Assembly: GCA_013112545.1 (NCBI GenBank)
Contig: JABFGJ010000006.1
Location: 62,001 to 126,000 of the forward strand
From: Bacteroidota bacterium
GTDB lineage: Bacteria > Bacteroidota > Bacteroidia > Flavobacteriales_E > Vicingaceae
Reading direction: 5' to 3'
DNA: 64,000 bases
Made by a program: the position numbers and the translations under genes. Positions 1 to 64,000 of the stretch are shown in pieces. Each line of letters opens with the position of its first letter. Positions within the stretch are counted from its first letter, which is position 1. Below the pieces are notes generated by a model. It did no database searches and was not told the DNA's origin. It was given only the letters and a program-made list of their open reading frames with translations.

Positions 1-251
1 GTTTTATCTCCTGCATACGATATTAATCCTTCTATAGAAAGAACTGGTTTATCATTAAACATAGACTCGAATAACAATGAACTAGATTTTGAATTGGCTA
101 GAAGTGTTGGCCCCTACTTCAGATAAATAATTCCAAAATGGATTTCATACTAAAAGAAGTTATCAGCGCAGTAAAACATGGGATTAGAAGCTAAAAAATA
201 GGAATTTCTCGCTCTGAAATTTTATTAATGAAAGGAGCATTTCGGGTTTAA
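1..251 (+). pseudogene. Decayed 3' end of a HipA kinase gene
   Basis: The first 126 bases read in frame as a HipA C-terminal segment (VLSPAYDINPS, then LNIDSNNNELDFELARSV) ending in an early stop at 124-126. Homology to the intact hipA at 6576-7826 continues to base 251 in other frames, ending SRSEILLMKGAFRV. Against the intact gene, AGATTAAAT has become AGATAAAT, a one-base deletion that causes the frameshift, and a second stop occurs near 196. The 5' part lies outside the window, so whether a whole gene once stood here is unknown. It is a paralogue remnant, not a copy of the neighbouring gene. Confidence 0.85.
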
Positions 252-352
252 CATTTTTTTTCCTCAATTTCCGTCACTCATAGCATAAACCTTATGCTGA
301 TAATTCAATGTATAACATGACTATTATCATATGAATTCACCTGCTTACCTTC

Positions 353-360
353 TACCTTTG
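353..360 (+). promoter_or_regulatory. Putative -7 element of the stress-protein operon
   Basis: TACCTTTG matches the Bacteroidota -7 consensus TAnnTTTG and lies 66 bases before the start codon at 427. No good TTTG -33 element is visible at the usual spacing, so this is a motif-based inference. Confidence 0.4.
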
Positions 361-426
361 TATAAAGCCTAACGAATAATCGATAGGCCTGAAAAGGGTT
401 CTAAAAATTGATTTAAAAAAAAGCAG

Positions 427-1251
427 ATGAAAAATATTCTAATTCCGACCGATTTCTCTCAGAATGCAAAAAAGGCAACTGATTACGCACTTTCACTTTT
501 TAATGAGCAGGACATTACCATTACTCTTTTGAATGTATTTTACATTCCTTATGCCTCTGCAGATGTAGTTTATTCTTATAGCGATATCGCCAATGAAAAT
601 GTCACGCAGCTTTTTAAACATGAATTAGAGCGAATAAATAAAAAGTTTCCCGACTTGAAAGCTAAAATAAAAACGAGTTTTCATGCTGGTGATGTAATCA
701 ACGTAGTATGTTCTATAGAAAAAAAGGAAAAAATCGACCTTATAGTTATGGGAACTCAAGGTGCAAGTGGCTTAGCAGAAGTATTTATGGGAAGCAGAAC
801 TACTGCCATGATAAAAAACGTAAAAACACCAGTATTAGCTGTTCCTGAACAAGCTCAGTATAAACCAGCCAAGCGAATCTTGTTTGCAGCTGGGGAAAAA
901 CTGATTGGTCAAAAAGTGAACATAGCTGTGCTAAAGGAAATTGCCAATAGAAATCAATCTAAGATTGAAGCTTTATATGTTTCTGATTGCGATGAAAATA
1001 AAGAGAGCATTATACAATCAATTGATGGTGAACTCAATTTAAATTTTGGAGAGATACCATGTGATTTAATAGTAAAAGATGGCCTGAATGTAGAAAAGGA
1101 AATTCAAAAATATGCCGAACAACACCCCATAGATTTGATGGCAATGATAACAAGTAGAGGTAGTATATTTCACGAAAGTGTGACTAAGTTAGTAGCCATG
1201 CACACCAAGCTACCATTACTTGTAATGCATACAAACACTAAAACAGATTAA
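427..1251 (+). CDS. Tandem-domain universal stress protein (UspA family)
   Basis: Two Usp folds lie in one 274-residue chain, a usual length for tandem Usp proteins. The N-terminal domain begins KNILIPTDFSQNA and carries the ATP-binding signature G-x2-G-x9-G-S exactly (G109, G112, G122, S123). The C-terminal domain (about 148-270) keeps the fold pattern but its loop (TSRGSIFHESVTKL) lacks the glycines, so only the first half is expected to bind ATP. Usp proteins are cytoplasmic stress-response factors. The gene is followed one base later by 1253-1627, so the two are probably co-transcribed. Confidence 0.88.
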   Translation: MKNILIPTDFSQNAKKATDYALSLFNEQDITITLLNVFYIPYASADVVYSYSDIANENVTQLFKHELERINKKFPDLKAKIKTSFHAGDVINVVCSIEKKEKIDLIVMGTQGASGLAEVFMGSRTTAMIKNVKTPVLAVPEQAQYKPAKRILFAAGEKLIGQKVNIAVLKEIANRNQSKIEALYVSDCDENKESIIQSIDGELNLNFGEIPCDLIVKDGLNVEKEIQKYAEQHPIDLMAMITSRGSIFHESVTKLVAMHTKLPLLVMHTNTKTD

Positions 1252-1252
1252 G

Positions 1253-1627
1253 ATGAACTCAGTAGAACGATTATATTACGCCTTAGGCGAGTTAGCCTAT
1301 GCAGTAGCTAAAGCAGATGGACAAATAAATTTTGAAGAGCGAAATAAGCTTCACGACATCGTAGTCAAAGGAGCGAAGTGCCATAATTATGAATTCAATG
1401 TTTCAGAAATCATTTTCCACATTTTGCAAAAGGAAAATATTTTTAATGTTGAAGACTCTTACCGTTCTGCAATGCGAGAAATAAAAGCAAATAGCAAGTA
1501 CTTAACGGACGATATGAAAGCTGAGTTTGTAGCCGTATTAGATAAAGTAGCCCGAGCATTCAACTCCATCACCAAAGAAGAAAGGGAACTAATTGAACGT
1601 TTCAGGAAAGATATAGATGAGATATAG
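1253..1627 (+). CDS. TerB-like helical protein
   Basis: This 124-residue, all-helical acidic protein has the opening YALGELAYAVAKADGQINFEE, which resembles the metal-binding-type loop of TerB/DjlA-N domains (helix, A-K-A-D-G-x-I-x-x-E-E, helix). It starts one base after the stop of the Usp gene, so translational coupling is likely and a shared stress role is plausible. No catalytic motif is visible. Assignment to the TerB-like fold rests on the one motif; the exact function is unknown. Confidence 0.6.
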   Translation: MNSVERLYYALGELAYAVAKADGQINFEERNKLHDIVVKGAKCHNYEFNVSEIIFHILQKENIFNVEDSYRSAMREIKANSKYLTDDMKAEFVAVLDKVARAFNSITKEERELIERFRKDIDEI

Positions 1628-1640
1628 TGAAGATTAGTTT

Positions 1641-3128
1641 TTAATGACTTAACACCTCCCATATTTTAACCATGGCCAAGGTGTCTAATTTGCAATAAGC
1701 CAATAGATCTTTTCGAATGGGGTTTATTTGGTTATCTTCTATTGTTCCTTCGGCCAGTGCTTTAAGGTAATTGCTTGCATCTCCCCCATTGTTAATTTTC
1801 AAAGATTGATAATTTAAATCTGGATCATTGGCGCACAAAGCTGGCAACACTTTCTTAATAGAAGCTGAACCTTGCATTGCAGGGACATAATACCATGAAC
1901 TTCTGAATGGAATTATCAAATCTACTAACCGAACAGATATCGCATTTAATTGCTTGGCGTATTCAGGAAAATCTTCTGCCAATTGATTAATCTTTCCTCT
2001 CTCAAAACCTACATTATAGGTCACTATACTACCACTTACACCCAATTCAGATATCATTCTTTGAATTAATTCTTCTCTAGGGTCTTGATCAAATTCAGGT
2101 AGGTACTCTGTATGAATCAATTCTGAATTTGGGCTTTCTAAAACATGCAAGGAATATTGAACTGCATATTGTTTGTAGGGCGAAGTGCCATCGTAAATGG
2201 GAATGGCTGGCCCAATGGTTTCAAAGTCGAAGAAATACAAGGGAAATTCCCATTCAGAGAGAAAGTTGCTAATCTGTGGCTTATCAAGATGAGAAGCATT
2301 ATGCTTTACACCTTCAATTTGAAGTTGTTGCCTCTCTGAGAAATGGTCAGTATCCGGAATGTCTTTTATCCCATAAATTCCATGATTGACATAATCCCAT
2401 GCTTTAGAACCAATTCTAGAAATATTGAAAACCGAATTTTCAGGAATGTGCTGCCAGCAGTGTGCTTTGAACTCGCAATCAAATGGATTTCCACAATGAG
2501 CGCCAATGGCAACTTCAGGAACTTCTTTCAAATCAAGGGTTGCTTTTAGTTCTTTTAATTTTATAGAAACTTCATTTTGCTTTGCTATAACTTGCTCTGT
2601 AATATCTTCTAAATGAAATAACTGATTAGGGTCAATTTCCCCATCTCTAACATACTGATTATTAATATGCATGATATAAAAGACATCTGGCCTAAAACCA
2701 GAATTATTCATCACCCAATATTGCAAAGCACCATCATCCAAATGATAATCATGAACACCTGTGCTCGACTTCACCTCAATGGCGATTCGTTTCCCATCTT
2801 GCTGAACAAAGATGTCTAGAGCTGCCATTACTTCATCGTGAAAAAAAGATGCTTCGTAAATCACTTCCTCTCCACTATCTATCCATTCTTTGGTTTTTTC
2901 AATGGATGGACCATAATCGTAAAAAGATTCTGGTGTTGCATCTTTTCCATTCGGGAAACGTTTTATTGCCCAATCACCAACTTGGTCTCCTTGTTCAAAT
3001 AAGGCTTCTTGACTAGCCGAGACTGGAGTAGCCAATTCTCTGTGATACTTTGAAAGAAATAATTTTTTAGCACATTGCTTTCCTGCTATATAGCGAGATT
3101 TGGATAGTTTGTGTTGGTATTTGGTCAT
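1641..3128 (-). CDS. DUF2779 protein: Cas4-like nuclease plus RNase H-fold exonuclease
   Basis: The N-terminal half looks like a RecB/Cas4-type PD-(D/E)xK nuclease: D105 (ALDIF) and E118-V-K120 form the active-site pattern, and four cysteines (C19, then C212, C218 and C224) have the spacing type of an iron-sulfur cluster in Cas4/AddB nucleases. The C-terminal DUF2779 part (from about 295) starts FFDFETI, with D301 and E303 as in DEDD 3'-5' exonucleases. A DNA-end processing role is inferred. It lies 15 bases downstream of the AAA-M41 gene on the same strand, so the two are probably one operon, possibly under the divergent WYL regulator. Confidence 0.8.
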   Translation of the reverse strand: MTKYQHKLSKSRYIAGKQCAKKLFLSKYHRELATPVSASQEALFEQGDQVGDWAIKRFPNGKDATPESFYDYGPSIEKTKEWIDSGEEVIYEASFFHDEVMAALDIFVQQDGKRIAIEVKSSTGVHDYHLDDGALQYWVMNNSGFRPDVFYIMHINNQYVRDGEIDPNQLFHLEDITEQVIAKQNEVSIKLKELKATLDLKEVPEVAIGAHCGNPFDCEFKAHCWQHIPENSVFNISRIGSKAWDYVNHGIYGIKDIPDTDHFSERQQLQIEGVKHNASHLDKPQISNFLSEWEFPLYFFDFETIGPAIPIYDGTSPYKQYAVQYSLHVLESPNSELIHTEYLPEFDQDPREELIQRMISELGVSGSIVTYNVGFERGKINQLAEDFPEYAKQLNAISVRLVDLIIPFRSSWYYVPAMQGSASIKKVLPALCANDPDLNYQSLKINNGGDASNYLKALAEGTIEDNQINPIRKDLLAYCKLDTLAMVKIWEVLSH

Positions 3129-3143
3129 TAGAACTATTTTAAT

Positions 3144-5195
3144 TTATATTACTTCAATAAGTTTCTTTTGAAATTGCATACTATACATTTCACTGTATTT
3201 TTTTGACTCTTCTGCCACAATTAAGCTTGGATTATGTTTCCTAAAAATGGCTTCCACCTCATCTTGATACATACATTTTTTTTGCATCAAATTGTCAGAC
3301 AAGATAATCAATGTTTTTTCATATTTTTTTAAGATATCCGAAGCTATGGTAAAAGCCTCATCAATAATTTGTTCAACATCCATTTTAGTTACTCTCTTTC
3401 TAATAAAACTCTCTTGATATACCCTACTTGTTTCAAACTCCTGAAAACCCCATAAATCAATCATAGAGTTGGCCATCAATCTTGCACGAAGCAAATCATC
3501 GCTTGCACCATACGTTACGGCTTCAGTTCCAAAAATTAACTTTTCTGCACAGAAACCGGCTACTAAAACTGCGATCTTTTTTATCGAACTATTCCTAGAA
3601 TGACTGCCTTTATGATCTGTAATTATTGCTCCCTTAAAGTCGTTTGATGCAGAATTAACAATGATTAATTTAGGGCTTTGGTTTTCTAAAATTCGGTAAA
3701 CAAGTGCATGTCCTGCCTCATGAACAGAGACCACTACCCTATCTTCCATTTCTTGCTTTTGCCGTATTGTTTTTAGGGGCATATCTACCTTTAGCTTTTG
3801 TTCACCAACTATTTCTTCGGCATCAGAATAAGTGATTTGATAACCTTCTGAACACAGGCCCCAAGTAATTTGATTTACATTTTGCCAGGTTTTTATATAA
3901 ATTTCGCCAATAATTTTACTCCATTGATTATAAATTAACTGCTTTATACTGGAAAGTAATGGTCTAGTCCCTTGGCTTGGATAAACACCTTCACTGTAAA
4001 TAAGCTCAGCTATTTCAGAAGTAAAAATCAGGTTAATTTGATGTTCCTTTTTAACATCTTCTTTAAATTTATCTAATTGGTTTTCAATAATTTTTTCATA
4101 AGCTAATTTAGATAGAGAAGGATAAATTAAATGTATGTTACCTAATCTGGCAATTTGCTCCCTTCTTAAAAAAGCAGCCAAACAAGATTTAATATCTCCA
4201 ACATCAACTTTTAAAGATTCCTCATAAAAAATAGTTGCATCAATATCTGGACTTAGATATCGAGACATAGGATAAGCATCATCTAAGTTTCCACTGATAA
4301 AAACGATTGCCTTAGAACAATCAACAATCTTGGGTGCAAGTGACTTTTTTAGATATTTATTAAGTAGTTTAATACTTTCTATTCCATTCAATTGGGCAAA
4401 CTCCTCCTCAACATCTGCCAAACTTAAATCTGGGCGATCTATTATTGATACTATCAATTCCAAAATTTCATAACTCACGAATCGAATCTTTCGATTTGTT
4501 AATACTTCTTCTATGGTTATATCATTGTCACGATTGAAAGATCGTCTTCTTTTCATGTAAGATATATCATCCAAAACATAATTGTCTTTATCTGTAATAT
4601 CCATATTCGTTATTCGCATGAAGGTTTCCTTTTTCGATACGACTTCTCCATTATGAACCTTCACTCCATTATCTATGGCTTTCTTTAACTTGAAAATTCT
4701 CCTTATCTCATTATTAGAGGTAGAATTGAAACCATAATCTTCAAACTTACCAGAGTCAATTATTTTCCAAACTATCTGAGCCATTTCATTAACAATTGAT
4801 TTTCCTTTTTCATCAATAGATCTTAAATGTTGAAATTCATCAAACAATAAAATGAGTGGTTTTTTACTATTGTTATCATGCAAATCATTCAAGGTATCTT
4901 GAACCATATACCTTGAATTCTTACTCATCTCGAAGCTATACAACGAATCTTTTAACTCTAGCAATTCACTCAATCGTTGAATTAGACTGGTTTTACCAGT
5001 TCCGGTCATTCCCCAAAGGTTAATCACATGAGGCCGCTTTTGAAATTCGGGAAATAAATACCAAGAACTCACATTATCAATTAATTGGTCAATAATGGAA
5101 TCTATTCCGAAATATTCTAATTTTAAAAGCCGTTTGGCATTTTCTAATTGTTTCTGCTTGGCTACTAAATCTCCTTTTCTTTTCTGTAATTTCAT
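3144..5195 (-). CDS. Clp-type AAA+ ATPase fused to an M41 (FtsH-type) zinc peptidase
   Basis: Residues about 20-435 form one AAA+ module: Walker A GMTGTGKT (62-69), Walker B LILLFDE (D119, E120), sensor-1 N303, a candidate arginine finger R350, and a Clp/HSP100-style small domain with sensor-2 in QGTRPL (R411). Residues about 485-660 are an M41 peptidase: HEAGH (H492, E493, H496), and D566/D567 in GASDDLLRA as the likely third zinc ligand. Unlike FtsH there is no transmembrane segment, and the ATPase resembles ClpB-D2/ClpX rather than FtsH. It should be a soluble ATP-dependent protease. A long insert (about 150-290) follows Walker B. Its substrate is unknown; DUF2779 and WYL neighbours suggest defence. 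Confidence 0.85.
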   Translation of the reverse strand: MKLQKRKGDLVAKQKQLENAKRLLKLEYFGIDSIIDQLIDNVSSWYLFPEFQKRPHVINLWGMTGTGKTSLIQRLSELLELKDSLYSFEMSKNSRYMVQDTLNDLHDNNSKKPLILLFDEFQHLRSIDEKGKSIVNEMAQIVWKIIDSGKFEDYGFNSTSNNEIRRIFKLKKAIDNGVKVHNGEVVSKKETFMRITNMDITDKDNYVLDDISYMKRRRSFNRDNDITIEEVLTNRKIRFVSYEILELIVSIIDRPDLSLADVEEEFAQLNGIESIKLLNKYLKKSLAPKIVDCSKAIVFISGNLDDAYPMSRYLSPDIDATIFYEESLKVDVGDIKSCLAAFLRREQIARLGNIHLIYPSLSKLAYEKIIENQLDKFKEDVKKEHQINLIFTSEIAELIYSEGVYPSQGTRPLLSSIKQLIYNQWSKIIGEIYIKTWQNVNQITWGLCSEGYQITYSDAEEIVGEQKLKVDMPLKTIRQKQEMEDRVVVSVHEAGHALVYRILENQSPKLIIVNSASNDFKGAIITDHKGSHSRNSSIKKIAVLVAGFCAEKLIFGTEAVTYGASDDLLRARLMANSMIDLWGFQEFETSRVYQESFIRKRVTKMDVEQIIDEAFTIASDILKKYEKTLIILSDNLMQKKCMYQDEVEAIFRKHNPSLIVAEESKKYSEMYSMQFQKKLIEVI

Positions 5196-5265
5196 GGTTT
5201 TATTTTAATATTTCCATACAAAACAAACCATACAGACTTTCAAGGTTTGACAGCCAACTAAAATT

Positions 5266-6228
5266 ATGAGCAAAAAAGGGCAAAATACTGGCTACAGCAC
5301 CTCCATTTCTAGCATTGGAATGATAGAACGATACATTCATTTTTTAGAGGCAGTGCAAACACTAAAACCCGCCACTAGAATCCGTATTCAAAATTATTTA
5401 GAAGAGCAAGGTGATCTAATATCTGAAAGTACATTCCACCGAATTCGGAAAAACTTAGAAGAAGGTTTGGGCATTGTTTTAGAACATGATAAACGATTAG
5501 GTTATCGCATCCAAAAGGAATCTCAAGAGGAATTAGAGCGATTTATGGATTTAACTGGTTTAGCAATTCGAGAAGGTCAAATAAAACAGGCCTTGCTAAA
5601 TGAACCTGATCTTTTTCAATATGTGCTTATGGAAAAAACCTTAGCCGGAGAGCGAAAAGAGATTCTTTCACCCATATTAAAAGCCTTGCTGAAAAAAAAG
5701 AAAATTGAATTAAGCTACCACAAATACGGCGCTGATGAAGCCAAAAACTATTATCAATTAGAACCGCATTACATTAAAAAGTACCTAGGCCGTTGGTATC
5801 TTTTTGCTTATGCTCCTTGGCTAGAGCGAGCGATGACCTTAGCAATTGACAATAGAATGACCAATGTACAAGTAAAGCACGAAAGTTTCACAAGAAAAGA
5901 GGATGCCTTCAAAAAATTATTTCAAGTGGTAGGTTTAAATTATGCTCAGGCTGAATACGACTTTAATATAAGTGAACCAGTGGGAATCGAATTTTGGGTG
6001 CAAGCGAATTATGTCGATTATATTGAAGCTCTACCGATACACCCAACTCAAACCATGACAAAACAAAATTCAAAAGGGAAAAACTTTAGAATAGAAGTAA
6101 TACCCAATTATGAATTAGTTCAAGCTTTTTTAAGAATGGGCAACCAAGCCAAAATTTTAAGTCCTAGCTTTTTTGTTGACTATTTTAAGGCTTGTGTGAA
6201 AGGAGTTTTGGAGCGGTATCGCCACTAA
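5266..6228 (+). CDS. WYL-domain transcriptional regulator
   Basis: The 320-residue protein has an N-terminal winged-helix region (about 15-75, with ESTFHRIRKNLEE as recognition helix) and a central WYL domain including LGRWYLFAY near residue 185, then a WCX-like C-terminal region. WYL proteins are ligand-sensing regulators often encoded with phage-defence genes. It is divergent from the AAA-M41/DUF2779 pair, with 70 bases between start codons, which fits control of that pair. Its last 17 codons recur as a remnant at 7860-7910, on the far side of hipBA. Confidence 0.88.
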   Translation: MSKKGQNTGYSTSISSIGMIERYIHFLEAVQTLKPATRIRIQNYLEEQGDLISESTFHRIRKNLEEGLGIVLEHDKRLGYRIQKESQEELERFMDLTGLAIREGQIKQALLNEPDLFQYVLMEKTLAGERKEILSPILKALLKKKKIELSYHKYGADEAKNYYQLEPHYIKKYLGRWYLFAYAPWLERAMTLAIDNRMTNVQVKHESFTRKEDAFKKLFQVVGLNYAQAEYDFNISEPVGIEFWVQANYVDYIEALPIHPTQTMTKQNSKGKNFRIEVIPNYELVQAFLRMGNQAKILSPSFFVDYFKACVKGVLERYRH

Positions 6229-6230
6229 AT

Positions 6231-6277
6231 GTCGCTTATTTATAACAAAATAAGTATATTTGTAATAAATAAGCGAC
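6231..6277. promoter_or_regulatory. Probable HipB operator with embedded -7 element
   Basis: A perfect 13-bp inverted repeat (GTCGCTTATTTAT at 6231-6243 and its complement at 6265-6277) is separated by 21 bases and ends three bases before the hipB start. A -7-like TATATTTG lies between and touching the arms (6255-6262). HipB-type repressors bind inverted repeats at their own promoter, so autoregulation is the likely reading. Confidence 0.7.
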
Positions 6278-6280
6278 AAA

Positions 6281-6568
6281 ATGAACTCAAAGCAAGCTCT
6301 AGTGCTTCCTAAATATCAGAAGATATTTAATGAAATTGGTGAAAATATCAAACTTGCTCGAAAGAGAAGAAAACTAAGTATTATGCAAGTTGCTGAAAGA
6401 GCTGGTATTCATAGAGCCACGTTATCAAGAGTAGAAAAAGGGGACGTTTCTGTAGCAATTGGAATATATTTCAATGTTTTCAAAGTACTTAATTTACAAG
6501 ATGATTTTAAAGCTTTGGCTAAAAATGACGCTTTCGGAAGAAAATTACAAGACTTAGAGTTATTATAA
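6281..6568 (+). CDS. hipB: HipB-like antitoxin (XRE helix-turn-helix)
   Basis: The 95-residue protein has a Cro/C1-type helix-turn-helix at about 17-72: IKLARKRRKLSIMQVAERAG is followed by IHRATLSRVEKGD. It lies seven bases before hipA, in the standard antitoxin-toxin order of hipBA modules. The family antitoxin binds HipA and represses the operon; the inverted repeat just before its start is the expected target. The start ATG at 6281 is supported by that repeat lying directly upstream. Confidence 0.88.
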   Translation: MNSKQALVLPKYQKIFNEIGENIKLARKRRKLSIMQVAERAGIHRATLSRVEKGDVSVAIGIYFNVFKVLNLQDDFKALAKNDAFGRKLQDLELL

Positions 6569-6575
6569 AACCAAG

Positions 6576-7826
6576 ATGAGAACAGTAAATAAACAGGATA
6601 TTTTTGTGTTTGCAGATTGGGACTATATAGATGGACCATTATTAATTGGCACTCTATCGGCTCATTTTGGAAAAGGCAGAAAGTCCTTCAGTTTTGAATA
6701 CGATAAAGCTTGGTTAACTAAAATGAAGGATAATGCTTTTGATCCTGAAATTCATTTTTTTTCGGGTCCTCAATATCCGAATAACAAAGAAAATTTTGGA
6801 ATTTTTACAGATAGTATGCCCGATACCTGGGGAAGAACTTTAATGAAAAGAAGAGAGTTTGAAATTGCTAAAAATGAAAATAGAAAAGCAAGAACCCTAT
6901 ACGATATTGATTTTTTATTGGGCGTATATGATCAAAACAGAATGGGTGCGCTACGATTTAAAACAGAATTAAATGGTGCTTTTTTAGACAAAAATGATTT
7001 AAACCCAACGCCACCTTGGGCAAAACTAGCAGAACTACAACAAGCTGCTAAACTTTTTGAAAATGATAAAGAAAATGATTCTATTAAAGAATACTTAGCA
7101 ATTTTAATTGCTCCAGGTTCATCCTTAGGTGGGGCAAGACCAAAAGCTAATATCTTAGATAAAAATAATGATTTGTGGATTGCTAAGTTTCCTTCTAAAT
7201 CAGACACAATGGATATGGCTGCTTGGGAGTTTTTGGCCTATAAGCTTGCTTTAAAGTGTCATATTGAAATGGCTGAATGTCGATTGGAAAAAATTGGAAA
7301 CGAGTTCCATACATTTTTGACAAAACGTTTTGATCGGCAAAGGGATAAGAGAATTCACTTTGCGTCTGCCATGACTATGACAGAAAACACAGAAGATTCT
7401 ATTAAAGAAATTACACCCAGTTATTTAGATTTGGTAGAAGTCATTGAAAACGGAACTCAAGTTAAAGACAATCTACACCAGCTATGGAAACGTATTGTTT
7501 TTAATATTGCCATTTCTAATACAGATGATCATTTACGAAATCATGGATTTATATTAAAGCCCGAAGGCTGGGTTTTATCGCCTGCTTATGATTTAAATCC
7601 ATCGATAGACAAAACTGGCTTAGCTCTCAATATTGATACGCATAACAATGCGTTAGATTTTGACCTCGCTAAAAGTGTAGGGCAGTATTTCAGATTAAAT
7701 AATACTGAAATGAATGTGATTATTGATGAAGTTTTATCTGCAGTAAAAACATGGAAAGAAGTGGCTAAAAACATTGGAATACCTCGTTCAGAAATAGAAT
7801 TAATGAAAGCCGCATTTAGGGTTTAA
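6576..7826 (+). CDS. hipA: HipA-like serine/threonine kinase toxin
   Basis: At 416 residues this is close to E. coli HipA in length. Key elements are the loop SSLGGARPK (182-190, place of the autophosphorylation/P-loop region), a candidate nucleotide-binding lysine K204 in LWIAKF, the catalytic NTDDHLRNH (315-323, D317), and AYD (D339) as the metal-binding DFG-like motif. HipA kinases inactivate glutamyl- or other aminoacyl-tRNA synthetases and cause dormancy; the target here is not known. The module has all catalytic residues and appears intact. A related, decayed HipA 3' end lies at 1-251. Confidence 0.9.
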   Translation: MRTVNKQDIFVFADWDYIDGPLLIGTLSAHFGKGRKSFSFEYDKAWLTKMKDNAFDPEIHFFSGPQYPNNKENFGIFTDSMPDTWGRTLMKRREFEIAKNENRKARTLYDIDFLLGVYDQNRMGALRFKTELNGAFLDKNDLNPTPPWAKLAELQQAAKLFENDKENDSIKEYLAILIAPGSSLGGARPKANILDKNNDLWIAKFPSKSDTMDMAAWEFLAYKLALKCHIEMAECRLEKIGNEFHTFLTKRFDRQRDKRIHFASAMTMTENTEDSIKEITPSYLDLVEVIENGTQVKDNLHQLWKRIVFNIAISNTDDHLRNHGFILKPEGWVLSPAYDLNPSIDKTGLALNIDTHNNALDFDLAKSVGQYFRLNNTEMNVIIDEVLSAVKTWKEVAKNIGIPRSEIELMKAAFRV

Positions 7827-7859
7827 TACCGATTTATTATTTAATCCTACAAAATAGGT

Positions 7860-7910
7860 GACTATTTTAAAACTTGTGTAGAAGGAGTTTTGGAAAGATA
7901 TTCTGAGTAA
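7860..7910 (+). pseudogene. Remnant of the WYL gene 3' end
   Basis: Seventeen codons including the stop (DYFKTCVEGVLERYSE) match the last codons of the WYL gene (DYFKACVKGVLERYRH, 6178-6228) at both protein and DNA level. The fragment has no start and lies 34 bases after hipA. Together with the intact WYL end it brackets hipBA, which suggests that hipBA entered at the 3' end of a WYL gene or came with a segment carrying it. Confidence 0.85.
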
Positions 7911-7926
7911 TTAAAACCAATTTTAA

Positions 7927-8808
7927 CTACAGTGAATTAAAGTGATCCTCATATTCCGTGCCTCTATAATATTCTTTGGCAAACAACCTAGAAAACTCGT
8001 ACAAGCCTCTAAACTCCTCTCCTATTAAGTGAATGTTCCCAAATTCCTGTTTTAAAATAAAAGGGGCTTCATGAAATACTTCATAACCGCTCTCCCAGCC
8101 CATCAGTGCGGTAAAATACAAGCGGTCGTATTTAACTAACCAAGCCTCGTCAAAAGGTATGTATTCATTTACCGCTTGCTGCGCTTTTCTAATATGTTTA
8201 AAGTCATCTGCAATATATTGAAACCAAAAGTACAGGCTTTGGAACGGTCGGAATGCTAATGTATTCCAATCGTATTGAAGGGTCCAATAAAAATCGTGGT
8301 GACGACTTATCCAAGCTTCAATTTCTTCTTTTGTTACAAAAATTTGCTTGTAACTGTTTGTAATTTCAGCAATTGCTTGTTCTGCTTGAATCTTTTTTAA
8401 ATTATATTCTGCTGTTTCTCGAAAAGTTATTTTTTCATCATCATATACATATATTTCTGTACTACTTGGCTCTGCTGTAGGATATATGGAATGGTTTTTT
8501 AAATAATAACGCTCATGGGTTACAGGCATTGTTCTGTATTCTTTTACCTCATTTTCTGCATCTATTGTACTTTGATTTACTACCTCAGTAATTTCTCCTC
8601 TCTCATTTTTGTGAACGATATATTTATGGTATTTACCAACCTCAGAGAAGCACAAGTAATATTTTTCACTGCCCACCGGTAAATTTCTAATTTGAAATTT
8701 GGTAACCGGCATACCCATTAACCTATATTCTCTTCGAATTGCTACACATTTGCGGAGGAATAGGTAGTGCGGGATTTGGAGGAGGGTGGAGAGGGTTTGG
8801 AGGGTCAT
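7927..8808 (-). CDS. Hypothetical protein
   Basis: I do not recognise this 293-residue protein. It is rich in Tyr, Phe and Trp in its C-terminal half (FYWTLQYDWNTLAF, FQSLYFWFQYI) but has no clear membrane span and no signal peptide. The N-terminal 30 residues are of low complexity character and an internal start at MGMPVTKFQIRN (about residue 31) is possible. It sits alone between the WYL remnant and the AbiE-like pair, within a defence-rich stretch, so an accessory role is possible but not shown. Confidence 0.55.
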   Translation of the reverse strand: MTLQTLSTLLQIPHYLFLRKCVAIRREYRLMGMPVTKFQIRNLPVGSEKYYLCFSEVGKYHKYIVHKNERGEITEVVNQSTIDAENEVKEYRTMPVTHERYYLKNHSIYPTAEPSSTEIYVYDDEKITFRETAEYNLKKIQAEQAIAEITNSYKQIFVTKEEIEAWISRHHDFYWTLQYDWNTLAFRPFQSLYFWFQYIADDFKHIRKAQQAVNEYIPFDEAWLVKYDRLYFTALMGWESGYEVFHEAPFILKQEFGNIHLIGEEFRGLYEFSRLFAKEYYRGTEYEDHFNSL

Positions 8809-8845
8809 TTGATTTAAATTGGATTTTCACTTATAAAACTAAGAC

Positions 8846-9682
8846 TTAATGGCTATTAACTCCTTTATGAAATGCTTCTAATATGCTGAAAGTATATTCA
8901 ATTGCTCTATCTAATTTTTTTGCCCAATCTTTAGCTATTTCAGACTTACTTACCTCCTTTAAATTAGAAGTTAAAATTCCTTCAATACGCTCTGAGAGTA
9001 TTTTAGATTTATTAATCAGAAGTTTTGATTTTCTTCCTAGCACCTCTGCCGCAATTATAAGTTGATCAAAATTTTCATCGGGAATAGTGTCATAATGAAA
9101 TTCTACAATTTCATCAAATTCCAAATCATAATAATGTTGAATAATTCTTAGAATATCTGCTAGGTCGTTTTCCCTTTCTCCTGGTCTGTCGCTCCATGCT
9201 ATTAATTTCAATATTACCATTCCTTCTAATGTTGGAATGTTGGCTATTTTTTCTTCAATTGGAATAGGTACTGCTGCTTCTAAAACTTCACTAAATCCCA
9301 ATACATGCAAATCGGTATAGCGCTCATTGAAGTTATCGGTATGTTGTTCTTCAATTTCACCAAATGGCAATAATTCAATTGCTACATTAAAAGAATTTGA
9401 ATAAAAAGTCAATGGTGCTTTTACTTTTTGAAACCCTTTTTTGATTAGGCCTACTGTTATATTTTCAAAAGTAGCCATGTTGGGAATCATAATCGCAAAA
9501 TCTATGTCTTTTGTCCCCCTGTTAGGTTTTATTCCTTTTTTAAGGAGTTGTAAAGCAATTGCACTAGCTCCTATTAAATAATAAGGAGTTTCGTTTTCAC
9601 TCATAACATCGTCAATGCAATCAAAAGTTTCTTTAAAATATGGAATGCTTAGTTCCTTATAAGTTTTGTTGGATATATTCAT
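8846..9682 (-). CDS. AbiEii-like nucleotidyltransferase toxin
   Basis: This 278-residue protein shows the nucleotidyltransferase signature: YLIGASAIAL near residue 36 followed by GTKDIDFAI (the DxD metal site, about 57-65), and a later conserved KLIAW. AbiEii/MNT proteins transfer nucleotides to tRNA or other targets and act as toxins of type IV systems. Its start lies inside the end of the upstream gene (26-base overlap with 9657-10631), so the two are translated together. The pairing with an AbiEi-type regulator makes the toxin call likely, though activity is inferred. Confidence 0.78.
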   Translation of the reverse strand: MNISNKTYKELSIPYFKETFDCIDDVMSENETPYYLIGASAIALQLLKKGIKPNRGTKDIDFAIMIPNMATFENITVGLIKKGFQKVKAPLTFYSNSFNVAIELLPFGEIEEQHTDNFNERYTDLHVLGFSEVLEAAVPIPIEEKIANIPTLEGMVILKLIAWSDRPGERENDLADILRIIQHYYDLEFDEIVEFHYDTIPDENFDQLIIAAEVLGRKSKLLINKSKILSERIEGILTSNLKEVSKSEIAKDWAKKLDRAIEYTFSILEAFHKGVNSH

Positions 9683-10631
9683 TCAATATCATTTCTGCAG
9701 TTTCATTATTTCTTTTCCCTCCTTCTAACAATAGCTCAGCATATATGATGATGGCAGGAGCGGCTGTACCTTGATTAAATTCATTGTTCCAAAATAGCTC
9801 TACAACTTCTAGGTGACCATCTTGCTTTGGTTGAAGCTTATAGTTCCTAATCAGGTTAGCCTGAACTTCATTCGTATAAAGAATGAAGTTTTCTGGACGG
9901 AGGTAGTTTGTGAGCAGATCAGCTGCTGCTTCACCACCCCAAACGGCAATTCCTTCATTTAATTGAATCTCTTGCCATGGCACCCTCATTTGATACCTTT
10001 TATTCTTTAACGTTGGTTTTAGGATTGTTTGATAACCTTCTATCCACCTGTGCAGCAATTCTTTTCTATTCTCCCAAATGTATTCTTTTTTATTCAGTGG
10101 AATAAGATAACCCGTAGCCTTTAAGCCCTCAATAATTTGTGGAATATTTCCCAAACCTACTCCCGTATATTCTGCAATTTCTCTTTGTGTTTGGTTCACC
10201 AAGTCTTGTTTTATTAAAAAGTGTAAGAGCACCTTTAATCCTGTTTTTGTAAAGGCTCTATTTCCTTTTTCCTTCGTGATTTGAATAGGTTTTTTTGTAT
10301 CTATTAAAAGATAGACATGATCTCTTTCCAAGTACATATTACCATTCGCTTCCATGTATGCTATCTTTTTTTCTCTTAAAGCTTCCTTTACCTTTGTGGG
10401 TATCCGCTCAGCTACTAAAAGTACATGTTTATTTTGCCTACTTTTTTCTTCTAATTGGGCAATAAGGTACTGGCGTACTTCTTTTCTAAGCTCTATTACA
10501 AAATGAAATTGCTGGTTCTTATAAATTATAGTAATCACTTCATCTAACTTCTCTTTTGGGTTGTAGAGTAGTTCTAAAGGGACTTCTTTTTTTACATTTT
10601 GTAAAGCAATATTTAATATCTCTTTTTTCAT
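9657..10631 (-). CDS. AbiEi-like antitoxin/repressor
   Basis: This 324-residue protein has an N-terminal nuclease-like fold region and a central winged helix (about 128-185: TKTGLKVLLHFLI, QREIAEYTGVGLGNI, then KATGYLI), the layout of type IV antitoxins related to AbiEi (COG4861 type). These bind the operon promoter as repressors. It is the first gene of a two-gene unit with the nucleotidyltransferase, overlapping it by 26 bases. A strong palindrome with flanking half-sites lies directly upstream of its start, matching expected autoregulation. Confidence 0.78.
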   Translation of the reverse strand: MKKEILNIALQNVKKEVPLELLYNPKEKLDEVITIIYKNQQFHFVIELRKEVRQYLIAQLEEKSRQNKHVLLVAERIPTKVKEALREKKIAYMEANGNMYLERDHVYLLIDTKKPIQITKEKGNRAFTKTGLKVLLHFLIKQDLVNQTQREIAEYTGVGLGNIPQIIEGLKATGYLIPLNKKEYIWENRKELLHRWIEGYQTILKPTLKNKRYQMRVPWQEIQLNEGIAVWGGEAAADLLTNYLRPENFILYTNEVQANLIRNYKLQPKQDGHLEVVELFWNNEFNQGTAAPAIIIYAELLLEGGKRNNETAEMILNEYIQQNL

Positions 10632-10633
10632 TT

Positions 10634-10684
10634 GTTCACAAATATACGATGTTCACGTTACGTGAACAAGCAAAAATAGTGAAC
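10634..10684. promoter_or_regulatory. Operator cluster of the AbiE-like operon
   Basis: The central element GTTCACG-TTA-CGTGAAC (10651-10667) is a perfect 7-bp inverted repeat. Matching half-sites flank it: GTTCAC at 10634-10639 and GTGAAC at 10679-10684, making the whole cluster symmetric. It begins two bases upstream of the AbiEi-like start codon. AbiEi proteins are known to bind inverted repeats at their promoter, so this is the likely binding site. Confidence 0.75.
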
Positions 10685-10874
10685 AATATTTTTTTTCTAG
10701 AAATAATGTAGAGCTGAAATAAAAGCTCTTTTGCCTTTTAAAGGTTATTAGAAAATCGACCAGCAATTTGATTAATAATTTCAAAGTCAATATTTAGGGA
10801 TTATTGCTTAATCTCTGAGCGTTAAGCAACCAAAGATGGGTAAGGATTACTTATTAATAGAAAAATTATAGAAA

Positions 10875-11603
10875 CTAATAATCCCAATCTACATGACTCA
10901 CCGGTAAGCGATTTAACTCATCTCTATGCAATCGCCATTTGGGCATGAATTTATTGAGTAAACGTATAAAATTATCATTGTGATTGCGTTCGATTAAATG
11001 AACCAATTCATGAACGATAATATATTCCAAACAAATCATGGGTTTCTTCGCCAACTCCAAATTGAGTAAAATACGTTTGGTATCGGTTTTACACGAACCC
11101 CATTTCGTTTTCATGTGTTTTACTTGCCAATCTGAACTTTTAACTTCAATTACTTGCTCCCATTTATCAATTAAGGCTGGAACTACCGACTTTAAATAGG
11201 CTCGATACCATTCTTTCATTAATCGCTGTCTAGTTTCATAAGAAGTACCTAGACGCAAATTCATAATTATTTTCTTCGTTCCCTTTAACTCAACTGTATT
11301 CTTAGAAGCATCCTCTTTCACTTCTAGCATGTATTTTTTACCTAAAAAGTAATGCGCTTCACCAGAAATGTATTTTCGTGGCGATTCTCGATGACTTTCT
11401 TTAAATCCTTTTACATGTTTCTTAATCCATCCCAATTTAGAAATAGCAAACAATCGTATAATCTCAGGATCGGTGTGTTCTGGTGCTGCCAAACGAATTC
11501 GTCCAACTGGTGGATAAACTGCTAAGTGCATATTTTTGATGTCTTTTCGTACTACATCAATTTCTAAATTGGCAATTGAAATCTGCTCCATATCAATACT
11601 CAA
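10875..11603 (-). CDS. YgjP/SprT-like zinc metallopeptidase
   Basis: The 242-residue protein carries HELVHLIERNHND (HExxH zinc site with a second histidine downstream, about 192-205) and the preceding WGSCKTDTKRILLNLEL typical of the YgjP-like (DUF45, COG1451) M48-related family. Members are often encoded beside type I hsdR, as here: its start overlaps the end of hsdR by 11 bases. The substrate is unknown. It is the last gene of the large minus-strand restriction-modification locus. Confidence 0.85.
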   Translation of the reverse strand: MSIDMEQISIANLEIDVVRKDIKNMHLAVYPPVGRIRLAAPEHTDPEIIRLFAISKLGWIKKHVKGFKESHRESPRKYISGEAHYFLGKKYMLEVKEDASKNTVELKGTKKIIMNLRLGTSYETRQRLMKEWYRAYLKSVVPALIDKWEQVIEVKSSDWQVKHMKTKWGSCKTDTKRILLNLELAKKPMICLEYIIVHELVHLIERNHNDNFIRLLNKFMPKWRLHRDELNRLPVSHVDWDY

Positions 11604-14600
11604 CTTGCACTTTAATAATCTTCATTAATTCATCTGTTCGCTCTTGATTCTCGATAATAGAATTGATTGCAATATTAAGCTTACGCTCCTTTAATGGAGA
11701 GCTTTTCCAACCGTCTAGCTTATTTTGATGAATAATACTATCTACGGCTAGAGCCAACACTACATCCTGATCTAAATTATCAAAAAGCGACCTTTTTGCA
11801 GGAGTATCTAAAGTACTTGGATAGCTTCCACTTTTCTCTGGTGCTGTTATTTGTTCTGCCAATTCTTTAATTTTTCGCAAAAACTCTTCATAAGCAATGG
11901 AAGCTTCTTTTCGCATCCGAATCAATTCGGCTAGTAAAAATGACATCCGCTCGAAGTAACGTGGATTGGTGTGCGATTGCTCAATAATAACTCGCCGAAC
12001 ATTGTTTTCAATTTGTTCAGCAACGGCCTCTTGACTGCGTTTTTTCTGATAATTTTCACCAGGCTCACTTACATTAACAATCAGTTCTACTAAACTTTGA
12101 TTCTCGAAATCTGATATTTTTCTACTGCTCTTCGCATCAATATACATGTCCATTAATTGGCGCATACCGGGTTCAAAGCGTTTTAAATCAAAAGCATCAC
12201 CACTGGCTTGCTTTATCATGTCTCTCAGTTCGGTGTAATACCTCACCTGCTCTTTTATTTCAGCTGCTTCCTTTTCTGTATAGCCTGCTTTCTGCATTTC
12301 ATTGGCCAATTCAGTATAAGCTCTCACTAATTTAGAAACTGCTTTGTACAATGCCAGTCGCTTTTCTTCTCGATCTTTTATGTCTTGAGGAATCTCCGTA
12401 TTTCCACAGAAGAAACGCCTGAAGTTCGGTTCGTCTTTAGGAAAAACAGGCTCGCAAAGCGCAATAACAGCTTCCAAAGCGGTATCTAATCGCTCTTTGC
12501 TTACTTCATATCGATCTGATAGCAAATCTTTCACATCATCTATGTCGTATTCATCAAAAGCACCAGAAGTATAATCGTTAATTGAACGTTTTAAACTTTT
12601 AAATAAATCTTTGTAATCTATGATGTAACCAAATTCCTTATCCTCGCTATCTACTCTATTTACACGGCAAATGGCCTGAAAAAGACCGTGGTCTTGCATG
12701 CTTTTATCGATGTATAAATAAGTGGCAGATGGCGCATCAAAACCAGTTAACAATTTATCGACTACGATCAACAACTTCATTTGAGCCGGCTCATTGATAA
12801 ACTTGGTTTTTACCTCAGCTTCAAAATCTTCTGCACTTTTCCCATTGAGCATTTTGGTATAAATCTCATATTTCTCGATTTTATCCGTAGCTCCATCCTC
12901 CCCCGTAGTTTCACCCTTCAAATCACCGTGATGTGGTTCGTACGAAGTAATAATGGCACATTTTTTAAATCCTGCGCTTTGAAACAGCTCATAATATTTA
13001 CAAGCTTGATAAATACTTCCACTTACCAATAAAGCGTTCCCCTGCCCTGTTGACAACATCGGAAACATGTCAAAATCATAGATAATGTCTTGTACTATTT
13101 TTTCTAAACGAGATTTGGAACCCAATACGCGCTGCATGGTTCCCCATTTCTTTTTCAACTCGGTTTTGGCAACATCCGTTAATCCTGCGGTTTTGGTTTC
13201 AAACCAATTGTCTATTCGCTCCTGGTTGGTAATTAACTGCTCTACGTCTCTTGCTTCATACAATAAATCCAACACTACTCCATCGGCAACGGCTTCATCA
13301 AATTTGTAAGGATTGCCGATGTATGGCCCAAAAATCTCTATGCTTTTCTGTTTGTCTCTTTTTAAAAGTGGTGTTCCTGTAAAACCAATGAAAGTAGCAT
13401 CTGGTAAAAACAGTTTCATGGCTTCATGCAGCTTTCCCGATTGCGTTCGGTGACATTCATCTACAAATACATAAATCTCACCCAATGCTTCAAAATTGCC
13501 GTCTATGCTTTCTTTCAACTCTTTGATGTAAGCATCAAAATCGCCTTCGTCTGACTTTCTACCAAACTTATGCACCAAACTGCACAGCAACCAAGGGTCT
13601 TTCTTTTGTAAAACACTTAATAAATCTCTACCGCTAGTTGTTCTGTATATTTTCTCATCAACCCCAATAAACAACTTCTCTATTTGGTCGTCAAGCTCTT
13701 CTCTATCTGTAATGATTAATACACGGCTGTCTTTTACGTTTTCTCGAATCCATTTGGTGAGCCAAACCATGGTTAAACTTTTACCGCTTCCTTGTGTATG
13801 CCAAAGGATTCCGCCTTTCTTTTCAATTACATTGGTTTGGGCTGCCTTTATCCCAAAATACTGATTGGGGCGACACAGCTTTTTTGTGCCTTTATCAAAT
13901 ACTACAAAGTCGTGAATAAGCTCCAACAAGCGACCTTTCTCACAAATTTGAGCCAAGTGTTTGTCCAATATGTAATCAAAATGAAGGTCGCTTTCTTCTT
14001 TCCATTTTAGGTAATACTTTTCAGGAGTTTGTATAGTTCCGTAGCGCATGCCTTGGGTATCGTTGCCAGCCATTACTAACTGCATGCAACTAAAAAATTG
14101 TGGGATAAAATTGTTGCTTTGGTTGTCTAAATTTTGACGAATCCCTTCGCTTATGCCTACTTTACTTCGTTTTAGCTCTAATACTCCAACCGCAATACCA
14201 TTTACATAAATGACGATATCGGGGCGTTTCGGAAACTTTCCTTTCACAGTAACTTCTTCGGCAATGGCAAAATGGTTGTTTGTTGGGGTTTCCCAATCTA
14301 TCAATTTTACACTTTCTTTGGGCTGGCTCAACTCTTCCCGAACATTTACACCGTAACGCAGCAGCTTATACACCGCTTTATTGCTTTCGTATAAATCTTC
14401 AGACGATTTGCTCACCTCCTTCATTAAAGCATGAATGGCTTTTTTAGCCAAGGATGCGGAATAACCTTGCTTCTTAATTAAAAAATCGAGCAGCAAATTC
14501 TCTTCTACCGGATAAACCCGAGTTTCTTCCTCCCAATCGCCCAAATAATCGTAGCCTAAGTTATGCTGAAAATGTTGAATGATTCTATTTTGAGAATCTC

Positions 14601-14628
14601 TTTCTGATTTGCCTATTTGATTGTTCAT
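11593..14628 (-). CDS. hsdR: Type I restriction endonuclease, motor/nuclease subunit
   Basis: At 1011 residues this is full length for HsdR. The N-terminal PD-(D/E)xK nuclease has D137 (RPDIVIY) and E151-L-K153. The superfamily 2 translocase follows: Walker A TQGSGKS (278-284), DECH box (390-393), motif III FTGTP, and motif VI QAICRVNRV. With HsdM and HsdS it forms the complex that translocates and cuts DNA lacking host methylation. It overlaps the next upstream gene (14625-16436) by four bases (ATGA), so they are translationally coupled. No damage is visible. Confidence 0.95.
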   Translation of the reverse strand: MNNQIGKSERDSQNRIIQHFQHNLGYDYLGDWEEETRVYPVEENLLLDFLIKKQGYSASLAKKAIHALMKEVSKSSEDLYESNKAVYKLLRYGVNVREELSQPKESVKLIDWETPTNNHFAIAEEVTVKGKFPKRPDIVIYVNGIAVGVLELKRSKVGISEGIRQNLDNQSNNFIPQFFSCMQLVMAGNDTQGMRYGTIQTPEKYYLKWKEESDLHFDYILDKHLAQICEKGRLLELIHDFVVFDKGTKKLCRPNQYFGIKAAQTNVIEKKGGILWHTQGSGKSLTMVWLTKWIRENVKDSRVLIITDREELDDQIEKLFIGVDEKIYRTTSGRDLLSVLQKKDPWLLCSLVHKFGRKSDEGDFDAYIKELKESIDGNFEALGEIYVFVDECHRTQSGKLHEAMKLFLPDATFIGFTGTPLLKRDKQKSIEIFGPYIGNPYKFDEAVADGVVLDLLYEARDVEQLITNQERIDNWFETKTAGLTDVAKTELKKKWGTMQRVLGSKSRLEKIVQDIIYDFDMFPMLSTGQGNALLVSGSIYQACKYYELFQSAGFKKCAIITSYEPHHGDLKGETTGEDGATDKIEKYEIYTKMLNGKSAEDFEAEVKTKFINEPAQMKLLIVVDKLLTGFDAPSATYLYIDKSMQDHGLFQAICRVNRVDSEDKEFGYIIDYKDLFKSLKRSINDYTSGAFDEYDIDDVKDLLSDRYEVSKERLDTALEAVIALCEPVFPKDEPNFRRFFCGNTEIPQDIKDREEKRLALYKAVSKLVRAYTELANEMQKAGYTEKEAAEIKEQVRYYTELRDMIKQASGDAFDLKRFEPGMRQLMDMYIDAKSSRKISDFENQSLVELIVNVSEPGENYQKKRSQEAVAEQIENNVRRVIIEQSHTNPRYFERMSFLLAELIRMRKEASIAYEEFLRKIKELAEQITAPEKSGSYPSTLDTPAKRSLFDNLDQDVVLALAVDSIIHQNKLDGWKSSPLKERKLNIAINSIIENQERTDELMKIIKVQVEY

Positions 14629-16436
14629 GAATCGATTCTTTTATTGTTGAATTTCCAAGTTTCAAAAGCTAAATCCAATAATATCTTTTGCCTTGCTTGA
14701 ATAGAATTCTTAGTCCATTCTTTTGGACTGAAATGATATCTTAATTTAAATCGGTTTAAACCTGTATCTTTTCCAATTGAGAAGTTATGATTTAAAAGAT
14801 TTGTTGAAACAACTGAAGATTTAACATATTCTATTTGTTTCTTTTCGAACCAATTTGAGCTTAAATCATTAAACCTGTTTACAGCCTGATTAATTGAAGA
14901 CTCTAATAATGTTACATTGCCTAATTGGTTAATCGTATTGGTATAATCGTCATTATCAATAAATTCTTCTGGAATTACCCCGTCTTTTGGTGTTTGTGGC
15001 AAAATATGTTCTACTTGTAAATCATCATAGAAATCTTTACCCTTAATCGGAATCCCAGATAAGGAGAGAACTGTATTCTCTAAACTTCCTAAAACATAGC
15101 GTTTCCTATATAATGGATTGTAATTCCAATGACTTATATTTAGGAATGATGCTTTAAAAAGACTCAATTTTTCTTTTACATATTCAACCATTGTATTTTC
15201 AATCACAACTTCAATTTCTTCTTGTTTTGTCAGATTTCTCAATTTTGCAGCCCAAAGTGTAAAAAGTCGCTCATTATATTTAGCCTGAATACCAATTGTA
15301 TTACTGTAAAAGAAGAAACTTTCTAATTGAGTTCCTAAGTATAGAATTGTACTTTCTGGGGCATTTTGTTCGAGAGCTAATAGTAAAATTAAATGTTGTC
15401 TTGATCTGTATTTATTTATGAACCCAATATTTGTAATGCTTGGGAATTCACCTCCATCTGCCATTAATTGAGTTGCAGTTACTAACTTGGAATATCTTTT
15501 GGAACTAGCGTTTAATTCCTTGGCAAATTTTAATGGAGAGTTTTCATAGTCGGTTGCTTTTTTGCCTTCAGGAGATATTAACCACTTATATATAAAATCT
15601 TCTCGCATGATACCGAAATAATATCTCGCCATTAAGAAGTATCTTAAAAATCTAAGTGGACTTTGTCCTTCACCACATGAATGTAAGTTAGTTGTTATTT
15701 CTTTCCATATAATCTTAATTTTTTCAAAGTCTTGGGCATTTGCATGGCTAAAGAGTAGGTTTTTTACTAAATCCATTGCATTTAATCCAGCCCCCCGTTG
15801 ATTAATTGTTTCAAATATTTTTAATGCACTACTTAAATCTTCTGATTCAATTACAACTAGCTCAATTTTACCAATAAAGTATCTTAAATAGGCAATTAAT
15901 GAATCGTTATCTATGTTTTTATAAGTTGTAAAATGATCAAACAATTTAGCGTAGGCCTGCCTCATTCTAATAATAGAAGGTGTGTCTTCTTCTTTAAAAG
16001 TCTCATTATCTATCATGTGTTGAAGAAAGGTTTTACTCTCTTCGTATTGAAGTTCTAATCGATAATTGGTATCGTCACTCTCGATGTCAAAATCAGAAAG
16101 CAATTCTTCGATTTTTGCAAGGTATTTTTTTTGCTTATCAGTTAAAGATAATTTCTGTAAAATATCTCGAAATGCGCAAAGCGATAAGATGATAGTTGTA
16201 AGTCGTTGTTGACCGTCGATTACATCATACTTATTATTATTTTCTACTATGATAATTGAACCAATAAAATAACCCTTTTGCTCCTTAGTCGAAGGATCAA
16301 ATTCATTATCAATATCTGCAATAAATTGTTCTACCTGATCATCAGGCTTCCAGACATATTCCCTTTGATAATCAGGCACAATAAAGAAATAATCTTTTAA
16401 TTTCGAAATACTTTTAACGTTTGCTTCAATATTCAT
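14625..16436 (-). CDS. DUF262-DUF1524 fusion, GmrSD-type restriction protein
   Basis: The N-terminal DUF262 domain has QREYVW (24-29) and DGQQR (74-78), the nucleotide-hydrolysis motif of the GmrS/ParB-like fold, and RGAGLNAMDLVKN further on. The C-terminal DUF1524 HNH-type nuclease has VEHILPQ (H477) and LGNVTLL. Single-chain GmrSD proteins, SspE and BrxU cut modified or phosphorothioated DNA, or sense modification in other systems. Here it is embedded between the hsdS side and hsdR and overlaps hsdR by four bases, so it is probably made together with the type I enzyme. Confidence 0.88.
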   Translation of the reverse strand: MNIEANVKSISKLKDYFFIVPDYQREYVWKPDDQVEQFIADIDNEFDPSTKEQKGYFIGSIIIVENNNKYDVIDGQQRLTTIILSLCAFRDILQKLSLTDKQKKYLAKIEELLSDFDIESDDTNYRLELQYEESKTFLQHMIDNETFKEEDTPSIIRMRQAYAKLFDHFTTYKNIDNDSLIAYLRYFIGKIELVVIESEDLSSALKIFETINQRGAGLNAMDLVKNLLFSHANAQDFEKIKIIWKEITTNLHSCGEGQSPLRFLRYFLMARYYFGIMREDFIYKWLISPEGKKATDYENSPLKFAKELNASSKRYSKLVTATQLMADGGEFPSITNIGFINKYRSRQHLILLLALEQNAPESTILYLGTQLESFFFYSNTIGIQAKYNERLFTLWAAKLRNLTKQEEIEVVIENTMVEYVKEKLSLFKASFLNISHWNYNPLYRKRYVLGSLENTVLSLSGIPIKGKDFYDDLQVEHILPQTPKDGVIPEEFIDNDDYTNTINQLGNVTLLESSINQAVNRFNDLSSNWFEKKQIEYVKSSVVSTNLLNHNFSIGKDTGLNRFKLRYHFSPKEWTKNSIQARQKILLDLAFETWKFNNKRIDS

Positions 16437-16452
16437 AATTCTATTTTTATAT

Positions 16453-17220
16453 TTATTCCAAAATCCCCCTCACCATTTCCAAATCCCTCACTCTTTCTCT
16501 TATAATCTTCTTGTTGCTACTATAGCTAAATTGGGAATAATCTATTTCTATTAATTTAATTTGTTGTTGCTTTAAAACGTCTCTGCGGCGTTGGTCGTAT
16601 ATTTTACGTTGCTCGCCTCTGCTCACTCCGCTTACCGTCATTACATCTGCTTTGTCAAAATGTGGTACTGCTTCGCTGTGCTGCCGTTCTCTGTATTCTA
16701 TCACCAAGTTTAAGCTTTCATAAAAAGCATCTACAGGTAATTTTCTTCCTTCTTTATTCTTTCCTGTGTCACCTCTTAAAAAATCGAAGGTATGTTGTCT
16801 GCTTCCTGTTTTGCCCAACACTTCATCACAGAGGTTAAGCACATAATTTTCATCACTGTCTTTGCGTTTACTTTCCGTTTTAACCGCTTTTGACGTGGTT
16901 TTTACTATTGGTTTAATCGGCTTTTTTATTGCTAAGGGTTTAGAACCGGCAAAACGGCCAATCGGCTGAAAATACCAATTCACATATTTTGTATTCCGTT
17001 CAGCTACCAAATAAGGAATCAAATGCAGTTGGTTTTGTTTATCTAAGTCTCGTAATAGTTTACGCAGCGGTAAACCATCTTTAGGGTTCTTTTCCCAAAT
17101 ACCTGCTTTTAAAAAATATGGCATAAACTCTTTGGCGGCTTGTCGCCCAATACTTGGGCTGTGTGCATACACCAATTCCAATACTTGGTTTATCAAAGAA
17201 ATTCGCTCTTCATTATTCAT
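16453..17220 (-). CDS. Vsr/DUF559-like endonuclease-domain protein
   Basis: The first 85 residues form a helical domain; a basic linker (about 95-120) follows; the last 100 residues have the pattern of a Vsr/DUF559-type PD-(D/E)xK fold: VDAFYESLNLVIEYRERQH (D164, E175, Q180, H181), then YDQRRRDVLKQQQIKLIEID (D209, R213). In such proteins the D and E/Q residues bind the metal. I do not know a named family for the N-terminal part. It sits between hsdS and the GmrSD-like gene, so it may be a nicking or accessory nuclease of the locus. Nuclease activity is inferred. Confidence 0.65.
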   Translation of the reverse strand: MNNEERISLINQVLELVYAHSPSIGRQAAKEFMPYFLKAGIWEKNPKDGLPLRKLLRDLDKQNQLHLIPYLVAERNTKYVNWYFQPIGRFAGSKPLAIKKPIKPIVKTTSKAVKTESKRKDSDENYVLNLCDEVLGKTGSRQHTFDFLRGDTGKNKEGRKLPVDAFYESLNLVIEYRERQHSEAVPHFDKADVMTVSGVSRGEQRKIYDQRRRDVLKQQQIKLIEIDYSQFSYSSNKKIIRERVRDLEMVRGILE

Positions 17221-17388
17221 TCTAGTTTCAAGTTCAGTTCACTTTTCTCTATCATTTCCGCTTGCCTATATTTCGACTATCGCTCAATATGACAAGCTAA
17301 CTTGTATTTTATTCACTTATAATTTCTCATTCGCAATTCTATCTTCATTTTACCACTAATCTGTCTAATCTCTATCAGCGCAGCAGTC

Positions 17389-18624
17389 TTAAATTAACCT
17401 CGTCCTCCCCGTCAACAACTCCTGCATCATGCCTTGCTTGAGCTGTTCTACTTTGGCCTTTTTAGTTTCTAGTTGCTCTATTTCTAAATCCATATCGGAT
17501 AAAATGTTGGCGATTCTGGTTTGTTCTTGTTTTGTTTTAGGCAATTTTATTGGACATTCTAAAACTTCATTTCTTTTAAGATTTGTTTGTCCTGTTCCAC
17601 TATCAAACGCTAAATAATATTTATTTCTATTTAAAATGAAAAAGAGAAATTTAGTATCTACAATTTCAGTTCTAAAAGAACAAATTCTTTGATTTAAAGT
17701 GTATTTGTTATCAACGGGAATTAAAAAACATTTTGCAAGAGCCTTTCCATTTGGAATGTCACTCATAACCATAACAATATCATTCTTTAATAAAGGGAAT
17801 AAATTATTATTGGATTTTTTAAAAACTTTTCCACTTGTAGAAACGAATTTTGAATTAACCACTATAAATTCACCATTGGGATCTATTGAATTTTCATGGG
17901 CCTTACCATTAAAAAACTCACAAACCTCCCCTAATTGTTTTTCCTCCCATCCCTCCTTCGGTTTTAGCAATTCTTGCATGGCGCCTTGTTTAATGGCTTT
18001 CTTTTTGGCAATCAATTGTTCCAATTGTGCCAAATAGGCATCGGTATCGCTAAGCACTTCGGCTATGGCTTGCTGCTCGGGGAGTGGTGGGAGTGGGATT
18101 TTGGAATTTTTGATACTACCAACGGATGTATGCCTTACTGTCGAACCAGTTGCGGTAGACTTCATATAATTTGAGAAAGTCTTAGATGTGAAGTAGATGT
18201 AAAGAAACTGTTTATCTAATCTTTCTGTTGTAATAATAATCTTTCCAATTCTTTGATTATGTAAAATTGTTTCATTAGAATTAACGATTCCCGGCTTGCC
18301 TAATAAATTACAAGAAGGTGTTAAGTCAGTCATTACAATTAACAAATCTCCATTATCAAATTTCATTTCATTTGTAATTTCACCTGAATAATGAATAGTA
18401 TTTCTTTCAGTAAAATTTAGCCCACCAGTTAATTTAAAATTACCCGGAGTTATAACTAAAGGTCCGTTATTGGAAAAGTATTCACTTTTTAAAGAATAAC
18501 CATTTTTCAAATTTGCTAAGGTTCCTAAATCAACCACTTCCCAATCCTCAGGAATCAGTCCCACTTCAGTTTGTTTGTAGTTTCGGCTTCGCTCAACTAC
18601 CGCACTTTTATTCGTTGTTTGCAT
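17389..18624 (-). CDS. hsdS: Type I restriction-modification specificity subunit
   Basis: The 411-residue protein has two target recognition domains, each followed by a conserved helix: PLPPLPEQQAIAEVL with a coiled coil ending KQGAMQELL, and TKQEQTRIANILSDMDLEI ending KQGMMQELLTGR. This is the standard HsdS two-half layout that binds a bipartite DNA site. The N-terminus MQTTNKSAVVERSRNYKQTE is encoded partly by a repeated 18-bp motif. A truncated second copy of its 5' end lies upstream at 19402-19695, beyond the HEPN gene. Confidence 0.93.
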   Translation of the reverse strand: MQTTNKSAVVERSRNYKQTEVGLIPEDWEVVDLGTLANLKNGYSLKSEYFSNNGPLVITPGNFKLTGGLNFTERNTIHYSGEITNEMKFDNGDLLIVMTDLTPSCNLLGKPGIVNSNETILHNQRIGKIIITTERLDKQFLYIYFTSKTFSNYMKSTATGSTVRHTSVGSIKNSKIPLPPLPEQQAIAEVLSDTDAYLAQLEQLIAKKKAIKQGAMQELLKPKEGWEEKQLGEVCEFFNGKAHENSIDPNGEFIVVNSKFVSTSGKVFKKSNNNLFPLLKNDIVMVMSDIPNGKALAKCFLIPVDNKYTLNQRICSFRTEIVDTKFLFFILNRNKYYLAFDSGTGQTNLKRNEVLECPIKLPKTKQEQTRIANILSDMDLEIEQLETKKAKVEQLKQGMMQELLTGRTRLI

Positions 18625-18636
18625 CTATTTTTTTTT

Positions 18637-19317
18637 CTATAAGTTATCTATTTCATCACAAACTCTATCAATATGGTCAAGGCCATACAAAAGGGATAAC
18701 TCATTAATCTGCATCCATTGAAATAGTTGTAAGATTAAATTGTAATGCTGGCGAGCGTATAATGTATCTTTTATTGGTTGTTGTGGCTCAAAACAAATGG
18801 GCTCATGGTGCGCCATCCTGTTTCTTAAATTGTTGATATTGGCAAGTTGATTAAATATGTAGTTGCTGTTGTATTGTATCGTCGGCGTAGATGAGGGCTT
18901 CGACGGAAAAATGGAAAGAAAAATTTGCCCTGTAGCTCTATACTGACTTCTGGCAAACATATATCTCCAAAAACCAAATCCTAATTCTGCAATTAGTTTA
19001 TTGTGGTTGTATGTTGTTAAGTTATTAATTGCATCATTAATGTTTCTTGCCGTAAGGCGGCAGGCGGCGTTATCAAATATTCCACCTGTACGTGCCCCAT
19101 TTCTAAGCCAATTGTTACCTAAAACCTTTTTAGCTTCTTCGTCAATTAAATTCCTAAGTGCTAACTCAAAACAGCTTAATACAGTAAATAACTCTTGGGT
19201 GAGTTTTAAATTCTTTCTGTAGAGCGTCATTGCTTGCTTGCTATTGCCATGGCAAGCAAGCAAATATCTACTCATTCTTGCATGGGTAAATATTATTTCA
19301 AATTCTTTGTATCTCAC
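18637..19317 (-). CDS. Abi-like HEPN protein
   Basis: The 226-residue helical protein resembles Abi_2-type abortive infection proteins. It has the HEPN ribonuclease motif Rx4H as RNRMAH (R165 to H170) with a second histidine following, and an N-terminal helix pattern (CFELALRNLIDEEA) usual for the family. HEPN proteins cleave RNA, often tRNA or mRNA, after phage infection. It lies between intact hsdS (12 bases downstream) and a truncated hsdS 5' end, as if inserted into a duplicated hsdS. A 7-bp inverted repeat precedes it. Confidence 0.78.
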   Translation of the reverse strand: MRYKEFEIIFTHARMSRYLLACHGNSKQAMTLYRKNLKLTQELFTVLSCFELALRNLIDEEAKKVLGNNWLRNGARTGGIFDNAACRLTARNINDAINNLTTYNHNKLIAELGFGFWRYMFARSQYRATGQIFLSIFPSKPSSTPTIQYNSNYIFNQLANINNLRNRMAHHEPICFEPQQPIKDTLYARQHYNLILQLFQWMQINELSLLYGLDHIDRVCDEIDNL

Positions 19318-19330
19318 TTTTTGTTAATTT

Positions 19331-19348
19331 TTTAAGTATAAACTTAAA
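19331..19348. promoter_or_regulatory. Inverted repeat upstream of the HEPN gene
   Basis: TTTAAGT (19331-19337) and ACTTAAA (19342-19348) form a perfect 7-bp inverted repeat 13 bases upstream of the HEPN start codon. It could be an operator allowing independent control of this gene within the hsd locus; the AT-rich setting makes chance a real alternative. Confidence 0.35.
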
Positions 19349-19401
19349 TTATTCTTATCTTTGTGTCATCTTATTCCCATTAGTCCCTGAAGCAATTCAA
19401 A

Positions 19402-19695
19402 CTAGTGGGTTTCGTTTTTTATACTATCTCCATTTTTGAACTGTCTCAAAATTTGCGACAGTTTGTTACAGGTCGCAATTTGCGACTGCAAAGTATCCCA
19501 CGCTACAAGTGTTGTTTTAATTAATTGCTCACTCATTTTATTTTCTTTAGTAAAGTCTTTAAACGTTTCCACTTCCCAATCCTCTGGAATCAGTCCTACT
19601 TCAGTTTGTTTGTAGTTTCGACTTCGCTCAACTACCGCACTTCGCTCAACTACCGCACTTTGCTCAACTACCGTACTTTTATTATTTGTTTGCAT
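19402..19695 (-). pseudogene. Truncated hsdS 5' end joined to unrelated sequence
   Basis: The first part (through YKQTEVGLIPEDWEVE) is nearly identical to the start of the intact HsdS at DNA and protein level. After that the frame runs into an unrelated 55-residue tail (TFKDFTKENKMSEQLIK...), and both target recognition domains are missing, so it cannot act as HsdS. The tail, starting at an internal MSEQLIK, could be a small independent protein. The HsdS-like part contains three tandem copies of a six-residue ERSAVV-type unit. Confidence 0.75.
19621..19674. repeat. Three tandem 18-bp units in the hsdS 5' remnant
   Basis: Units begin at 19621, 19639 and 19657 and read ACTTCGCTCAACTACCGC, the last with two changes. 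The intact hsdS has a single unit at 18587-18604. Because 18 is a multiple of three, copy number changes keep the reading frame and only add six residues. Confidence 0.9.
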
Positions 19696-19755
19696 ATTGT
19701 CAGAATTGGGATTTTTTTGATTTATGGATGATGGGATTTTTGATTTGTATTTTAA

Positions 19756-20154
19756 TTAATCAGCTGTGCCGGGATATTTGTTATTGGGGTGTCGCAAACG
19801 TTTAACTTCTAAACTTCTGGCTCCAAAGTTTAATAATAAGCCCAAATCCACTTTATAGGCCACCAAATAATTTAGACCTTGTGCCAAATGAACGTCTTCC
19901 ATTTTTACCAAAGCTTTCAATTCAACCATTACGGTTTCCTCTACCAAAAAATCTACTCTACGAGAACCAATTCCTTGTCCATCATAAAAGAGAGGCATTT
20001 CTAATTCTCTGGCAAAAGAAAGCCCTTGATTTTTCATTTCTATCGCCAATGCTCTTTGATAAATTAATTCCTGAAATCCATTGCCCAATACGGAATGTAC
20101 TTTCATCGCACATCCAATTATTTTATAAGTTAAATCATCTCTTATTTCTTCCAT
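19756..20154 (-). CDS. GxxExxY family protein
   Basis: This 132-residue protein carries the name motif as GFQELIY (about 26-32) and a PD-(D/E)xK-like core: RRVDFLVEETVMVELKAL (D near 69, E-L-K near 79). The family is common in Bacteroidota and is predicted to be nuclease-like, but has no proven function. It sits in the hsd locus, downstream of hsdM, and is related to the protein at 53285-53662, which lies in a repeat array. It may be a passenger in the locus. Confidence 0.85.
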   Translation of the reverse strand: MEEIRDDLTYKIIGCAMKVHSVLGNGFQELIYQRALAIEMKNQGLSFARELEMPLFYDGQGIGSRRVDFLVEETVMVELKALVKMEDVHLAQGLNYLVAYKVDLGLLLNFGARSLEVKRLRHPNNKYPGTAD

Positions 20155-20233
20155 TGTAATCTATTTACCACTTATTTAATCCAAAAATCTTATCATCCAA
20201 AAAATCCCAATTCAGACAAAGGGGATGTTCAAT

Positions 20234-22651
20234 TCAGACAATTTGCCCCATTTTTTCTAAATGCGCCATTACTTTACGTTCTAGCTCTTGGGTAGAAGTA
20301 TTTAGCTCAGTTAAGGTATTTTCATAGCGTTCGGCTAATTCTGTAATTCGCTGCGCCAATCGTTGAGAAATGGCGTTTATTTCACCATCTATCTTCTCTT
20401 TTAGTATGCTTAGCCACTTATCGTTAATTACAATATCCTGCACTTCGGCTTCTGTCAATTTTGCAAACTGTGGTATCAGCACTTTTTCTAATTCTACTTG
20501 CTTGGCTTTTAATTGCTTTTTGAGTTTAGCATCTTTTTCAAAGATGTCTAGCACTTGTTGCATTAAGGCGCTTGCTTCGGCTTCTGCTTTATCGCCTTTT
20601 ACTGCTTTTAGCTGCTTAGTTACACTTGCTTTGCTTAGTTTTCCTGCATCTGTTGTAGCATCTGCCAATAATCCTTCTTCGCCGGCATGCTCCTCTTGTA
20701 GGTTTTGTATTTCGGCTTGTCCGCTTTCTATTTCTCCCTCCAAATCGTTGATGGCTGTTTGCAAATCGCTAAAATAACGGTCTATTATCAGTTCCTTAGG
20801 TATTAAGTCGCAGGTCCATCCTTTGTCAATTTCTTTGCCTTTGGCATTTTTTTCTAGTATTCGACGCACCTTGGCTTGCCATCCATCTTCAATAATCAAA
20901 TACACATCATCTTTTAAGGTTTCTTTCCAATAATCTTGTAAATGCTGGTAAATGGCGTAGCGGTTGATCAAAGGCTTGTTGGCATAGGTGCTCAAAAAGC
21001 TTTCGCCCAATTTGGCAATCAGCACCTTTGGAGAATCGTTTTCACTAATGCCAAGCAAAGTAGCTTTGTTGTTGCTCACAAATTCCTGAAACAATAAATC
21101 GATGCCTTTTTGATAGGCTTTAAATTCTTGGTGAGAAAATATACTGTTTTTTATGTCCGTCTTGTCCACTTTCAGTTGGCTGTAACCATTTCTGATTTCT
21201 TCAAACAGTTCTTTTCTTAAATTCGGATAGACCTTCCAATACTCTGCCAATCCATCTATGTCCGTTTGTGGAATTCCACCTTGTAAGTGGGCTGTTAAAT
21301 CTTGTATGTCTTCTGCTTCTTGGGTATCTATGTAGCGCGGTAAATTGAGGTTGTACTCGTTGTTTTCTATTTCCTCAAAAGGCACCAAGCGGCTGTATTT
21401 ATCAATTTCCCATTGTCGGTTAAAACAATCTACTATTTGATGAACGTCTTGCTCTCGCAATCGGTTTTTGTTGCCGTCTTTTAAAAAGCCTTTGCTGGCA
21501 TCAATCATAAAAATTCCTTCACGACTTTCTGTATTCTCTTTATCAATCAGCAAAATACAGGCAGGAATACCAGTTCCGTAAAACAAGTTGGCAGGCAAAC
21601 CAATAATTCCTTTAATGAGCTTACGCTGAATTAAATTCTTCCGAATATCGGCTTCAGCATTACCTCTAAACAATACGCCATGTGGCAATATAATGGCGCC
21701 TTTCCCTTTGCTTTTCAGCGAAGCCAAAATGTGTAACAGAAAGGCATAATCTCCATTCTTTTCTGGTGGCACTCCATAGCCCGCAAATCGGTTGAATTCA
21801 TCGTCGGCTGTGTTTAAACCTGTACTCCAGTTTTTCAATGAAAAAGGAGGATTGGCTACTACCCGATCGAATCGCTTTAGTTTACCGTCTTCTTTCCAAT
21901 GTGGAGAAGCTAGGGTGTTTCTACCCACAATTTCTGATTCTGCAGGATAGCCGTGCAGCCACATATTCATTACCGCCAAACCTTTAGTGGCGTTGTCTTT
22001 TTCTTGTCCGTAAATGGAGATTTTAGCAGGTGCTTCGTCCGCCACTTTTAGCAGCAAAGAACCCGAACCACAAGTGGGGTCATAAATGGAGTAATCAGAA
22101 CGGTCCAACTGATCTACTTGAAGCACTTTTGCCAAAACGGTAGAAACTTCAGAGGGCGTATAAAACTGTCCTTTGCTTTTGCCACTTTCGGTGGCAAAGT
22201 GTCGCATCAAAAATTCGTAAGCATCACCTAAAATATCATCGTCTTCGGCTCTATTGTTTTTAAAGTTCAGCGCAGGGTTTTCAAAAATGGAAACCAAGTT
22301 GGAAAGCAAATCCACCTTTTCTTTGTCCTTTCCCAACTTCTCATCGTCGTTAAAATCCACTAATTCTATGGAGCCATCTAATCCGTTGGCAGCAAAAAGT
22401 GGTTTTAAAACTTGAGTGTTGATTTTTTCTCCAATGTCTTTGGTGCCTTTTAGCGCCACCATATCATCGAAAGTAGCACCTTCAGGTACTAAAATCTCGC
22501 TGTTTGGTTTATTGGCATATTTGTCGGAAACGTACTTTACAAACAACATCGTAAGTACGTAATCTTTGTATTGCGAGGCATCCATTCCACCTCTTAGTGC
22601 ATCGCAACTTTTCCAAAGTGAGCTGTATAATTCTGATTTTTTAATTGCCAT
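20234..22651 (-). CDS. hsdM: Type I restriction-modification DNA methyltransferase subunit
   Basis: The N-terminal helical domain begins LWKSCDALRGGMDASQYKDY. The N6-adenine methyltransferase core has motif I YDPTCGSGSLLL (190-201) for S-adenosylmethionine and the catalytic NPPF (267-270). At 805 residues it is about 300 longer than classical HsdM; the extra C-terminal part (about 500-805) is largely coiled coil, including a Glu/Lys-rich stretch around 640-720, and may serve for complex assembly. Such long forms occur in other bacteria. It is separated from hsdS by GxxExxY, the hsdS remnant and the HEPN gene. Confidence 0.93.
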   Translation of the reverse strand: MAIKKSELYSSLWKSCDALRGGMDASQYKDYVLTMLFVKYVSDKYANKPNSEILVPEGATFDDMVALKGTKDIGEKINTQVLKPLFAANGLDGSIELVDFNDDEKLGKDKEKVDLLSNLVSIFENPALNFKNNRAEDDDILGDAYEFLMRHFATESGKSKGQFYTPSEVSTVLAKVLQVDQLDRSDYSIYDPTCGSGSLLLKVADEAPAKISIYGQEKDNATKGLAVMNMWLHGYPAESEIVGRNTLASPHWKEDGKLKRFDRVVANPPFSLKNWSTGLNTADDEFNRFAGYGVPPEKNGDYAFLLHILASLKSKGKGAIILPHGVLFRGNAEADIRKNLIQRKLIKGIIGLPANLFYGTGIPACILLIDKENTESREGIFMIDASKGFLKDGNKNRLREQDVHQIVDCFNRQWEIDKYSRLVPFEEIENNEYNLNLPRYIDTQEAEDIQDLTAHLQGGIPQTDIDGLAEYWKVYPNLRKELFEEIRNGYSQLKVDKTDIKNSIFSHQEFKAYQKGIDLLFQEFVSNNKATLLGISENDSPKVLIAKLGESFLSTYANKPLINRYAIYQHLQDYWKETLKDDVYLIIEDGWQAKVRRILEKNAKGKEIDKGWTCDLIPKELIIDRYFSDLQTAINDLEGEIESGQAEIQNLQEEHAGEEGLLADATTDAGKLSKASVTKQLKAVKGDKAEAEASALMQQVLDIFEKDAKLKKQLKAKQVELEKVLIPQFAKLTEAEVQDIVINDKWLSILKEKIDGEINAISQRLAQRITELAERYENTLTELNTSTQELERKVMAHLEKMGQIV

Positions 22652-22654
22652 AAT

Positions 22655-22944
22655 TTAATGTCTTCCTAATCTTATCAAGGTATATTGAAGCTTATTTGCT
22701 TGAAAATCTACAATTTTTTCGAAGTTAATTTTAAAAATTTCATCTCCATTTTCTTTTACTCCAGTTTTTTCGACTGGGTGTGATTTTAGAAATTCTTCAT
22801 CAGGAATTACTTTCATAAATCCTTCATGTTCCTTTTTTAACTTTCTGTATCTAGCTGATTCTAATTCACTAATTGCGTAAAATTTATCCCTATTATTTTT
22901 TGATGAATATAAATCATTCTTTTTTCTAAATTAAGTTCTTTCAT
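22655..22944 (-). pseudogene. Frameshifted small gene between DUF2971 and hsdM
   Basis: A start at 22944, two bases after the stop of the DUF2971 gene, gives MKELNLEKR and soon stops. From the run of six A (coding strand, plus-strand T 22920-22925) a different frame is open for about 88 codons to a stop at 22655, reading YAISELESARYRKLKKEHEG, and later VIPDEEFLKSHPVEKTG. One extra A in the run would give a single 96-residue protein. It may be a sequencing slip, a true mutation, or slippage-controlled expression. The protein is unrecognised, charged and soluble. The hsdM start follows its stop by three bases, so it belongs to the same operon. Confidence 0.75.
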
Positions 22945-22946
22945 AT

Positions 22947-23774
22947 TTATAGCTTTATAATTTTTACATGCTTTATATCTTCAGGAAGTTCTTCTATAAG
23001 TGATTCATAATCCTTTTTAGGCATGTCTTTTCCAATTAATATTTCTTTGAATGCTTTTACAGGCGGATAGATTCTTCGATCTTCAATTTCTAGCTTTTTA
23101 TCTCTAAAAATGTGAAGTCGGTACTCATCTTCAAACAACCACTTATCTTCTTTAAAGAATATTTGTTTGATACGCTGCTCTTCGGATGTCATTACTGGCT
23201 CTGGTTTTATTTCCGGCAATTCCTTCACATAAAAAACCTTAGAGCCGCTACCAATCAATCCACTTTCGAATAATATTTTCGAATCAAAACCAACACAAAA
23301 CCCTTTATGGCAATCTGCATATTTGAGCCACATTAGTTCATTATTAGGATTTTTTGTAACACTTAATACGCCTGTAATATCAAAATACTCCTCCAAATTC
23401 TTATCTGTGATCTCCATTGCCGTTTCCTTATTTCTAATTGGGGCTTTTTCGTATATTTTTAAAGCCCTGTTCTTTATTGTAATATCAGACCAGTTATCAT
23501 TATCTCTTCTAAGTTGATATTCAATCCAATCTAATTTTTCATCTATTGTCAACTCTTCATACCTAACAGTTTGTTTGCAATCCAAAGGATCTTCAAATGA
23601 TCTAGGTGAAGCAAAAAACAATTCTTTGTGTGTTAATACCCTTTTGTCAAATTCATTGTTCCACCCTCGGTATTTATAAACCGTTGAAGGAAAATGGTCT
23701 TTCATTTCTTCGAAAGTTGAATCCTTATGAGTGAGTGTTAGATTCATTTTATTGGCGTGTTTATTGGTGGCCAT
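22947..23774 (-). CDS. DUF2971 domain protein
   Basis: The 275-residue protein fits DUF2971: VYKYRGW (about 32-38), ELFFASPRSFEDPLDC, and ELMWLKYADCHKGFCVGFD (about 144-162). DUF2971 proteins are found in many accessory and defence loci and their biochemical role is not established. It is the first gene of the minus-strand restriction-modification locus and is spaced two bases from the next, frameshifted gene. No signal peptide or membrane segment is seen. Confidence 0.82.
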   Translation of the reverse strand: MATNKHANKMNLTLTHKDSTFEEMKDHFPSTVYKYRGWNNEFDKRVLTHKELFFASPRSFEDPLDCKQTVRYEELTIDEKLDWIEYQLRRDNDNWSDITIKNRALKIYEKAPIRNKETAMEITDKNLEEYFDITGVLSVTKNPNNELMWLKYADCHKGFCVGFDSKILFESGLIGSGSKVFYVKELPEIKPEPVMTSEEQRIKQIFFKEDKWLFEDEYRLHIFRDKKLEIEDRRIYPPVKAFKEILIGKDMPKKDYESLIEELPEDIKHVKIIKL

Positions 23775-24062
23775 TCAATTCAGTTCAATTTTTTAAGGAG
23801 CTCTAAACTAAGGATTAAAATAGATATACGGAAATTAAAATGACTGAACACCAAAAATTGAGGTAGAATTGAATTGGGAGAGTTGTTTACTTTACAACAG
23901 TACTTTAGATAATTCGCAACCCGCGAATTAACCACACCAAGTGCTTTCATTTTGTATCGAAATGCACTTTTTTTATTCCAAAAGAAAACTCAAATCAAAC
24001 CGATCTAGGAGTATAAGTGAAAAACCTATTCGATAAATAACAATGATCTGCCCGAATTAACC

Positions 24063-24113
24063 AACCCTCCGAGGGTAATGTATTTTCTAGCTCAAAACCC
24101 TCGGAGGGTTTTT
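24063..24113. terminator. Long hairpin in Y copy 1
   Basis: Perfect 14-bp arms AACCCTCCGAGGGT (24063-24076) and its complement (24097-24110) enclose 20 bases and are followed by T residues. Each arm is itself nearly palindromic. It may stop transcription in both directions, or be a mobile repeat palindrome. Confidence 0.55.
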
Positions 24114-24303
24114 ACTCATGAGGCTTGCCACAAGAAAAGCTTTAAAAAAGCACATGGAGTGAAATGAATGCGCGCTTCAGGGTGCTTTCATTTTGTATCG
24201 AAATGCACTTTTTTTATTCCAAAAGAAATCTCAATTCAAACAGATCTAGGAGTATAAGTGAAAAACCAATTCGATAAATAACAATGATGTGCTCGAATTA
24301 ACC

Positions 24304-24354
24304 AACCCTCCGAGGGTAATGTATTTTCTAGCTCAAAACCCTCGGAGGGTTTTT
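24304..24354. terminator. Long hairpin in Y copy 2
   Basis: This is the same hairpin as at 24063, with arms at 24304-24317 and 24338-24351, followed by T residues. It is identical in both arms and loop to copy 1. Confidence 0.55.
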
Positions 24355-24708
24355 ACTCATGAGGCTGCCACAAGAAAAGCTTTAAAAAAGCAACTGAGTC
24401 AAGCATAAATGAATCAGGTGAACTAAACCTCAATATTCCATATTCCGATTTAGAATAATAATTACATAGATATACGGAAATTAAAATGACTGAACACCAA
24501 AAATTGAGGTAGAATTGAATTGGGAGAGCTGTTTACTTTACAACAGTACTTTAGATAATTCGCAATCCGCGAATTAACCACACCAAGTGCTTTCATTTTG
24601 TATCGAAATGCACTTTTTTTATTCCAAAAGAAATCTCAATTCAAACAGATCTAGGAGTATAAGTGAAAAACCAATTCGATAAATAACAATGATGTGCTCG
24701 AATTAACC

Positions 24709-24759
24709 AACCCTCCGAGGGTAATGTATTTTCTAGCTCAAAACCCTCGGAGGGTTTTT
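24709..24759. terminator. Long hairpin in Y copy 3
   Basis: This is the third copy of the hairpin, with arms at 24709-24722 and 24743-24756, followed by T residues. Confidence 0.55.
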
Positions 24760-24904
24760 ACTCATGAGGCTGCCACAAGAAAAGCTTTAAAAAAGCACAT
24801 GGAGTGAAATGAATGCGCGCTTCAGGGTGCTTTCATTTTGTATCGAAATACCCTTTTTGTCTTTTTTGTTTTTCGTTCAATTTTTGTGCAAGCACAAATT
24901 GCGA

Positions 24905-24941
24905 AAAACAAAAAAGCCTTCTATCATTCGATAGAAGGCTT
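24905..24941 (-). terminator. Rho-independent terminator after tRNA-Pro
   Basis: On the minus strand a stem of AGCCTTCTATC with its complement (24915-24925 and 24930-24940) encloses four bases and is followed by a T-run (24911-24915 as A on the plus strand). It lies eight bases beyond the tRNA-Pro 3' end, the expected place. Confidence 0.85.
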
Positions 24942-24948
24942 TTCTTGG

Positions 24949-25023
24949 TCGGGGTGGCAGGATTCGAACCTGCGACCTCCTGCTCCCAAAGCAGGCGCGA
25001 TGACCGGGCTACGCTACACCCCG
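24949..25023 (-). tRNA. tRNA-Pro (anticodon TGG)
   Basis: The 75-nt gene has acceptor strands CGGGGTG and CACCCCG, anticodon stem CCTGC/GCAGG around TTTGGGA (anticodon TGG), T-arm GCAGG-TTCGAAT-CCTGC, and discriminator A. CCA is not encoded. A terminator follows it. Directly upstream lie four 127-bp repeats that contain pieces of this same gene. Confidence 0.96.
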
Positions 25024-25567
25024 AATTTTATTTTATTTCAGTTTTCGGAACTGATTTTATCTTTTCAATACTTATGCCTGCGACCTTTCCGCTTTTTTGC
25101 GGAACGCGATGACCGGCTACAGTTTGTCCACCTCTGTGGACTACACCCCGAATTTTGTTTTATCTCAGTTTTCGGAACTGATTTTATCTTTTCAATACTA
25201 ATGCCTGCGACCTTTCCGCTTTTTGCGGAACGCGATGACCGGCTACAGTTTATCCGCCTATGGAGGACTACACCCCGAATTTTGTTTTATCTCAGTTTTC
25301 GGAACTGATTTTATCTTTTCAATACTTATGCCTGCGACCTTTCCGCTTTTTGCGGAACGCGATGACCGGCTACAGTTTATCCGCCTATGGAGGACTACAC
25401 CCCGAATTTTGTTTTATCTCAGTTTTCGGAACTGATTTTATCTTTTCAATACTAATGCCTGCGACCTTTCCGCTTTTTGCGGAACGCGATGACCGGCTAC
25501 AGTTTGTCCACCTCTGGTGGACTACACCCCGAATTTTGTTTTATCTCAGTTTTCGGAACTGATTTTT
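25024..25567 (-). repeat. 127-bp tandem array derived from tRNA-Pro
   Basis: The array has four exact 127-bp periods (ending at 25150, 25277, 25404 and 25531) plus a partial fifth. Read on the minus strand, each unit starts like tRNA-Pro (CGGGGTGTAG), then has an inserted hairpin (GTCCAC...GTGGAC type), then TAGCCGGTCATCGCG from the D-arm side. A hairpin TTCCGC-A5/6-GCGGAA takes the place of the anticodon arm, followed by AGGTCGCAGG from the variable/T-arm side. The T-loop and 3' acceptor are absent and replaced by an AT-rich spacer with hairpin TCAGTT/AACTGA. No unit can be a normal tRNA. Plus-strand reading frames across it are artefacts of the repeat. Confidence 0.9.
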
Positions 25568-25584
25568 TTAGTTTTAAATGCTAA

Positions 25585-25678
<94 letters not shown>

Positions 25679-25771
25679 GAAGCGGTGGCAAAAGTACCAA
25701 GGATATTTCAATCATAAAACGTTTTTATTTTTTTTTTGCTTTTTTTCTTCATCAACTATGTTTTCAATACT

Positions 25772-25779
25772 TATCTTTG
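25772..25779 (+). promoter_or_regulatory. -7 element just before the peptide-binding lipoprotein gene
   Basis: TATCTTTG fits TAnnTTTG perfectly but ends only six bases before the ATG at 25786. If used, the transcript would have almost no leader. No -33 TTTG is found at 19-21 bases. Confidence 0.4.
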
Positions 25780-25785
25780 TTTGGT

Positions 25786-27513
25786 ATGCTAAAAAAACGA
25801 ACAATAAGCTCCTCTTTAATTCTCGCAATCTTATTGCTTTGTTTTCAATCCTGTAAGCAAGAAAACACCAATACTAAAAACCAAGTCATAATTCGAGTAG
25901 CTGCTGATGCCAACTCACTTAACCCCCTAAAAGCTAGAGGCGAGGTCTCAAACTACATCTGTATGCAAGTTTTTCAAACTTTAGTGGGATATGATTATGA
26001 AAACGGTATGCCTGTCGGTATAATTGCTGAGGAAATGCCAACTGAAAAAAAAATAGATAGCAATACGAGCATTTTCACTTACACATTAAGGAATAATGTG
26101 CGTTTTGACTCTACCCATGCTCTTAGTGCTGAAGATGTGTTATTCTCCTTTAAATTAGCCATTTGCCCGGGTATTGTATCAAGTGGTGGAGCTAATTATT
26201 ATGAGTTTATCGATTCCTTAATCATTGACCCTATAAATCAAAATCAAATCCATATTTATTGCCATGGAAACTATTTCTTAAACAAGTATTTTACTGGTGA
26301 TTTCTTTATCCTTCCACAATTCATTTACGATCCGCAAAATATTTTAAATCAATACAGTATTGCTGAGCTCAGAAAACCCGACATACTGGATAATAATCCT
26401 GAACTAAACGCCTATATCGAATTCTTTAATCAATCAAAATTTGAAAAGGACAAAAACTTTATAAAAGGAAGTGGCCCTTATGAAATCGCAGATTGGCAAT
26501 CCAATCAACGCATTATTCTTCAAAAAAAGAAAAACTGGTGGGCTGCAGAACTTGATTCAGAATCTTGCTTGTTTGATCAAAACCCTCCAATACTACAATA
26601 TGAAATAATTAGTGATAACACAACAGCTTTAACTGCCTTAAAATCAAACAAAATTGACTTAATAAAGGGAATAAATGCAAAAGCTTTTCAAGAACTCGAA
26701 AACCAGACAGAACTTAAAACAGAGCGTGTAGTGAAATGCGCCTATGATTACTTGGCTTTTAACTGTAACCATGATTTACTAAAAGATCATTCCATTCGAA
26801 AAGCCTTGGCCTTCTTAGTCAATAAGCAAGAGTTAATCGATAAGCTTTATTTTGGAAACGCTAAAAATGCTTTAAGTCCAATTTCATCGCAGCAAAAGGA
26901 TTTAATCAATAGCAATTTGATTGAATATACTTTTTCGATGGATAGCACCGTATCCATACTTAAAGCAAATCAATGGACCGACTCTGATAAAAACGGAGTG
27001 TTAGACAAAACTATTAAAGGTGAACTGGTAGAATTGAGTTTTGATTATTTGTTTAATAACAATGATGTAGTTCGAAAATCGTTTGGAATTATTTTACAAA
27101 GCAGGGCCAAATCCATTGGGATAGAGCTTAATTTAATCGGAGTTGAATGGTCAAGCTATCTTGAAAAGTTGAAATCTGGCGATTTTGATCTTTGTTATGG
27201 TTCGGTAAGTTCTGCTCCTATTCCACCCGATTTGTATTCCAGTTTTCACTCTAAAAGTGCCAATGGAGGTCGTAACTATTCCAATTATCAGTCAGAAGAA
27301 GCAGATCGCTTAATTGAAGCAATACGAAATACTAATTCTACAAGGCAAAGAATAAAGCATTATCATGATTTGCAAACCATAATTAATCGTGATTTACCAA
27401 AAGTAATTTTGGTAGAACCGATGGAGACTTTTGCCTATTCTCCTCAGTTATTACCCCTAACTACTAGCCCTATTCGACCAAATTATTGGGCTCCTAGCAT
27501 ACAAATTAAATAG
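25786..27513 (+). CDS. Peptide ABC transporter substrate-binding lipoprotein
   Basis: The 575-residue SBP_bac_5 family protein (DppA/OppA-like) starts MLKKRTISSSLILAILL and ends its signal at FQSC, a lipoprotein site. An early motif is ADANSLNPLKARGEV, with the usual QVFQTLVGYD after it. The frame is open further upstream into the tRNA-Ser region, but the signal peptide and the tRNA make ATG 25786 the right start. It captures peptides at the outer face of the inner membrane and passes them to the two permeases that follow two bases later. The ATPase subunits are not in the window. Confidence 0.9.
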   Translation: MLKKRTISSSLILAILLLCFQSCKQENTNTKNQVIIRVAADANSLNPLKARGEVSNYICMQVFQTLVGYDYENGMPVGIIAEEMPTEKKIDSNTSIFTYTLRNNVRFDSTHALSAEDVLFSFKLAICPGIVSSGGANYYEFIDSLIIDPINQNQIHIYCHGNYFLNKYFTGDFFILPQFIYDPQNILNQYSIAELRKPDILDNNPELNAYIEFFNQSKFEKDKNFIKGSGPYEIADWQSNQRIILQKKKNWWAAELDSESCLFDQNPPILQYEIISDNTTALTALKSNKIDLIKGINAKAFQELENQTELKTERVVKCAYDYLAFNCNHDLLKDHSIRKALAFLVNKQELIDKLYFGNAKNALSPISSQQKDLINSNLIEYTFSMDSTVSILKANQWTDSDKNGVLDKTIKGELVELSFDYLFNNNDVVRKSFGIILQSRAKSIGIELNLIGVEWSSYLEKLKSGDFDLCYGSVSSAPIPPDLYSSFHSKSANGGRNYSNYQSEEADRLIEAIRNTNSTRQRIKHYHDLQTIINRDLPKVILVEPMETFAYSPQLLPLTTSPIRPNYWAPSIQIK

Positions 27514-27515
27514 CG

Positions 27516-28853
27516 ATGCTCCAATACCTCCTTAAACGTATCGCTTTATTTATTCCTACACTTTTACTTTTAAGTTTACTTGTTTTTGGATTAAGTAAAA
27601 TGAGTACTGGCGATCCCATTCAGGTTCTTCTGGAAGATTTTAAATCAAATCAATCGACAATTAATGTTGAACAAGAGAATAAGATTATTCAAGAAATTAA
27701 GGTGAAATATGGATTGGATAAACCTGCTTTTTATTTTGCCATTAGAAGGAGCAGCGACATCCAAAATTATTGCTCCATAGAGAACCCTAGAACGAATAAA
27801 AACTTTAACCAATTAGCCTATAGCTATGGCAACGGTGAGAAAACCGCAGCTTTTTATCGTGCAATTCTACAAGGATATGTGCAAAAGGAAAAAGAACAAA
27901 CTTTAGACCTATTAGTCCTAAAACAAGATGCTGAGGAGATAGAGCAGCTTTTGAATATAATTGATAACGAAAACATAACAAGCGCTTGGCTAGATTTAAA
28001 GAACAACAAAACTAGATATGCGAACTATATTCCTCATGTGCAATGGAATGGGTTTAACAACCAATATCATCAATGGCTAACTAATGTTTTAAAAGGAAAT
28101 TTAGGTCAATCTTATTTTGACAATAAGCCAATCGCAACTAAAATAAAAGATGCACTAGAATGGACTTTAATCTTGAGTTTAATTTCCATCTTTGTTGCTT
28201 TACTTATCGCCATTCCAGCAGGAGTTTATGCAGCTACACACGAAAACAGCAAAACTGATCAGTTTTTAAGTAAACTATTTTTTGTTTTTTATTCCATTCC
28301 CAATTTTTGGCTAGCCAGTTTATTGCTTGTCTTTTTTACAAGCAATGAATATTTCAATTGGTTTCCAGGTTATGGAGTCGGTGATATTTCCAATGCAAAT
28401 TCATTGTGGGAAATAATCCTTATTCGCGTTCAACACCTCTTTTTACCAGTATTTATATGGACTTATGGTTCTATTGCGTTTGTTTTTAAACAAGTGAGAA
28501 ACAGCATGATTCAGCAGTGGAATAGCGATTATGTGAAAACTGCAAAAGCGAAAGGATTGAAACAACAGACTATCGTTTGGAAACACGCTTTTAGAAATGC
28601 TAGTTTTCCACTAATCACAATCGTTGGAAACATTCTTCCTGCCATTTTTTCAGGTTCTTTTATTATCGAATACATCTTTTCTATTCCCGGAATGGGCATG
28701 TTGACTATTCAAGCATTTAATACTAGAGATTATCCAGTTTTGTTTAGTATAATACTGATTATGGGATTCTTAACTGTATTAGGATTATTAATTACCGATG
28801 TTTTATATGCTTGGAATGATCCAAGGATTAAACTAAAAAAATCATTCAATTGA
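27516..28853 (+). CDS. Peptide ABC transporter permease, DppB type
   Basis: The 445-residue inner-membrane protein has a first membrane helix at 7-27 and the remaining helices from about 230 on. The EAA loop is KTAKAKGLKQQTIVWKHAFR (about 342-361), the site that contacts the ATPase. DppB proteins are usually near 320 residues; here about 120 extra residues lie between the first helix and the core, likely periplasmic. It starts two bases after the binding protein gene and overlaps the next permease by four bases. Confidence 0.9.
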   Translation: MLQYLLKRIALFIPTLLLLSLLVFGLSKMSTGDPIQVLLEDFKSNQSTINVEQENKIIQEIKVKYGLDKPAFYFAIRRSSDIQNYCSIENPRTNKNFNQLAYSYGNGEKTAAFYRAILQGYVQKEKEQTLDLLVLKQDAEEIEQLLNIIDNENITSAWLDLKNNKTRYANYIPHVQWNGFNNQYHQWLTNVLKGNLGQSYFDNKPIATKIKDALEWTLILSLISIFVALLIAIPAGVYAATHENSKTDQFLSKLFFVFYSIPNFWLASLLLVFFTSNEYFNWFPGYGVGDISNANSLWEIILIRVQHLFLPVFIWTYGSIAFVFKQVRNSMIQQWNSDYVKTAKAKGLKQQTIVWKHAFRNASFPLITIVGNILPAIFSGSFIIEYIFSIPGMGMLTIQAFNTRDYPVLFSIILIMGFLTVLGLLITDVLYAWNDPRIKLKKSFN

Positions 28854-30016
28854 AAAAACTTAGCCTAAAATATATCTTGCTGTTTAGAAGTTTTTCTTTT
28901 TCAAATTGGTTTATTCTTGCCATCTTAGTTATTGGAGTTTTAGCCCCATTCCTGGCGAATGATAAACCTATCATAAGCATACAAAACCACAACATCAGTT
29001 TCCCTTTTTTTTCTAATGAAAAATACTTAGAAAACACAGCAGCTTTCGAGGTTTGGCCACTAATTCCATATCACAGCCAAAGCCTAGATTTTAAAAATAT
29101 GAATTCAGTTGGTCCTTTTGAAGAGCAAGTCGTACCGAGTTTATATTATCGACATTGGTTAGGAACAGATGAACTAGGAAGAGATTTATTGGCGGGCTTA
29201 ATTCACGGTTGTCATACTGCGATTTGGGTAGGGTTTGGAGCTATGGCGATTGCATTAATTATCGGCGTTTTTTTAGGTGGAATTGCAGGCTATTTTGGTG
29301 ATAGCACTTATCGAATTCATAAAGCAAAATGGATAAGCTGTCTTGCATTTTTATTATTAACTGCTTTATTCATTCCGAATCTAATTCCTTGGAATTGGGC
29401 AGAGATTCCATTTATTGAAAAAGCAACTCAAACCATCCTATTTACAATGCTATTTCTTTTTCTAAGTGCAGTCCTTTACTTTATATTGAATCGTTTTCAA
29501 GCATATAAAAAATCAATTTCAATACCAGTTGATTTAATCATAAGCCGTTGCATAGAAATCATGGAAACCATACCCTTGCTGTTTTTAATTATTGCATTAT
29601 CAGCAATCTTTAGTCCCTCGTATTGGAGTTTAATTGGTATTATCGGCATAAGTTCATGGACAAGTATTGCGAAATTTATGCGCGCAGAAGTTTTAAAAAT
29701 TCGACAAAAGGACTATGTAGAATCGGGTTTTGCTTTGGGTTTAAGCAATATTCAAATTATGAAAAACCACGTTCTGCCCAATGCATTAAATCCGATTTAT
29801 ATCAATTTATCTTTTGGGATTGCCGCTGCAATTTTGATAGAAGCTACCCTTTCATTTTTGGGGTTGGGCATGGGTGTAGAGCAAGTCAGCTGGGGGTCGA
29901 TATTAGCTTCATCAAGAGCAGATTATACCTCTTGGTGGTTGGCTGTTTATCCAGGAGTTTTGTTATTTTTAACCCTTTATAGTCTCAATCAAATTGGGGA
30001 TAAACTGAGTAAATAA
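28850..30016 (+). CDS. Peptide ABC transporter permease, DppC type
   Basis: The start is TTG overlapping the stop of the DppB-type gene (TTGA). The 388-residue protein has the family motif GTDELGRDLLAGLIHG (about 104-119), several membrane helices, and the EAA loop YVESGFALGLSNIQIMKNHV. It is longer than usual (about 290) because of a non-family stretch with extra hydrophobic segments around 165-220. It pairs with the DppB-type permease to form the channel. No ATPase gene follows; the next gene is unrelated. Confidence 0.88.
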   Translation: MKKLSLKYILLFRSFSFSNWFILAILVIGVLAPFLANDKPIISIQNHNISFPFFSNEKYLENTAAFEVWPLIPYHSQSLDFKNMNSVGPFEEQVVPSLYYRHWLGTDELGRDLLAGLIHGCHTAIWVGFGAMAIALIIGVFLGGIAGYFGDSTYRIHKAKWISCLAFLLLTALFIPNLIPWNWAEIPFIEKATQTILFTMLFLFLSAVLYFILNRFQAYKKSISIPVDLIISRCIEIMETIPLLFLIIALSAIFSPSYWSLIGIIGISSWTSIAKFMRAEVLKIRQKDYVESGFALGLSNIQIMKNHVLPNALNPIYINLSFGIAAAILIEATLSFLGLGMGVEQVSWGSILASSRADYTSWWLAVYPGVLLFLTLYSLNQIGDKLSK

Positions 30017-30026
30017 TAAACAAATC

Positions 30027-30443
30027 ATGTTCGAAGAAGAAGAAGAATCCAATAAGGTTAAAAAGTCTGCACTATTCATAAAAGCTAATGAAATCTATGT
30101 ACTAGTAAGCAAAATTGCTTCTTTAATCCCTGAAGAAGACTCCTTGTTATCAAGTTTTAGAGACATAATAATTGAAGATGCTTTCACAATTTGCAGTAAA
30201 GTTGCCGGAGCATACAATTCCGACATCTATGAAGTTCGTATGGAATCAGCTGTATTAATCCGTAAAGCAGCTTTGGACTTAAAGCTTCAGTATCACAATT
30301 TAAAAGCCTTTGAGTTTCGTGAAATTGAATACTATCCTTTAATAATAGGGCATATCGAAGAATTTCGATTGTTGTTTTTAGATTGGGTTGACACCTTTGA
30401 TGAAACCGACAAACTAGAAGATGAATGGGGTTTGTTTTCTTAG
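30027..30443 (+). CDS. Hypothetical helical-bundle protein
   Basis: This 138-residue acidic protein is predicted all-helical by its heptad-like pattern (KANEIYVLVSKIASLIP, YEVRMESAVLIRKAALDLKL). I do not recognise a named family. It resembles four-helix-bundle proteins in general layout. It starts 10 bases after the DppC-type permease and may be the last gene of that operon. No signal peptide or membrane span. Confidence 0.65.
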   Translation: MFEEEEESNKVKKSALFIKANEIYVLVSKIASLIPEEDSLLSSFRDIIIEDAFTICSKVAGAYNSDIYEVRMESAVLIRKAALDLKLQYHNLKAFEFREIEYYPLIIGHIEEFRLLFLDWVDTFDETDKLEDEWGLFS

Positions 30444-30465
30444 ATTTACTGAAATCCTTTAATAA

Positions 30466-32544
30466 CTACTCAGGATATTCAACCCGTACATGATACATAC
30501 TCATCAATTTTTTCTTAAACATTTTTTTGATTAAGGTCACATCTTTATATGTAATATCTGAAAGTATAAACTGCTCTTCAGCAACTTGCGAATCAATAAT
30601 TGTATTCACTAAATTTCCTATAGATTCCCCATCATAGGTTTTTAAACTTCGAGAAGCAGCTTCTACCGAGTCTGCCATCATCAATACGGCTGTTTCTTTA
30701 GAGTAAGGAATAGGCCCCGGATATTGAAACATCGATTCATCTATTTTCTCATCGGGGTTCTCTTTTTTATACTGATATAAAAAATATTGAGTTTTTGTGG
30801 TTCCGTGATGCGTTCTAATAAAGTCAATTATAATGTCTGGCAATTTATTTCTTCTGGCTATTTCTATTCCATTGATTACGTGCCCAATGATGATACTTGC
30901 ACTTTCCTCGGGCGACAAATCTTCATGTGGATTATAATCTGTATTTTGATTTTCAATGAAATAGTTTGGCATATTCATTTTACCAATATCGTGATATAAA
31001 GAGCCAGTTCTAACGAGTAAAGTATTCCCTCCTATTGCTCGGATAGCCTCTTCAGCTAGGTTAGAAACCTGCAAGGAATGTTGGAAAGTTCCAGGTGCTT
31101 TAGCATTTAGTTTTCGAAGTAATTTATTGTTGGTATCAGCCAATTCCATTAAACTCACATCCGAAACAAATCCAAACGTTTTTTCGAAAATATAAATCAT
31201 AGGATAGGTAAATAAAGTCAGCATTGCACTGCCAAAAAACCAACCTAAAAACATCCAGTTGGTATCTTCAAAAGAGCCTTCTTGTATTAAACCTATTCCA
31301 ATGTAAGTGACTGAATAAACAGTAAAAATGATAAGTGATGACAAAAACAATTGGGACCGATTTCGCAAATTTAAAATCCCAAACAGGGCTAAAATACCAG
31401 TAATCATTTCCAAAATAATGAACTCGTAGGGATTGGGTACAAAAAATCCAATAATTAGAATTGCAACTAAATAGGTGAATAAAGAAACCCGAATGTCGAA
31501 GAATGTTCGAACAACCAAAGGCAACATACAAAATGGTACGAGGTAAACATTTAGGTTATTTACATCCAAAGCCATTTTAGCTCCAAAAACAAAGAGAAGA
31601 ATCAAGAATAATAAAAATGAAATTTTAATATCGCTGTGGATAATTCCCTTTCGAAAAGAGGCCAAAAACAAAGCCAGAGATAAAATCATTAAGCTAACTA
31701 AAATGATCTGACCCACTAAAATCAAATACATTTTAGAACTACTTCCAGTCTGATTTTCATATTCTAGCCTTAAAGATTCAACCAATTGGAATTTTTGATT
31801 ATTTAAAATTTCGCCTTTTGCCACCACTCTTTCTCCTCGCTGAACCATTCCAGAAGTTGGAGAAATATGACTTAATTCCTGTTTTAAAATAAGTTCATTC
31901 GTTGCATCGTCGTAACTTACATTGTGCTTAATCAACTCTTCTATTAATCCCAATAAAAAAGACTGGGTTTCGTCATCTAATCCACTCAATTGATTTTTGG
32001 CATATACAAATGCTTCTTGAATGGTATATAATTGATTTAATCTGTAATCTTTCGCTACATTATTAACTAAAATAGAAACCTCAAAAGTTTTGGGTTTATT
32101 TTCGATGCTGCTGTGTAATTCAATAATGCCGGTATCATATAATCGTTCAAGAATTCCCTTTCCCAAATTAAAAATTTGATACTTGCTTCTGCTTAAATCC
32201 AGCTTAGTTTTCTCATTCAAAAACTTATCCCATGCAATTTCAAAATTGGTATTATAGGTTTGGATTGATTCCGTTTTGATGTTTTCATTTTTAAAGAAAT
32301 AAATCGATTTCTGTATCAGTACCGTCTTCTTTTCAGCATTGATTTGTTCTTGAGACTTGTAAATCGGATAATCAAAAGGAGCGATTAAGTCTTCATGAGG
32401 CCACGGTTTGCCTTTAGAAAACTCATATTTAAATTTACCTTCTCTAGGAAAAAGAAAGACAATCAGGCCTGTTGCTGTAATAAAAAGCAATATTTTAAAC
32501 AAGATCTGATGTTTGTCCCTTATAAAATTAATTAGTTTCTTCAT
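30466..32544 (-). CDS. PgpH-type HD phosphodiesterase (c-di-AMP) with 7TM receptor
   Basis: The 692-residue protein has an N-terminal membrane anchor (about 16-33), a large extracytoplasmic 7TMR-HDED domain (about 40-275), seven membrane helices (about 276-460), and a cytoplasmic HD domain: TFQHSLQVSNLAEEA, then GSLYHDIGKM (metal-binding H and D), then GHVINGIEIA and IRTHHGTT. This layout is that of PgpH, which hydrolyses cyclic di-AMP. It is convergent with the preceding gene and divergent from the thiolase gene. Confidence 0.92.
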   Translation of the reverse strand: MKKLINFIRDKHQILFKILLFITATGLIVFLFPREGKFKYEFSKGKPWPHEDLIAPFDYPIYKSQEQINAEKKTVLIQKSIYFFKNENIKTESIQTYNTNFEIAWDKFLNEKTKLDLSRSKYQIFNLGKGILERLYDTGIIELHSSIENKPKTFEVSILVNNVAKDYRLNQLYTIQEAFVYAKNQLSGLDDETQSFLLGLIEELIKHNVSYDDATNELILKQELSHISPTSGMVQRGERVVAKGEILNNQKFQLVESLRLEYENQTGSSSKMYLILVGQIILVSLMILSLALFLASFRKGIIHSDIKISFLLFLILLFVFGAKMALDVNNLNVYLVPFCMLPLVVRTFFDIRVSLFTYLVAILIIGFFVPNPYEFIILEMITGILALFGILNLRNRSQLFLSSLIIFTVYSVTYIGIGLIQEGSFEDTNWMFLGWFFGSAMLTLFTYPMIYIFEKTFGFVSDVSLMELADTNNKLLRKLNAKAPGTFQHSLQVSNLAEEAIRAIGGNTLLVRTGSLYHDIGKMNMPNYFIENQNTDYNPHEDLSPEESASIIIGHVINGIEIARRNKLPDIIIDFIRTHHGTTKTQYFLYQYKKENPDEKIDESMFQYPGPIPYSKETAVLMMADSVEAASRSLKTYDGESIGNLVNTIIDSQVAEEQFILSDITYKDVTLIKKMFKKKLMSMYHVRVEYPE

Positions 32545-32650
32545 ACAAAATTCTACATAGACGAAAGTAATATTATTCCTTAAAACTCAAGATACAAATA
32601 TCTATGAATCTAGTGTGGCGAACTTACCAAATTAGAAAGTATTAAATTAT

Positions 32651-32658
32651 TAATTTTG
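32651..32658 (+). promoter_or_regulatory. Putative -7 element of the thiolase gene
   Basis: TAATTTTG fits TAnnTTTG and lies 29 bases before the thiolase start. No clear -33 element is visible. Confidence 0.4.
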
Positions 32659-32687
32659 CAAGCTATTAATCTTAGAATAAAAAGCAC

Positions 32688-33866
32688 ATGAAAGAAGTAT
32701 ATATTGTATCAGCAGTTAGAACAGCTATTGGAAGTTTTAATGGTTCATTGTCTGGCATTTCAGCTCCAAAATTAGGAGCAGCAGCCATAAAAGGGGCATT
32801 AGATAAAATAGGTTTAGATAAAAACGAAATTCAAGAAGTTTTTATGGGAAACGTAATTCAAGCCAATGTAGGTCAAGCACCTGCTCGTCAAGCTGCCATT
32901 TTTGCTGGTTTAAATCAAAATGTGCCTTGCACCACCATTAATAAAGTTTGTGCTTCAGGCATGAAATCAGTAATGCTTGCTGCTCAATCTATTATGACAG
33001 GCGACAATGATGTTGTAGTAGCTGGTGGAATGGAAAACATGTCTCAAGCTCCATATTATTTAGAAAAAGCAAGAACTGGATATAAATATGGCAATGGAGT
33101 TCTAATAGATGGATTAACAAAAGATGGATTAATCGATGTTTACAACAATTACCCAATGGGAAATGCAGCAGATTTATGCGCTAAGGAATGTAACATTTCG
33201 AGAGAAGAGCAAGATGAATTTGCTATCAATTCTTATAAAAAATCAGCAGCGGCATGGGAAGCAGGGAAATTTAAAGATGAAATTGTTCCTGTTGAAATTC
33301 CACAACGAAAAGGAGACCCTATCGTTTTTGACCATGATGAAGAATATAAAAATGTGTTTTTTGAAAAAATTCCTTCACTAAGAGCAGTTTTTGCTAAAGA
33401 CGGGACTGTAACTGCTGCAAATGCATCAACCATTAATGATGGAGCTTCTGCCCTAGTTTTAATGAGCAAAGAAAAAATGGAAGCTTTGGGATTAAAGCCA
33501 TTAGCTAAAATAGTATCGTTTGCAGATGCTGCTCACGAACCAGAATGGTTTACAACGGCACCAGCTAAAGCACTTCCTAAAGCAATAGAAAAAGCGAATC
33601 TAAAATTAAGCGATTTAGATGCTGTAGAATTGAACGAAGCATTTTCGGTAGTAGGAATTGTCAATACACAAAAAATGAACCTTGATCCATCTAAAGTAAA
33701 TATAAACGGCGGCGCTGTTTCTTTAGGTCATCCACTTGGAAATTCTGGATCTAGAATTATTGTAACTTTAATCAATGTATTGAAACAAAATGGTGGAAAA
33801 TACGGCGGTGCAGGAATATGCAACGGTGGTGGTGGAGCATCTGCAATAGTAATTGAAAACGTTTAA
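32688..33866 (+). CDS. Thiolase (acetyl-CoA C-acyltransferase)
   Basis: The 392-residue protein has all thiolase catalytic elements: the nucleophile C88 in NKVCASGMKS, the GHPLGNSG histidine (about 348), and the C-terminal CNGGGGASA cysteine (about 378). Length and motifs fit the AtoB/FadA family, which condenses two acetyl-CoA or cleaves 3-ketoacyl-CoA. Which direction is used cannot be told from sequence. It stands as a single gene; the NlpC/P60 gene follows 20 bases later and may be co-transcribed. Confidence 0.95.
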   Translation: MKEVYIVSAVRTAIGSFNGSLSGISAPKLGAAAIKGALDKIGLDKNEIQEVFMGNVIQANVGQAPARQAAIFAGLNQNVPCTTINKVCASGMKSVMLAAQSIMTGDNDVVVAGGMENMSQAPYYLEKARTGYKYGNGVLIDGLTKDGLIDVYNNYPMGNAADLCAKECNISREEQDEFAINSYKKSAAAWEAGKFKDEIVPVEIPQRKGDPIVFDHDEEYKNVFFEKIPSLRAVFAKDGTVTAANASTINDGASALVLMSKEKMEALGLKPLAKIVSFADAAHEPEWFTTAPAKALPKAIEKANLKLSDLDAVELNEAFSVVGIVNTQKMNLDPSKVNINGGAVSLGHPLGNSGSRIIVTLINVLKQNGGKYGGAGICNGGGGASAIVIENV

Positions 33867-33886
33867 TCTGTTTCTATAAAGATAGA

Positions 33887-34666
33887 ATGAAATACGGAAT
33901 TGGTCATTTAAGTGTTGTACCTTGCAGAGCAGAAGCATCTGATAAGAGCGAACAAGTGACGCAATTACTTTTGGGTGAAACCATAAAGATTTATGAGCAA
34001 AAAAGAACATGGTTCAGAATAAAAACGGCACATGATTCTTATGAATGCTGGATTGATGAAAATCAATTTAGCTTTATTTCTCAAAGCGATTTTGAAGCTC
34101 TTAATCAATCTAAACCCACGGTAGTTTCTGATCTCGTTTCGGTTTTAAGCAAACCAGACACCTCTGAAATGATGACCGTACTTTTAGGAAGTAACTTGCC
34201 TTGTTGGGAAAATAAAACCTTGAACATTGCCAATAAAAAATGGCAGTATGATGGATTGTTTCAAAGCACAAAATCAGTTCTAAATAAATCAAAAATAGCT
34301 GAAAACGCTTATCTTATGATTAATTCTCCTTATCAATGGGGCGGTCGCTCACCATTTGGAATTGATTGTTCTGGATTTGTGCAATTAGTCTATAAGCTAA
34401 ATGGTATATTCTTACCCAGAGATGCTTCTCAACAAGCATTGATGGGTCAGGCTTTATCTTTTATAGAAGAAGCAGAAGAAGGCGATTTAGCATTCTTCGA
34501 CAATGCTGAAGGACAAATAACACATGTCGGCATTATCTTGTCGAATAATCGCATTATACACGCTTCAGGCAAGGTAAGAATAGATAAATTAGATCATCAA
34601 GGTATTTTTAATGTTGAAAAAAGAGATTATACTCATCGATTGAGATTAATTTCAAAAATCTTTTAA
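33887..34666 (+). CDS. NlpC/P60 (C40) peptidoglycan peptidase with SH3 domains
   Basis: The first 120 residues hold bacterial SH3-like repeats (GIGHLSVVPCRAEASDKSEQVTQLLLGE and a second unit). The C-terminal C40 domain has the catalytic cysteine in DCSGFVQLVY and the histidine in THVGIIL, with a third polar residue in IIHASG. Such enzymes cut peptide stems in peptidoglycan. No signal peptide is visible at the chosen ATG, so it may act on recycled wall peptides in the cytoplasm or use unusual export. Confidence 0.9.
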   Translation: MKYGIGHLSVVPCRAEASDKSEQVTQLLLGETIKIYEQKRTWFRIKTAHDSYECWIDENQFSFISQSDFEALNQSKPTVVSDLVSVLSKPDTSEMMTVLLGSNLPCWENKTLNIANKKWQYDGLFQSTKSVLNKSKIAENAYLMINSPYQWGGRSPFGIDCSGFVQLVYKLNGIFLPRDASQQALMGQALSFIEEAEEGDLAFFDNAEGQITHVGIILSNNRIIHASGKVRIDKLDHQGIFNVEKRDYTHRLRLISKIF

Positions 34667-34714
34667 TGCGGCAAAGAATTTGCTAGAATAAACCCTTTAA
34701 CAAACTAATAAATT

Positions 34715-35314
34715 ATGAAAAAAGTAGGAAAATTTTTAACCTTAATCTTTGCACTAGTGATTGCCACTAGTTGTAACTCTAAAGAAAATCTTGCAGATGG
34801 ATTGTATGCTAAGATTACAACCACAAAAGGCACCATTTTAATAAAATTAGAAATGGAAAAAACACCCTTAACAGTTGCCAATTTTGTTGGTTTAGCTGAA
34901 GGAAAGATTTCAAACAAAGCCAAAGCCGACGGAGAACCTTATTTCGACGGCTTAAAATTTCATAGGGTAATTGCAAATTTCATGATACAAGGTGGAGATC
35001 CATTGGGAAATGGCACAGGAGACCCAGGATATTATTTTAAAGATGAATTTAACGCTAGTTTAAAACACGATAGAGCTGGAACTTTATCTATGGCCAATAG
35101 AGGCCCAGCCACCAATGGAAGCCAGTTTTTTATAACGCATGGCCCTACCCCTCATCTTGATGGAAAACACACCGTTTTTGGGTATGTAGTAGAAGGACAA
35201 AGTGTTGTTGATTTAATCCAACAAAACGATGTGATGGAAAAAGTTGAAATTATTCGCGTAGGAAAAGCAGCTAAAAACTTTGATGCCGCAGCAACTTTTG
35301 CAAAATTAAAATAA
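34715..35314 (+). CDS. Cyclophilin-type peptidyl-prolyl isomerase lipoprotein
   Basis: The 199-residue protein has a lipoprotein signal ending IATSC (Cys20). The cyclophilin core carries [15 protein letters not shown] (active-site R and Q), NGSQFFIT and LDGKHTVFG. Exported cyclophilins help fold envelope proteins by turning proline bonds. An insert [17 protein letters not shown] before the active site is common in Bacteroidota homologues. A terminator follows 17 bases after its stop. Confidence 0.94.
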
Positions 35315-35330
35315 TCTGAACTGAAAAATT

Positions 35331-35364
35331 AAGCCGTTTCTAGAAATTAGAAACGGCTTTTTTT
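35331..35364. terminator. Terminator between convergent genes
   Basis: Perfect 12-bp stem AAGCCGTTTCTA with its complement (35331-35342, 35348-35359), a five-base loop and a T-run. It lies between the cyclophilin gene and the convergent gene at 35378, and AT-rich sequence on the other side may let it work both ways. Confidence 0.9.
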
Positions 35365-35377
35365 ATGCCCTTATTTT

Positions 35378-36985
35378 TCAATCTATCAAACCCATTGCTC
35401 TATATTTCTTCGCTTTTGCTTTGCTTAATGGCTTAGCATCATCTAGTTCCATTTGTTTTTTATAAGGCTCCAAATTGGGTTGATAACTTTGATTATGAAG
35501 CCGAGCTTCAAACCAATCATGAAACAAAATCATTTCAGGTGATTTTATGTCCCATTTGTATTTGCCAGTCGTGTTTTTTAGGTTTTCTAATTCAAGTCTC
35601 CTTTTTTGGGCGACTAGTCTAAAATTATAATTGCAGCGATCTAGTTCAGTTAGCACTTTTAAAATCAGCTGTACTCGAGCATTAATATTTCCGGCTTTGC
35701 TAATTCGCTCGATGTATTTTCTAAAACTCTCAATATCATAATCCACCTTATTTAACCGCAATAATTCGATAGAGCATAAGATGCGCATAATCCGAATCCA
35801 AACATTCCATCCCTCTTTGTCTTTTTCAATTATTTTTAGCTCGTTGAGTTGTTGAAAAGACGTTCTGTAGTTTTTTTCGCCAAAATTTAGAATTGAATAA
35901 TTATATACCAAAATTGATTTTTCTATGGCGTATTTTTCAATTAGCTTAGAGTTGTGTAGTTCACTTGCATCACTAAATCCTTTAGCATAGTTTTTAGAAA
36001 GTATCCTAACCTTTAATATATTCATTATGGTTGTTATATAATTTATATTCCTCTGTTGCCCAAACAAATTCTTTGACTTAAAAGAATATTTTAATGACTT
36101 AGCGAATTCATATTTCATTAAAGTTGCTTTAGCCAACTCATTGCTCAAATAGATAATTCTATTTTTAGAATGAACAGCTACGTTAGCTTCTAATAGCTTT
36201 AATAATTCATTCCCTTTAATAAACAAAAGGCTAGTTTCATTTTTAACTCCTAAGTATTCGATTTGCATTAACAGTTGAACACTTTTTGTATTGGATGAAA
36301 ATGATTTTGATGCAATTTGATTAATAGCGACCAATGTCTTTTCAATTTTCTGGGTCATCGAACCTTTTTCTGACTTCAAACTCGATTCAGCAGAATATTG
36401 ATGTATTAAATACCTAATATCATTTAAGTTATCCCTTTCTTGTTCGTATTTTTTAATTAAGCCCCTAATTCGTTGATATTCTTTTAATTGATTTGGGCCT
36501 AATGCAATTGTTAACTTAAATCGGAGCGCATCTATTAATTCATCATAAAGTTCAAATTTAATCGAATGTCTTATTACCATATCATACAAACGGTTTGAAT
36601 TATCAACTAAACCTCTACTGTATAAAATTCTGGCTTGGATTAAAGCTTTACCAATTTGAAATTTCTTTTTAAAAACCTTACTATAATCATCAATCCTGAA
36701 AATATTCAAGTCCATAATTAAAGACTCTCGTATTTTTTCGGTCAGTCGTTTCAATAGTGCATCAAAAGATTTAGATGTGGTGTTTGGGGCGATTTTGCTT
36801 TTTAAATTTAAGTACGATATACTAGGCTTCGAAACGAGTGTATCAAACACAAGTAATTGTTTGTCGCTGTTGACGGTCAAGTTACTTGTAAAAGCTTGTA
36901 TAAACTTTCTAGCGATAACTCTTTCCGATTTATACAATGCCTCGATTAAATCTATAAGCTCAATTAAGTATTTATTATTATTCAT
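35378..36985 (-). CDS. Helical-repeat protein, paralogue A
   Basis: The 535-residue protein is nearly all helical. Its opening LIDLIEALYKSERVIARKFIQAF and LKRLTEKIRESLIMDLN recall a large family of Bacteroidota proteins of unknown function with helical (TPR-like) repeats. No catalytic or DNA-binding motif is seen. The last 155 residues, from LNELKIIEKDKEGWNVWIRI on, are almost identical to the end of the gene at 37202, while the first 360 are only distantly similar. The two lie in tandem, so recent gene conversion or partial duplication of the 3' end is likely. Confidence 0.7.
   Translation of the reverse strand: MNNNKYLIELIDLIEALYKSERVIARKFIQAFTSNLTVNSDKQLLVFDTLVSKPSISYLNLKSKIAPNTTSKSFDALLKRLTEKIRESLIMDLNIFRIDDYSKVFKKKFQIGKALIQARILYSRGLVDNSNRLYDMVIRHSIKFELYDELIDALRFKLTIALGPNQLKEYQRIRGLIKKYEQERDNLNDIRYLIHQYSAESSLKSEKGSMTQKIEKTLVAINQIASKSFSSNTKSVQLLMQIEYLGVKNETSLLFIKGNELLKLLEANVAVHSKNRIIYLSNELAKATLMKYEFAKSLKYSFKSKNLFGQQRNINYITTIMNILKVRILSKNYAKGFSDASELHNSKLIEKYAIEKSILVYNYSILNFGEKNYRTSFQQLNELKIIEKDKEGWNVWIRIMRILCSIELLRLNKVDYDIESFRKYIERISKAGNINARVQLILKVLTELDRCNYNFRLVAQKRRLELENLKNTTGKYKWDIKSPEMILFHDWFEARLHNQSYQPNLEPYKKQMELDDAKPLSKAKAKKYRAMGLID
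35382..35870 (-). repeat. Near-identical 3' segment, copy A (partner at 37207-37697)
   Basis: About 490 bases covering the 3' ends of the two paralogues differ at only a handful of positions, whereas the upstream coding parts have diverged strongly. The border is sharp, near the codons for FQQLNELKI. Confidence 0.9.
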
Positions 36986-37201
36986 TTAATTAAGGATATA
37001 TTTTTATGCAAAATACTATTAATCAGTTAAAGTATTTACAAAGTCCCGATTTCAATTGAGGAAAAATGCATTAAAATGTCCTAGTAACTTAATTTAGTAA
37101 ATCGTTATTTCGTTTTATGACTCCAACCTCCGGTATGCTGGCTTTTGAAATAAATATTTACTCGTTTCATTAGCCAAATACCTATTTTGATTTTTTAGCT
37201 T

Positions 37202-38854
37202 TTATTCTATCAAACCCATTTCTCTATATTTCTTCGCTTTTGCTTTGCTTAATGGCTTAGCATCATCTAGTTCCATTTGTTTTTTATAAGGCTCCAAATT
37301 GGGTTGATAACTTTGATTATGAAGCCGAGCTTCAAACCAATCATGAAACAAAATCATTTCAGGTGATTTTATGTCCCATTTGTATTTGCCAGTTGTGTTT
37401 TTTAGGTTTTCTAATTCAAGTCTCCTTTTTTGGGCAACTATTCTAAAATTATAATTGCAGCGATCTAGTTCAGTTAGCACTTTTAAAATCAGCTGTACTC
37501 GAGCATTAATATTTCCGGCTTTGCTAATTCGCTCGATGTATTTTCTAAAACTCTCAATATCATAATCCACCATATTTAACCGCAATAATTCGATAGAGCA
37601 TAAGATGCGCATAATCCGTATCCAAACATTCCATCCCTCTTTGTCTTTTTCAATTATTTTTAGCTCGTTGAGTAGTTGAAAAGACGTTTTGTAGTTTTGT
37701 AATACGAAATATGTAATTGCTAAATAATAATTAAAATGAGTCTCTTTTAAGCTATATTTTTTTGTAATGCTTAAGTTTAAGATATTTTGCAATTTCAATT
37801 TAACATCATCATGTTCATTCAAATATATTTCAATTTTTATTAATGTTTCATTAGAAGATAAATAAGCATTATTAATCTTGCCTTCCAATGCTTCTATAGC
37901 ACTCTCACAGAAATATTTTGCTTGCTTTAAGTCCAACTTAATAAAATATGCTCTTGCAATTTCATTGTTGGTGTAATTTATTCTATTCTGAGAGTACAAA
38001 GCAGGTTTATTCAGCAAATCAAACAATAAAGCTTCAGCTTTTTTAATCATCAGGTTATGAAGTCCTAAATTCCCACAATATTCCATTTGCAACAAGTACA
38101 AAATACTCTTTGAATTGTATGACTTCAAATTAATACACATGCGCTTCACTTTTATTACCATTAAAGCAAGTTCCTTATTTAAAGTATCTTTATTAGATAT
38201 TTTAGCAATTTTTGCAGAATAAGTTTGTATTTGAAAACGAATTTCTCTTAATTGAGTTTTTTCTAGTTCATAGAAATCTATTTCTTCTTTTATTTTTCTA
38301 TAATCAAGTTTTTTATTGCCGCCAGATGCTATATTTAATTTAATCAAGAGCGCTTCAATCACCTCATCAAAGAATTCATATTCTATTGCAATTCTAATAA
38401 TGTTAGTATAGAGTCCTAATGCTTGATTTAACAAGCCTTTATTTAAGAGAATTTGAGCAACAATAATATCTTTCTTTATTTGATATCTCACTTTAAAAAT
38501 TGTTCCATAGTTACTTTTTCTTTTTAAGTTAACTTCTATCATTAAAGACTCTCTAACTCTAAAAACGGTCCTTTTTAGCAATTTATAATAAGACTTGATA
38601 CTAACATTAGGTGATATTAATAGTTTTAATTCTGCAATATCAATTTCTGAATTTGTTTCTATTGTTCTAAATAACTGAAACATTTTATCTTTCCGACTCG
38701 TATGATTACTCCTATAAGCTTGCAAATGTTTTTTAGCAGTTACGTTTTCGGATTTTGTTAAACTATTTATTAACTCGACTAATTCATCAAAGTATTTGTT
38801 GTTTAGTTTGTTATTTAGTTTTTTATTTTCCAATTCTATAGTCCATTTATTCAA
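37202..38854 (-). CDS. Helical-repeat protein, paralogue B
   Basis: The 550-residue paralogue of the gene at 35378 starts with LVELINSLTKSENVTAKKHLQAY and has the same order of helical segments. Its C-terminal 155 residues match the other copy nearly exactly. The N-terminal 390 residues differ, so the two proteins share one end and vary at the other. It lies upstream of paralogue A by 216 bases and is divergent from the micropeptide gene at 38999. Function unknown; a scaffold or sensor role would suit helical repeats but is only a guess. Confidence 0.7.
   Translation of the reverse strand: MNKWTIELENKKLNNKLNNKYFDELVELINSLTKSENVTAKKHLQAYRSNHTSRKDKMFQLFRTIETNSEIDIAELKLLISPNVSIKSYYKLLKRTVFRVRESLMIEVNLKRKSNYGTIFKVRYQIKKDIIVAQILLNKGLLNQALGLYTNIIRIAIEYEFFDEVIEALLIKLNIASGGNKKLDYRKIKEEIDFYELEKTQLREIRFQIQTYSAKIAKISNKDTLNKELALMVIKVKRMCINLKSYNSKSILYLLQMEYCGNLGLHNLMIKKAEALLFDLLNKPALYSQNRINYTNNEIARAYFIKLDLKQAKYFCESAIEALEGKINNAYLSSNETLIKIEIYLNEHDDVKLKLQNILNLSITKKYSLKETHFNYYLAITYFVLQNYKTSFQLLNELKIIEKDKEGWNVWIRIMRILCSIELLRLNMVDYDIESFRKYIERISKAGNINARVQLILKVLTELDRCNYNFRIVAQKRRLELENLKNTTGKYKWDIKSPEMILFHDWFEARLHNQSYQPNLEPYKKQMELDDAKPLSKAKAKKYREMGLIE
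37207..37697 (-). repeat. Near-identical 3' segment, copy B (partner at 35382-35870)
   Basis: This is the second copy of the shared 3' coding segment described for 35382-35870. Confidence 0.9.
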
Positions 38855-38941
38855 AAATCAAATATATCATTATTAATGATTTACACTTCTCTGTAAGGAA
38901 AAATTCAATAATCCTATAGTACATTATTTCAAAAAAATGTC

Positions 38942-38973
38942 CTAAACTCTTCGAGTTTAGAATTCTATGTTTG
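38942..38973 (+). promoter_or_regulatory. Palindrome plus -7 element before the micropeptide gene
   Basis: CTAAACTC-TTC-GAGTTTAG (38942-38960) is a perfect 8-bp inverted repeat. Five bases later a -7 match TATGTTTG (38966-38973) lies 25 bases before the start codon. The palindrome sits where a -33 element would be, a good place for a repressor or activator site. Confidence 0.5.
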
Positions 38974-38998
38974 TCAGGAATTTTAAAAACTAAAAATT

Positions 38999-39166
38999 AT
39001 GACAAGTTTAATCACACTTTTAATTTCTCTATTAGGATACGGATCTCCAGCTGACTATACAGATTATACAGAAGCTCAACTTCAAGATCAAATTGAAATG
39101 GCACAAGAGCAAAATGCAACATTAAATGAAGATGGTGGTTGGGAAGATTGGGATACGGTACACTAA
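38999..39166 (+). CDS. 55-residue acidic micropeptide with hydrophobic N-terminus
   Basis: The reading frame encodes a short hydrophobic leader (MTSLITLLISLLGYGSPADY) followed by an acidic tail rich in Asp, Glu and Gln, ending GGWEDWDTVH. A -7 element and palindrome stand upstream, and the codon pattern is sensible. Such a peptide could be exported or sit at the membrane. It lies between the paralogous helical-repeat genes and an unknown gene on the plus strand. GTACACT occurs at its stop and twice more downstream (near 39174 and 39242). No family is recognised. Confidence 0.6.
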   Translation: MTSLITLLISLLGYGSPADYTDYTEAQLQDQIEMAQEQNATLNEDGGWEDWDTVH

Positions 39167-39321
39167 TCCTACTGTACACTTATTTATAGCAAAAAATTAG
39201 TCTAGATATAACATCTAGTTAATAAGTACAACAATCTTATTGTACACTTTTAATACGTTTTGTCCTTTATATAGATAAAGTACTACTCTATTTTTACATC
39301 GTAATTCAAAATCTAAAGATT

Positions 39322-40386
39322 ATGAGAAGTGTAAAAGAGATAGTAGAAAAGATGAATTTAACTCACTTGCAAATCGTAAGAGAAGAGTTAAGTGCAGACG
39401 AAGGATATAATAAATTTACACTAGCAATACTTGATAATTATCAAGCAAATCAAGGGGAAGATGTTTTATTAGAAAAATTAAACATCAATTTGCAATCTTT
39501 ACGTTTGTTTGAAAGAACAATAGAAAAAGCCATTTTTGATTTCTATGGCTTGGAAGCAAAAAGTGTACAAGAATTATTGATTTCATCTGTCTTTTATGCT
39601 ATTTATGGGCAAACTAAAAAACAAGCCCATATTAAAAGAGCAGAATTGGACTCACTATTTTGTTCAATGAAACAGTTTGGAATAGATCAAATCGCATCGC
39701 CACTGGTAAATGAATTATATCTTGCAAACCTAGGAACAACTACTGAAGCTGCTTATTTTCAATTAAATGAAAATTACAAAAAGGTACTTGATGATACCAA
39801 TTTGATTTTAGATAAGTTTTCAAGTTTCAACACAACCCTTGCTGAATTCCTAGAGTCTAATAAAAAAAGCCTCAGCAATAAATTGGTCTCACAACACGAT
39901 GAGATTCGTCAGATTTATCAAAATACAAAAAACAAAACAACTAAAGTTGTTTATTATTTAAGCAAGTTGATTTGCGTTGCTTATGCAGATCAAACGATTG
40001 TGTTAGAAAATGGCAAGATAGGACTTGGTGAAGTACTAACTATCACTTATGAGGGTCTTTTCCAATTGCCTTTTGGCATAGACCGTTTTTATTTAAAAAA
40101 TGTTTTTGCTCATGTATATGCAAAACACCTTTCAAATGTAGAAAAACCCGAAATCGGACAAATCATTTTAGGTAAAGAAACTGAAAGCAATTTGTTCGGA
40201 GCATATAATTTCAACTTTCCAAATGAGGTTTCAAGAGATTTAGTCATGTTTATGCAATTACCTAAAACTCATTCGGAAAAAATAAATATCCAACTAGAAA
40301 CCGGCAGTCTTGATCAAAGTTTTAATGGTGGATTTCCAGAATTGTTATTCCCCAAAGTAAGCATCTATAAAAGTTTATTGAATTAA
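39322..40386 (+). CDS. Hypothetical helical protein
   Basis: The 354-residue protein is unrecognised. Its first 190 residues are helical; the pattern LLEKLNINLQSLRLFERTIEKAI loosely resembles the start regions of the two helical-repeat paralogues on the other strand, so distant kinship is possible. The last third looks more beta-rich (ENGKIGLGEVLTITYEG, GQIILGKETESNLFGAY). No signal peptide. A terminator follows its stop. It may form a unit with the micropeptide gene. Confidence 0.65.
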   Translation: MRSVKEIVEKMNLTHLQIVREELSADEGYNKFTLAILDNYQANQGEDVLLEKLNINLQSLRLFERTIEKAIFDFYGLEAKSVQELLISSVFYAIYGQTKKQAHIKRAELDSLFCSMKQFGIDQIASPLVNELYLANLGTTTEAAYFQLNENYKKVLDDTNLILDKFSSFNTTLAEFLESNKKSLSNKLVSQHDEIRQIYQNTKNKTTKVVYYLSKLICVAYADQTIVLENGKIGLGEVLTITYEGLFQLPFGIDRFYLKNVFAHVYAKHLSNVEKPEIGQIILGKETESNLFGAYNFNFPNEVSRDLVMFMQLPKTHSEKINIQLETGSLDQSFNGGFPELLFPKVSIYKSLLN

Positions 40387-40416
40387 TTGGTTAGTTAATT
40401 AAACGATGCCTCTTTG

Positions 40417-40452
40417 AAGCTGATGAATCTAAAGTTCATCAGCTTTTTTTAT
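40417..40452 (+). terminator. Rho-independent terminator
   Basis: An 11-bp stem AAGCTGATGAA with its complement (40417-40427, 40435-40445), a seven-base loop and a run of seven T downstream of the gene at 39322. Confidence 0.9.
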
Positions 40453-40486
40453 TTATATAGACATTCGAATTGTCTAAATATTGGCA

Positions 40487-42079
40487 TTATTTACAGACTT
40501 TTTCTATGGCTTTTCCAGTTGTTAGGTTAGGAAAACTTAGAGAAAGTATAGTGCAAATAGTAGGCGCAATATCTTTAACATAAACCGATTCATTTACTTT
40601 CTGTGCTCTAATTTGGGTGCCATAAAAAATCAAAGGGACATGAGTGTCATAATTATAGGGCGAACCATGTGTAGAACCAGTTTTTGAATAATCTATCCAA
40701 TTGGGTTCTTCAATTAAAATAAGTTCACCTGAGTTTTTAGGGTGATAACCTCGCATACATATTTGTTCAATTTGATTATTGGCTTGATCAAACTCAGGTG
40801 CGAAAGCTTGAAATATGCCAGGTTGATTTTCACAATATGCTTTTGTAAAACTATAAATTTCTGATTTTGAATATGACGACTTATTTACGGTTTCCAAATT
40901 AAAATAGATATTCATGTTTGTAAACTTTAATATCCAGTTTTCTCCTCCAAACTTCTGCTGTAGGGCATTCTCAAGACCCTTTTTCAATAATTTATCATCT
41001 ATAAAGCCTGCTTCTATATTGTGATGTTTTAAATAATTTGGATTTTCAACAGCTCCATGATCTGATGTCAAAAACAAAAGATAATTTTCTTTGCCAAATT
41101 TTGAATCAAAAGATTTTATCATACTCGCTATAGTCTGATCGAGCTTAATGTAGCAATCTTGAATTTCTTTAGAATTTACACCAAACCGATGTCCTATATA
41201 ATCTGTTGCAGAAAAACTAATGGATAAGAAATCTAAAAATTCATCCTCACCTAACTTCTCTTCATCGATGAGCGCAATCGCAAAATCTGCAGTCATTTGA
41301 TTGCCTTGTGGAATGGTTTTCAAAATATCATAACCCACTTCTTTAAAAGCACCTTGTATAGAATATGGAAAATAATTCTTCCCATTTTTGGTTAAATTAC
41401 CTTCATAGTCGTTTTTATCTTCAATGCTTTCTGCGTAGTTTTCTATAGGAAGACTTAAATTCCAATCTTGATTAATGTATTGATTTATATTCTGTCTTTG
41501 TTTAAAACTGTCCATCAATGATTCATTTTGCCCTTTATAATAATCGCTACTAATCCACTTTCCAGAATCTCCATCAAACCAATAAGCAGCATTTGCCGAT
41601 TTACCACAAGGCAAAATGGCACTTCTGTCTTTTAATGCAACTCCAAACGCTTTTCCCTTAAACCCATTAGAAAGCCTTACCATGTCACCAATAGTTTGAC
41701 TTTGCAGTCGCTTTGGGGAATAAAAATATGAACCATCTTTATTTTTTTCAGAAACACAATAAACCTGGCTACTATCTTTTCGACTATACCAACTGTTACC
41801 AACTATGCCATGATGATTTGGTCCAGTTCCTGTAAAAATACTCGCATGTCCAGGAGCTGTATAAGTTGGTTTGTAATCGTAATTTGTATTGACACAAAAT
41901 GCACCATTACTCACTAATTTTTTGAAACCATCATCTGAATAATCATCCCAAAACTTTGGTATATAATCGTATCGCATTTGATCAACAACAATTCCAATAA
42001 CGATTTTGGCTTTGTCCGTTTGAGCATTAACGTTTAGAAAAAACAAAAACGACCATATACTTAATCCTAAATATCTCAT
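40487..42079 (-). CDS. PafA-type alkaline phosphatase superfamily protein
   Basis: The 530-residue protein starts MRYLGLSIWSFLFFLNVNAQ, a signal peptide cut after Ala-Gln-type end. The core has VDQMRYDY (metal-binding Asp), nucleophile Thr in YTAPGHASI, FSATDYIGHRFG and LTSDHGA (metal ligands). This is the layout of PafA, a periplasmic phosphate monoesterase widespread in Bacteroidota. The open frame reaches further upstream but would overlap crcB; the signal peptide start at 42079, just after the crcB stop, is chosen. Confidence 0.88.
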   Translation of the reverse strand: MRYLGLSIWSFLFFLNVNAQTDKAKIVIGIVVDQMRYDYIPKFWDDYSDDGFKKLVSNGAFCVNTNYDYKPTYTAPGHASIFTGTGPNHHGIVGNSWYSRKDSSQVYCVSEKNKDGSYFYSPKRLQSQTIGDMVRLSNGFKGKAFGVALKDRSAILPCGKSANAAYWFDGDSGKWISSDYYKGQNESLMDSFKQRQNINQYINQDWNLSLPIENYAESIEDKNDYEGNLTKNGKNYFPYSIQGAFKEVGYDILKTIPQGNQMTADFAIALIDEEKLGEDEFLDFLSISFSATDYIGHRFGVNSKEIQDCYIKLDQTIASMIKSFDSKFGKENYLLFLTSDHGAVENPNYLKHHNIEAGFIDDKLLKKGLENALQQKFGGENWILKFTNMNIYFNLETVNKSSYSKSEIYSFTKAYCENQPGIFQAFAPEFDQANNQIEQICMRGYHPKNSGELILIEEPNWIDYSKTGSTHGSPYNYDTHVPLIFYGTQIRAQKVNESVYVKDIAPTICTILSLSFPNLTTGKAIEKVCK

Positions 42080-42080
42080 T

Positions 42081-42452
42081 TTAACTTGGTTTAGAAATAA
42101 AAAAATACAACAACAATAAGGCAAATACAAGGCTAAAAACTACATTTAAAACGGCTGCCAATACCGCTCCAGACTTCAATAAATCAAATGTTTCCAAACT
42201 AAAAGTAGAAAAAGTGCTAAGTCCTCCACATAAACCAATCACCAGAAATAGTTTTAAGGCTTCATCACTCGAGGCATTTTTAGATTTCAACCATAGTAAA
42301 ATCCCTCCCAATAAAATACAACTTAGCATATTGGCTATAAAAGTGCCCAATGGCAAGCCTAAGTTAAAATGATTTAGGCTAAACCTTCCTATTAAATAAC
42401 GTATGACACTGCCAAGTCCTCCGCCTAAAAAAACATAAATCAATGGTTTCAT
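42081..42452 (-). CDS. crcB: Fluoride ion channel CrcB/FluC
   Basis: The 123-residue protein has four membrane helices and the family motifs GGGLGSVIRYLIGR, GTFIANMLSC (the conserved Asn) and GLCGGLSTFSTF (the polar track and Na-binding loop). It exports fluoride as a dual-topology dimer. It overlaps the upstream PAP2 gene by four bases and is followed directly by the phosphatase gene, so they are likely one operon. No fluoride riboswitch was recognised upstream. Confidence 0.95.
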   Translation of the reverse strand: MKPLIYVFLGGGLGSVIRYLIGRFSLNHFNLGLPLGTFIANMLSCILLGGILLWLKSKNASSDEALKLFLVIGLCGGLSTFSTFSLETFDLLKSGAVLAAVLNVVFSLVFALLLLYFFISKPS

Positions 42453-43024
42453 AATTTATATAATTTTAGTTTTGGAATCTTTTTTAAGAAATAAAACAAA
42501 AGATATGCAATAAGAAAACCCAATATTGCACCGGCTATAATATCGGCTGGGTAATGAACACCTAGGTAAATTCTACTGTAAGAAACCAAGCTTGCCCAAA
42601 AGATTAGAGTAGCTGTAATCCATTTATAATCTTTTCTAAGTAATAGCAATATAAATGTTGCAATGGCGAAAGAATTAGTTGCGTGGCTAGATACAAAACC
42701 ATACATCCCGCCACATTTATTGTTAACCAAATGAACTAAATGCCCTATTTCTATATTATGGCAAGGGCGATAGCGCTCAAATACATTTTTAAAAAAACGA
42801 ACTGAAATCTGATCGGATAATGTTATTAATAATGCAATAGCAATCAAGATTATCCAACAGTCTTTTTTGAACTTTTTGATGATTAAGAAAATCAGAAATA
42901 AATAAAAGGGTATCCATTCAAATTTTCCTGAAATGAACCACATGATTGAATCAAAAGATTCGGAGTGAAAAGAATTTAATAATAAAAGCAGTTCTTGATC
43001 GATATGTTTGATAAACTCAATCAT
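42449..43024 (-). CDS. PAP2-family phosphatase
   Basis: The 191-residue membrane protein carries the three PAP2 motifs: KNVFERYRP (KxxxxxxRP), GFVSSHATNS (PSGH-like) and SRIYLGVHYPADI (SRxxxxxHxxxD). Such enzymes remove phosphate from undecaprenyl pyrophosphate, lipid A or phosphatidate; the substrate cannot be told. It overlaps crcB by four bases and starts one base after the obg stop, suggesting an obg-PAP2-crcB-pafA unit. Confidence 0.92.
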   Translation of the reverse strand: MIEFIKHIDQELLLLLNSFHSESFDSIMWFISGKFEWIPFYLFLIFLIIKKFKKDCWIILIAIALLITLSDQISVRFFKNVFERYRPCHNIEIGHLVHLVNNKCGGMYGFVSSHATNSFAIATFILLLLRKDYKWITATLIFWASLVSYSRIYLGVHYPADIIAGAILGFLIAYLLFYFLKKIPKLKLYKL

Positions 43025-43025
43025 T

Positions 43026-44012
43026 TTAATTCAAATAAGACCAGATTTTATCTTTCAGTTGTGTGATGTTATACTGACTAACGGATGAAATGAAAATGGG
43101 TTCTATATCACTTATGCTATTTCGAATTTCTTCCATTAGCTCTTCATCAAGCATATCACTTTTAGAAATTGCCAAAATTCTTTTCTTATCCAACAATTCT
43201 GGATTATGTTCCTTTAATTCCCTTAACAAAATCTGATATTCTTCAACAATATTTGGGCTATCGGCTGGAACCATAAATAACAGAACAGAATTCCGCTCGA
43301 TGTGCCTTAAAAATCGAAGCCCTAAACCTTTTCCTTTATGAGCTCCTTCAATAATTCCTGGAATATCGGCCATAATAAATGAACGATGGTTGCGATAAGA
43401 AACGATACCTAAATTTGGAGTTAAAGTTGTAAAAGGATAATTGGCAATTTCTGGTTTAGCCGCAGAAACTACAGATAAAAGTGTTGATTTTCCAGCATTT
43501 GGAAAACCCACCAAGCCAACATCAGCAAGGACTTTAAGTTCTAAAATTTTCCATTCTTGCTTACCGCTTTCCCCTTCTTGGGCATAGCGTGGAGTTTGAT
43601 TAGTCGAAGATTTAAAATGTGCATTACCCATGCCTCCTCTACCTCCTGAGACTAAAACATGTGTTTCGCCATCTTCCATGATTTCAAAATCGACCTCTCC
43701 TGTTTCAGCATCCCTTGCAACAGTCCCAATTGGCACTTCAATTATTTGATCTTCACCTTCTTTTCCTGAAGAATGACTAGCACCTCCATTTCCTCCAGGT
43801 TTTGCAATAATGTGTTTTTGATATTTTAAATGCAATAAAGTCCAAAGTTGACTATTTCCTCTAATAATAATATGTCCTCCGCGGCCTCCATCTCCTCCAT
43901 CTGGACCACCTTTAGCGGTCAACCTGTCGCGGTATAGGTGCATAGACCCAGAGCCTCCCCTACCAGATCTACAACATACTTTAACATAATCTATGAAATT
44001 GGAATTTGACAT
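43026..44012 (-). CDS. obg: Obg-family GTPase
   Basis: The start [20 protein letters not shown] fits the usual Obg N-terminus; an upstream in-frame ATG would add five residues (MPKIY). The glycine-rich Obg fold (1-159) is followed by the G domain: GFPNAGKST (G1), [10 protein letters not shown] (G2), DIPGIIEGA (G3), SKSD (G4). Obg binds the large ribosomal subunit and links assembly to nutrient state. At 328 residues it lacks the long C-terminal tail of some homologues, as is common in Bacteroidota. Confidence 0.95.
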
Positions 44013-44176
44013 GTAAATTTTTGGCAAAGGTATCTATTAAAAATCGCTTATGTTAAAATACTCCATTGGGTTTTTTATGCTCTTCGTCGAAAACATAAAT
44101 TTTAATAATTGAATTTAACTATTTTTAAATTTCAATTTTAAATTGAAGCACATGGTAGTTATGAAAATAGGAAACA

Positions 44177-45844
44177 TTGGATAACAAAGCTTGTATTGAC
44201 GTCCTTTTAATAGAGAGTATAGAAAGTGACGCATTAGTTATTGGGGAGCTTCTTGATTCTTCTGTTTTTGTCTCTTATAACATTTTTCATGTTTCAAGTT
44301 TAAAAGAATCCATTGCTTTTTTATCAAATAACACGATAGATATTATCTTAGTTGATTTGTTTCTAGACGATAGTTTTGGAATTCACACATTTGATAACTT
44401 ATTTAAACAATTTCCTAATTTACCATTCATCGCTTTAACTGATATTGATGATGATGCAATTGGAAGAAGCGCTGTCAAAAGAGGGGCTCAAGATTATATT
44501 GTAAAATCTATCTTAGAAACCAATTTATTAAATAGAGCCATTTTTCACTCCATAGAAAGAAAGCAAACTGAGGAAGAACTCAGAAAAAGTGAAGAAAAAT
44601 ACCGCGAACTCTTTTTGCGCTCTAAAGATGCAATCTATATGTCAACAGTAGAGGGAGACTTTATTGATATTAACCCCGCAGGTTTGGCACTTTTTGGATA
44701 TGCTTTAGATGATTTAAGAACATTAAAAGTAAAAGATCTATATGTAAATGAAAGAGATCGAATTCAATTAATTGAAGAGTTAAATACTAAAGGTGAAGTT
44801 GAAGATTATGAAATCGTTTTAGTTAAAAAGGATAAAGCTACTCGATTGCATTGCCTTTTAACAACTTTAGTCATTTATGACAATAATAATCAAGTTATCG
44901 GTTTTCAAGGAATTATAAAAGATTTTACTGAGAAAAAGAATGCTGAGGATGCATTAGTAAAAAGTTTGCAAGATTTAGATCAAGCCAACAAAGAACTAAA
45001 TTATTTAAATGCCACTCTTGAAGAAAAAGTTGTTCAGCGGACTCTAGAATTAAAAAAGAAAATGGCCATAGTTGCCAACCAAAACAAAGCCATTAACGAG
45101 AGCATCAATTACGCAAAAAGAATTCAGGCTTCAATCTTACCTGATGGCGAAAAAATAAAAAAATACCTTCCAAATTCATTTATTTACTACCGACCTAAAG
45201 ACATTGTTAGTGGTGATTTTTATTGGTTTGACGAACTCGATGGCAATCCTATGTTTGCAGTTGTTGATTGTACTGGCCACGGTGTGCCTGGAGCGTTTAT
45301 GTCAATTATTGGATATACTCAATTGAATGAAATCATTGGGCACATGAAAATAACTACACCAGGAAAAGTTTTAAAAGAGTTAGACAAACGAGTAAGAATT
45401 GCTCTGAAACAGAACTCAGGAATAGAAAGCAACAGTAAAGATGGAATGGAGCTTGGTTTAATTTCTATTGATTATGAAAATAACCTAGTTCATTTCTCTG
45501 GTGCAATGCGTCCCATGTACTTTGTCAGAAATGGTGAGTTAAGCATCTTAAAAGGTGACAAGTTTTCTATTGGAGGAACTTCACTTCGAAGCAAAAATTT
45601 TACTACACACACAATTCAAGTTAAAAAAGGAGATAGTATCTATTTATTCTCTGATGGTTATCCAGACCAATTTGGTGGAGGATATGGCAAAAAATTTATG
45701 ACCAAGAATGTTGTAGCTATGGTCACTAAAATTGCTCATTTAGAAATGGCAGAACAAGGAAAAATTGTAAAATCGACTATTATGACTTGGATGGAAAACG
45801 AAGACCAAATAGACGATATTTTATTTGCGGGTATTAAGTTTTAG
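44177..45844 (+). CDS. Response regulator with PAS domain and SpoIIE-type phosphatase
   Basis: The 555-residue protein has a receiver domain (about 7-125, phosphoacceptor D in IILVDLFLDD), a PAS domain (about 138-258, KYRELFLRSKDAIYMS), a coiled coil (about 262-310), and a PP2C/SpoIIE phosphatase (about 330-555: SGDFYWFDE, VVDCTGHGVPGAFMS, SDGYPDQFGG). It probably dephosphorylates a serine on an anti-sigma-antagonist type target after phosphorelay or PAS input. The start is TTG; no in-frame ATG fits. It ends by overlapping the convergent HPRT-Adk gene by four bases. Confidence 0.85.
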   Translation: MDNKACIDVLLIESIESDALVIGELLDSSVFVSYNIFHVSSLKESIAFLSNNTIDIILVDLFLDDSFGIHTFDNLFKQFPNLPFIALTDIDDDAIGRSAVKRGAQDYIVKSILETNLLNRAIFHSIERKQTEEELRKSEEKYRELFLRSKDAIYMSTVEGDFIDINPAGLALFGYALDDLRTLKVKDLYVNERDRIQLIEELNTKGEVEDYEIVLVKKDKATRLHCLLTTLVIYDNNNQVIGFQGIIKDFTEKKNAEDALVKSLQDLDQANKELNYLNATLEEKVVQRTLELKKKMAIVANQNKAINESINYAKRIQASILPDGEKIKKYLPNSFIYYRPKDIVSGDFYWFDELDGNPMFAVVDCTGHGVPGAFMSIIGYTQLNEIIGHMKITTPGKVLKELDKRVRIALKQNSGIESNSKDGMELGLISIDYENNLVHFSGAMRPMYFVRNGELSILKGDKFSIGGTSLRSKNFTTHTIQVKKGDSIYLFSDGYPDQFGGGYGKKFMTKNVVAMVTKIAHLEMAEQGKIVKSTIMTWMENEDQIDDILFAGIKF

Positions 45845-46971
45845 GCATTTAAAACTTGAGATAAACGCTCAAAAACTTGATCAATTCCTCCAATTCCATT
45901 TATTCGATGATACTTCGATTGTTTATCGTAATATTTTTTTAATGGTGCTGTTTTCTTATTGTAAGTCATAATTCTATTAAAGATAATAGACTCATTTTTA
46001 TCATCTTCTCTTCCAGAATCTTGACCTCTTTGAATTATACGTGCAACTAGCTCTTCATCATCTACTTCCAGCGACAACATAAAATCAATTTCAGTATCAT
46101 GGTTTTGCAGTAAATTATCTAAAGCTTGTGCTTGCGCCGTTGTTCTAGGAAATCCATCAAATATAAACCCATTAGAGCTTTTATTATTTTTAATGCAATT
46201 CTCTATCATTCCAATCACCACTTTATCAGGAACTAACTCACCTTTGTTCATGAATGATTTTGCCAAAATCCCTAAGTCAGAATTCTGCTGAATTTCATTT
46301 CTCAATATATCTCCAGTTGACAAATGGATTAGGTTGTATTTTTCTTTTAGTTTTAGAGCTTGAGTACCTTTACCTGCTCCTGGAGGGCCAAATAAAACTA
46401 TATTCATTTGTTCAATTTCTTTTTTTATGCTAGTCTTTTCAGACAAAACATATAGTTGATTTAAATTTCTTCCTAAACCGTCATAATCAAGACCATATCC
46501 AACAACAAAGTCCGGTTTAATTTCTAATGCTACATAATCTATAGCTATTTTTTTAGTATATACATCTGGCTTAAACAATAAGGTTGCAACCGAAACAGTT
46601 TGGGCGCCCATATTATTTATGATATTGATAACTGCTTCTATTGTGTTTCCAGTATCAACTATATCTTCTAAAATGATGACATGTCTTCCTCTCAAGTTAT
46701 TATCTAAGCCAAGTAGTTGACGGATGTTGCCACTACTTTGCGTACCTTGATACGAGGCCACTTTTACAAAAGATATTTCGCAATCAAAATCTATTTTTTT
46801 TAATAGGTCGGCAGCAAAATAAAAACAACCATTCAAAACCCCAACAAAAATGGGCTTCTTTCCAATATAATCAATGTGCAACTTTGCAGCTAAATCAGTG
46901 ATTGCGCGATCAATTGTTTCCTCCGATATATAAGGCTCAAATACCTTATCGTAAATTTTAATTAGTTCCAA
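45841..46971 (-). CDS. Hypoxanthine phosphoribosyltransferase-adenylate kinase fusion
   Basis: Residues 1-180 are an HPRT: LNGCFYFAADLL and the PRPP loop VIILEDIVDTGNT (E102, D103). Residues 189-376 are adenylate kinase: P-loop GPPGAGKGT (195-203), LSTGDILR, GFPRT, and RGQDSGREDD (a shortened lid form). Fusion of the two purine enzymes is known in Bacteroidota. HPRT makes IMP/GMP from free bases; Adk balances AMP, ADP and ATP. It lies between a signalling gene and purKE, which also serve purine synthesis. Confidence 0.93.
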   Translation of the reverse strand: MELIKIYDKVFEPYISEETIDRAITDLAAKLHIDYIGKKPIFVGVLNGCFYFAADLLKKIDFDCEISFVKVASYQGTQSSGNIRQLLGLDNNLRGRHVIILEDIVDTGNTIEAVINIINNMGAQTVSVATLLFKPDVYTKKIAIDYVALEIKPDFVVGYGLDYDGLGRNLNQLYVLSEKTSIKKEIEQMNIVLFGPPGAGKGTQALKLKEKYNLIHLSTGDILRNEIQQNSDLGILAKSFMNKGELVPDKVVIGMIENCIKNNKSSNGFIFDGFPRTTAQAQALDNLLQNHDTEIDFMLSLEVDDEELVARIIQRGQDSGREDDKNESIIFNRIMTYNKKTAPLKKYYDKQSKYHRINGIGGIDQVFERLSQVLNA

Positions 46972-47041
46972 GCTAGCTAAATGTTCTTTTTTATGGCTGC
47001 CAAATTAACGATTAATCACTTAAATAAGAGCCGCTCTAAAG

Positions 47042-47072
47042 TTTATTCTATAAATATTCAAGTGTATCTTTG
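47042..47072 (+). promoter_or_regulatory. Promoter of purK-purE
   Basis: TATCTTTG (47065-47072) matches the -7 consensus, and TTTA (47042-47045), one base from the -33 TTTG, lies 19 bases upstream. The ATG of purK is 28 bases after the -7 element. Confidence 0.55.
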
Positions 47073-47099
47073 TTGACTAATTATTTTTTAAAAAAACCT

Positions 47100-48245
47100 A
47101 TGAGTAATATCCATTCTTCAAACTTTAAAATAGGAATGCTTGGCGGTGGCCAACTTGGAAGAATGACCTTACAAGAAGCATACAATCTTAATTTACACAT
47201 TGATGTTTTAGATCCTTCTGAAAATGCCCCTTGTAAAACCTTAGCAAATCAATTTGTAGTTGGAGATTTTAAAGATTACCAAACAGTATTGAACTTTGGA
47301 AAAGATAAAAATGTATTGACGATAGAATTTGAAGACGTAAATTCAGACGCTCTTGCTGATTTAGAAAAAATGGGTGTTAAGGTTTTCCCTCAATCAAGAG
47401 TTTTAAAAATTATACAAGATAAGGGGCTTCAAAAAGAGTTTTACAAACAACATCAAATCCCTTCAAGTCCTTTTGAATTAATAAACAATCTCTCTGAAAT
47501 TAAAAACTCTAAACTTGATTTTCCAATCTTTCAAAAACTAAGAACTTCAGGTTATGACGGCTATGGAGTGCAGAAATTAAATTCAAAAAACGAGCTTGAT
47601 AAAGCCTTTGACAAACCAAGTGTTCTAGAGTCTGCAGTCAATCTTAATAAAGAACTTTCTGTAATTGTTGCTAGAAACGAACAAGGTGAGTGTAAGCACT
47701 TCCCTTTGGTCGAATTGGAATTTAATCCAACAGCTAACATGGTGGAATTTTTATTTTCTCCTGCAAATGTATCAGCTGAAATTGAAAGTCAAGCATACGA
47801 ACTGGCGCATAAAGTCATAGAAAAACTGGACATGGTTGGTATTTTAGCTGTAGAAATGTTTTTAGACCAAAGTGGAAATTTAATGGTTAATGAAATTGCC
47901 CCAAGAGCCCATAATAGTGGACATCAGAGCATAGAAGGGAATTATACTTCACAGTTTGGACAACATTTAAGGTCGATTTTGAGTCTCCCTTTAGGTGATA
48001 CGAACATTATTCTTCCTTCAGTAATGGTAAATTTACTTGGCGAAAAAGGCGCTAATGGAGAAGCTGTTTATGAGGGCATGGATGAAATTTTAAAGATTCC
48101 CGGAGTTTATCCGCATTTATATGGAAAAGAAATGGTAAAGCCTTTTCGAAAAATGGGACACATAACTATCGTTCATAAAGAAATGGCCGAAGCAAAAAAA
48201 ATAGCACAAAAAGTAAAACAAATAATTAAGGCAAAAGCAAAATAA
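47100..48245 (+). CDS. purK: 5-(carboxyamino)imidazole ribonucleotide synthase
   Basis: The ATP-grasp protein of 381 residues begins, after a short lead, FKIGMLGGGQLGRM. It carries the family pattern TIEFEDVN, RTSGYDGYGVQ, and VNEIAPRAHNSGH with metal ligands. PurK carboxylates AIR with ATP and bicarbonate in de novo purine synthesis. A TTG reading could add ten residues, but the promoter overlaps that region, so ATG 47100 is used. The purE gene follows one base later. Confidence 0.95.
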   Translation: MSNIHSSNFKIGMLGGGQLGRMTLQEAYNLNLHIDVLDPSENAPCKTLANQFVVGDFKDYQTVLNFGKDKNVLTIEFEDVNSDALADLEKMGVKVFPQSRVLKIIQDKGLQKEFYKQHQIPSSPFELINNLSEIKNSKLDFPIFQKLRTSGYDGYGVQKLNSKNELDKAFDKPSVLESAVNLNKELSVIVARNEQGECKHFPLVELEFNPTANMVEFLFSPANVSAEIESQAYELAHKVIEKLDMVGILAVEMFLDQSGNLMVNEIAPRAHNSGHQSIEGNYTSQFGQHLRSILSLPLGDTNIILPSVMVNLLGEKGANGEAVYEGMDEILKIPGVYPHLYGKEMVKPFRKMGHITIVHKEMAEAKKIAQKVKQIIKAKAK

Positions 48246-48246
48246 A

Positions 48247-48738
48247 ATGGCAGCAAAAATTGGAATTATCATGGGAAGCATTTCTGACTTAAACGTTATG
48301 AATGAAGCTAAGACATTTTTAATCGAACAGGGAATTGATTTTGAAATTGAAATTGTTTCAGCCCATAGAACACCTGAAAAGATGTTGGATTATGCAAGAA
48401 ATGCGGCTAACAAAGGACTAAAAGTAATCATTGCTGCTGCTGGTGGAGCAGCACATTTACCCGGAATGGTAGCTGCCTCAACCATTTTGCCAGTTATTGG
48501 TGTTCCTATAAAATCTAGTAACTCCATTGATGGATGGGACTCTGTTTTATCAATTTTGCAAATGCCAGGTGGAGTGCCTGTAGCTACAGTAGCTCTAAAC
48601 GGTGCAAAAAATGCGGCTATTTTGGCTGCTCAAATTTTAGCAACTTCTGATGATGCAATCGCAACAAAACTCAATCAATACAAAACTGACTTAATCGCAA
48701 AAGTTGCCGAAATGAATAGTCAATTAAAAAATGCTTAA
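48247..48738 (+). CDS. purE: N5-carboxyaminoimidazole ribonucleotide mutase
   Basis: The 163-residue protein has MGSISDLNVM (phosphate-binding loop), VSAHRTPEKML with the catalytic histidine, and AAAGGAAHLPGMVAA. This is the class I PurE that converts N5-CAIR to CAIR, the step after PurK. It shares the operon with purK and overlaps the next gene by eight bases. Confidence 0.96.
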   Translation: MAAKIGIIMGSISDLNVMNEAKTFLIEQGIDFEIEIVSAHRTPEKMLDYARNAANKGLKVIIAAAGGAAHLPGMVAASTILPVIGVPIKSSNSIDGWDSVLSILQMPGGVPVATVALNGAKNAAILAAQILATSDDAIATKLNQYKTDLIAKVAEMNSQLKNA

Positions 48739-49495
48739 GCTTTTTAAGATTAGCTTCATTTTAATAATTAGCCCTTTTTTAGCTCAGGGTCAGGCATTAG
48801 ACACTACTTACGCTCCTATTCCACAAAAAAATTATTTTAAACAAATTCATGTAGGGTTCAGTGTAGGAATAAGCATGCCTATGGGTTCTTTTTCAAACAA
48901 GAATAACGAGGTTAATAATGCTGCCTTTGCTAAAACTGGCTTCAACTACAATATGATTGATGCTGGTTATCGAATGGGTAAAACCTTAGGAGTTTGCGCT
49001 TCTTATATTAATGTAAATAATGAACTTTCTGTAAAAGATTTAATCCAACGAATTAATCAAAATAACGCTATTAAATTTGTTCATGGTCAGTCGGGAGACT
49101 ATCAAATGAATGGATTAATACTTGGGCTTTTAGTTTCCAAAAAAGACAGAATTATTGACCTCGATTTAAAATTTATGGGTGGAATATCTAATGTCTATAT
49201 CCCTCAGTTAGTCTTAGATTATAAAAATGCAAGTACTAACGAAGTTGAAACTATTCGCTATAAGCCTATAAACAAAAATACATTTGGCGTTGGATTGAGT
49301 GCTGGATTTAGAGTTCACATTACTCAACACTTAGATTTTATGTGTCACGGTAATTACTTGATTTTTCAAAATACTTTTGATAGACAAGTTGAGTCGGTTC
49401 AAGGAGTTTCCATTGAAAAAACGAAACTCAATTATGAAGTTTTTAATTTGAATATAGGAATTGCCTATCGGTTTTTAAATGACAAAAGACTTTAA
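48731..49495 (+). CDS. Putative outer-membrane beta-barrel protein
   Basis: The 254-residue protein has a signal peptide (MLKLFKISFILIISPFLAQG) and alternating amphipathic strands ending in aromatic residues (VHVGFSVGISM-like, GLILGLLVS, FGVGLSAGFRVH, NIGIAYRFL), as in small outer-membrane porin-like barrels of Bacteroidota. Function unknown. It overlaps purE by eight bases, so it is in the same transcript though not linked to purines. Confidence 0.68.
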   Translation: MLKLFKISFILIISPFLAQGQALDTTYAPIPQKNYFKQIHVGFSVGISMPMGSFSNKNNEVNNAAFAKTGFNYNMIDAGYRMGKTLGVCASYINVNNELSVKDLIQRINQNNAIKFVHGQSGDYQMNGLILGLLVSKKDRIIDLDLKFMGGISNVYIPQLVLDYKNASTNEVETIRYKPINKNTFGVGLSAGFRVHITQHLDFMCHGNYLIFQNTFDRQVESVQGVSIEKTKLNYEVFNLNIGIAYRFLNDKRL

Positions 49496-49496
49496 C

Positions 49497-50459
49497 ATGC
49501 CAATTGATTCTACTTTATACTCGGCAGAAAAAATTAGTGCAGCCGCAACAGTGATTAGTCCTTTTGTTCATCGAACTCCAGTTTTAAGTAGCAGCGCAAT
49601 CAATGAACTCGCTGCATGTGAGATTTTCTTCAAGTGTGAGAATTTTCAAAAAGTTGGAGCATTTAAAATGCGTGGTGCAAGTTATGCCATCCAAAAATTA
49701 TCAGAAAAACAAAAACAATTTGGAGTTATAACGCATTCATCAGGAAATCATGCTCAAGCAGTGGCACTAGCGGCCAAGCTTTTAAACTTAAAAGCCTATA
49801 TCGTAATGCCAAACAATGCGCCTAAAGTAAAAGTAGCTGCAGTAGAATCGTATGGTGGAGTTATCCGTTTTTGTGAAGCCAATATTGATTCAAGGCAAAG
49901 AACTGTAGATGAAATTATGAGCCAAACTAATGCATTTTTCATTCCTCCTTTTGATCATGTGGATATCATCATCGGTCAAGCAACTTGTACTAAAGAATTA
50001 ATTGAAGAAAAAGAAGATTTGGATATGCTAATTTGTCCAGTTGGCGGCGGAGGATTACTCGGTGGCACTATCCTATCTGCCCATTTTTTTGGAAAGAATA
50101 TTCCTGTTTATGCTGGTGAACCAGAAGGTGCATCTGATGCTTATGAATCGTTAAAAACTGGAAAAAGACTGAACAATTTAACTACCAATACCATTGCTGA
50201 TGGATTGCTAACACCTTTGGGTAAACTCAACTATGAACTTATAAAAGATGGTGTAAATCAAATATTGTTAGTTAATGACTTGGAAATAAAGGCAGCTATG
50301 CAATTAATTTGGGAGCGCATGAAAATAATAGTAGAACCATCAGCTGCAGTTCCATTAGCTAGTATTCTGAAAAACAAAGCACTTTTTAAAGGCAAAAAAA
50401 TTGGCTTAATACTCTCTGGTGGAAATGTAGATCTCAATTCTTTTTTCTCAAGGATTTGA
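49497..50459 (+). CDS. PLP-dependent threonine dehydratase / serine racemase-like enzyme
   Basis: The 320-residue fold-type II enzyme binds PLP through the Lys in GAFKMRGAS, holds SSGNHAQAVA for the substrate, and GGGGLLGG for the phosphate. The single catalytic domain without an ACT domain fits catabolic threonine dehydratase or serine racemase; the two cannot be separated by sequence here. ATG 49497, after the stop of the barrel gene, is chosen over an upstream one that overlaps. Its 3' end overlaps the small ribbon-helix-helix gene on the other strand. Confidence 0.9.
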   Translation: MPIDSTLYSAEKISAAATVISPFVHRTPVLSSSAINELAACEIFFKCENFQKVGAFKMRGASYAIQKLSEKQKQFGVITHSSGNHAQAVALAAKLLNLKAYIVMPNNAPKVKVAAVESYGGVIRFCEANIDSRQRTVDEIMSQTNAFFIPPFDHVDIIIGQATCTKELIEEKEDLDMLICPVGGGGLLGGTILSAHFFGKNIPVYAGEPEGASDAYESLKTGKRLNNLTTNTIADGLLTPLGKLNYELIKDGVNQILLVNDLEIKAAMQLIWERMKIIVEPSAAVPLASILKNKALFKGKKIGLILSGGNVDLNSFFSRI

Positions 50460-50615
50460 CTTCGGCTTTTTTAACCTTCCCTCCTTTTTTAAATACTGCG
50501 TAATTATCCACTCTAGCTGACCATTAGTACTTCTAAATTCATCAGCTGCCCATTTCTCAACAGCTTTTAAAACTTCAGGGTCTAACCTTAAGGCAAATGC
50601 TTTTTTCTTAGCCAT
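50448..50615 (-). CDS. Arc-like ribbon-helix-helix protein
   Basis: The 55-residue protein reads MAKKKAFALRLDPEVLKAVE, then a helix pair WAADEFRSTNGQLEWIITQ, the ribbon-helix-helix pattern (KAFALRLD is the DNA-contacting strand). Its stop lies 12 bases inside the end of the convergent dehydratase gene. It is the last gene of a three-gene unit with 50619-50771 and the SPFH gene, the starts being four or so bases apart. A direct repeat upstream of the SPFH gene could be its operator. Confidence 0.85.
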   Translation of the reverse strand: MAKKKAFALRLDPEVLKAVEKWAADEFRSTNGQLEWIITQYLKKEGRLKKPKSNP

Positions 50616-50618
50616 AGG

Positions 50619-50771
50619 CTAGCGATTTTTCTCCATTAAAACAACCATTACTCCACCCTGCACCGCAACAGATAATGCTCTCCAACCTTCGCGAGCCATG
50701 CTATTCATCCGCTCTTCAAAAGAAGATTCCTTTTCAAAAACGCCTTTCTTTATAATTTTATATTGATTCAT
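50619..50771 (-). CDS. Small DUF4177-like protein
   Basis: The 50-residue frame reads MNQYKIIKKGVFEKESSFEE, then EGWRALSVAVQGGVMVVLMEK. The strand-helix-strand layout with EGWR resembles DUF4177-type small proteins of about 50 residues. It starts three bases downstream of the SPFH gene's stop and ends three bases before the Arc-like gene's start, so all three genes are co-transcribed. Function unknown. Confidence 0.7.
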   Translation of the reverse strand: MNQYKIIKKGVFEKESSFEERMNSMAREGWRALSVAVQGGVMVVLMEKNR

Positions 50772-50774
50772 GTC

Positions 50775-51626
50775 TTAATGATTTAATGTTCCAGTATTTA
50801 TAACAGGTGAAGCATCTTTATCGGCACATAGCACGGTTAATAAGTTGCTAACCATAGCTGCTTTTTTGTCTTCATCTAGGTTTACTATTTCACGCTTATT
50901 TAGTTGGTTAATAGCCTCTTCAACCATCCAAACTGCACCTTCAACAATTTTCATTCTCGCTGCAACAATTGCTGTAGCTTGTTGTCTTCTTAGCATGGCA
51001 CTAGCTATTTCAGAAGCATAAGCCAAATAGCCAATTCTTGCCTCTAATACTTCTATTCCTGCAATAGCTAAACGCTCTGAAACTTCTCTTTCTAAATTGG
51101 TATTCACTTCTTCCATTCCACTTCTCAATGTTATCTCTGCATCATTATCAAAATTGTCATAAGCATACATATTAGCAAGTTTACGAACGGCAGCATCTGT
51201 TTGCACGCGAACAAAGTTTTCATAAATATCTACATCAAATGCAGCCTTGTATGTTTCTTTAACTCGCCATACTAAAATAACACTGATGTTGATTGGATTC
51301 CCCAATTTGTCATTGACTTTCAGTCTTTCACTGTCAAAGTTTCTCGCTCTTAGCGAAATCTTTTTTCGCACATAAAAAGGATTAACCCAATAAAAACCAT
51401 GAGTTCTCACAGTTCCTTTGTATTCACCAAAAAGGGTCATAACTCTAGAGCCATTGGGATATACGAAGAAAAAACCAATGCTCAAAAAAAGTGCGAACAA
51501 CAATACTAAGGTGAAGATGGGGCTTCTTAGCCCAATAAAACCAAATAGGCTAATAGCAAATAAAACTAGGATTACGCTTAACATCACGTATCCAGATGTG
51601 GGGTTCATTACTTTCTCTTTATTCAT
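50775..51626 (-). CDS. SPFH/band-7 membrane protein
   Basis: The 283-residue protein has two N-terminal membrane segments (about 12-32 and 36-56) and an SPFH domain (about 75-240) with RTHGFYWVNPF, SARNFDSERLKVND-type strand, and ISVILVWRV; a helical stretch follows (ASAMLRRQQATAIVAARMKI). SPFH proteins form membrane microdomain scaffolds or associate with proteases. It is the first gene of the three-gene unit with two small proteins. Confidence 0.88.
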   Translation of the reverse strand: MNKEKVMNPTSGYVMLSVILVLFAISLFGFIGLRSPIFTLVLLFALFLSIGFFFVYPNGSRVMTLFGEYKGTVRTHGFYWVNPFYVRKKISLRARNFDSERLKVNDKLGNPINISVILVWRVKETYKAAFDVDIYENFVRVQTDAAVRKLANMYAYDNFDNDAEITLRSGMEEVNTNLEREVSERLAIAGIEVLEARIGYLAYASEIASAMLRRQQATAIVAARMKIVEGAVWMVEEAINQLNKREIVNLDEDKKAAMVSNLLTVLCADKDASPVINTGTLNH

Positions 51627-51640
51627 AATTAAAAATTTAG

Positions 51641-51659
51641 ATTGATATCATATTGATAT
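51641..51659. promoter_or_regulatory. Direct repeat upstream of the SPFH operon
   Basis: ATTGATAT occurs at 51641-51648 and 51652-51659, an 11-base step of about one helical turn, 14 bases upstream of the SPFH start codon. Ribbon-helix-helix proteins often bind such spaced repeats, so it may be the operator for the Arc-like gene of this operon. AT-rich chance similarity is possible. Confidence 0.35.
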
Positions 51660-51720
51660 AACAATAATACTAATTTTTTTGATATTATAAATCCTAATTT
51701 CGTTTTTTCAAGAAAAAATT

Positions 51721-52158
51721 ATGAAAGAGATCGATTTAACAAAATTTAAACATGTTACTGAAGTGAAAGTGAGGTTCATGGACATAGACGCCCTTCAGCA
51801 TGTAAATAATGCGAGGTATCTTAATTTTTTGGAAGAAGCTAGAATTAGTTACAGCCAAGACATTTTGAACTTATTTTCTAAAGTAAATCAATTTAACATA
51901 TTGGTTGCTCGTATAGAAATTGATTATATGCGACCAATTTTTTATAATACTACAGTAAAAATTTACACAAGAGTTCAAAAAATAGGTACTAAGAGTTTTG
52001 TTTTTGAAAGTGTGATTTGTGTTGTCAAAGAAGAGGAAAAACTAGAAATCGTTTCTCGTGCCTTGCAAACTCTTGTCTGCTTTGACCCAAAAACCAATAA
52101 GACAGTAATGGTAAGTGATGAAATTAGAAATGCCATTGAGAAATATGAAAGTAACTAG
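51721..52158 (+). CDS. Acyl-CoA thioesterase (hotdog fold)
   Basis: The 145-residue protein has the 4HBT signature FMDIDALQHVNNARYLNFLEEAR (Asp catalytic) and the following hotdog strands. Length fits the YbgC/FadM group. It hydrolyses acyl-CoA esters; substrate unknown. It is a single gene; the repeat array begins 40 bases after it. Confidence 0.9.
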   Translation: MKEIDLTKFKHVTEVKVRFMDIDALQHVNNARYLNFLEEARISYSQDILNLFSKVNQFNILVARIEIDYMRPIFYNTTVKIYTRVQKIGTKSFVFESVICVVKEEEKLEIVSRALQTLVCFDPKTNKTVMVSDEIRNAIEKYESN

Positions 52159-52198
52159 AAAAAGGTTCTTGCTAGCAAGATAAAGCTACCCAATCTTT

Positions 52199-53180
52199 CT
52201 CCCGCAGATTGCACGGATTAACGCTGATAATGATTATAACAACCCAAATTTGATAAGCAAAAAAATCTGCGAAGGTTTGCGGGATTAGAGGAAAACATTC
52301 AAACAATATATCTCCCGCAGATTGCACGGATTAACGCTGATAATGATTACAATAGCACATGTTTGATTAACATAAAATTCTGCGAAGATTTGTGGGATTA
52401 GAGGGAAACTTTTCAAACTTATTTTTCTCCCGCAGATTGCACGGATTAACGCTGATAATGATTATAATAGCACATGTTTGATTAACATAAAATTCTGCGA
52501 AGATTTGCGGGATTAGCTTAAAAACATTCAAACAATATATCTCCCGCAGATTGCACGGATTAACGCTGATAATGATTACAACAACCCAAATTTGATAAGC
52601 AAAAAATTCTGAAAAGATTTACGAGATTAACGGGAAAATATTCAAACAATATATCTCCCGCAGATTACACGGATTAACGCTAATAATGATTACAATAGCC
52701 CATGTTTGATTAACATAAAATTCTGCGAAGATTTGCGGGATTAGCGGGAAAACTTTCAAACAATATATCTCCCGCAGATTGCACAGATTAACGCTGATAA
52801 TGATAACAATAGCACATGTTTGATTAACATAAAATTCTGCGAAGGTTTGCGGGATTAGCTTAAAAACATTCAAACAATATATCTCCCGCAGATTGCACGG
52901 ATTAACGCTAAAAATGATTACAACAACCCAAATTTGATAAGCAAAAAAATCTGCGAAGATTTGCGGGATTAGAGGAAAACATTCAAACAATCTTTCTCCC
53001 GCAGATTGCACGGATTAACGCTGATAATGATTACAACAAACCAAATTTGATTAACAAAAAAATCTGCGAAGATTTGCGGGATTAGCGGGAAAACTTTCAA
53101 ACAATATATCTCCCGCAGATTGCACGGATTAACGCTGATAATGATTACAATAGCACATGTTTGATTAACATAAAATCCAA
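52199..53180. repeat. Nine-copy ~114-bp direct repeat array
   Basis: Units start with CTCCCGCAGATTGCACGGATT near 52199, 52311, 52428, 52540, 52654, 52769, 52882, 52996 and 53109 (steps of 112-117). The second half of each unit carries TCTGCGAAGATTTGCGGGATTAG, whose TGCGGG end is the complement of the CCCGCA start, so each unit can fold on itself. Two middle types alternate: 'caacccaaatttgataagc' and 'atagcacatgtttgattaac'. No gene is credible inside; frames read from it are repeat artefacts. Confidence 0.95.
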
Positions 53181-53284
53181 TTCAGTTATCATTGTTGTTT
53201 TACTGAAAAAATTTATATTATTCTTTTTTGCATCAACTACAATAGTTAATTTTAGATTATTCATTCCCAAACCAATAAAAAAGA

Positions 53285-53662
53285 ATGACAGAAAATGAAA
53301 TTTCATATATAATCAGAGGAGCAATATATAATGTTTACAATGAACTAGGGCCAGGTTTACTAGAATCTGTATATCAAATGGCTTTAATGCAAGAGTTAAT
53401 GAAACATGAATTACGCATAGAACGTGAAGTTCCAATTCCTGTTTATTACGACAATGAAAAGTTAGAGCTAGGCTTTCGCTTAGATTTATTAATTGATAAA
53501 AAGGTAATTATAGAGATTAAGTCTGTTGAGAATTTAGCCGAAGTTCATCATAAACAAGTATTAACCTATCTAAAACTTACCAAAATAAAGCTAGGTATAT
53601 TGGTTAACTTCAATGTTGCAGATATTAATTCGGGTATATTTAGAAAAGTCAATAAGCTTTAA
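53285..53662 (+). CDS. GxxExxY family protein inside a repeat array
   Basis: The 125-residue protein has GLLESVY (GxxExxY, about 25-31) and a PD-(D/E)xK-like core LGFRLDLLIDKKVIIEIKSV (D and E-x-K), as in a nuclease fold. It has about 30-40 percent similarity by eye to the one at 19756. The gene lies in the middle of the repeat array (nine units before, three after, the first of the latter decayed). In Bacteroidota such genes are often seen next to CCCGCAGATT-type repeats, suggesting they act as one element. Confidence 0.88.
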   Translation: MTENEISYIIRGAIYNVYNELGPGLLESVYQMALMQELMKHELRIEREVPIPVYYDNEKLELGFRLDLLIDKKVIIEIKSVENLAEVHHKQVLTYLKLTKIKLGILVNFNVADINSGIFRKVNKL

Positions 53663-53675
53663 TCTTCTTATTATT

Positions 53676-53950
53676 CTCCCAGAGATTATATTGATTAATG
53701 CAGAAACAATAATATCAATAGGTGAAGTAACATAAAAATCTGCGAAAATTTGTGGGATTAGCGGGAAAACATTCAAACAATATATCTCCCGCAGATTGCA
53801 CAGATTAACGCTGAAAATGATTACAATAGCCCATGTTTGATTAACATAAAGTTCTGCGAAGATTTGTGGGATTAGCTTAAAAACATTCAAGCAATATATC
53901 TCCCGCAGATTGCACGGATTAACGCTGATATTGAACACAATTATCCAATT
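53676..53950. repeat. Three further array units after the GxxExxY gene
   Basis: Units begin near 53676 (degenerate: CTCCCAGAGATTATATTGATT), 53786 and 53899, with the same layout as the nine units before the gene; the last is cut short after GCTGATATTGAAC. The remaining sequence to 54083 holds only a weak promoter. Confidence 0.9.
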
Positions 53951-54039
53951 CAATTAGCAATATAGAATCTCCTAATAAGACCATCGAGACTAAAAAGTAC
54001 ATTTAACCACACTGATTTCTACTATTTTAAATTATTTTA

Positions 54040-54069
54040 TTTGGAATTTAAAAAAAACAGCTTATCTTG
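54040..54069 (+). promoter_or_regulatory. Weak promoter of the DUF6495-like gene
   Basis: TTTG (54040-54043) and a -7-like TATCTTG (54063-54069), one base from consensus, are spaced by 19 bases. The start codon follows 14 bases later. Confidence 0.35.
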
Positions 54070-54083
54070 ATGCCGTTTTAGAA

Positions 54084-54566
54084 ATGAGATATCGCTACTT
54101 AACATATCAAGAATTGGATATGCTACAAGAAGACTTTAACGAATTCTTATATCAAGAAGGAATAAATAAGTTTGAGTGGTATATACTGCAAGACCAACAA
54201 TCTGTAGATGCTCTAAAATTGCTCGGAAAATACAGCGAATTGACCTTTGAAAAGGTTATGCAAGATATTTCTTATCTGTATTATTATGATGGCTTTCAAC
54301 TCAAATCTTTCGAATGTCAAACCAACAGAATGTTAGTTATTAGTTTTAAGACCTCAAACAATACTAAGCTAGATTTCAATTCAACAAGTGGTCTAAGTTT
54401 AAATCCAAATCAAGGTTTGATTAGTTATAAATGCTCCAAAACGATCAGTGATTATGTAGAAGACCGCGAGTCTGATATTTTTAAATTAATCGAAGCAGGT
54501 TGCATACCTACCGACCATAAGATTTTCAAACAATTGAGCTTTTTGCGAAAATCATATCAAAACTAA
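54084..54566 (+). CDS. DUF6495-like protein
   Basis: The 160-residue soluble protein opens MRYRYLTYQELDMLQEDFNE, matching from memory the start of the Bacteroidota DUF6495 family, and goes on with the family's pattern of two helices then beta strands (FQLKSFECQTNRMLVISFK). No function is established. Its 3' end overlaps the convergent glycosyltransferase gene by four bases. Confidence 0.7.
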   Translation: MRYRYLTYQELDMLQEDFNEFLYQEGINKFEWYILQDQQSVDALKLLGKYSELTFEKVMQDISYLYYYDGFQLKSFECQTNRMLVISFKTSNNTKLDFNSTSGLSLNPNQGLISYKCSKTISDYVEDRESDIFKLIEAGCIPTDHKIFKQLSFLRKSYQN

Positions 54567-55798
54567 ATTTGCTTTCTATCTATTTCTCTAAGCTTTTTTA
54601 ATAATTCCAATGGACTTATTTTAATGCTATTTTCTCCCATCAATAAAAGCAATTGTGGAACCGTTTCAATTAATAAATTTGATTTTACCTGAGTATCACG
54701 TAAATAATGAACTAACTTTAGACATTGAAAGGCATTAAACCAATGGAAAAAACGTTTTTCAAAACCTTTAAAATCAATAGAGTTACTTTTAATCTCTAGA
54801 ATTTTATCCTTTATAAATTCAATTCCAAAGTATTGGCATAAAAGCGAATCGGAGTTGACTTCCTCTTCAAACCATTTTAACCCCTCAATGACAGCAGCTT
54901 TAATCAGTATAAAAACTTTAACATTATAACTGCATTCAATTTCTCTTTCACCATCAAGCATTTCTCTGATGGCTCTTCCAGTTCCAAAAGGCACTCGTTC
55001 TGACGCTCTAGGAGAAGGGATTACTCGGGTATCATTAAGCACTGAAAAATTGCCCAATTGAATGAACTTCTGTAAAAAATAAAAATCTTCCCCAGCCTTT
55101 CGTTTGTTCATTCCTCCTTGCTTCATATAGTCTTTTGCTCGAACAGCCATGGATGAGCCAATGGTGTGAAAGGCATAGGGCAAGCCAGCAAAGGCTAGAC
55201 CTAATCGATAATACCTGAGGTGTAATTCATAATATAATATTCCTCGATAAACTTGCTTTTCAAACTCTTCGCCTGAAACTGGGTGCTCGAAATAGATAGA
55301 ACAAGCTGAGGAATTTAAATTCAGCTTAAAATGACTTTCTATACTCTTTAAATAATTGCTTTCACAAATCGAATCAGCATCAAAGCAAGCTATAATTCCA
55401 TCTAAAATTCCAATAGTATCAAACCTTAGAGCTGCTTCATCCATTCCAATTTTACGTGCTAAACCTACACCAGCATGTTTGATTGGCAAAGCATTTTCTT
55501 CAATGCAAAATACTTGAAGATCTTCTCGTTTGTGAATTTCAAGCCAAGATTTAAGCTCAGATTTAGCAGTCTCATTTTGCTGTTTTATCAAATCTGAAGC
55601 ATTTTCAGCAGCATTAAAAACAACTAGAATTTCTACCTTACAATTGCATCTTTCATTTTGATAAAGACTTGCAATTGCAGGGATTAAGCTTGCTTCGTTG
55701 AAAGCAGGAATTACAACGATAATCCCTAAATCAGAACTTGGATGTTCCTGAATTATTTTTTCTCGAAAGCCAAATCGCTTGCTGTACTGTTCATACAT
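54563..55798 (-). CDS. Family 2 glycosyltransferase
   Basis: The 411-residue protein has a GT-A fold: VVIPAFNEASLIPAIAS at the start of the catalytic domain (about 29-45), the DxD-type ACFDADS (about 138-144), and a later KAGEDFYFLQKF region. The C-terminal 120 residues are helical and unassigned. It uses a nucleotide sugar to build a glycan, perhaps surface polysaccharide. It is three bases downstream of pdxH and in one unit with the family 9 glycosyltransferase. Confidence 0.88.
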   Translation of the reverse strand: MYEQYSKRFGFREKIIQEHPSSDLGIIVVIPAFNEASLIPAIASLYQNERCNCKVEILVVFNAAENASDLIKQQNETAKSELKSWLEIHKREDLQVFCIEENALPIKHAGVGLARKIGMDEAALRFDTIGILDGIIACFDADSICESNYLKSIESHFKLNLNSSACSIYFEHPVSGEEFEKQVYRGILYYELHLRYYRLGLAFAGLPYAFHTIGSSMAVRAKDYMKQGGMNKRKAGEDFYFLQKFIQLGNFSVLNDTRVIPSPRASERVPFGTGRAIREMLDGEREIECSYNVKVFILIKAAVIEGLKWFEEEVNSDSLLCQYFGIEFIKDKILEIKSNSIDFKGFEKRFFHWFNAFQCLKLVHYLRDTQVKSNLLIETVPQLLLLMGENSIKISPLELLKKLREIDRKQI

Positions 55799-55801
55799 GC
55801 T

Positions 55802-56446
55802 TTAAGGAAAAAGTCTTTTACTAGTCCATGCATTTCCCGATTGGGTATAGAATATTCTGTCGTGTAGGCGGCTAGGTCTTCCTTGCCAGAATTCATACTC
55901 TTTAATCGTCGCTTTATAGCCGCCCCAAAAATCTGGTCGAGGCACATCTTGTCCTTCAAATTTCTTTTCAATTTCTACAATCCGCTCTTCCAATGCTTTG
56001 CGAGTAGGCATTTCATGGCTTTGAATAGATGCCCATGCTCCAATTTGACTTGCTCTAGGTCTAGAGTTAAAATAATCATCAGACAATTTAGCACTTAGCT
56101 TAGTTAACTCAACCTTCAATCTAATTTGTCGATCTATATCTGGCCAATAGATATTAGCTGCAGCTTTGTTGTTTTGTTGAATTTCGCTTCCTTTTCTACT
56201 GCCATAATTGGTAAAAAAACAAAAGCCATCAGCATCTATATCTCTCAATAAAAGCACTCTAGAATCAGGCTGATTATCAACAGCAGTTGACAACACAAAT
56301 GCGTTGGCATCTTTAATTTCCAGGCGCAAAGCTTCATCTAGCCATATCTTAAATAATTCCATTGGATCTGATGGAACATCATTGTCTAAGGTTCCATAGT
56401 TAAAATCTCTTCTTAAATCTCGAACACTTTTCTTTATTTCTTCCAT
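55802..56446 (-). CDS. pdxH: Pyridoxamine 5'-phosphate oxidase
   Basis: The 214-residue protein has the full PNPOx pattern: [40 protein letters not shown] (FMN binding), [14 protein letters not shown], and the C-terminal [13 protein letters not shown]. It oxidises PNP/PMP to pyridoxal phosphate with FMN. It lies between two glycosyltransferase genes and overlaps the upstream one by one base. Confidence 0.96.
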
Positions 56447-57639
56447 TATAATACTTGTTTTATTTTATTAAATACTTCTTCTGAGCTTATTGATTTCATA
56501 CACACATTATCGGTGCATGGAGAAAAACGATGATTAAACACATTGACGCAAGGACTACAAGCTAAATTCTTATAAATCACATGAATGTGTTCTCCCTTTG
56601 GAGCAAATAAATCTGGTGTTTCTGGACCAAAAAGCACGATTACTTGTGTTTTAAACATGGATGCAAAATGGCCTGGTCCGCTATCGTTTGTGATGACCAA
56701 ATTAGATAATTGATACAAAGCCATGAGTTCTTTCAAACTGGTTTTTCCTGCTGAATTGATAATGTAAGGCGATTTATTATTACCTATAATTTTTTCTATT
56801 TTATTAGATTCTTCTTCAACTCCTGTAAAAATAATGCAGACCTTGTCGTAGCTATTTTGAATACGATTCATTAAGTCTTCAAAGTTTTTAGTATCCCACC
56901 TTCGCAAGGGCAACATATCACTCGCATTGGGATTTAACAATACGATCGTTGAACTATCACTAGGAATGGCCAACTTTTGTTTCACTTCTGCAAGAAGTGT
57001 CTCTGGCATTTTAACTTGAGGTAAAGTTGTTTTGTATTCAGAAACTTGCTTTTTTAGCAATGGCTCATTAATAGGCTTTTCTTCTAAAGCCTTAACTAAC
57101 ATTAGATAATATTGAGAAACATGAACATAGGGATTGTAATGAATTTTATGGGTGATTAAATTCCCTCGGTAAGGATGTTCACTTGTAAAGCTAAATAAGC
57201 CAACTCGTTTTTTTGCCCCAGTTAAATAAGCAATAATGACCGAAGCCCGAGAGAAAAATTCCATGTCGATGCAAGCGTCAATTTTTTGCTTGCGAAATAA
57301 AAATAGTGCTTTTAAAATGTCTTTTAAAAAGAGAAAAAAACTATCGTTGTTAATTTCAATGATATTCTCTTTTTTGAGCACATTCAACAAATCCAATATG
57401 GGTCTATTTTCTTTAAATACTAAAAAATAAACATTGTCTTTTCCAACTTTTTCTACCGCTTCTTTTAAGGCAGAGTAAGCCAAAACGCTAGCTCCCTGCT
57501 CTATTAATTTAATGAAGAGAATTTTATGTGTTTTGCTGTTTTGCTGAACTTTAGAAGCTAGGAGATTTATCGTACTTAATACCCTGCATACTAAGACCCC
57601 TACCCTCCTATCAATCCATTTTATTGTTGTCGGCTTCAA
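56446..57639 (-). CDS. Family 9 glycosyltransferase (heptosyltransferase-like)
   Basis: The 397-residue GT-B protein has the GT9 donor-site motifs [15 protein letters not shown] and [15 protein letters not shown] followed by LFGPE. Members add heptose or other sugars to the lipopolysaccharide core. A hydrophobic stretch near the N-terminus is not a clear membrane span. The gene overlaps pdxH by one base, and the three genes 54563-57639 likely form one transcript. Confidence 0.9.
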
Positions 57640-57718
57640 GCTTTAAAATTTTCAGCTAAATTAAACCCAAATTATCCAATGGTAGAATTTAATCAGGTAG
57701 AAATCAAACTAAATTGGT

Positions 57719-58750
57719 TTATTCATAAGCCAAATTGATGGTTTCTATGCTAGCTCCTTTTTTGTCTAAATTGCTAAATTTCACCAATAAGTTGTTTTCA
57801 TTGTAAACATATTCCGCGGCTTCTTTTAGTTTACCTCTAACTTTATAGGAATAGAACGTTTTCAAATCACCTTGATAGCTGAAATTAATTTCGGTTCTTA
57901 CCTTTCCATATTTATACCACAAAATTGTTATTGGTTCAGAATTATCCTTATTATAAGTCGCATGATAAGTCAACACATTGTTTTCGTCAAGTTGTTTGTA
58001 CTCTACCAATAAGGTATCTGTTTTGGTATATTTCCGAATGTTTTTTCTTAACCTTCCTTTCTCATCATAGGTTTGATATATTTTAATGAGAAAATTGGCA
58101 TCACTCTCCTCCCATTTGCAAACTTGTGTTACATCTTTTTTCTTTTGTAAAATCTCCCCTTCTTTTTTGCAATCGTAAGTCCAAATTTGCTTTACCTTCC
58201 CTTTTCGGTTGTATTTTGTCATCTTCGATTTCTCGCAAGGCGAATAATACTCATTCACAAGCTTATCTGCCAATTTTCCTTTCCGGAAGCGTTCGCTTTC
58301 GGCCAAACAACCATCCTCGCTATATTTCCAGGTATTCTTAAAAATCGGATTCCCGTTCGCTTTCTTTTTTTCTTGCACAATCGGATTCCGTTTTTCGTTG
58401 CGCTGATACGTAATTGTAGATTTTAATTTGCCACGTTTATAGTATTCAGCTAATGTTTTTAAATTGTTTTCATCATATTCATTTATGTAAACTGATTGTT
58501 TTTCGCCATTTTCAATTTTGTATAAAGCTACTAGCTTATTACCAGTTGTATAGTTTTTCTGGTATTTCTTTACTTTGCCATTTTTAGCTACCACCGTAAA
58601 ATTAATCTGACTTATGTCTTTTGCAGGAGTATAAAACAATGGAATGTTATTCGCAAAATAATCATTCATATCATAAGAAATTAAATGCTCCATTTGTGCA
58701 AATGCAAAGAGACTGAGAATTGAAAGAAATAGAGTTAAAGTTGATTTCAT
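57719..58750 (-). CDS. Secreted protein with repeated Tyr/Lys-rich beta units
   Basis: The 343-residue protein has a signal peptide (MKSTLTLFLSILSLFAFAQ). The rest is made of short repeated units such as YDENNLKTLAEYYKRGK, YNRKGKVKQIWTYD and YDEKGRLRKNIRKYTK, which recall MORN or Rhs/YD-type strand repeats. It is probably periplasmic or at the surface. Function unknown. The remnant of the TPR gene lies just upstream of its start. Confidence 0.75.
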   Translation of the reverse strand: MKSTLTLFLSILSLFAFAQMEHLISYDMNDYFANNIPLFYTPAKDISQINFTVVAKNGKVKKYQKNYTTGNKLVALYKIENGEKQSVYINEYDENNLKTLAEYYKRGKLKSTITYQRNEKRNPIVQEKKKANGNPIFKNTWKYSEDGCLAESERFRKGKLADKLVNEYYSPCEKSKMTKYNRKGKVKQIWTYDCKKEGEILQKKKDVTQVCKWEESDANFLIKIYQTYDEKGRLRKNIRKYTKTDTLLVEYKQLDENNVLTYHATYNKDNSEPITILWYKYGKVRTEINFSYQGDLKTFYSYKVRGKLKEAAEYVYNENNLLVKFSNLDKKGASIETINLAYE

Positions 58751-58778
58751 AGTTATTTGATTTTATTGAAAAAGCACA

Positions 58779-58862
58779 TTATAATTGCTTTAAATTACTT
58801 AACGTATTTTGATCATTTGGGTTCAATCTTAAAGCTTCAAGATAATACTTTTTTGCTTCAAA
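58779..58862 (-). pseudogene. Remnant of the TPR protein gene 3' end
   Basis: About 27 codons on the minus strand read AKKYYLEALRLNPNDQNTLSNLKQL then stop. They match the last codons of the TPR gene at 59989 (AKKYYQEALRLNPNDQNTFRNMQQL). No start or upstream part is present. The two plus-strand genes at 58893-59964 lie between this fragment and the intact gene end. Confidence 0.85.
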
Positions 58863-58892
58863 GAATAGGCTTGTAAATTATTGTAATAAATT

Positions 58893-59439
58893 ATGAAAAT
58901 GAAAAACTTGTTTATTTACTTTATCATTACAGCTTTGTTAACCTCCTGTTTCGTTTTAAACGAACCAAGTATTGAGGTTAAAGAGCTTAATAATTCGAAT
59001 TATAAGTGCCATAAATGGCACTTATAATTCCAAAATTGATACATTCATTCCAAATACACTTGCAGATTTACTAATAATTAATTATCAAGTAAAATATGGC
59101 AAGTTTATTTATAATGATGGCCTAAAATGTTCTTTTGAGATGATTAATAAATCAACGATGAAAGTTAAAATATATAGAAATAATATTCTAGAATTTGCGA
59201 CCCAAATTAAGGGAAAACTTAAGGACAATTTCTTCTACATGGAAAGTCAAAAATATAAAGGAAAGTCAATCGGATTATTCTTAAATCTTCCAGAAAAGAA
59301 AAAAACAAGGATAGCAATACTCCATGATTCAAATTTAGCTGTCGATTCTAAAACAAGATTTGGAAGTAGATATTTTCTTATTCCAATGTATTATGAAGAC
59401 GAGGAGTTTAACCATATTACCTTTAACCGAATTAAATAA
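58893..59439 (+). pseudogene. Lipoprotein gene broken at a 34-bp palindrome
   Basis: The frame from ATG 58893 gives a lipoprotein signal (MKMKNLFIYFIITALLTSC), then EPSIEVKELNNSNYKC, and stops at about 59025. Another frame picks up after the palindrome at 58997-59030, reading INGTYNSKIDTFIPNTLADL, and stays open to 59439 (total about 170 residues). The palindrome lies exactly at the shift, so a local inverted duplication has likely broken the gene. The second part is unrecognised (KYGKFIYNDGLKCSF, YFLIPMYYEDEEFN). Confidence 0.75.
58997..59030. repeat. 34-bp near-perfect palindrome
   Basis: Arms of 16 bases (GAATTATAAGTGCCAT and its exact complement) are separated by AA only. It could extrude as a cruciform or fold as a hairpin in RNA. 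It stands inside the lipoprotein coding region, at the place where the frame is lost. Confidence 0.95.
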
Positions 59440-59445
59440 AACCTA

Positions 59446-59964
59446 ATGATAAAAAAAATTACAATTAGTTTCATTTTACTCATATCATTTAATTTAAATA
59501 GCTTCTCTCAAGAATATAAAATTTTTAAGCAGGGAAATTATTGGCTTACCAAATGGAATACTAATGGAAACATAAATGCAAGTGAAATTATTATATTAAT
59601 GGATACATCGATTAACTTAATAGAAAGAGAATACAACAATAAACTAGGGAATCAATTAATATCAAGCTTTAAGCATTATAATATAGAAGCGCATCTTGTT
59701 TACTGGGGTGATTCCATTAATAATAGTTCTGACAATCTGATTATTCGCTTTAAACGATTAAAAACCAATCCTGTTAAATTATCTCTTTTTAATAAAATCA
59801 TTCCTGTTTGCTACAGATTCGATGTTCAGCAAACAAACAACTTTCCTGAAAAAGAACACTCCATTGTAAAAACTCAGTTATCTATTTCTACAATTAATGA
59901 AGATTTTTCGATTAACAAAGCCGCTCGAAGATTGGCAAAACTTATAAAAAGATCTTTAAAATAA
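59446..59964 (+). CDS. Hypothetical exported protein
   Basis: The 172-residue protein has a signal peptide (MIKKITISFILLISFNLNSFSQ) cleaved near Ser-Gln. The mature part has alternating strands and helices (NASEIIILMDTSINLIE, SFKHYNIEAHLVYW), with no recognised family. It follows the broken lipoprotein gene by six bases and the two appear to be one operon, bracketed by the TPR gene 3' end and its remnant. Confidence 0.65.
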   Translation: MIKKITISFILLISFNLNSFSQEYKIFKQGNYWLTKWNTNGNINASEIIILMDTSINLIEREYNNKLGNQLISSFKHYNIEAHLVYWGDSINNSSDNLIIRFKRLKTNPVKLSLFNKIIPVCYRFDVQQTNNFPEKEHSIVKTQLSISTINEDFSINKAARRLAKLIKRSLK

Positions 59965-59988
59965 ATTGGATTATCATTTAGCTACTTG

Positions 59989-61779
59989 TTATAATTGTTG
60001 CATATTTCGAAAGGTATTCTGATCATTTGGATTTAACCTCAAAGCCTCTTGATAATACTTTTTTGCTTTTTCTAAATCTCCCAAATTATGATATACCGCA
60101 CCTAAATTTGCATAAGCATTTTGAAATTGATTATTGATTTTTAAGCAGTTTTCAAAGTGTTTTAACGCTTCATTATAGTTTTTTTGTTGAAAATAAATCA
60201 CCCCCAAATTATTTTGTGCATTGATATGTCTATTTTCTAGTTCTAAGGTTTTTATGTAAGCATTCTTTGCTTTTTCAGTTTGATTTAATCCATTGTAACA
60301 AACACCGAGGTTGTACCAAGTATCTGCAACATCCTCGTATAAGTCTATGCTTTTCTTGTACCAGATAATGGCTTCTTTAAAGTTTGATTGCTTTATTTGA
60401 GGGTTTAAATTGCTTTCTGCCTCAGCTCTAAAAATAGAAGCATAAGCAGCTACAGCTCTCGAATTATTAGGACTTGCTTCAAAACCTGCTTGAAACAAAG
60501 TTTCATTGTTTTTCCAGTCTTTATTTCGATCAATTGTTTTGACAATGTAGAGCAATCCAATTATTGAAAGAACAAGCATTGTTGTCTTTTTTGCTTTGTT
60601 TGAGTTTAGCTTAGAATGAGAAATTATGGAATGGATACCGAACCCCAATAGAATTAAAAACCCAACAGAAGGCAAAAACAGAAATCGCTCACCAAGTGTA
60701 GAACCAATCAAAATAAAATAATTAGAAACGATAGAAAAAGTGATTATAAGAAACAAAAATCCATAAGCAATTACGTTCTGTTTTTTGAATAATATGTAAA
60801 ATGATATAACAAACATCACACACACAGAAACTAAAGTCAGCATTACTCGTGGATGGCTCAATCCCACAATTGGAAAATGAGGAAAACTATAATCCCATGA
60901 TAAAGGGTGTGGGAAGAGAAGCAGTTTGATGTATTCAGAAAAGATGTATGTAGTTGTCCCAATTCTTTCACTTAATCCATTAGCGGCGGCAATGGTATTA
61001 TTAATTACCGTCATTTTTTCTTCGAAAGCAAGTGTATCTAAAATAGTATTTCTCAGAATAAAATAAACCACTAATGGAATTGCAAATAGCAAATAAGTTT
61101 TAATGTGAGATTTCCAATGCCCGTTTCTAAAAACATAGATACTTATGGGTAGAACCCCAACTAAGGTAACAGCCATTTCTTTAGAAATAAGCGCCAAGAA
61201 AAAAGTAATCAATGCGAAATACAAAAATTTCTTTTGCTGCTTTTCATCTATATACTTTAGTGTAAAGTACATACTAGAAATATAAAAAATGAAATGTAAA
61301 ATCTCATCCCTTCCTTTAATGTTGGCTACAACTTCAGTGTGTATAGGGTGAAGACAAAATAGAATGCTAATCCAAAAGGCTAACCAATGAAATTGAGCTT
61401 GAAAGGCCAGTAAGAGGAATTGATATAATACGATGCAGGCAATGGCATAAAATAGAATTCCAAAAAAATGGTGGGCTCTTGGATTGTTTCCAAAAAGCTG
61501 ATGTTCAATAGCAAAATTGAATAATACCAAAGGCCGATAAGATTGATCGTTTTTCTGATTAAACCCATATAAAAAGCCATGAGAAAAGATAGCTCCAATA
61601 CCAGAAACACCTTCTTGAACAAATTTATTCTTGACATAGACAACATCATCGTCTAATACAAAACCGTGGTTGATGGTATTGCCATAAGCTACAAAAGCTA
61701 GTACAAAGAGTACAATTTGATTCTTATACTTTTTAAATACTGAAGTTTGTTTATCTTTCAATTTTATTGGCTTATTCAT
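59989..61779 (-). CDS. Membrane protein with C-terminal TPR repeats (TMTC-like)
   Basis: The 596-residue protein starts MNKPIKLKDKQ; a longer frame would run through the promoter of the divergent yqgE gene and is not used. About ten membrane helices (20-410) with GNTINHGFVLDDD at the first luminal loop resemble GT-C/TMTC glycosyltransferase-like proteins (DUF1736 type), followed by at least four TPR units (about 455-596), such as ADTWYNLGVCYNGLNQTEKA. Such proteins may mannosylate exported proteins; this is inference. Confidence 0.8.
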   Translation of the reverse strand: MNKPIKLKDKQTSVFKKYKNQIVLFVLAFVAYGNTINHGFVLDDDVVYVKNKFVQEGVSGIGAIFSHGFLYGFNQKNDQSYRPLVLFNFAIEHQLFGNNPRAHHFFGILFYAIACIVLYQFLLLAFQAQFHWLAFWISILFCLHPIHTEVVANIKGRDEILHFIFYISSMYFTLKYIDEKQQKKFLYFALITFFLALISKEMAVTLVGVLPISIYVFRNGHWKSHIKTYLLFAIPLVVYFILRNTILDTLAFEEKMTVINNTIAAANGLSERIGTTTYIFSEYIKLLLFPHPLSWDYSFPHFPIVGLSHPRVMLTLVSVCVMFVISFYILFKKQNVIAYGFLFLIITFSIVSNYFILIGSTLGERFLFLPSVGFLILLGFGIHSIISHSKLNSNKAKKTTMLVLSIIGLLYIVKTIDRNKDWKNNETLFQAGFEASPNNSRAVAAYASIFRAEAESNLNPQIKQSNFKEAIIWYKKSIDLYEDVADTWYNLGVCYNGLNQTEKAKNAYIKTLELENRHINAQNNLGVIYFQQKNYNEALKHFENCLKINNQFQNAYANLGAVYHNLGDLEKAKKYYQEALRLNPNDQNTFRNMQQL

Positions 61780-61811
61780 TATAATTCGAAAAATTAAAAT
61801 TAGATAAATCT

Positions 61812-61819
61812 TATTTTTG
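61812..61819 (+). promoter_or_regulatory. -7 element just before yqgE
   Basis: TATTTTTG fits TAnnTTTG and ends six bases before the ATG at 61826, so a transcript from it would be nearly leaderless, as seen for 25772-25779. Confidence 0.35.
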
Positions 61820-61825
61820 AAAAGT

Positions 61826-62419
61826 ATGGAATTCAACCCTTTTAAACATAAAATTTCAGAATTAAATAGCTTAGAAGCAATTCCTGGCAATGCTTTGTTG
61901 GCAGAACCATTCTTAATTGACCCTTACTTTAAGCGTTCAGTAATTTTGATGGTAGAAAATAATGAAGCGGGTGCAATCGGTTTTGTGCTAAATAATCCTT
62001 TAGAAATTAAAGTGCATGATTTAGTTTCCGACTTTCCAGCCACAGACTTTGACGTTTTCGTAGGGGGGCCTGTTGAATCCAAAAGCTTGTTTTACATCCA
62101 TAACAAACCAGATTTATTACCAGGATGTCAAAAAATTACTGAAGAACTATACTGGAATGGAGATTTTGAAATTTTAAAAGCTGCAATTCGATTTAAGCAT
62201 ATTAAAAAGAATGACATTAAATTCTTTTTAGGATATTCTGGCTGGGGAAAAGAGCAATTAATCAATGAATTAAAAGCAGACTCTTGGTTTATATCTAAAA
62301 TAAGCACAAATCAAGTGTTCGATATAGACTATGGTAACCTGTGGTACAAAATCATGAGCGCATCAAAAAGGGAAATCGCCATAATGGCCAATTTCCCTGA
62401 AGATCCTAGTTTAAACTGA
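61826..62419 (+). CDS. YqgE/AlgH family protein
   Basis: The 197-residue protein has ALLAEPFLIDPYFKRSVIL, EAGAIGFVLNNPL, VFVGGPVE and FLGYSGWGKEQL, the set of conserved motifs of YqgE/AlgH. The family is conserved in many bacteria, with no settled biochemical role. ATG 61826 is chosen over an upstream TTG (61817), which overlaps the promoter. It is divergent from the TPR gene and convergent with the large Asp-rich gene. Confidence 0.92.
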   Translation: MEFNPFKHKISELNSLEAIPGNALLAEPFLIDPYFKRSVILMVENNEAGAIGFVLNNPLEIKVHDLVSDFPATDFDVFVGGPVESKSLFYIHNKPDLLPGCQKITEELYWNGDFEILKAAIRFKHIKKNDIKFFLGYSGWGKEQLINELKADSWFISKISTNQVFDIDYGNLWYKIMSASKREIAIMANFPEDPSLN

Positions 62420-62420
62420 T

Positions 62421-64000
62421 TTATTGAACGATAATCTTCTCATTAATCAATGTATTCCCTTTGTTTATTCTTAAGAAATAAACGCCTGGACTTAGATGTT
62501 TCCCTTTTAAAAGATTGAATCTTATGTTACGTTGACTCAAGTCGAAACCTAATTCATTTCTAAGAACTAAACTTCCTTTTTCGTTAAACAATTCAGCGTA
62601 AACACGACTATCATCAATGTTCTCTATACGAACCCATAGAACTTTTCCATTACAAGGGTTAGGATAAACTGCACGTTTAGCATCATGCCCATCAAACAAT
62701 ACGGATACAACTTCAGAGTAAGAATATTCACCATTGTAATCAACCTGTTTTAAACGATAATAATTATAGCCAGTAATTGGTTTTTTATCAAAAGTGCGGT
62801 AACGTATTTGCTTCCTCGATGTTCCTGCACCATCAACCTGTGCTATTGCTTCAAATTCATTCTCAACATTAAGTTTCTCAACTACAAAATAATGATTGTT
62901 AATTTCTGTTTCAGTTATCCAATCTAGTTGAACTAGGTTTTCATGCTTTATACCATTGAAAGAAAGCAATTCTATAGGTAGGCTAACTTCATTATCAATA
63001 TCTCTAAAGTCGTATTCTCCATCTCCATCTTCATCAGGAGTATTAGAAGGCACTCCAAAATTATCAGTATCATATAGATTAATTAAGCCATCTCCGTCGG
63101 TATCATAATAATCATCACTATCGGGGTCTAAAAAATTAGGAACATTATCGCTATCATCATCTTCCAACCAATCTGGTATTCCATCAGTATCAGTGTCTGT
63201 AGTATTATCATAATGTAGCACATTTCCGCCAGCAGTTATATAATCCGTTGCTCGATCTTTCAAATCATCTAAGGCATCACCAGATTCATTATCATCAAAA
63301 CCCTCTGTCCAATCCCAATAGCTGTCTCCGTCTGAATCTCGATCTAAATAATCGGGTTCACCAAATCCTTCATTATTACTTAAAGTAATTGCGGTTCCCC
63401 CATCATCACTGTCATATTCATCATCCCAGCCATCACCATCAGTATCTGAACTTTGAGGCGATCTAAACCCTGCTGTAGTTTGGCCTTCTACATTATCTGT
63501 AATTCCGTCATTATCCGAATCTAAATCTAAATAGTTTTGTATTCCATCACCATCAAAATCTTTAATGGGCAAAGGAGTACCGCCATTGTCATTATCAAAA
63601 GTATTAGCTAAGCCATCTCCATCGGTATCTGAGGGGTCATCTACTTGTCCGTCATTATCACTATCAACTCCTCCTGCTTCAATTATATCTGCTATTCCAT
63701 CATCATCTGCATCTAAATCGATTCTATTTTCTAAACCATCACCATCTTGATCTTCATCAGCTAATGCAGTACCTCCATTATCAGAATCAAAATCATCAGC
63801 CCAACCGTCGCCATCTGTATCTGTTGGGTCATCTACTCTTCCGTCGCTATCTGTATCAAAACTTGAACCTCCAGCTTCTTGAATATCAGGAATACCATCA
63901 TTATCAGAGTCTAAATCATGCGAATCTGGGATTCCATCGCCATCTGTATCGGTACATAAAATAACTCCAACTGCGTCTATTTGAAAATCAGTTGAACTTG
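62421..64000 (-). CDS. Thrombospondin type 3 repeat surface protein with type IX secretion signal (partial)
   Basis: The frame is open from its stop at 62421 to the right edge, so the 5' part is missing (at least 526 residues present). The visible N-terminal part is a series of Asp-rich calcium-binding TSP3 units of form DxDxDGxxD (for example DTDGDGIPDSHDLDSDNDGI). A beta-rich linker from ELLSFNGIKHENLVQLDW follows. The last 85 residues, RAVYPNPCNGKVLWVRI to NEKIIVQ, are a Por secretion (T9SS type A) sorting domain. It is therefore exported to or through the outer surface. Confidence 0.92.
   Translation of the reverse strand, partial: SSTDFQIDAVGVILCTDTDGDGIPDSHDLDSDNDGIPDIQEAGGSSFDTDSDGRVDDPTDTDGDGWADDFDSDNGGTALADEDQDGDGLENRIDLDADDDGIADIIEAGGVDSDNDGQVDDPSDTDGDGLANTFDNDNGGTPLPIKDFDGDGIQNYLDLDSDNDGITDNVEGQTTAGFRSPQSSDTDGDGWDDEYDSDDGGTAITLSNNEGFGEPDYLDRDSDGDSYWDWTEGFDDNESGDALDDLKDRATDYITAGGNVLHYDNTTDTDTDGIPDWLEDDDSDNVPNFLDPDSDDYYDTDGDGLINLYDTDNFGVPSNTPDEDGDGEYDFRDIDNEVSLPIELLSFNGIKHENLVQLDWITETEINNHYFVVEKLNVENEFEAIAQVDGAGTSRKQIRYRTFDKKPITGYNYYRLKQVDYNGEYSYSEVVSVLFDGHDAKRAVYPNPCNGKVLWVRIENIDDSRVYAELFNEKGSLVLRNELGFDLSQRNIRFNLLKGKHLSPGVYFLRINKGNTLINEKIIVQ

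Follow-up and report, generated by a model that had tools for sequence, protein, structure and literature searches.

What kind of protease does the gene at positions 3144..5195 (minus strand) encode in this window, the whole 64,000-nucleotide stretch of DNA analysed here, and does it act in defence? The bacterial AAA+ proteases usually counted are Lon, FtsH, ClpXP/AP/CP, HslUV, and the actinobacterial proteasome. A sequence-only reading had proposed a soluble Clp-type AAA+ motor fused to an M41 peptidase, with both active centres intact, and had nominated it as a defence effector. We identify a single open frame of 683 codons, encoding a 683-aa protein, and the opposite (+) strand over the same interval is full of stops. 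A chance ORF or pseudogene is ruled out by 85 conserved relatives.

Residues 1–429 (about 1–430; 3909..5195, minus strand, as are all segments of the gene given here) form a single HSP100/Clp-D2-type AAA+ module according to Pfam, PDB profile, and structural model, with a Pfam AAA match at residues 60–139. It contains Walker A GMTGTGKT (residues 62–69; 4989..5012), Walker B ILLFDE (residues 115–120; 4836..4853), and a ClpB_D2-small lid with sensor-2 in QGTRPL (residues 361–429; 3909..4115), which scores 32.9 bits against a Pfam cut-off of 21.9 and bears out the HSP100-style small domain of the earlier reading. The M41 zinc peptidase follows at residues 482–650 (3246..3752; 66.5 bits against a Pfam cut-off of 29.9) and holds the HEAGH zinc site (residues 492–496; 3708..3722). 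Across 85 distinct members, K68, D119, N303 (sensor-1), R350 (Arg finger), R411 (sensor-2), H492, E493, H496, and the third zinc ligand D567 are invariant. The sole catalytic exception is the Walker-B glutamate, E120, kept in 84 of the 85 and replaced by aspartate in one phage copy. Both active centres are thus intact: the protein has HEXXH with a third Asp ligand, as M41 peptidases do, and the D2-small lid with sensor-2 GxRP of D2 motors. It also appears to be soluble, as had been claimed. Maximal 19-residue Kyte-Doolittle hydropathy is 1.47 in the window protein against 2.5–2.7 in true FtsHs, and no membrane segment was found in the 85 members, none of which exceeds 1.9.

The long insert noted earlier exists, although not directly after Walker B. 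This family-specific segment (residues about 152–293; 4317..4742) is placed by alignment and the AlphaFold2 model between the helix that comes next and the sensor-1 strand, the position of pore loop 2 or a pre-sensor hairpin in other members of the AAA+ class; it spans 142 residues in the window protein and 80–181 across the family. No conserved aromatic of the GYVG type was found in the pore-loop-1 columns (91–112), a stretch that is variable and hard to align, and substrate pulling may therefore be done differently, or be weak. From the domain order and intact sites, we infer a proteolytic hexamer in which an HSP100-D2-type ring motor would unfold protein and feed it to an M41 zinc peptidase ring made by the same chain. 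With a peptidase already on the chain, a ClpP partner is unlikely.

Is the motor that of an FtsH or of a Clp protein? ClpB-type D2 domains score 64.9 and 63.4 bits with a profile built from the family's AAA half alone, compared with 45 bits for ClpA D2, 27 bits for ClpX, and 9–11 bits for FtsH AAA domains. Searched against the PDB, a 44-relative profile matches FtsH/YME1 over residues 447–663 (3e-29), the D2 domains of Hsp104/ClpC/ClpB over about 310–440 (6e-19), and ClpE/ClpA across the N-terminal part. The AlphaFold2 model (pLDDT 85.8) agrees: the AAA half has its best structural match in Skd3, a single-ring HSP100 (Z 23.2, rmsd 3.0 Å, 303 residues), and residues 480–664 match the M41 domain of AFG3L2 (Z 21.4, rmsd 2.5 Å, 178 residues). 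In the AAA tree the family forms its own clade (support 100/100) beside a closed FtsH clade (100/99); it lies outside FtsH, as the earlier reading required. AU tests reject none of the three candidate sister groups (p 0.31 for D2, 0.22 for ClpX/HslU, and 0.17 for FtsH), so it is the profile scores and the structural match that assign the motor to HSP100. On these grounds and on its lid, the motor is of the HSP100-D2 type and not FtsH, and the fusion of a Clp-type motor to an M41 peptidase is upheld by Pfam, the AAA profile, and the structural matches alike. An FtsH paralogue is ruled out by the AAA profile scores, the tree, and the missing anchor. The host genome's own membrane FtsH, on another contig, is 25% identical over the M41 part only, and the NCBIfam FtsH model gives about 50–61 bits on the family against a cut-off of 600.

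The whole fusion is described by no model in Pfam, NCBIfam, PHROG, or PADLOC, and the papers searched give no account of it, so that it does not appear to be a well-known housekeeping protein. As neither the library models nor these papers describe the whole architecture, we regard it as a further variant within the AAA+ proteases. It shares with FtsH, YME1, and AFG3L2 an M41 domain C-terminal to the AAA motor in one chain, HEXXH and a distal Asp, and overall Foldseek matches; it differs in its HSP100-D2-like AAA core and lid, its lack of a membrane anchor, and the insert at the pore-loop-2 site. With Skd3, ClpB, ClpC, and ClpA it shares the AAA core, D2-small lid, sensor-2 G-x-R-P, and Arg finger; unlike them, it combines one ring with its own M41 and the extra insert, and no conserved GYVG-type pore loop was found. 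A soluble Clp-type motor with an FtsH-type peptidase would, if true, provide a further architecture and a natural experiment on motor-peptidase coupling. Among defence systems, the likeness is to IetAS, which also brings an AAA ATPase together with a protease, a subtilase encoded by a separate gene; here M41 is fused in cis and no subtilase adjoins. PADLOC gave only a weak IetA match (15.5 bits, P-loop region only), the neighbours being WYL and DUF2779, and a known defence system was rejected as an identification. Large phages also carry M41 proteases, such as the FtsH-like protein of the jumbo phage MIJ3, which is reported to be closer to bacterial FtsH (PMC6892783); the cultured-phage copies found are canonical FtsHs, which distinguishes them from the present family. 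Neither FtsH nor M41 is named in a review of 224 jumbo phages, which does list ClpP, ClpS, ClpA, and ClpX (PMC7824862).

What might control such an enzyme? The earlier reading had placed a nuclease and a WYL regulator beside it, and a nuclease-like DUF2779 gene and a WYL gene do adjoin the protease. The WYL-domain regulator (5266..6228, plus strand), identified by Pfam (39.5 bits, over the cut-off) and by its model, is divergent from the protease and is the only WYL gene in its genome. More widely, a WYL regulator lies within three genes of the protease at 25 of 39 distinct non-Chryseobacterium loci, and in one of these regulators (L024) both WYL and WCX exceed their cut-offs. The model of the window regulator (pLDDT 76.9) has PafBC and DriD as its nearest solved folds, then BrxR and CapW. 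It resembles these proteins in its HTH-WYL-WCX build and fold, and differs in being paired with a fused AAA+ protease and in the sequence of the operator. PafBC is activated by ssDNA (PMC11804915) and DriD is an ssDNA binder (PMC12340889); by analogy of fold, ssDNA is a candidate signal for this family too.

Reading the protease promoters revealed an inverted repeat, CGnCA-N5-TGnCG. Of the 25 WYL loci, 11 have an exact copy upstream of the protease gene, where shuffled sequences predict 0.07; 2 of the 14 loci with no WYL gene within range also have one, and none of the 30 Chryseobacterium loci does. The repeat spans the -33 region of the protease promoter. At 13 of 20 sites a TAnnTTTG -7 box follows within the expected range of distances, against an expectation of 0.18, and almost every one of these boxes is exactly 26 bp away. 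For a tighter pattern, CGHCANNNTTTGGCG, the sole genome-wide match is the protease promoter in two genomes; both matches fall in the protease cluster in a third genome, and two of three do so in a fourth. The box at L024 has 11-bp arms and a 5-bp spacer (TCACTCCGACA-TACTT-TGGCGTAGTGA), the same geometry as is described for the inverted-repeat box of BrxR, whose spacer is also 5 bp long (PMC9122601). Judging from these sequences, the WYL protein would bind the CGnCA-N5-TGnCG box. That the repeat stands at a fixed distance from the -7 box speaks more for an activator acting from the -33 position, in the manner of sigma adaptation by PafBC (PMC11804915), than for a repressor. With a DriD/PafBC-like regulator and a recognisable operator, the signal that induces proteolysis under phage or DNA stress becomes open to direct experiment.

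These regulatory arguments are strongest for the relatives, because the promoter of the window's own protease lacks the box and the recognition helix (HTH) of the window's WYL protein departs from the family consensus. The 70 bp of promoter DNA that separate the two divergent genes (5196..5265) showed no consensus operator, and the window locus may use a diverged one. A weak palindrome in that region, CTGTCAAACCTTGAAAG, is a candidate only. An exact match to the family operator, CGCCACTAAATGTCG, lies at 6220..6234, 46 bp before a hipB-like gene; no other strong match occurs within the window's first 20 kb, where about 0.3 are expected, and the site may be real or due to chance.

Regulator and protease also travel together. 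Two loci from different classes (L024 and L050) share 3,049 bp of DNA at 82.7% identity, a stretch that coincides exactly with the WYL and protease genes. Identity between their proteins is 86% and 84%, against 58% for the FtsHs of the same genomes. On this pattern of identity, the transferred unit is the WYL-protease pair. In bacteria, the protease with its divergent or preceding WYL regulator would thus form a mobile two-gene module.

Where the family occurs bears on what it is for. The 85 distinct full-length relatives comprise 44 from Bacteroidota/Ignavibacteriota and 41 on viral contigs, mostly large. When genomes were sampled evenly by phylum, 5 of 395 had full-length relatives; in a class sample, 18 of 395 had them. 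The all-phyla scan was based on exact patterns taken from just two sequences and may have missed copies in other phyla. Single-sequence scans of genomes and viral contigs gave no matches, and the relatives surfaced with alignments. In plasmid and cultured-phage collections no match covered more than 80% of the query, the matches being mainly to the M41 part of FtsHs, and three queries against 50,697 phage records gave no full-length family member.

The 41 viral copies, on IMG/VR contigs of up to 476 kb, raise the possibility that the enzyme began as a phage protease for host takeover or virion maturation, repeatedly captured by bacteria and put under WYL control. Of 35 such viral records tested, 23 carry a terminase large subunit and none ribosomal L2, a single viral clade is rejected (p 0.00015), the tree requires at least five switches between phage and bacteria, and a Chryseobacterium-Arcicella-Neolewinella clade is nested among viral branches. 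The tree is unrooted, however, so that the direction of transfer can be read either way; most WYL-linked copies make up one large bacterial group, and the viral neighbourhoods show no conserved partner or structural-gene neighbour. We consider a phage birth of this kind rather unlikely as the explanation, and it speaks to ancestry more than to present function, the rival readings overlapping in part. Its occurrence on viral contigs suggests that phages and bacteria alike use the enzyme as a weapon or tool.

Chryseobacterium might suggest the opposite of conflict, an accessory protein quality-control protease. One copy, 81–100% identical to the query, is kept in 27 of 78 sampled genomes, beside DUF4407 and IMPDH in the loci read, and in one Chryseobacterium lineage the copy occupies a single chromosomal site without WYL. 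Against this reading, which we hold to be quite improbable, the family is patchy elsewhere and horizontally moved, is set in a defence island, and has its own stress-type regulator. In the Chryseobacterium loci read (for example L082), the DUF4407 gene is directly upstream and IMPDH nearby, and neither WYL nor the operator was seen. The WYL-less copies at L068, L070, L073, and L058 adjoin RNA-repair genes: KptA stands directly downstream of the protease in the three Dysgonomonas loci, RtcB lies upstream in L068, L073, and L058, and the release factor PrfH is present in L073 and L058; the RNA-repair neighbours of L073 and L058 were confirmed with Pfam/NCBIfam. With a WYL-less Chryseobacterium copy and Dysgonomonas copies beside RtcB, PrfH, and KptA, a single function may not hold for the whole family.

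The same evidence qualifies the proposal of a defence effector. A soluble, intact fusion stands, but the effector role does not follow: large phages encode the same enzyme and the Chryseobacterium copy persists at one site without WYL, so that a bacterial defence effector describes it less well than does an inducible AAA+ protease that both sides employ. A defence role remains plausible. We propose, with slightly more confidence than doubt, that the enzyme is a soluble, self-compartmentalised AAA+ protease, inducible and mobile among Bacteroidota, which belongs to a WYL-governed regulon for DNA stress or phage response and which large phages employ as well. The proposal builds on the computed fusion, its conservation, the WYL linkage, the operator with its fixed -7 spacing, the transfer of the pair, and the presence on viral contigs. 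The WYL regulator would bind the inverted repeat over -33 and, in response to ssDNA or some other nucleic-acid ligand that signals stress, would induce the protease along with adjacent genes for DNA processing (PD-(D/E)XK, DUF2779, UDG-like, DnaB-like). The protease would then clear particular proteins from cells with damaged DNA or under attack by phage. A broader version, which we put forward tentatively and hold to be the less probable of the two, is a further ATP-dependent protease architecture common to large phages and Bacteroidota; in bacteria it would stand at the core of a horizontally transferred WYL-box regulon that couples ssDNA-triggered proteolysis to nucleases in protection against phage.

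The neighbouring genes are pertinent here. The same box lies upstream of genes for PDDEXK_4 (L067), DUF2779 (L069), UDG-like proteins (L072, L060), and a UVR-motif protein and DnaB-like helicase (L065). In the window, the DUF2779 protein, with a weak Cas4-like stretch, is encoded at 1641..3128 (minus strand), 15 bp downstream of the protease, and its gene is probably co-transcribed with it; DUF2779 stands beside the protease at 8 of 39 loci. A defence island surrounds the window locus and extends to about 23.8 kb (6281–23774), within which Pfam and PADLOC identify HipBA, an AbiE pair, and a YgjP-like peptidase. It further holds the type I R-M subunits HsdR (11593–14628), HsdS (17389–18624), and HsdM (20234–22651), together with a HEC-06/DUF262-like protein (14625–16436), a PD-T4-5-like protein (18637–19317), and PDC-S31 (22947–23774).

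Such surroundings would also suit restriction alleviation, a defence off-switch in which the WYL-induced protease removes neighbouring nucleases, namely DUF2779, PD-(D/E)XK, and type I HsdR, upon host DNA damage and so prevents self-harm. Nuclease genes recur beside the protease, some with its operator, and the type I R-M system lies 6 kb from it in the window; ClpXP degrades EcoKI HsdR during alleviation (PMC4231737, PMC11109961). The partner nucleases vary by locus, however, and many loci have no nearby nuclease, the phage copies lack a conserved partner, and a shared box that drives nuclease and protease together would be odd for an off-switch. We judge this reading improbable beside that of an inducible protease in a WYL-governed stress regulon.

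Several minor features of these neighbourhoods deserve mention. A 293-aa protein encoded at 7927–8808 of the window, between HipA and the AbiE pair, has no Pfam or PADLOC match. Small proteins of the UDG superfamily, or lookalikes, recur beside the protease (L069, L072, L060); at L069, two of them match Pfam UDG, one over the cut-off, and the others have no Pfam match. Near another protease locus (L026, 4491–6160), genes that by eye resemble a second AbiE-type pair are putatively present.
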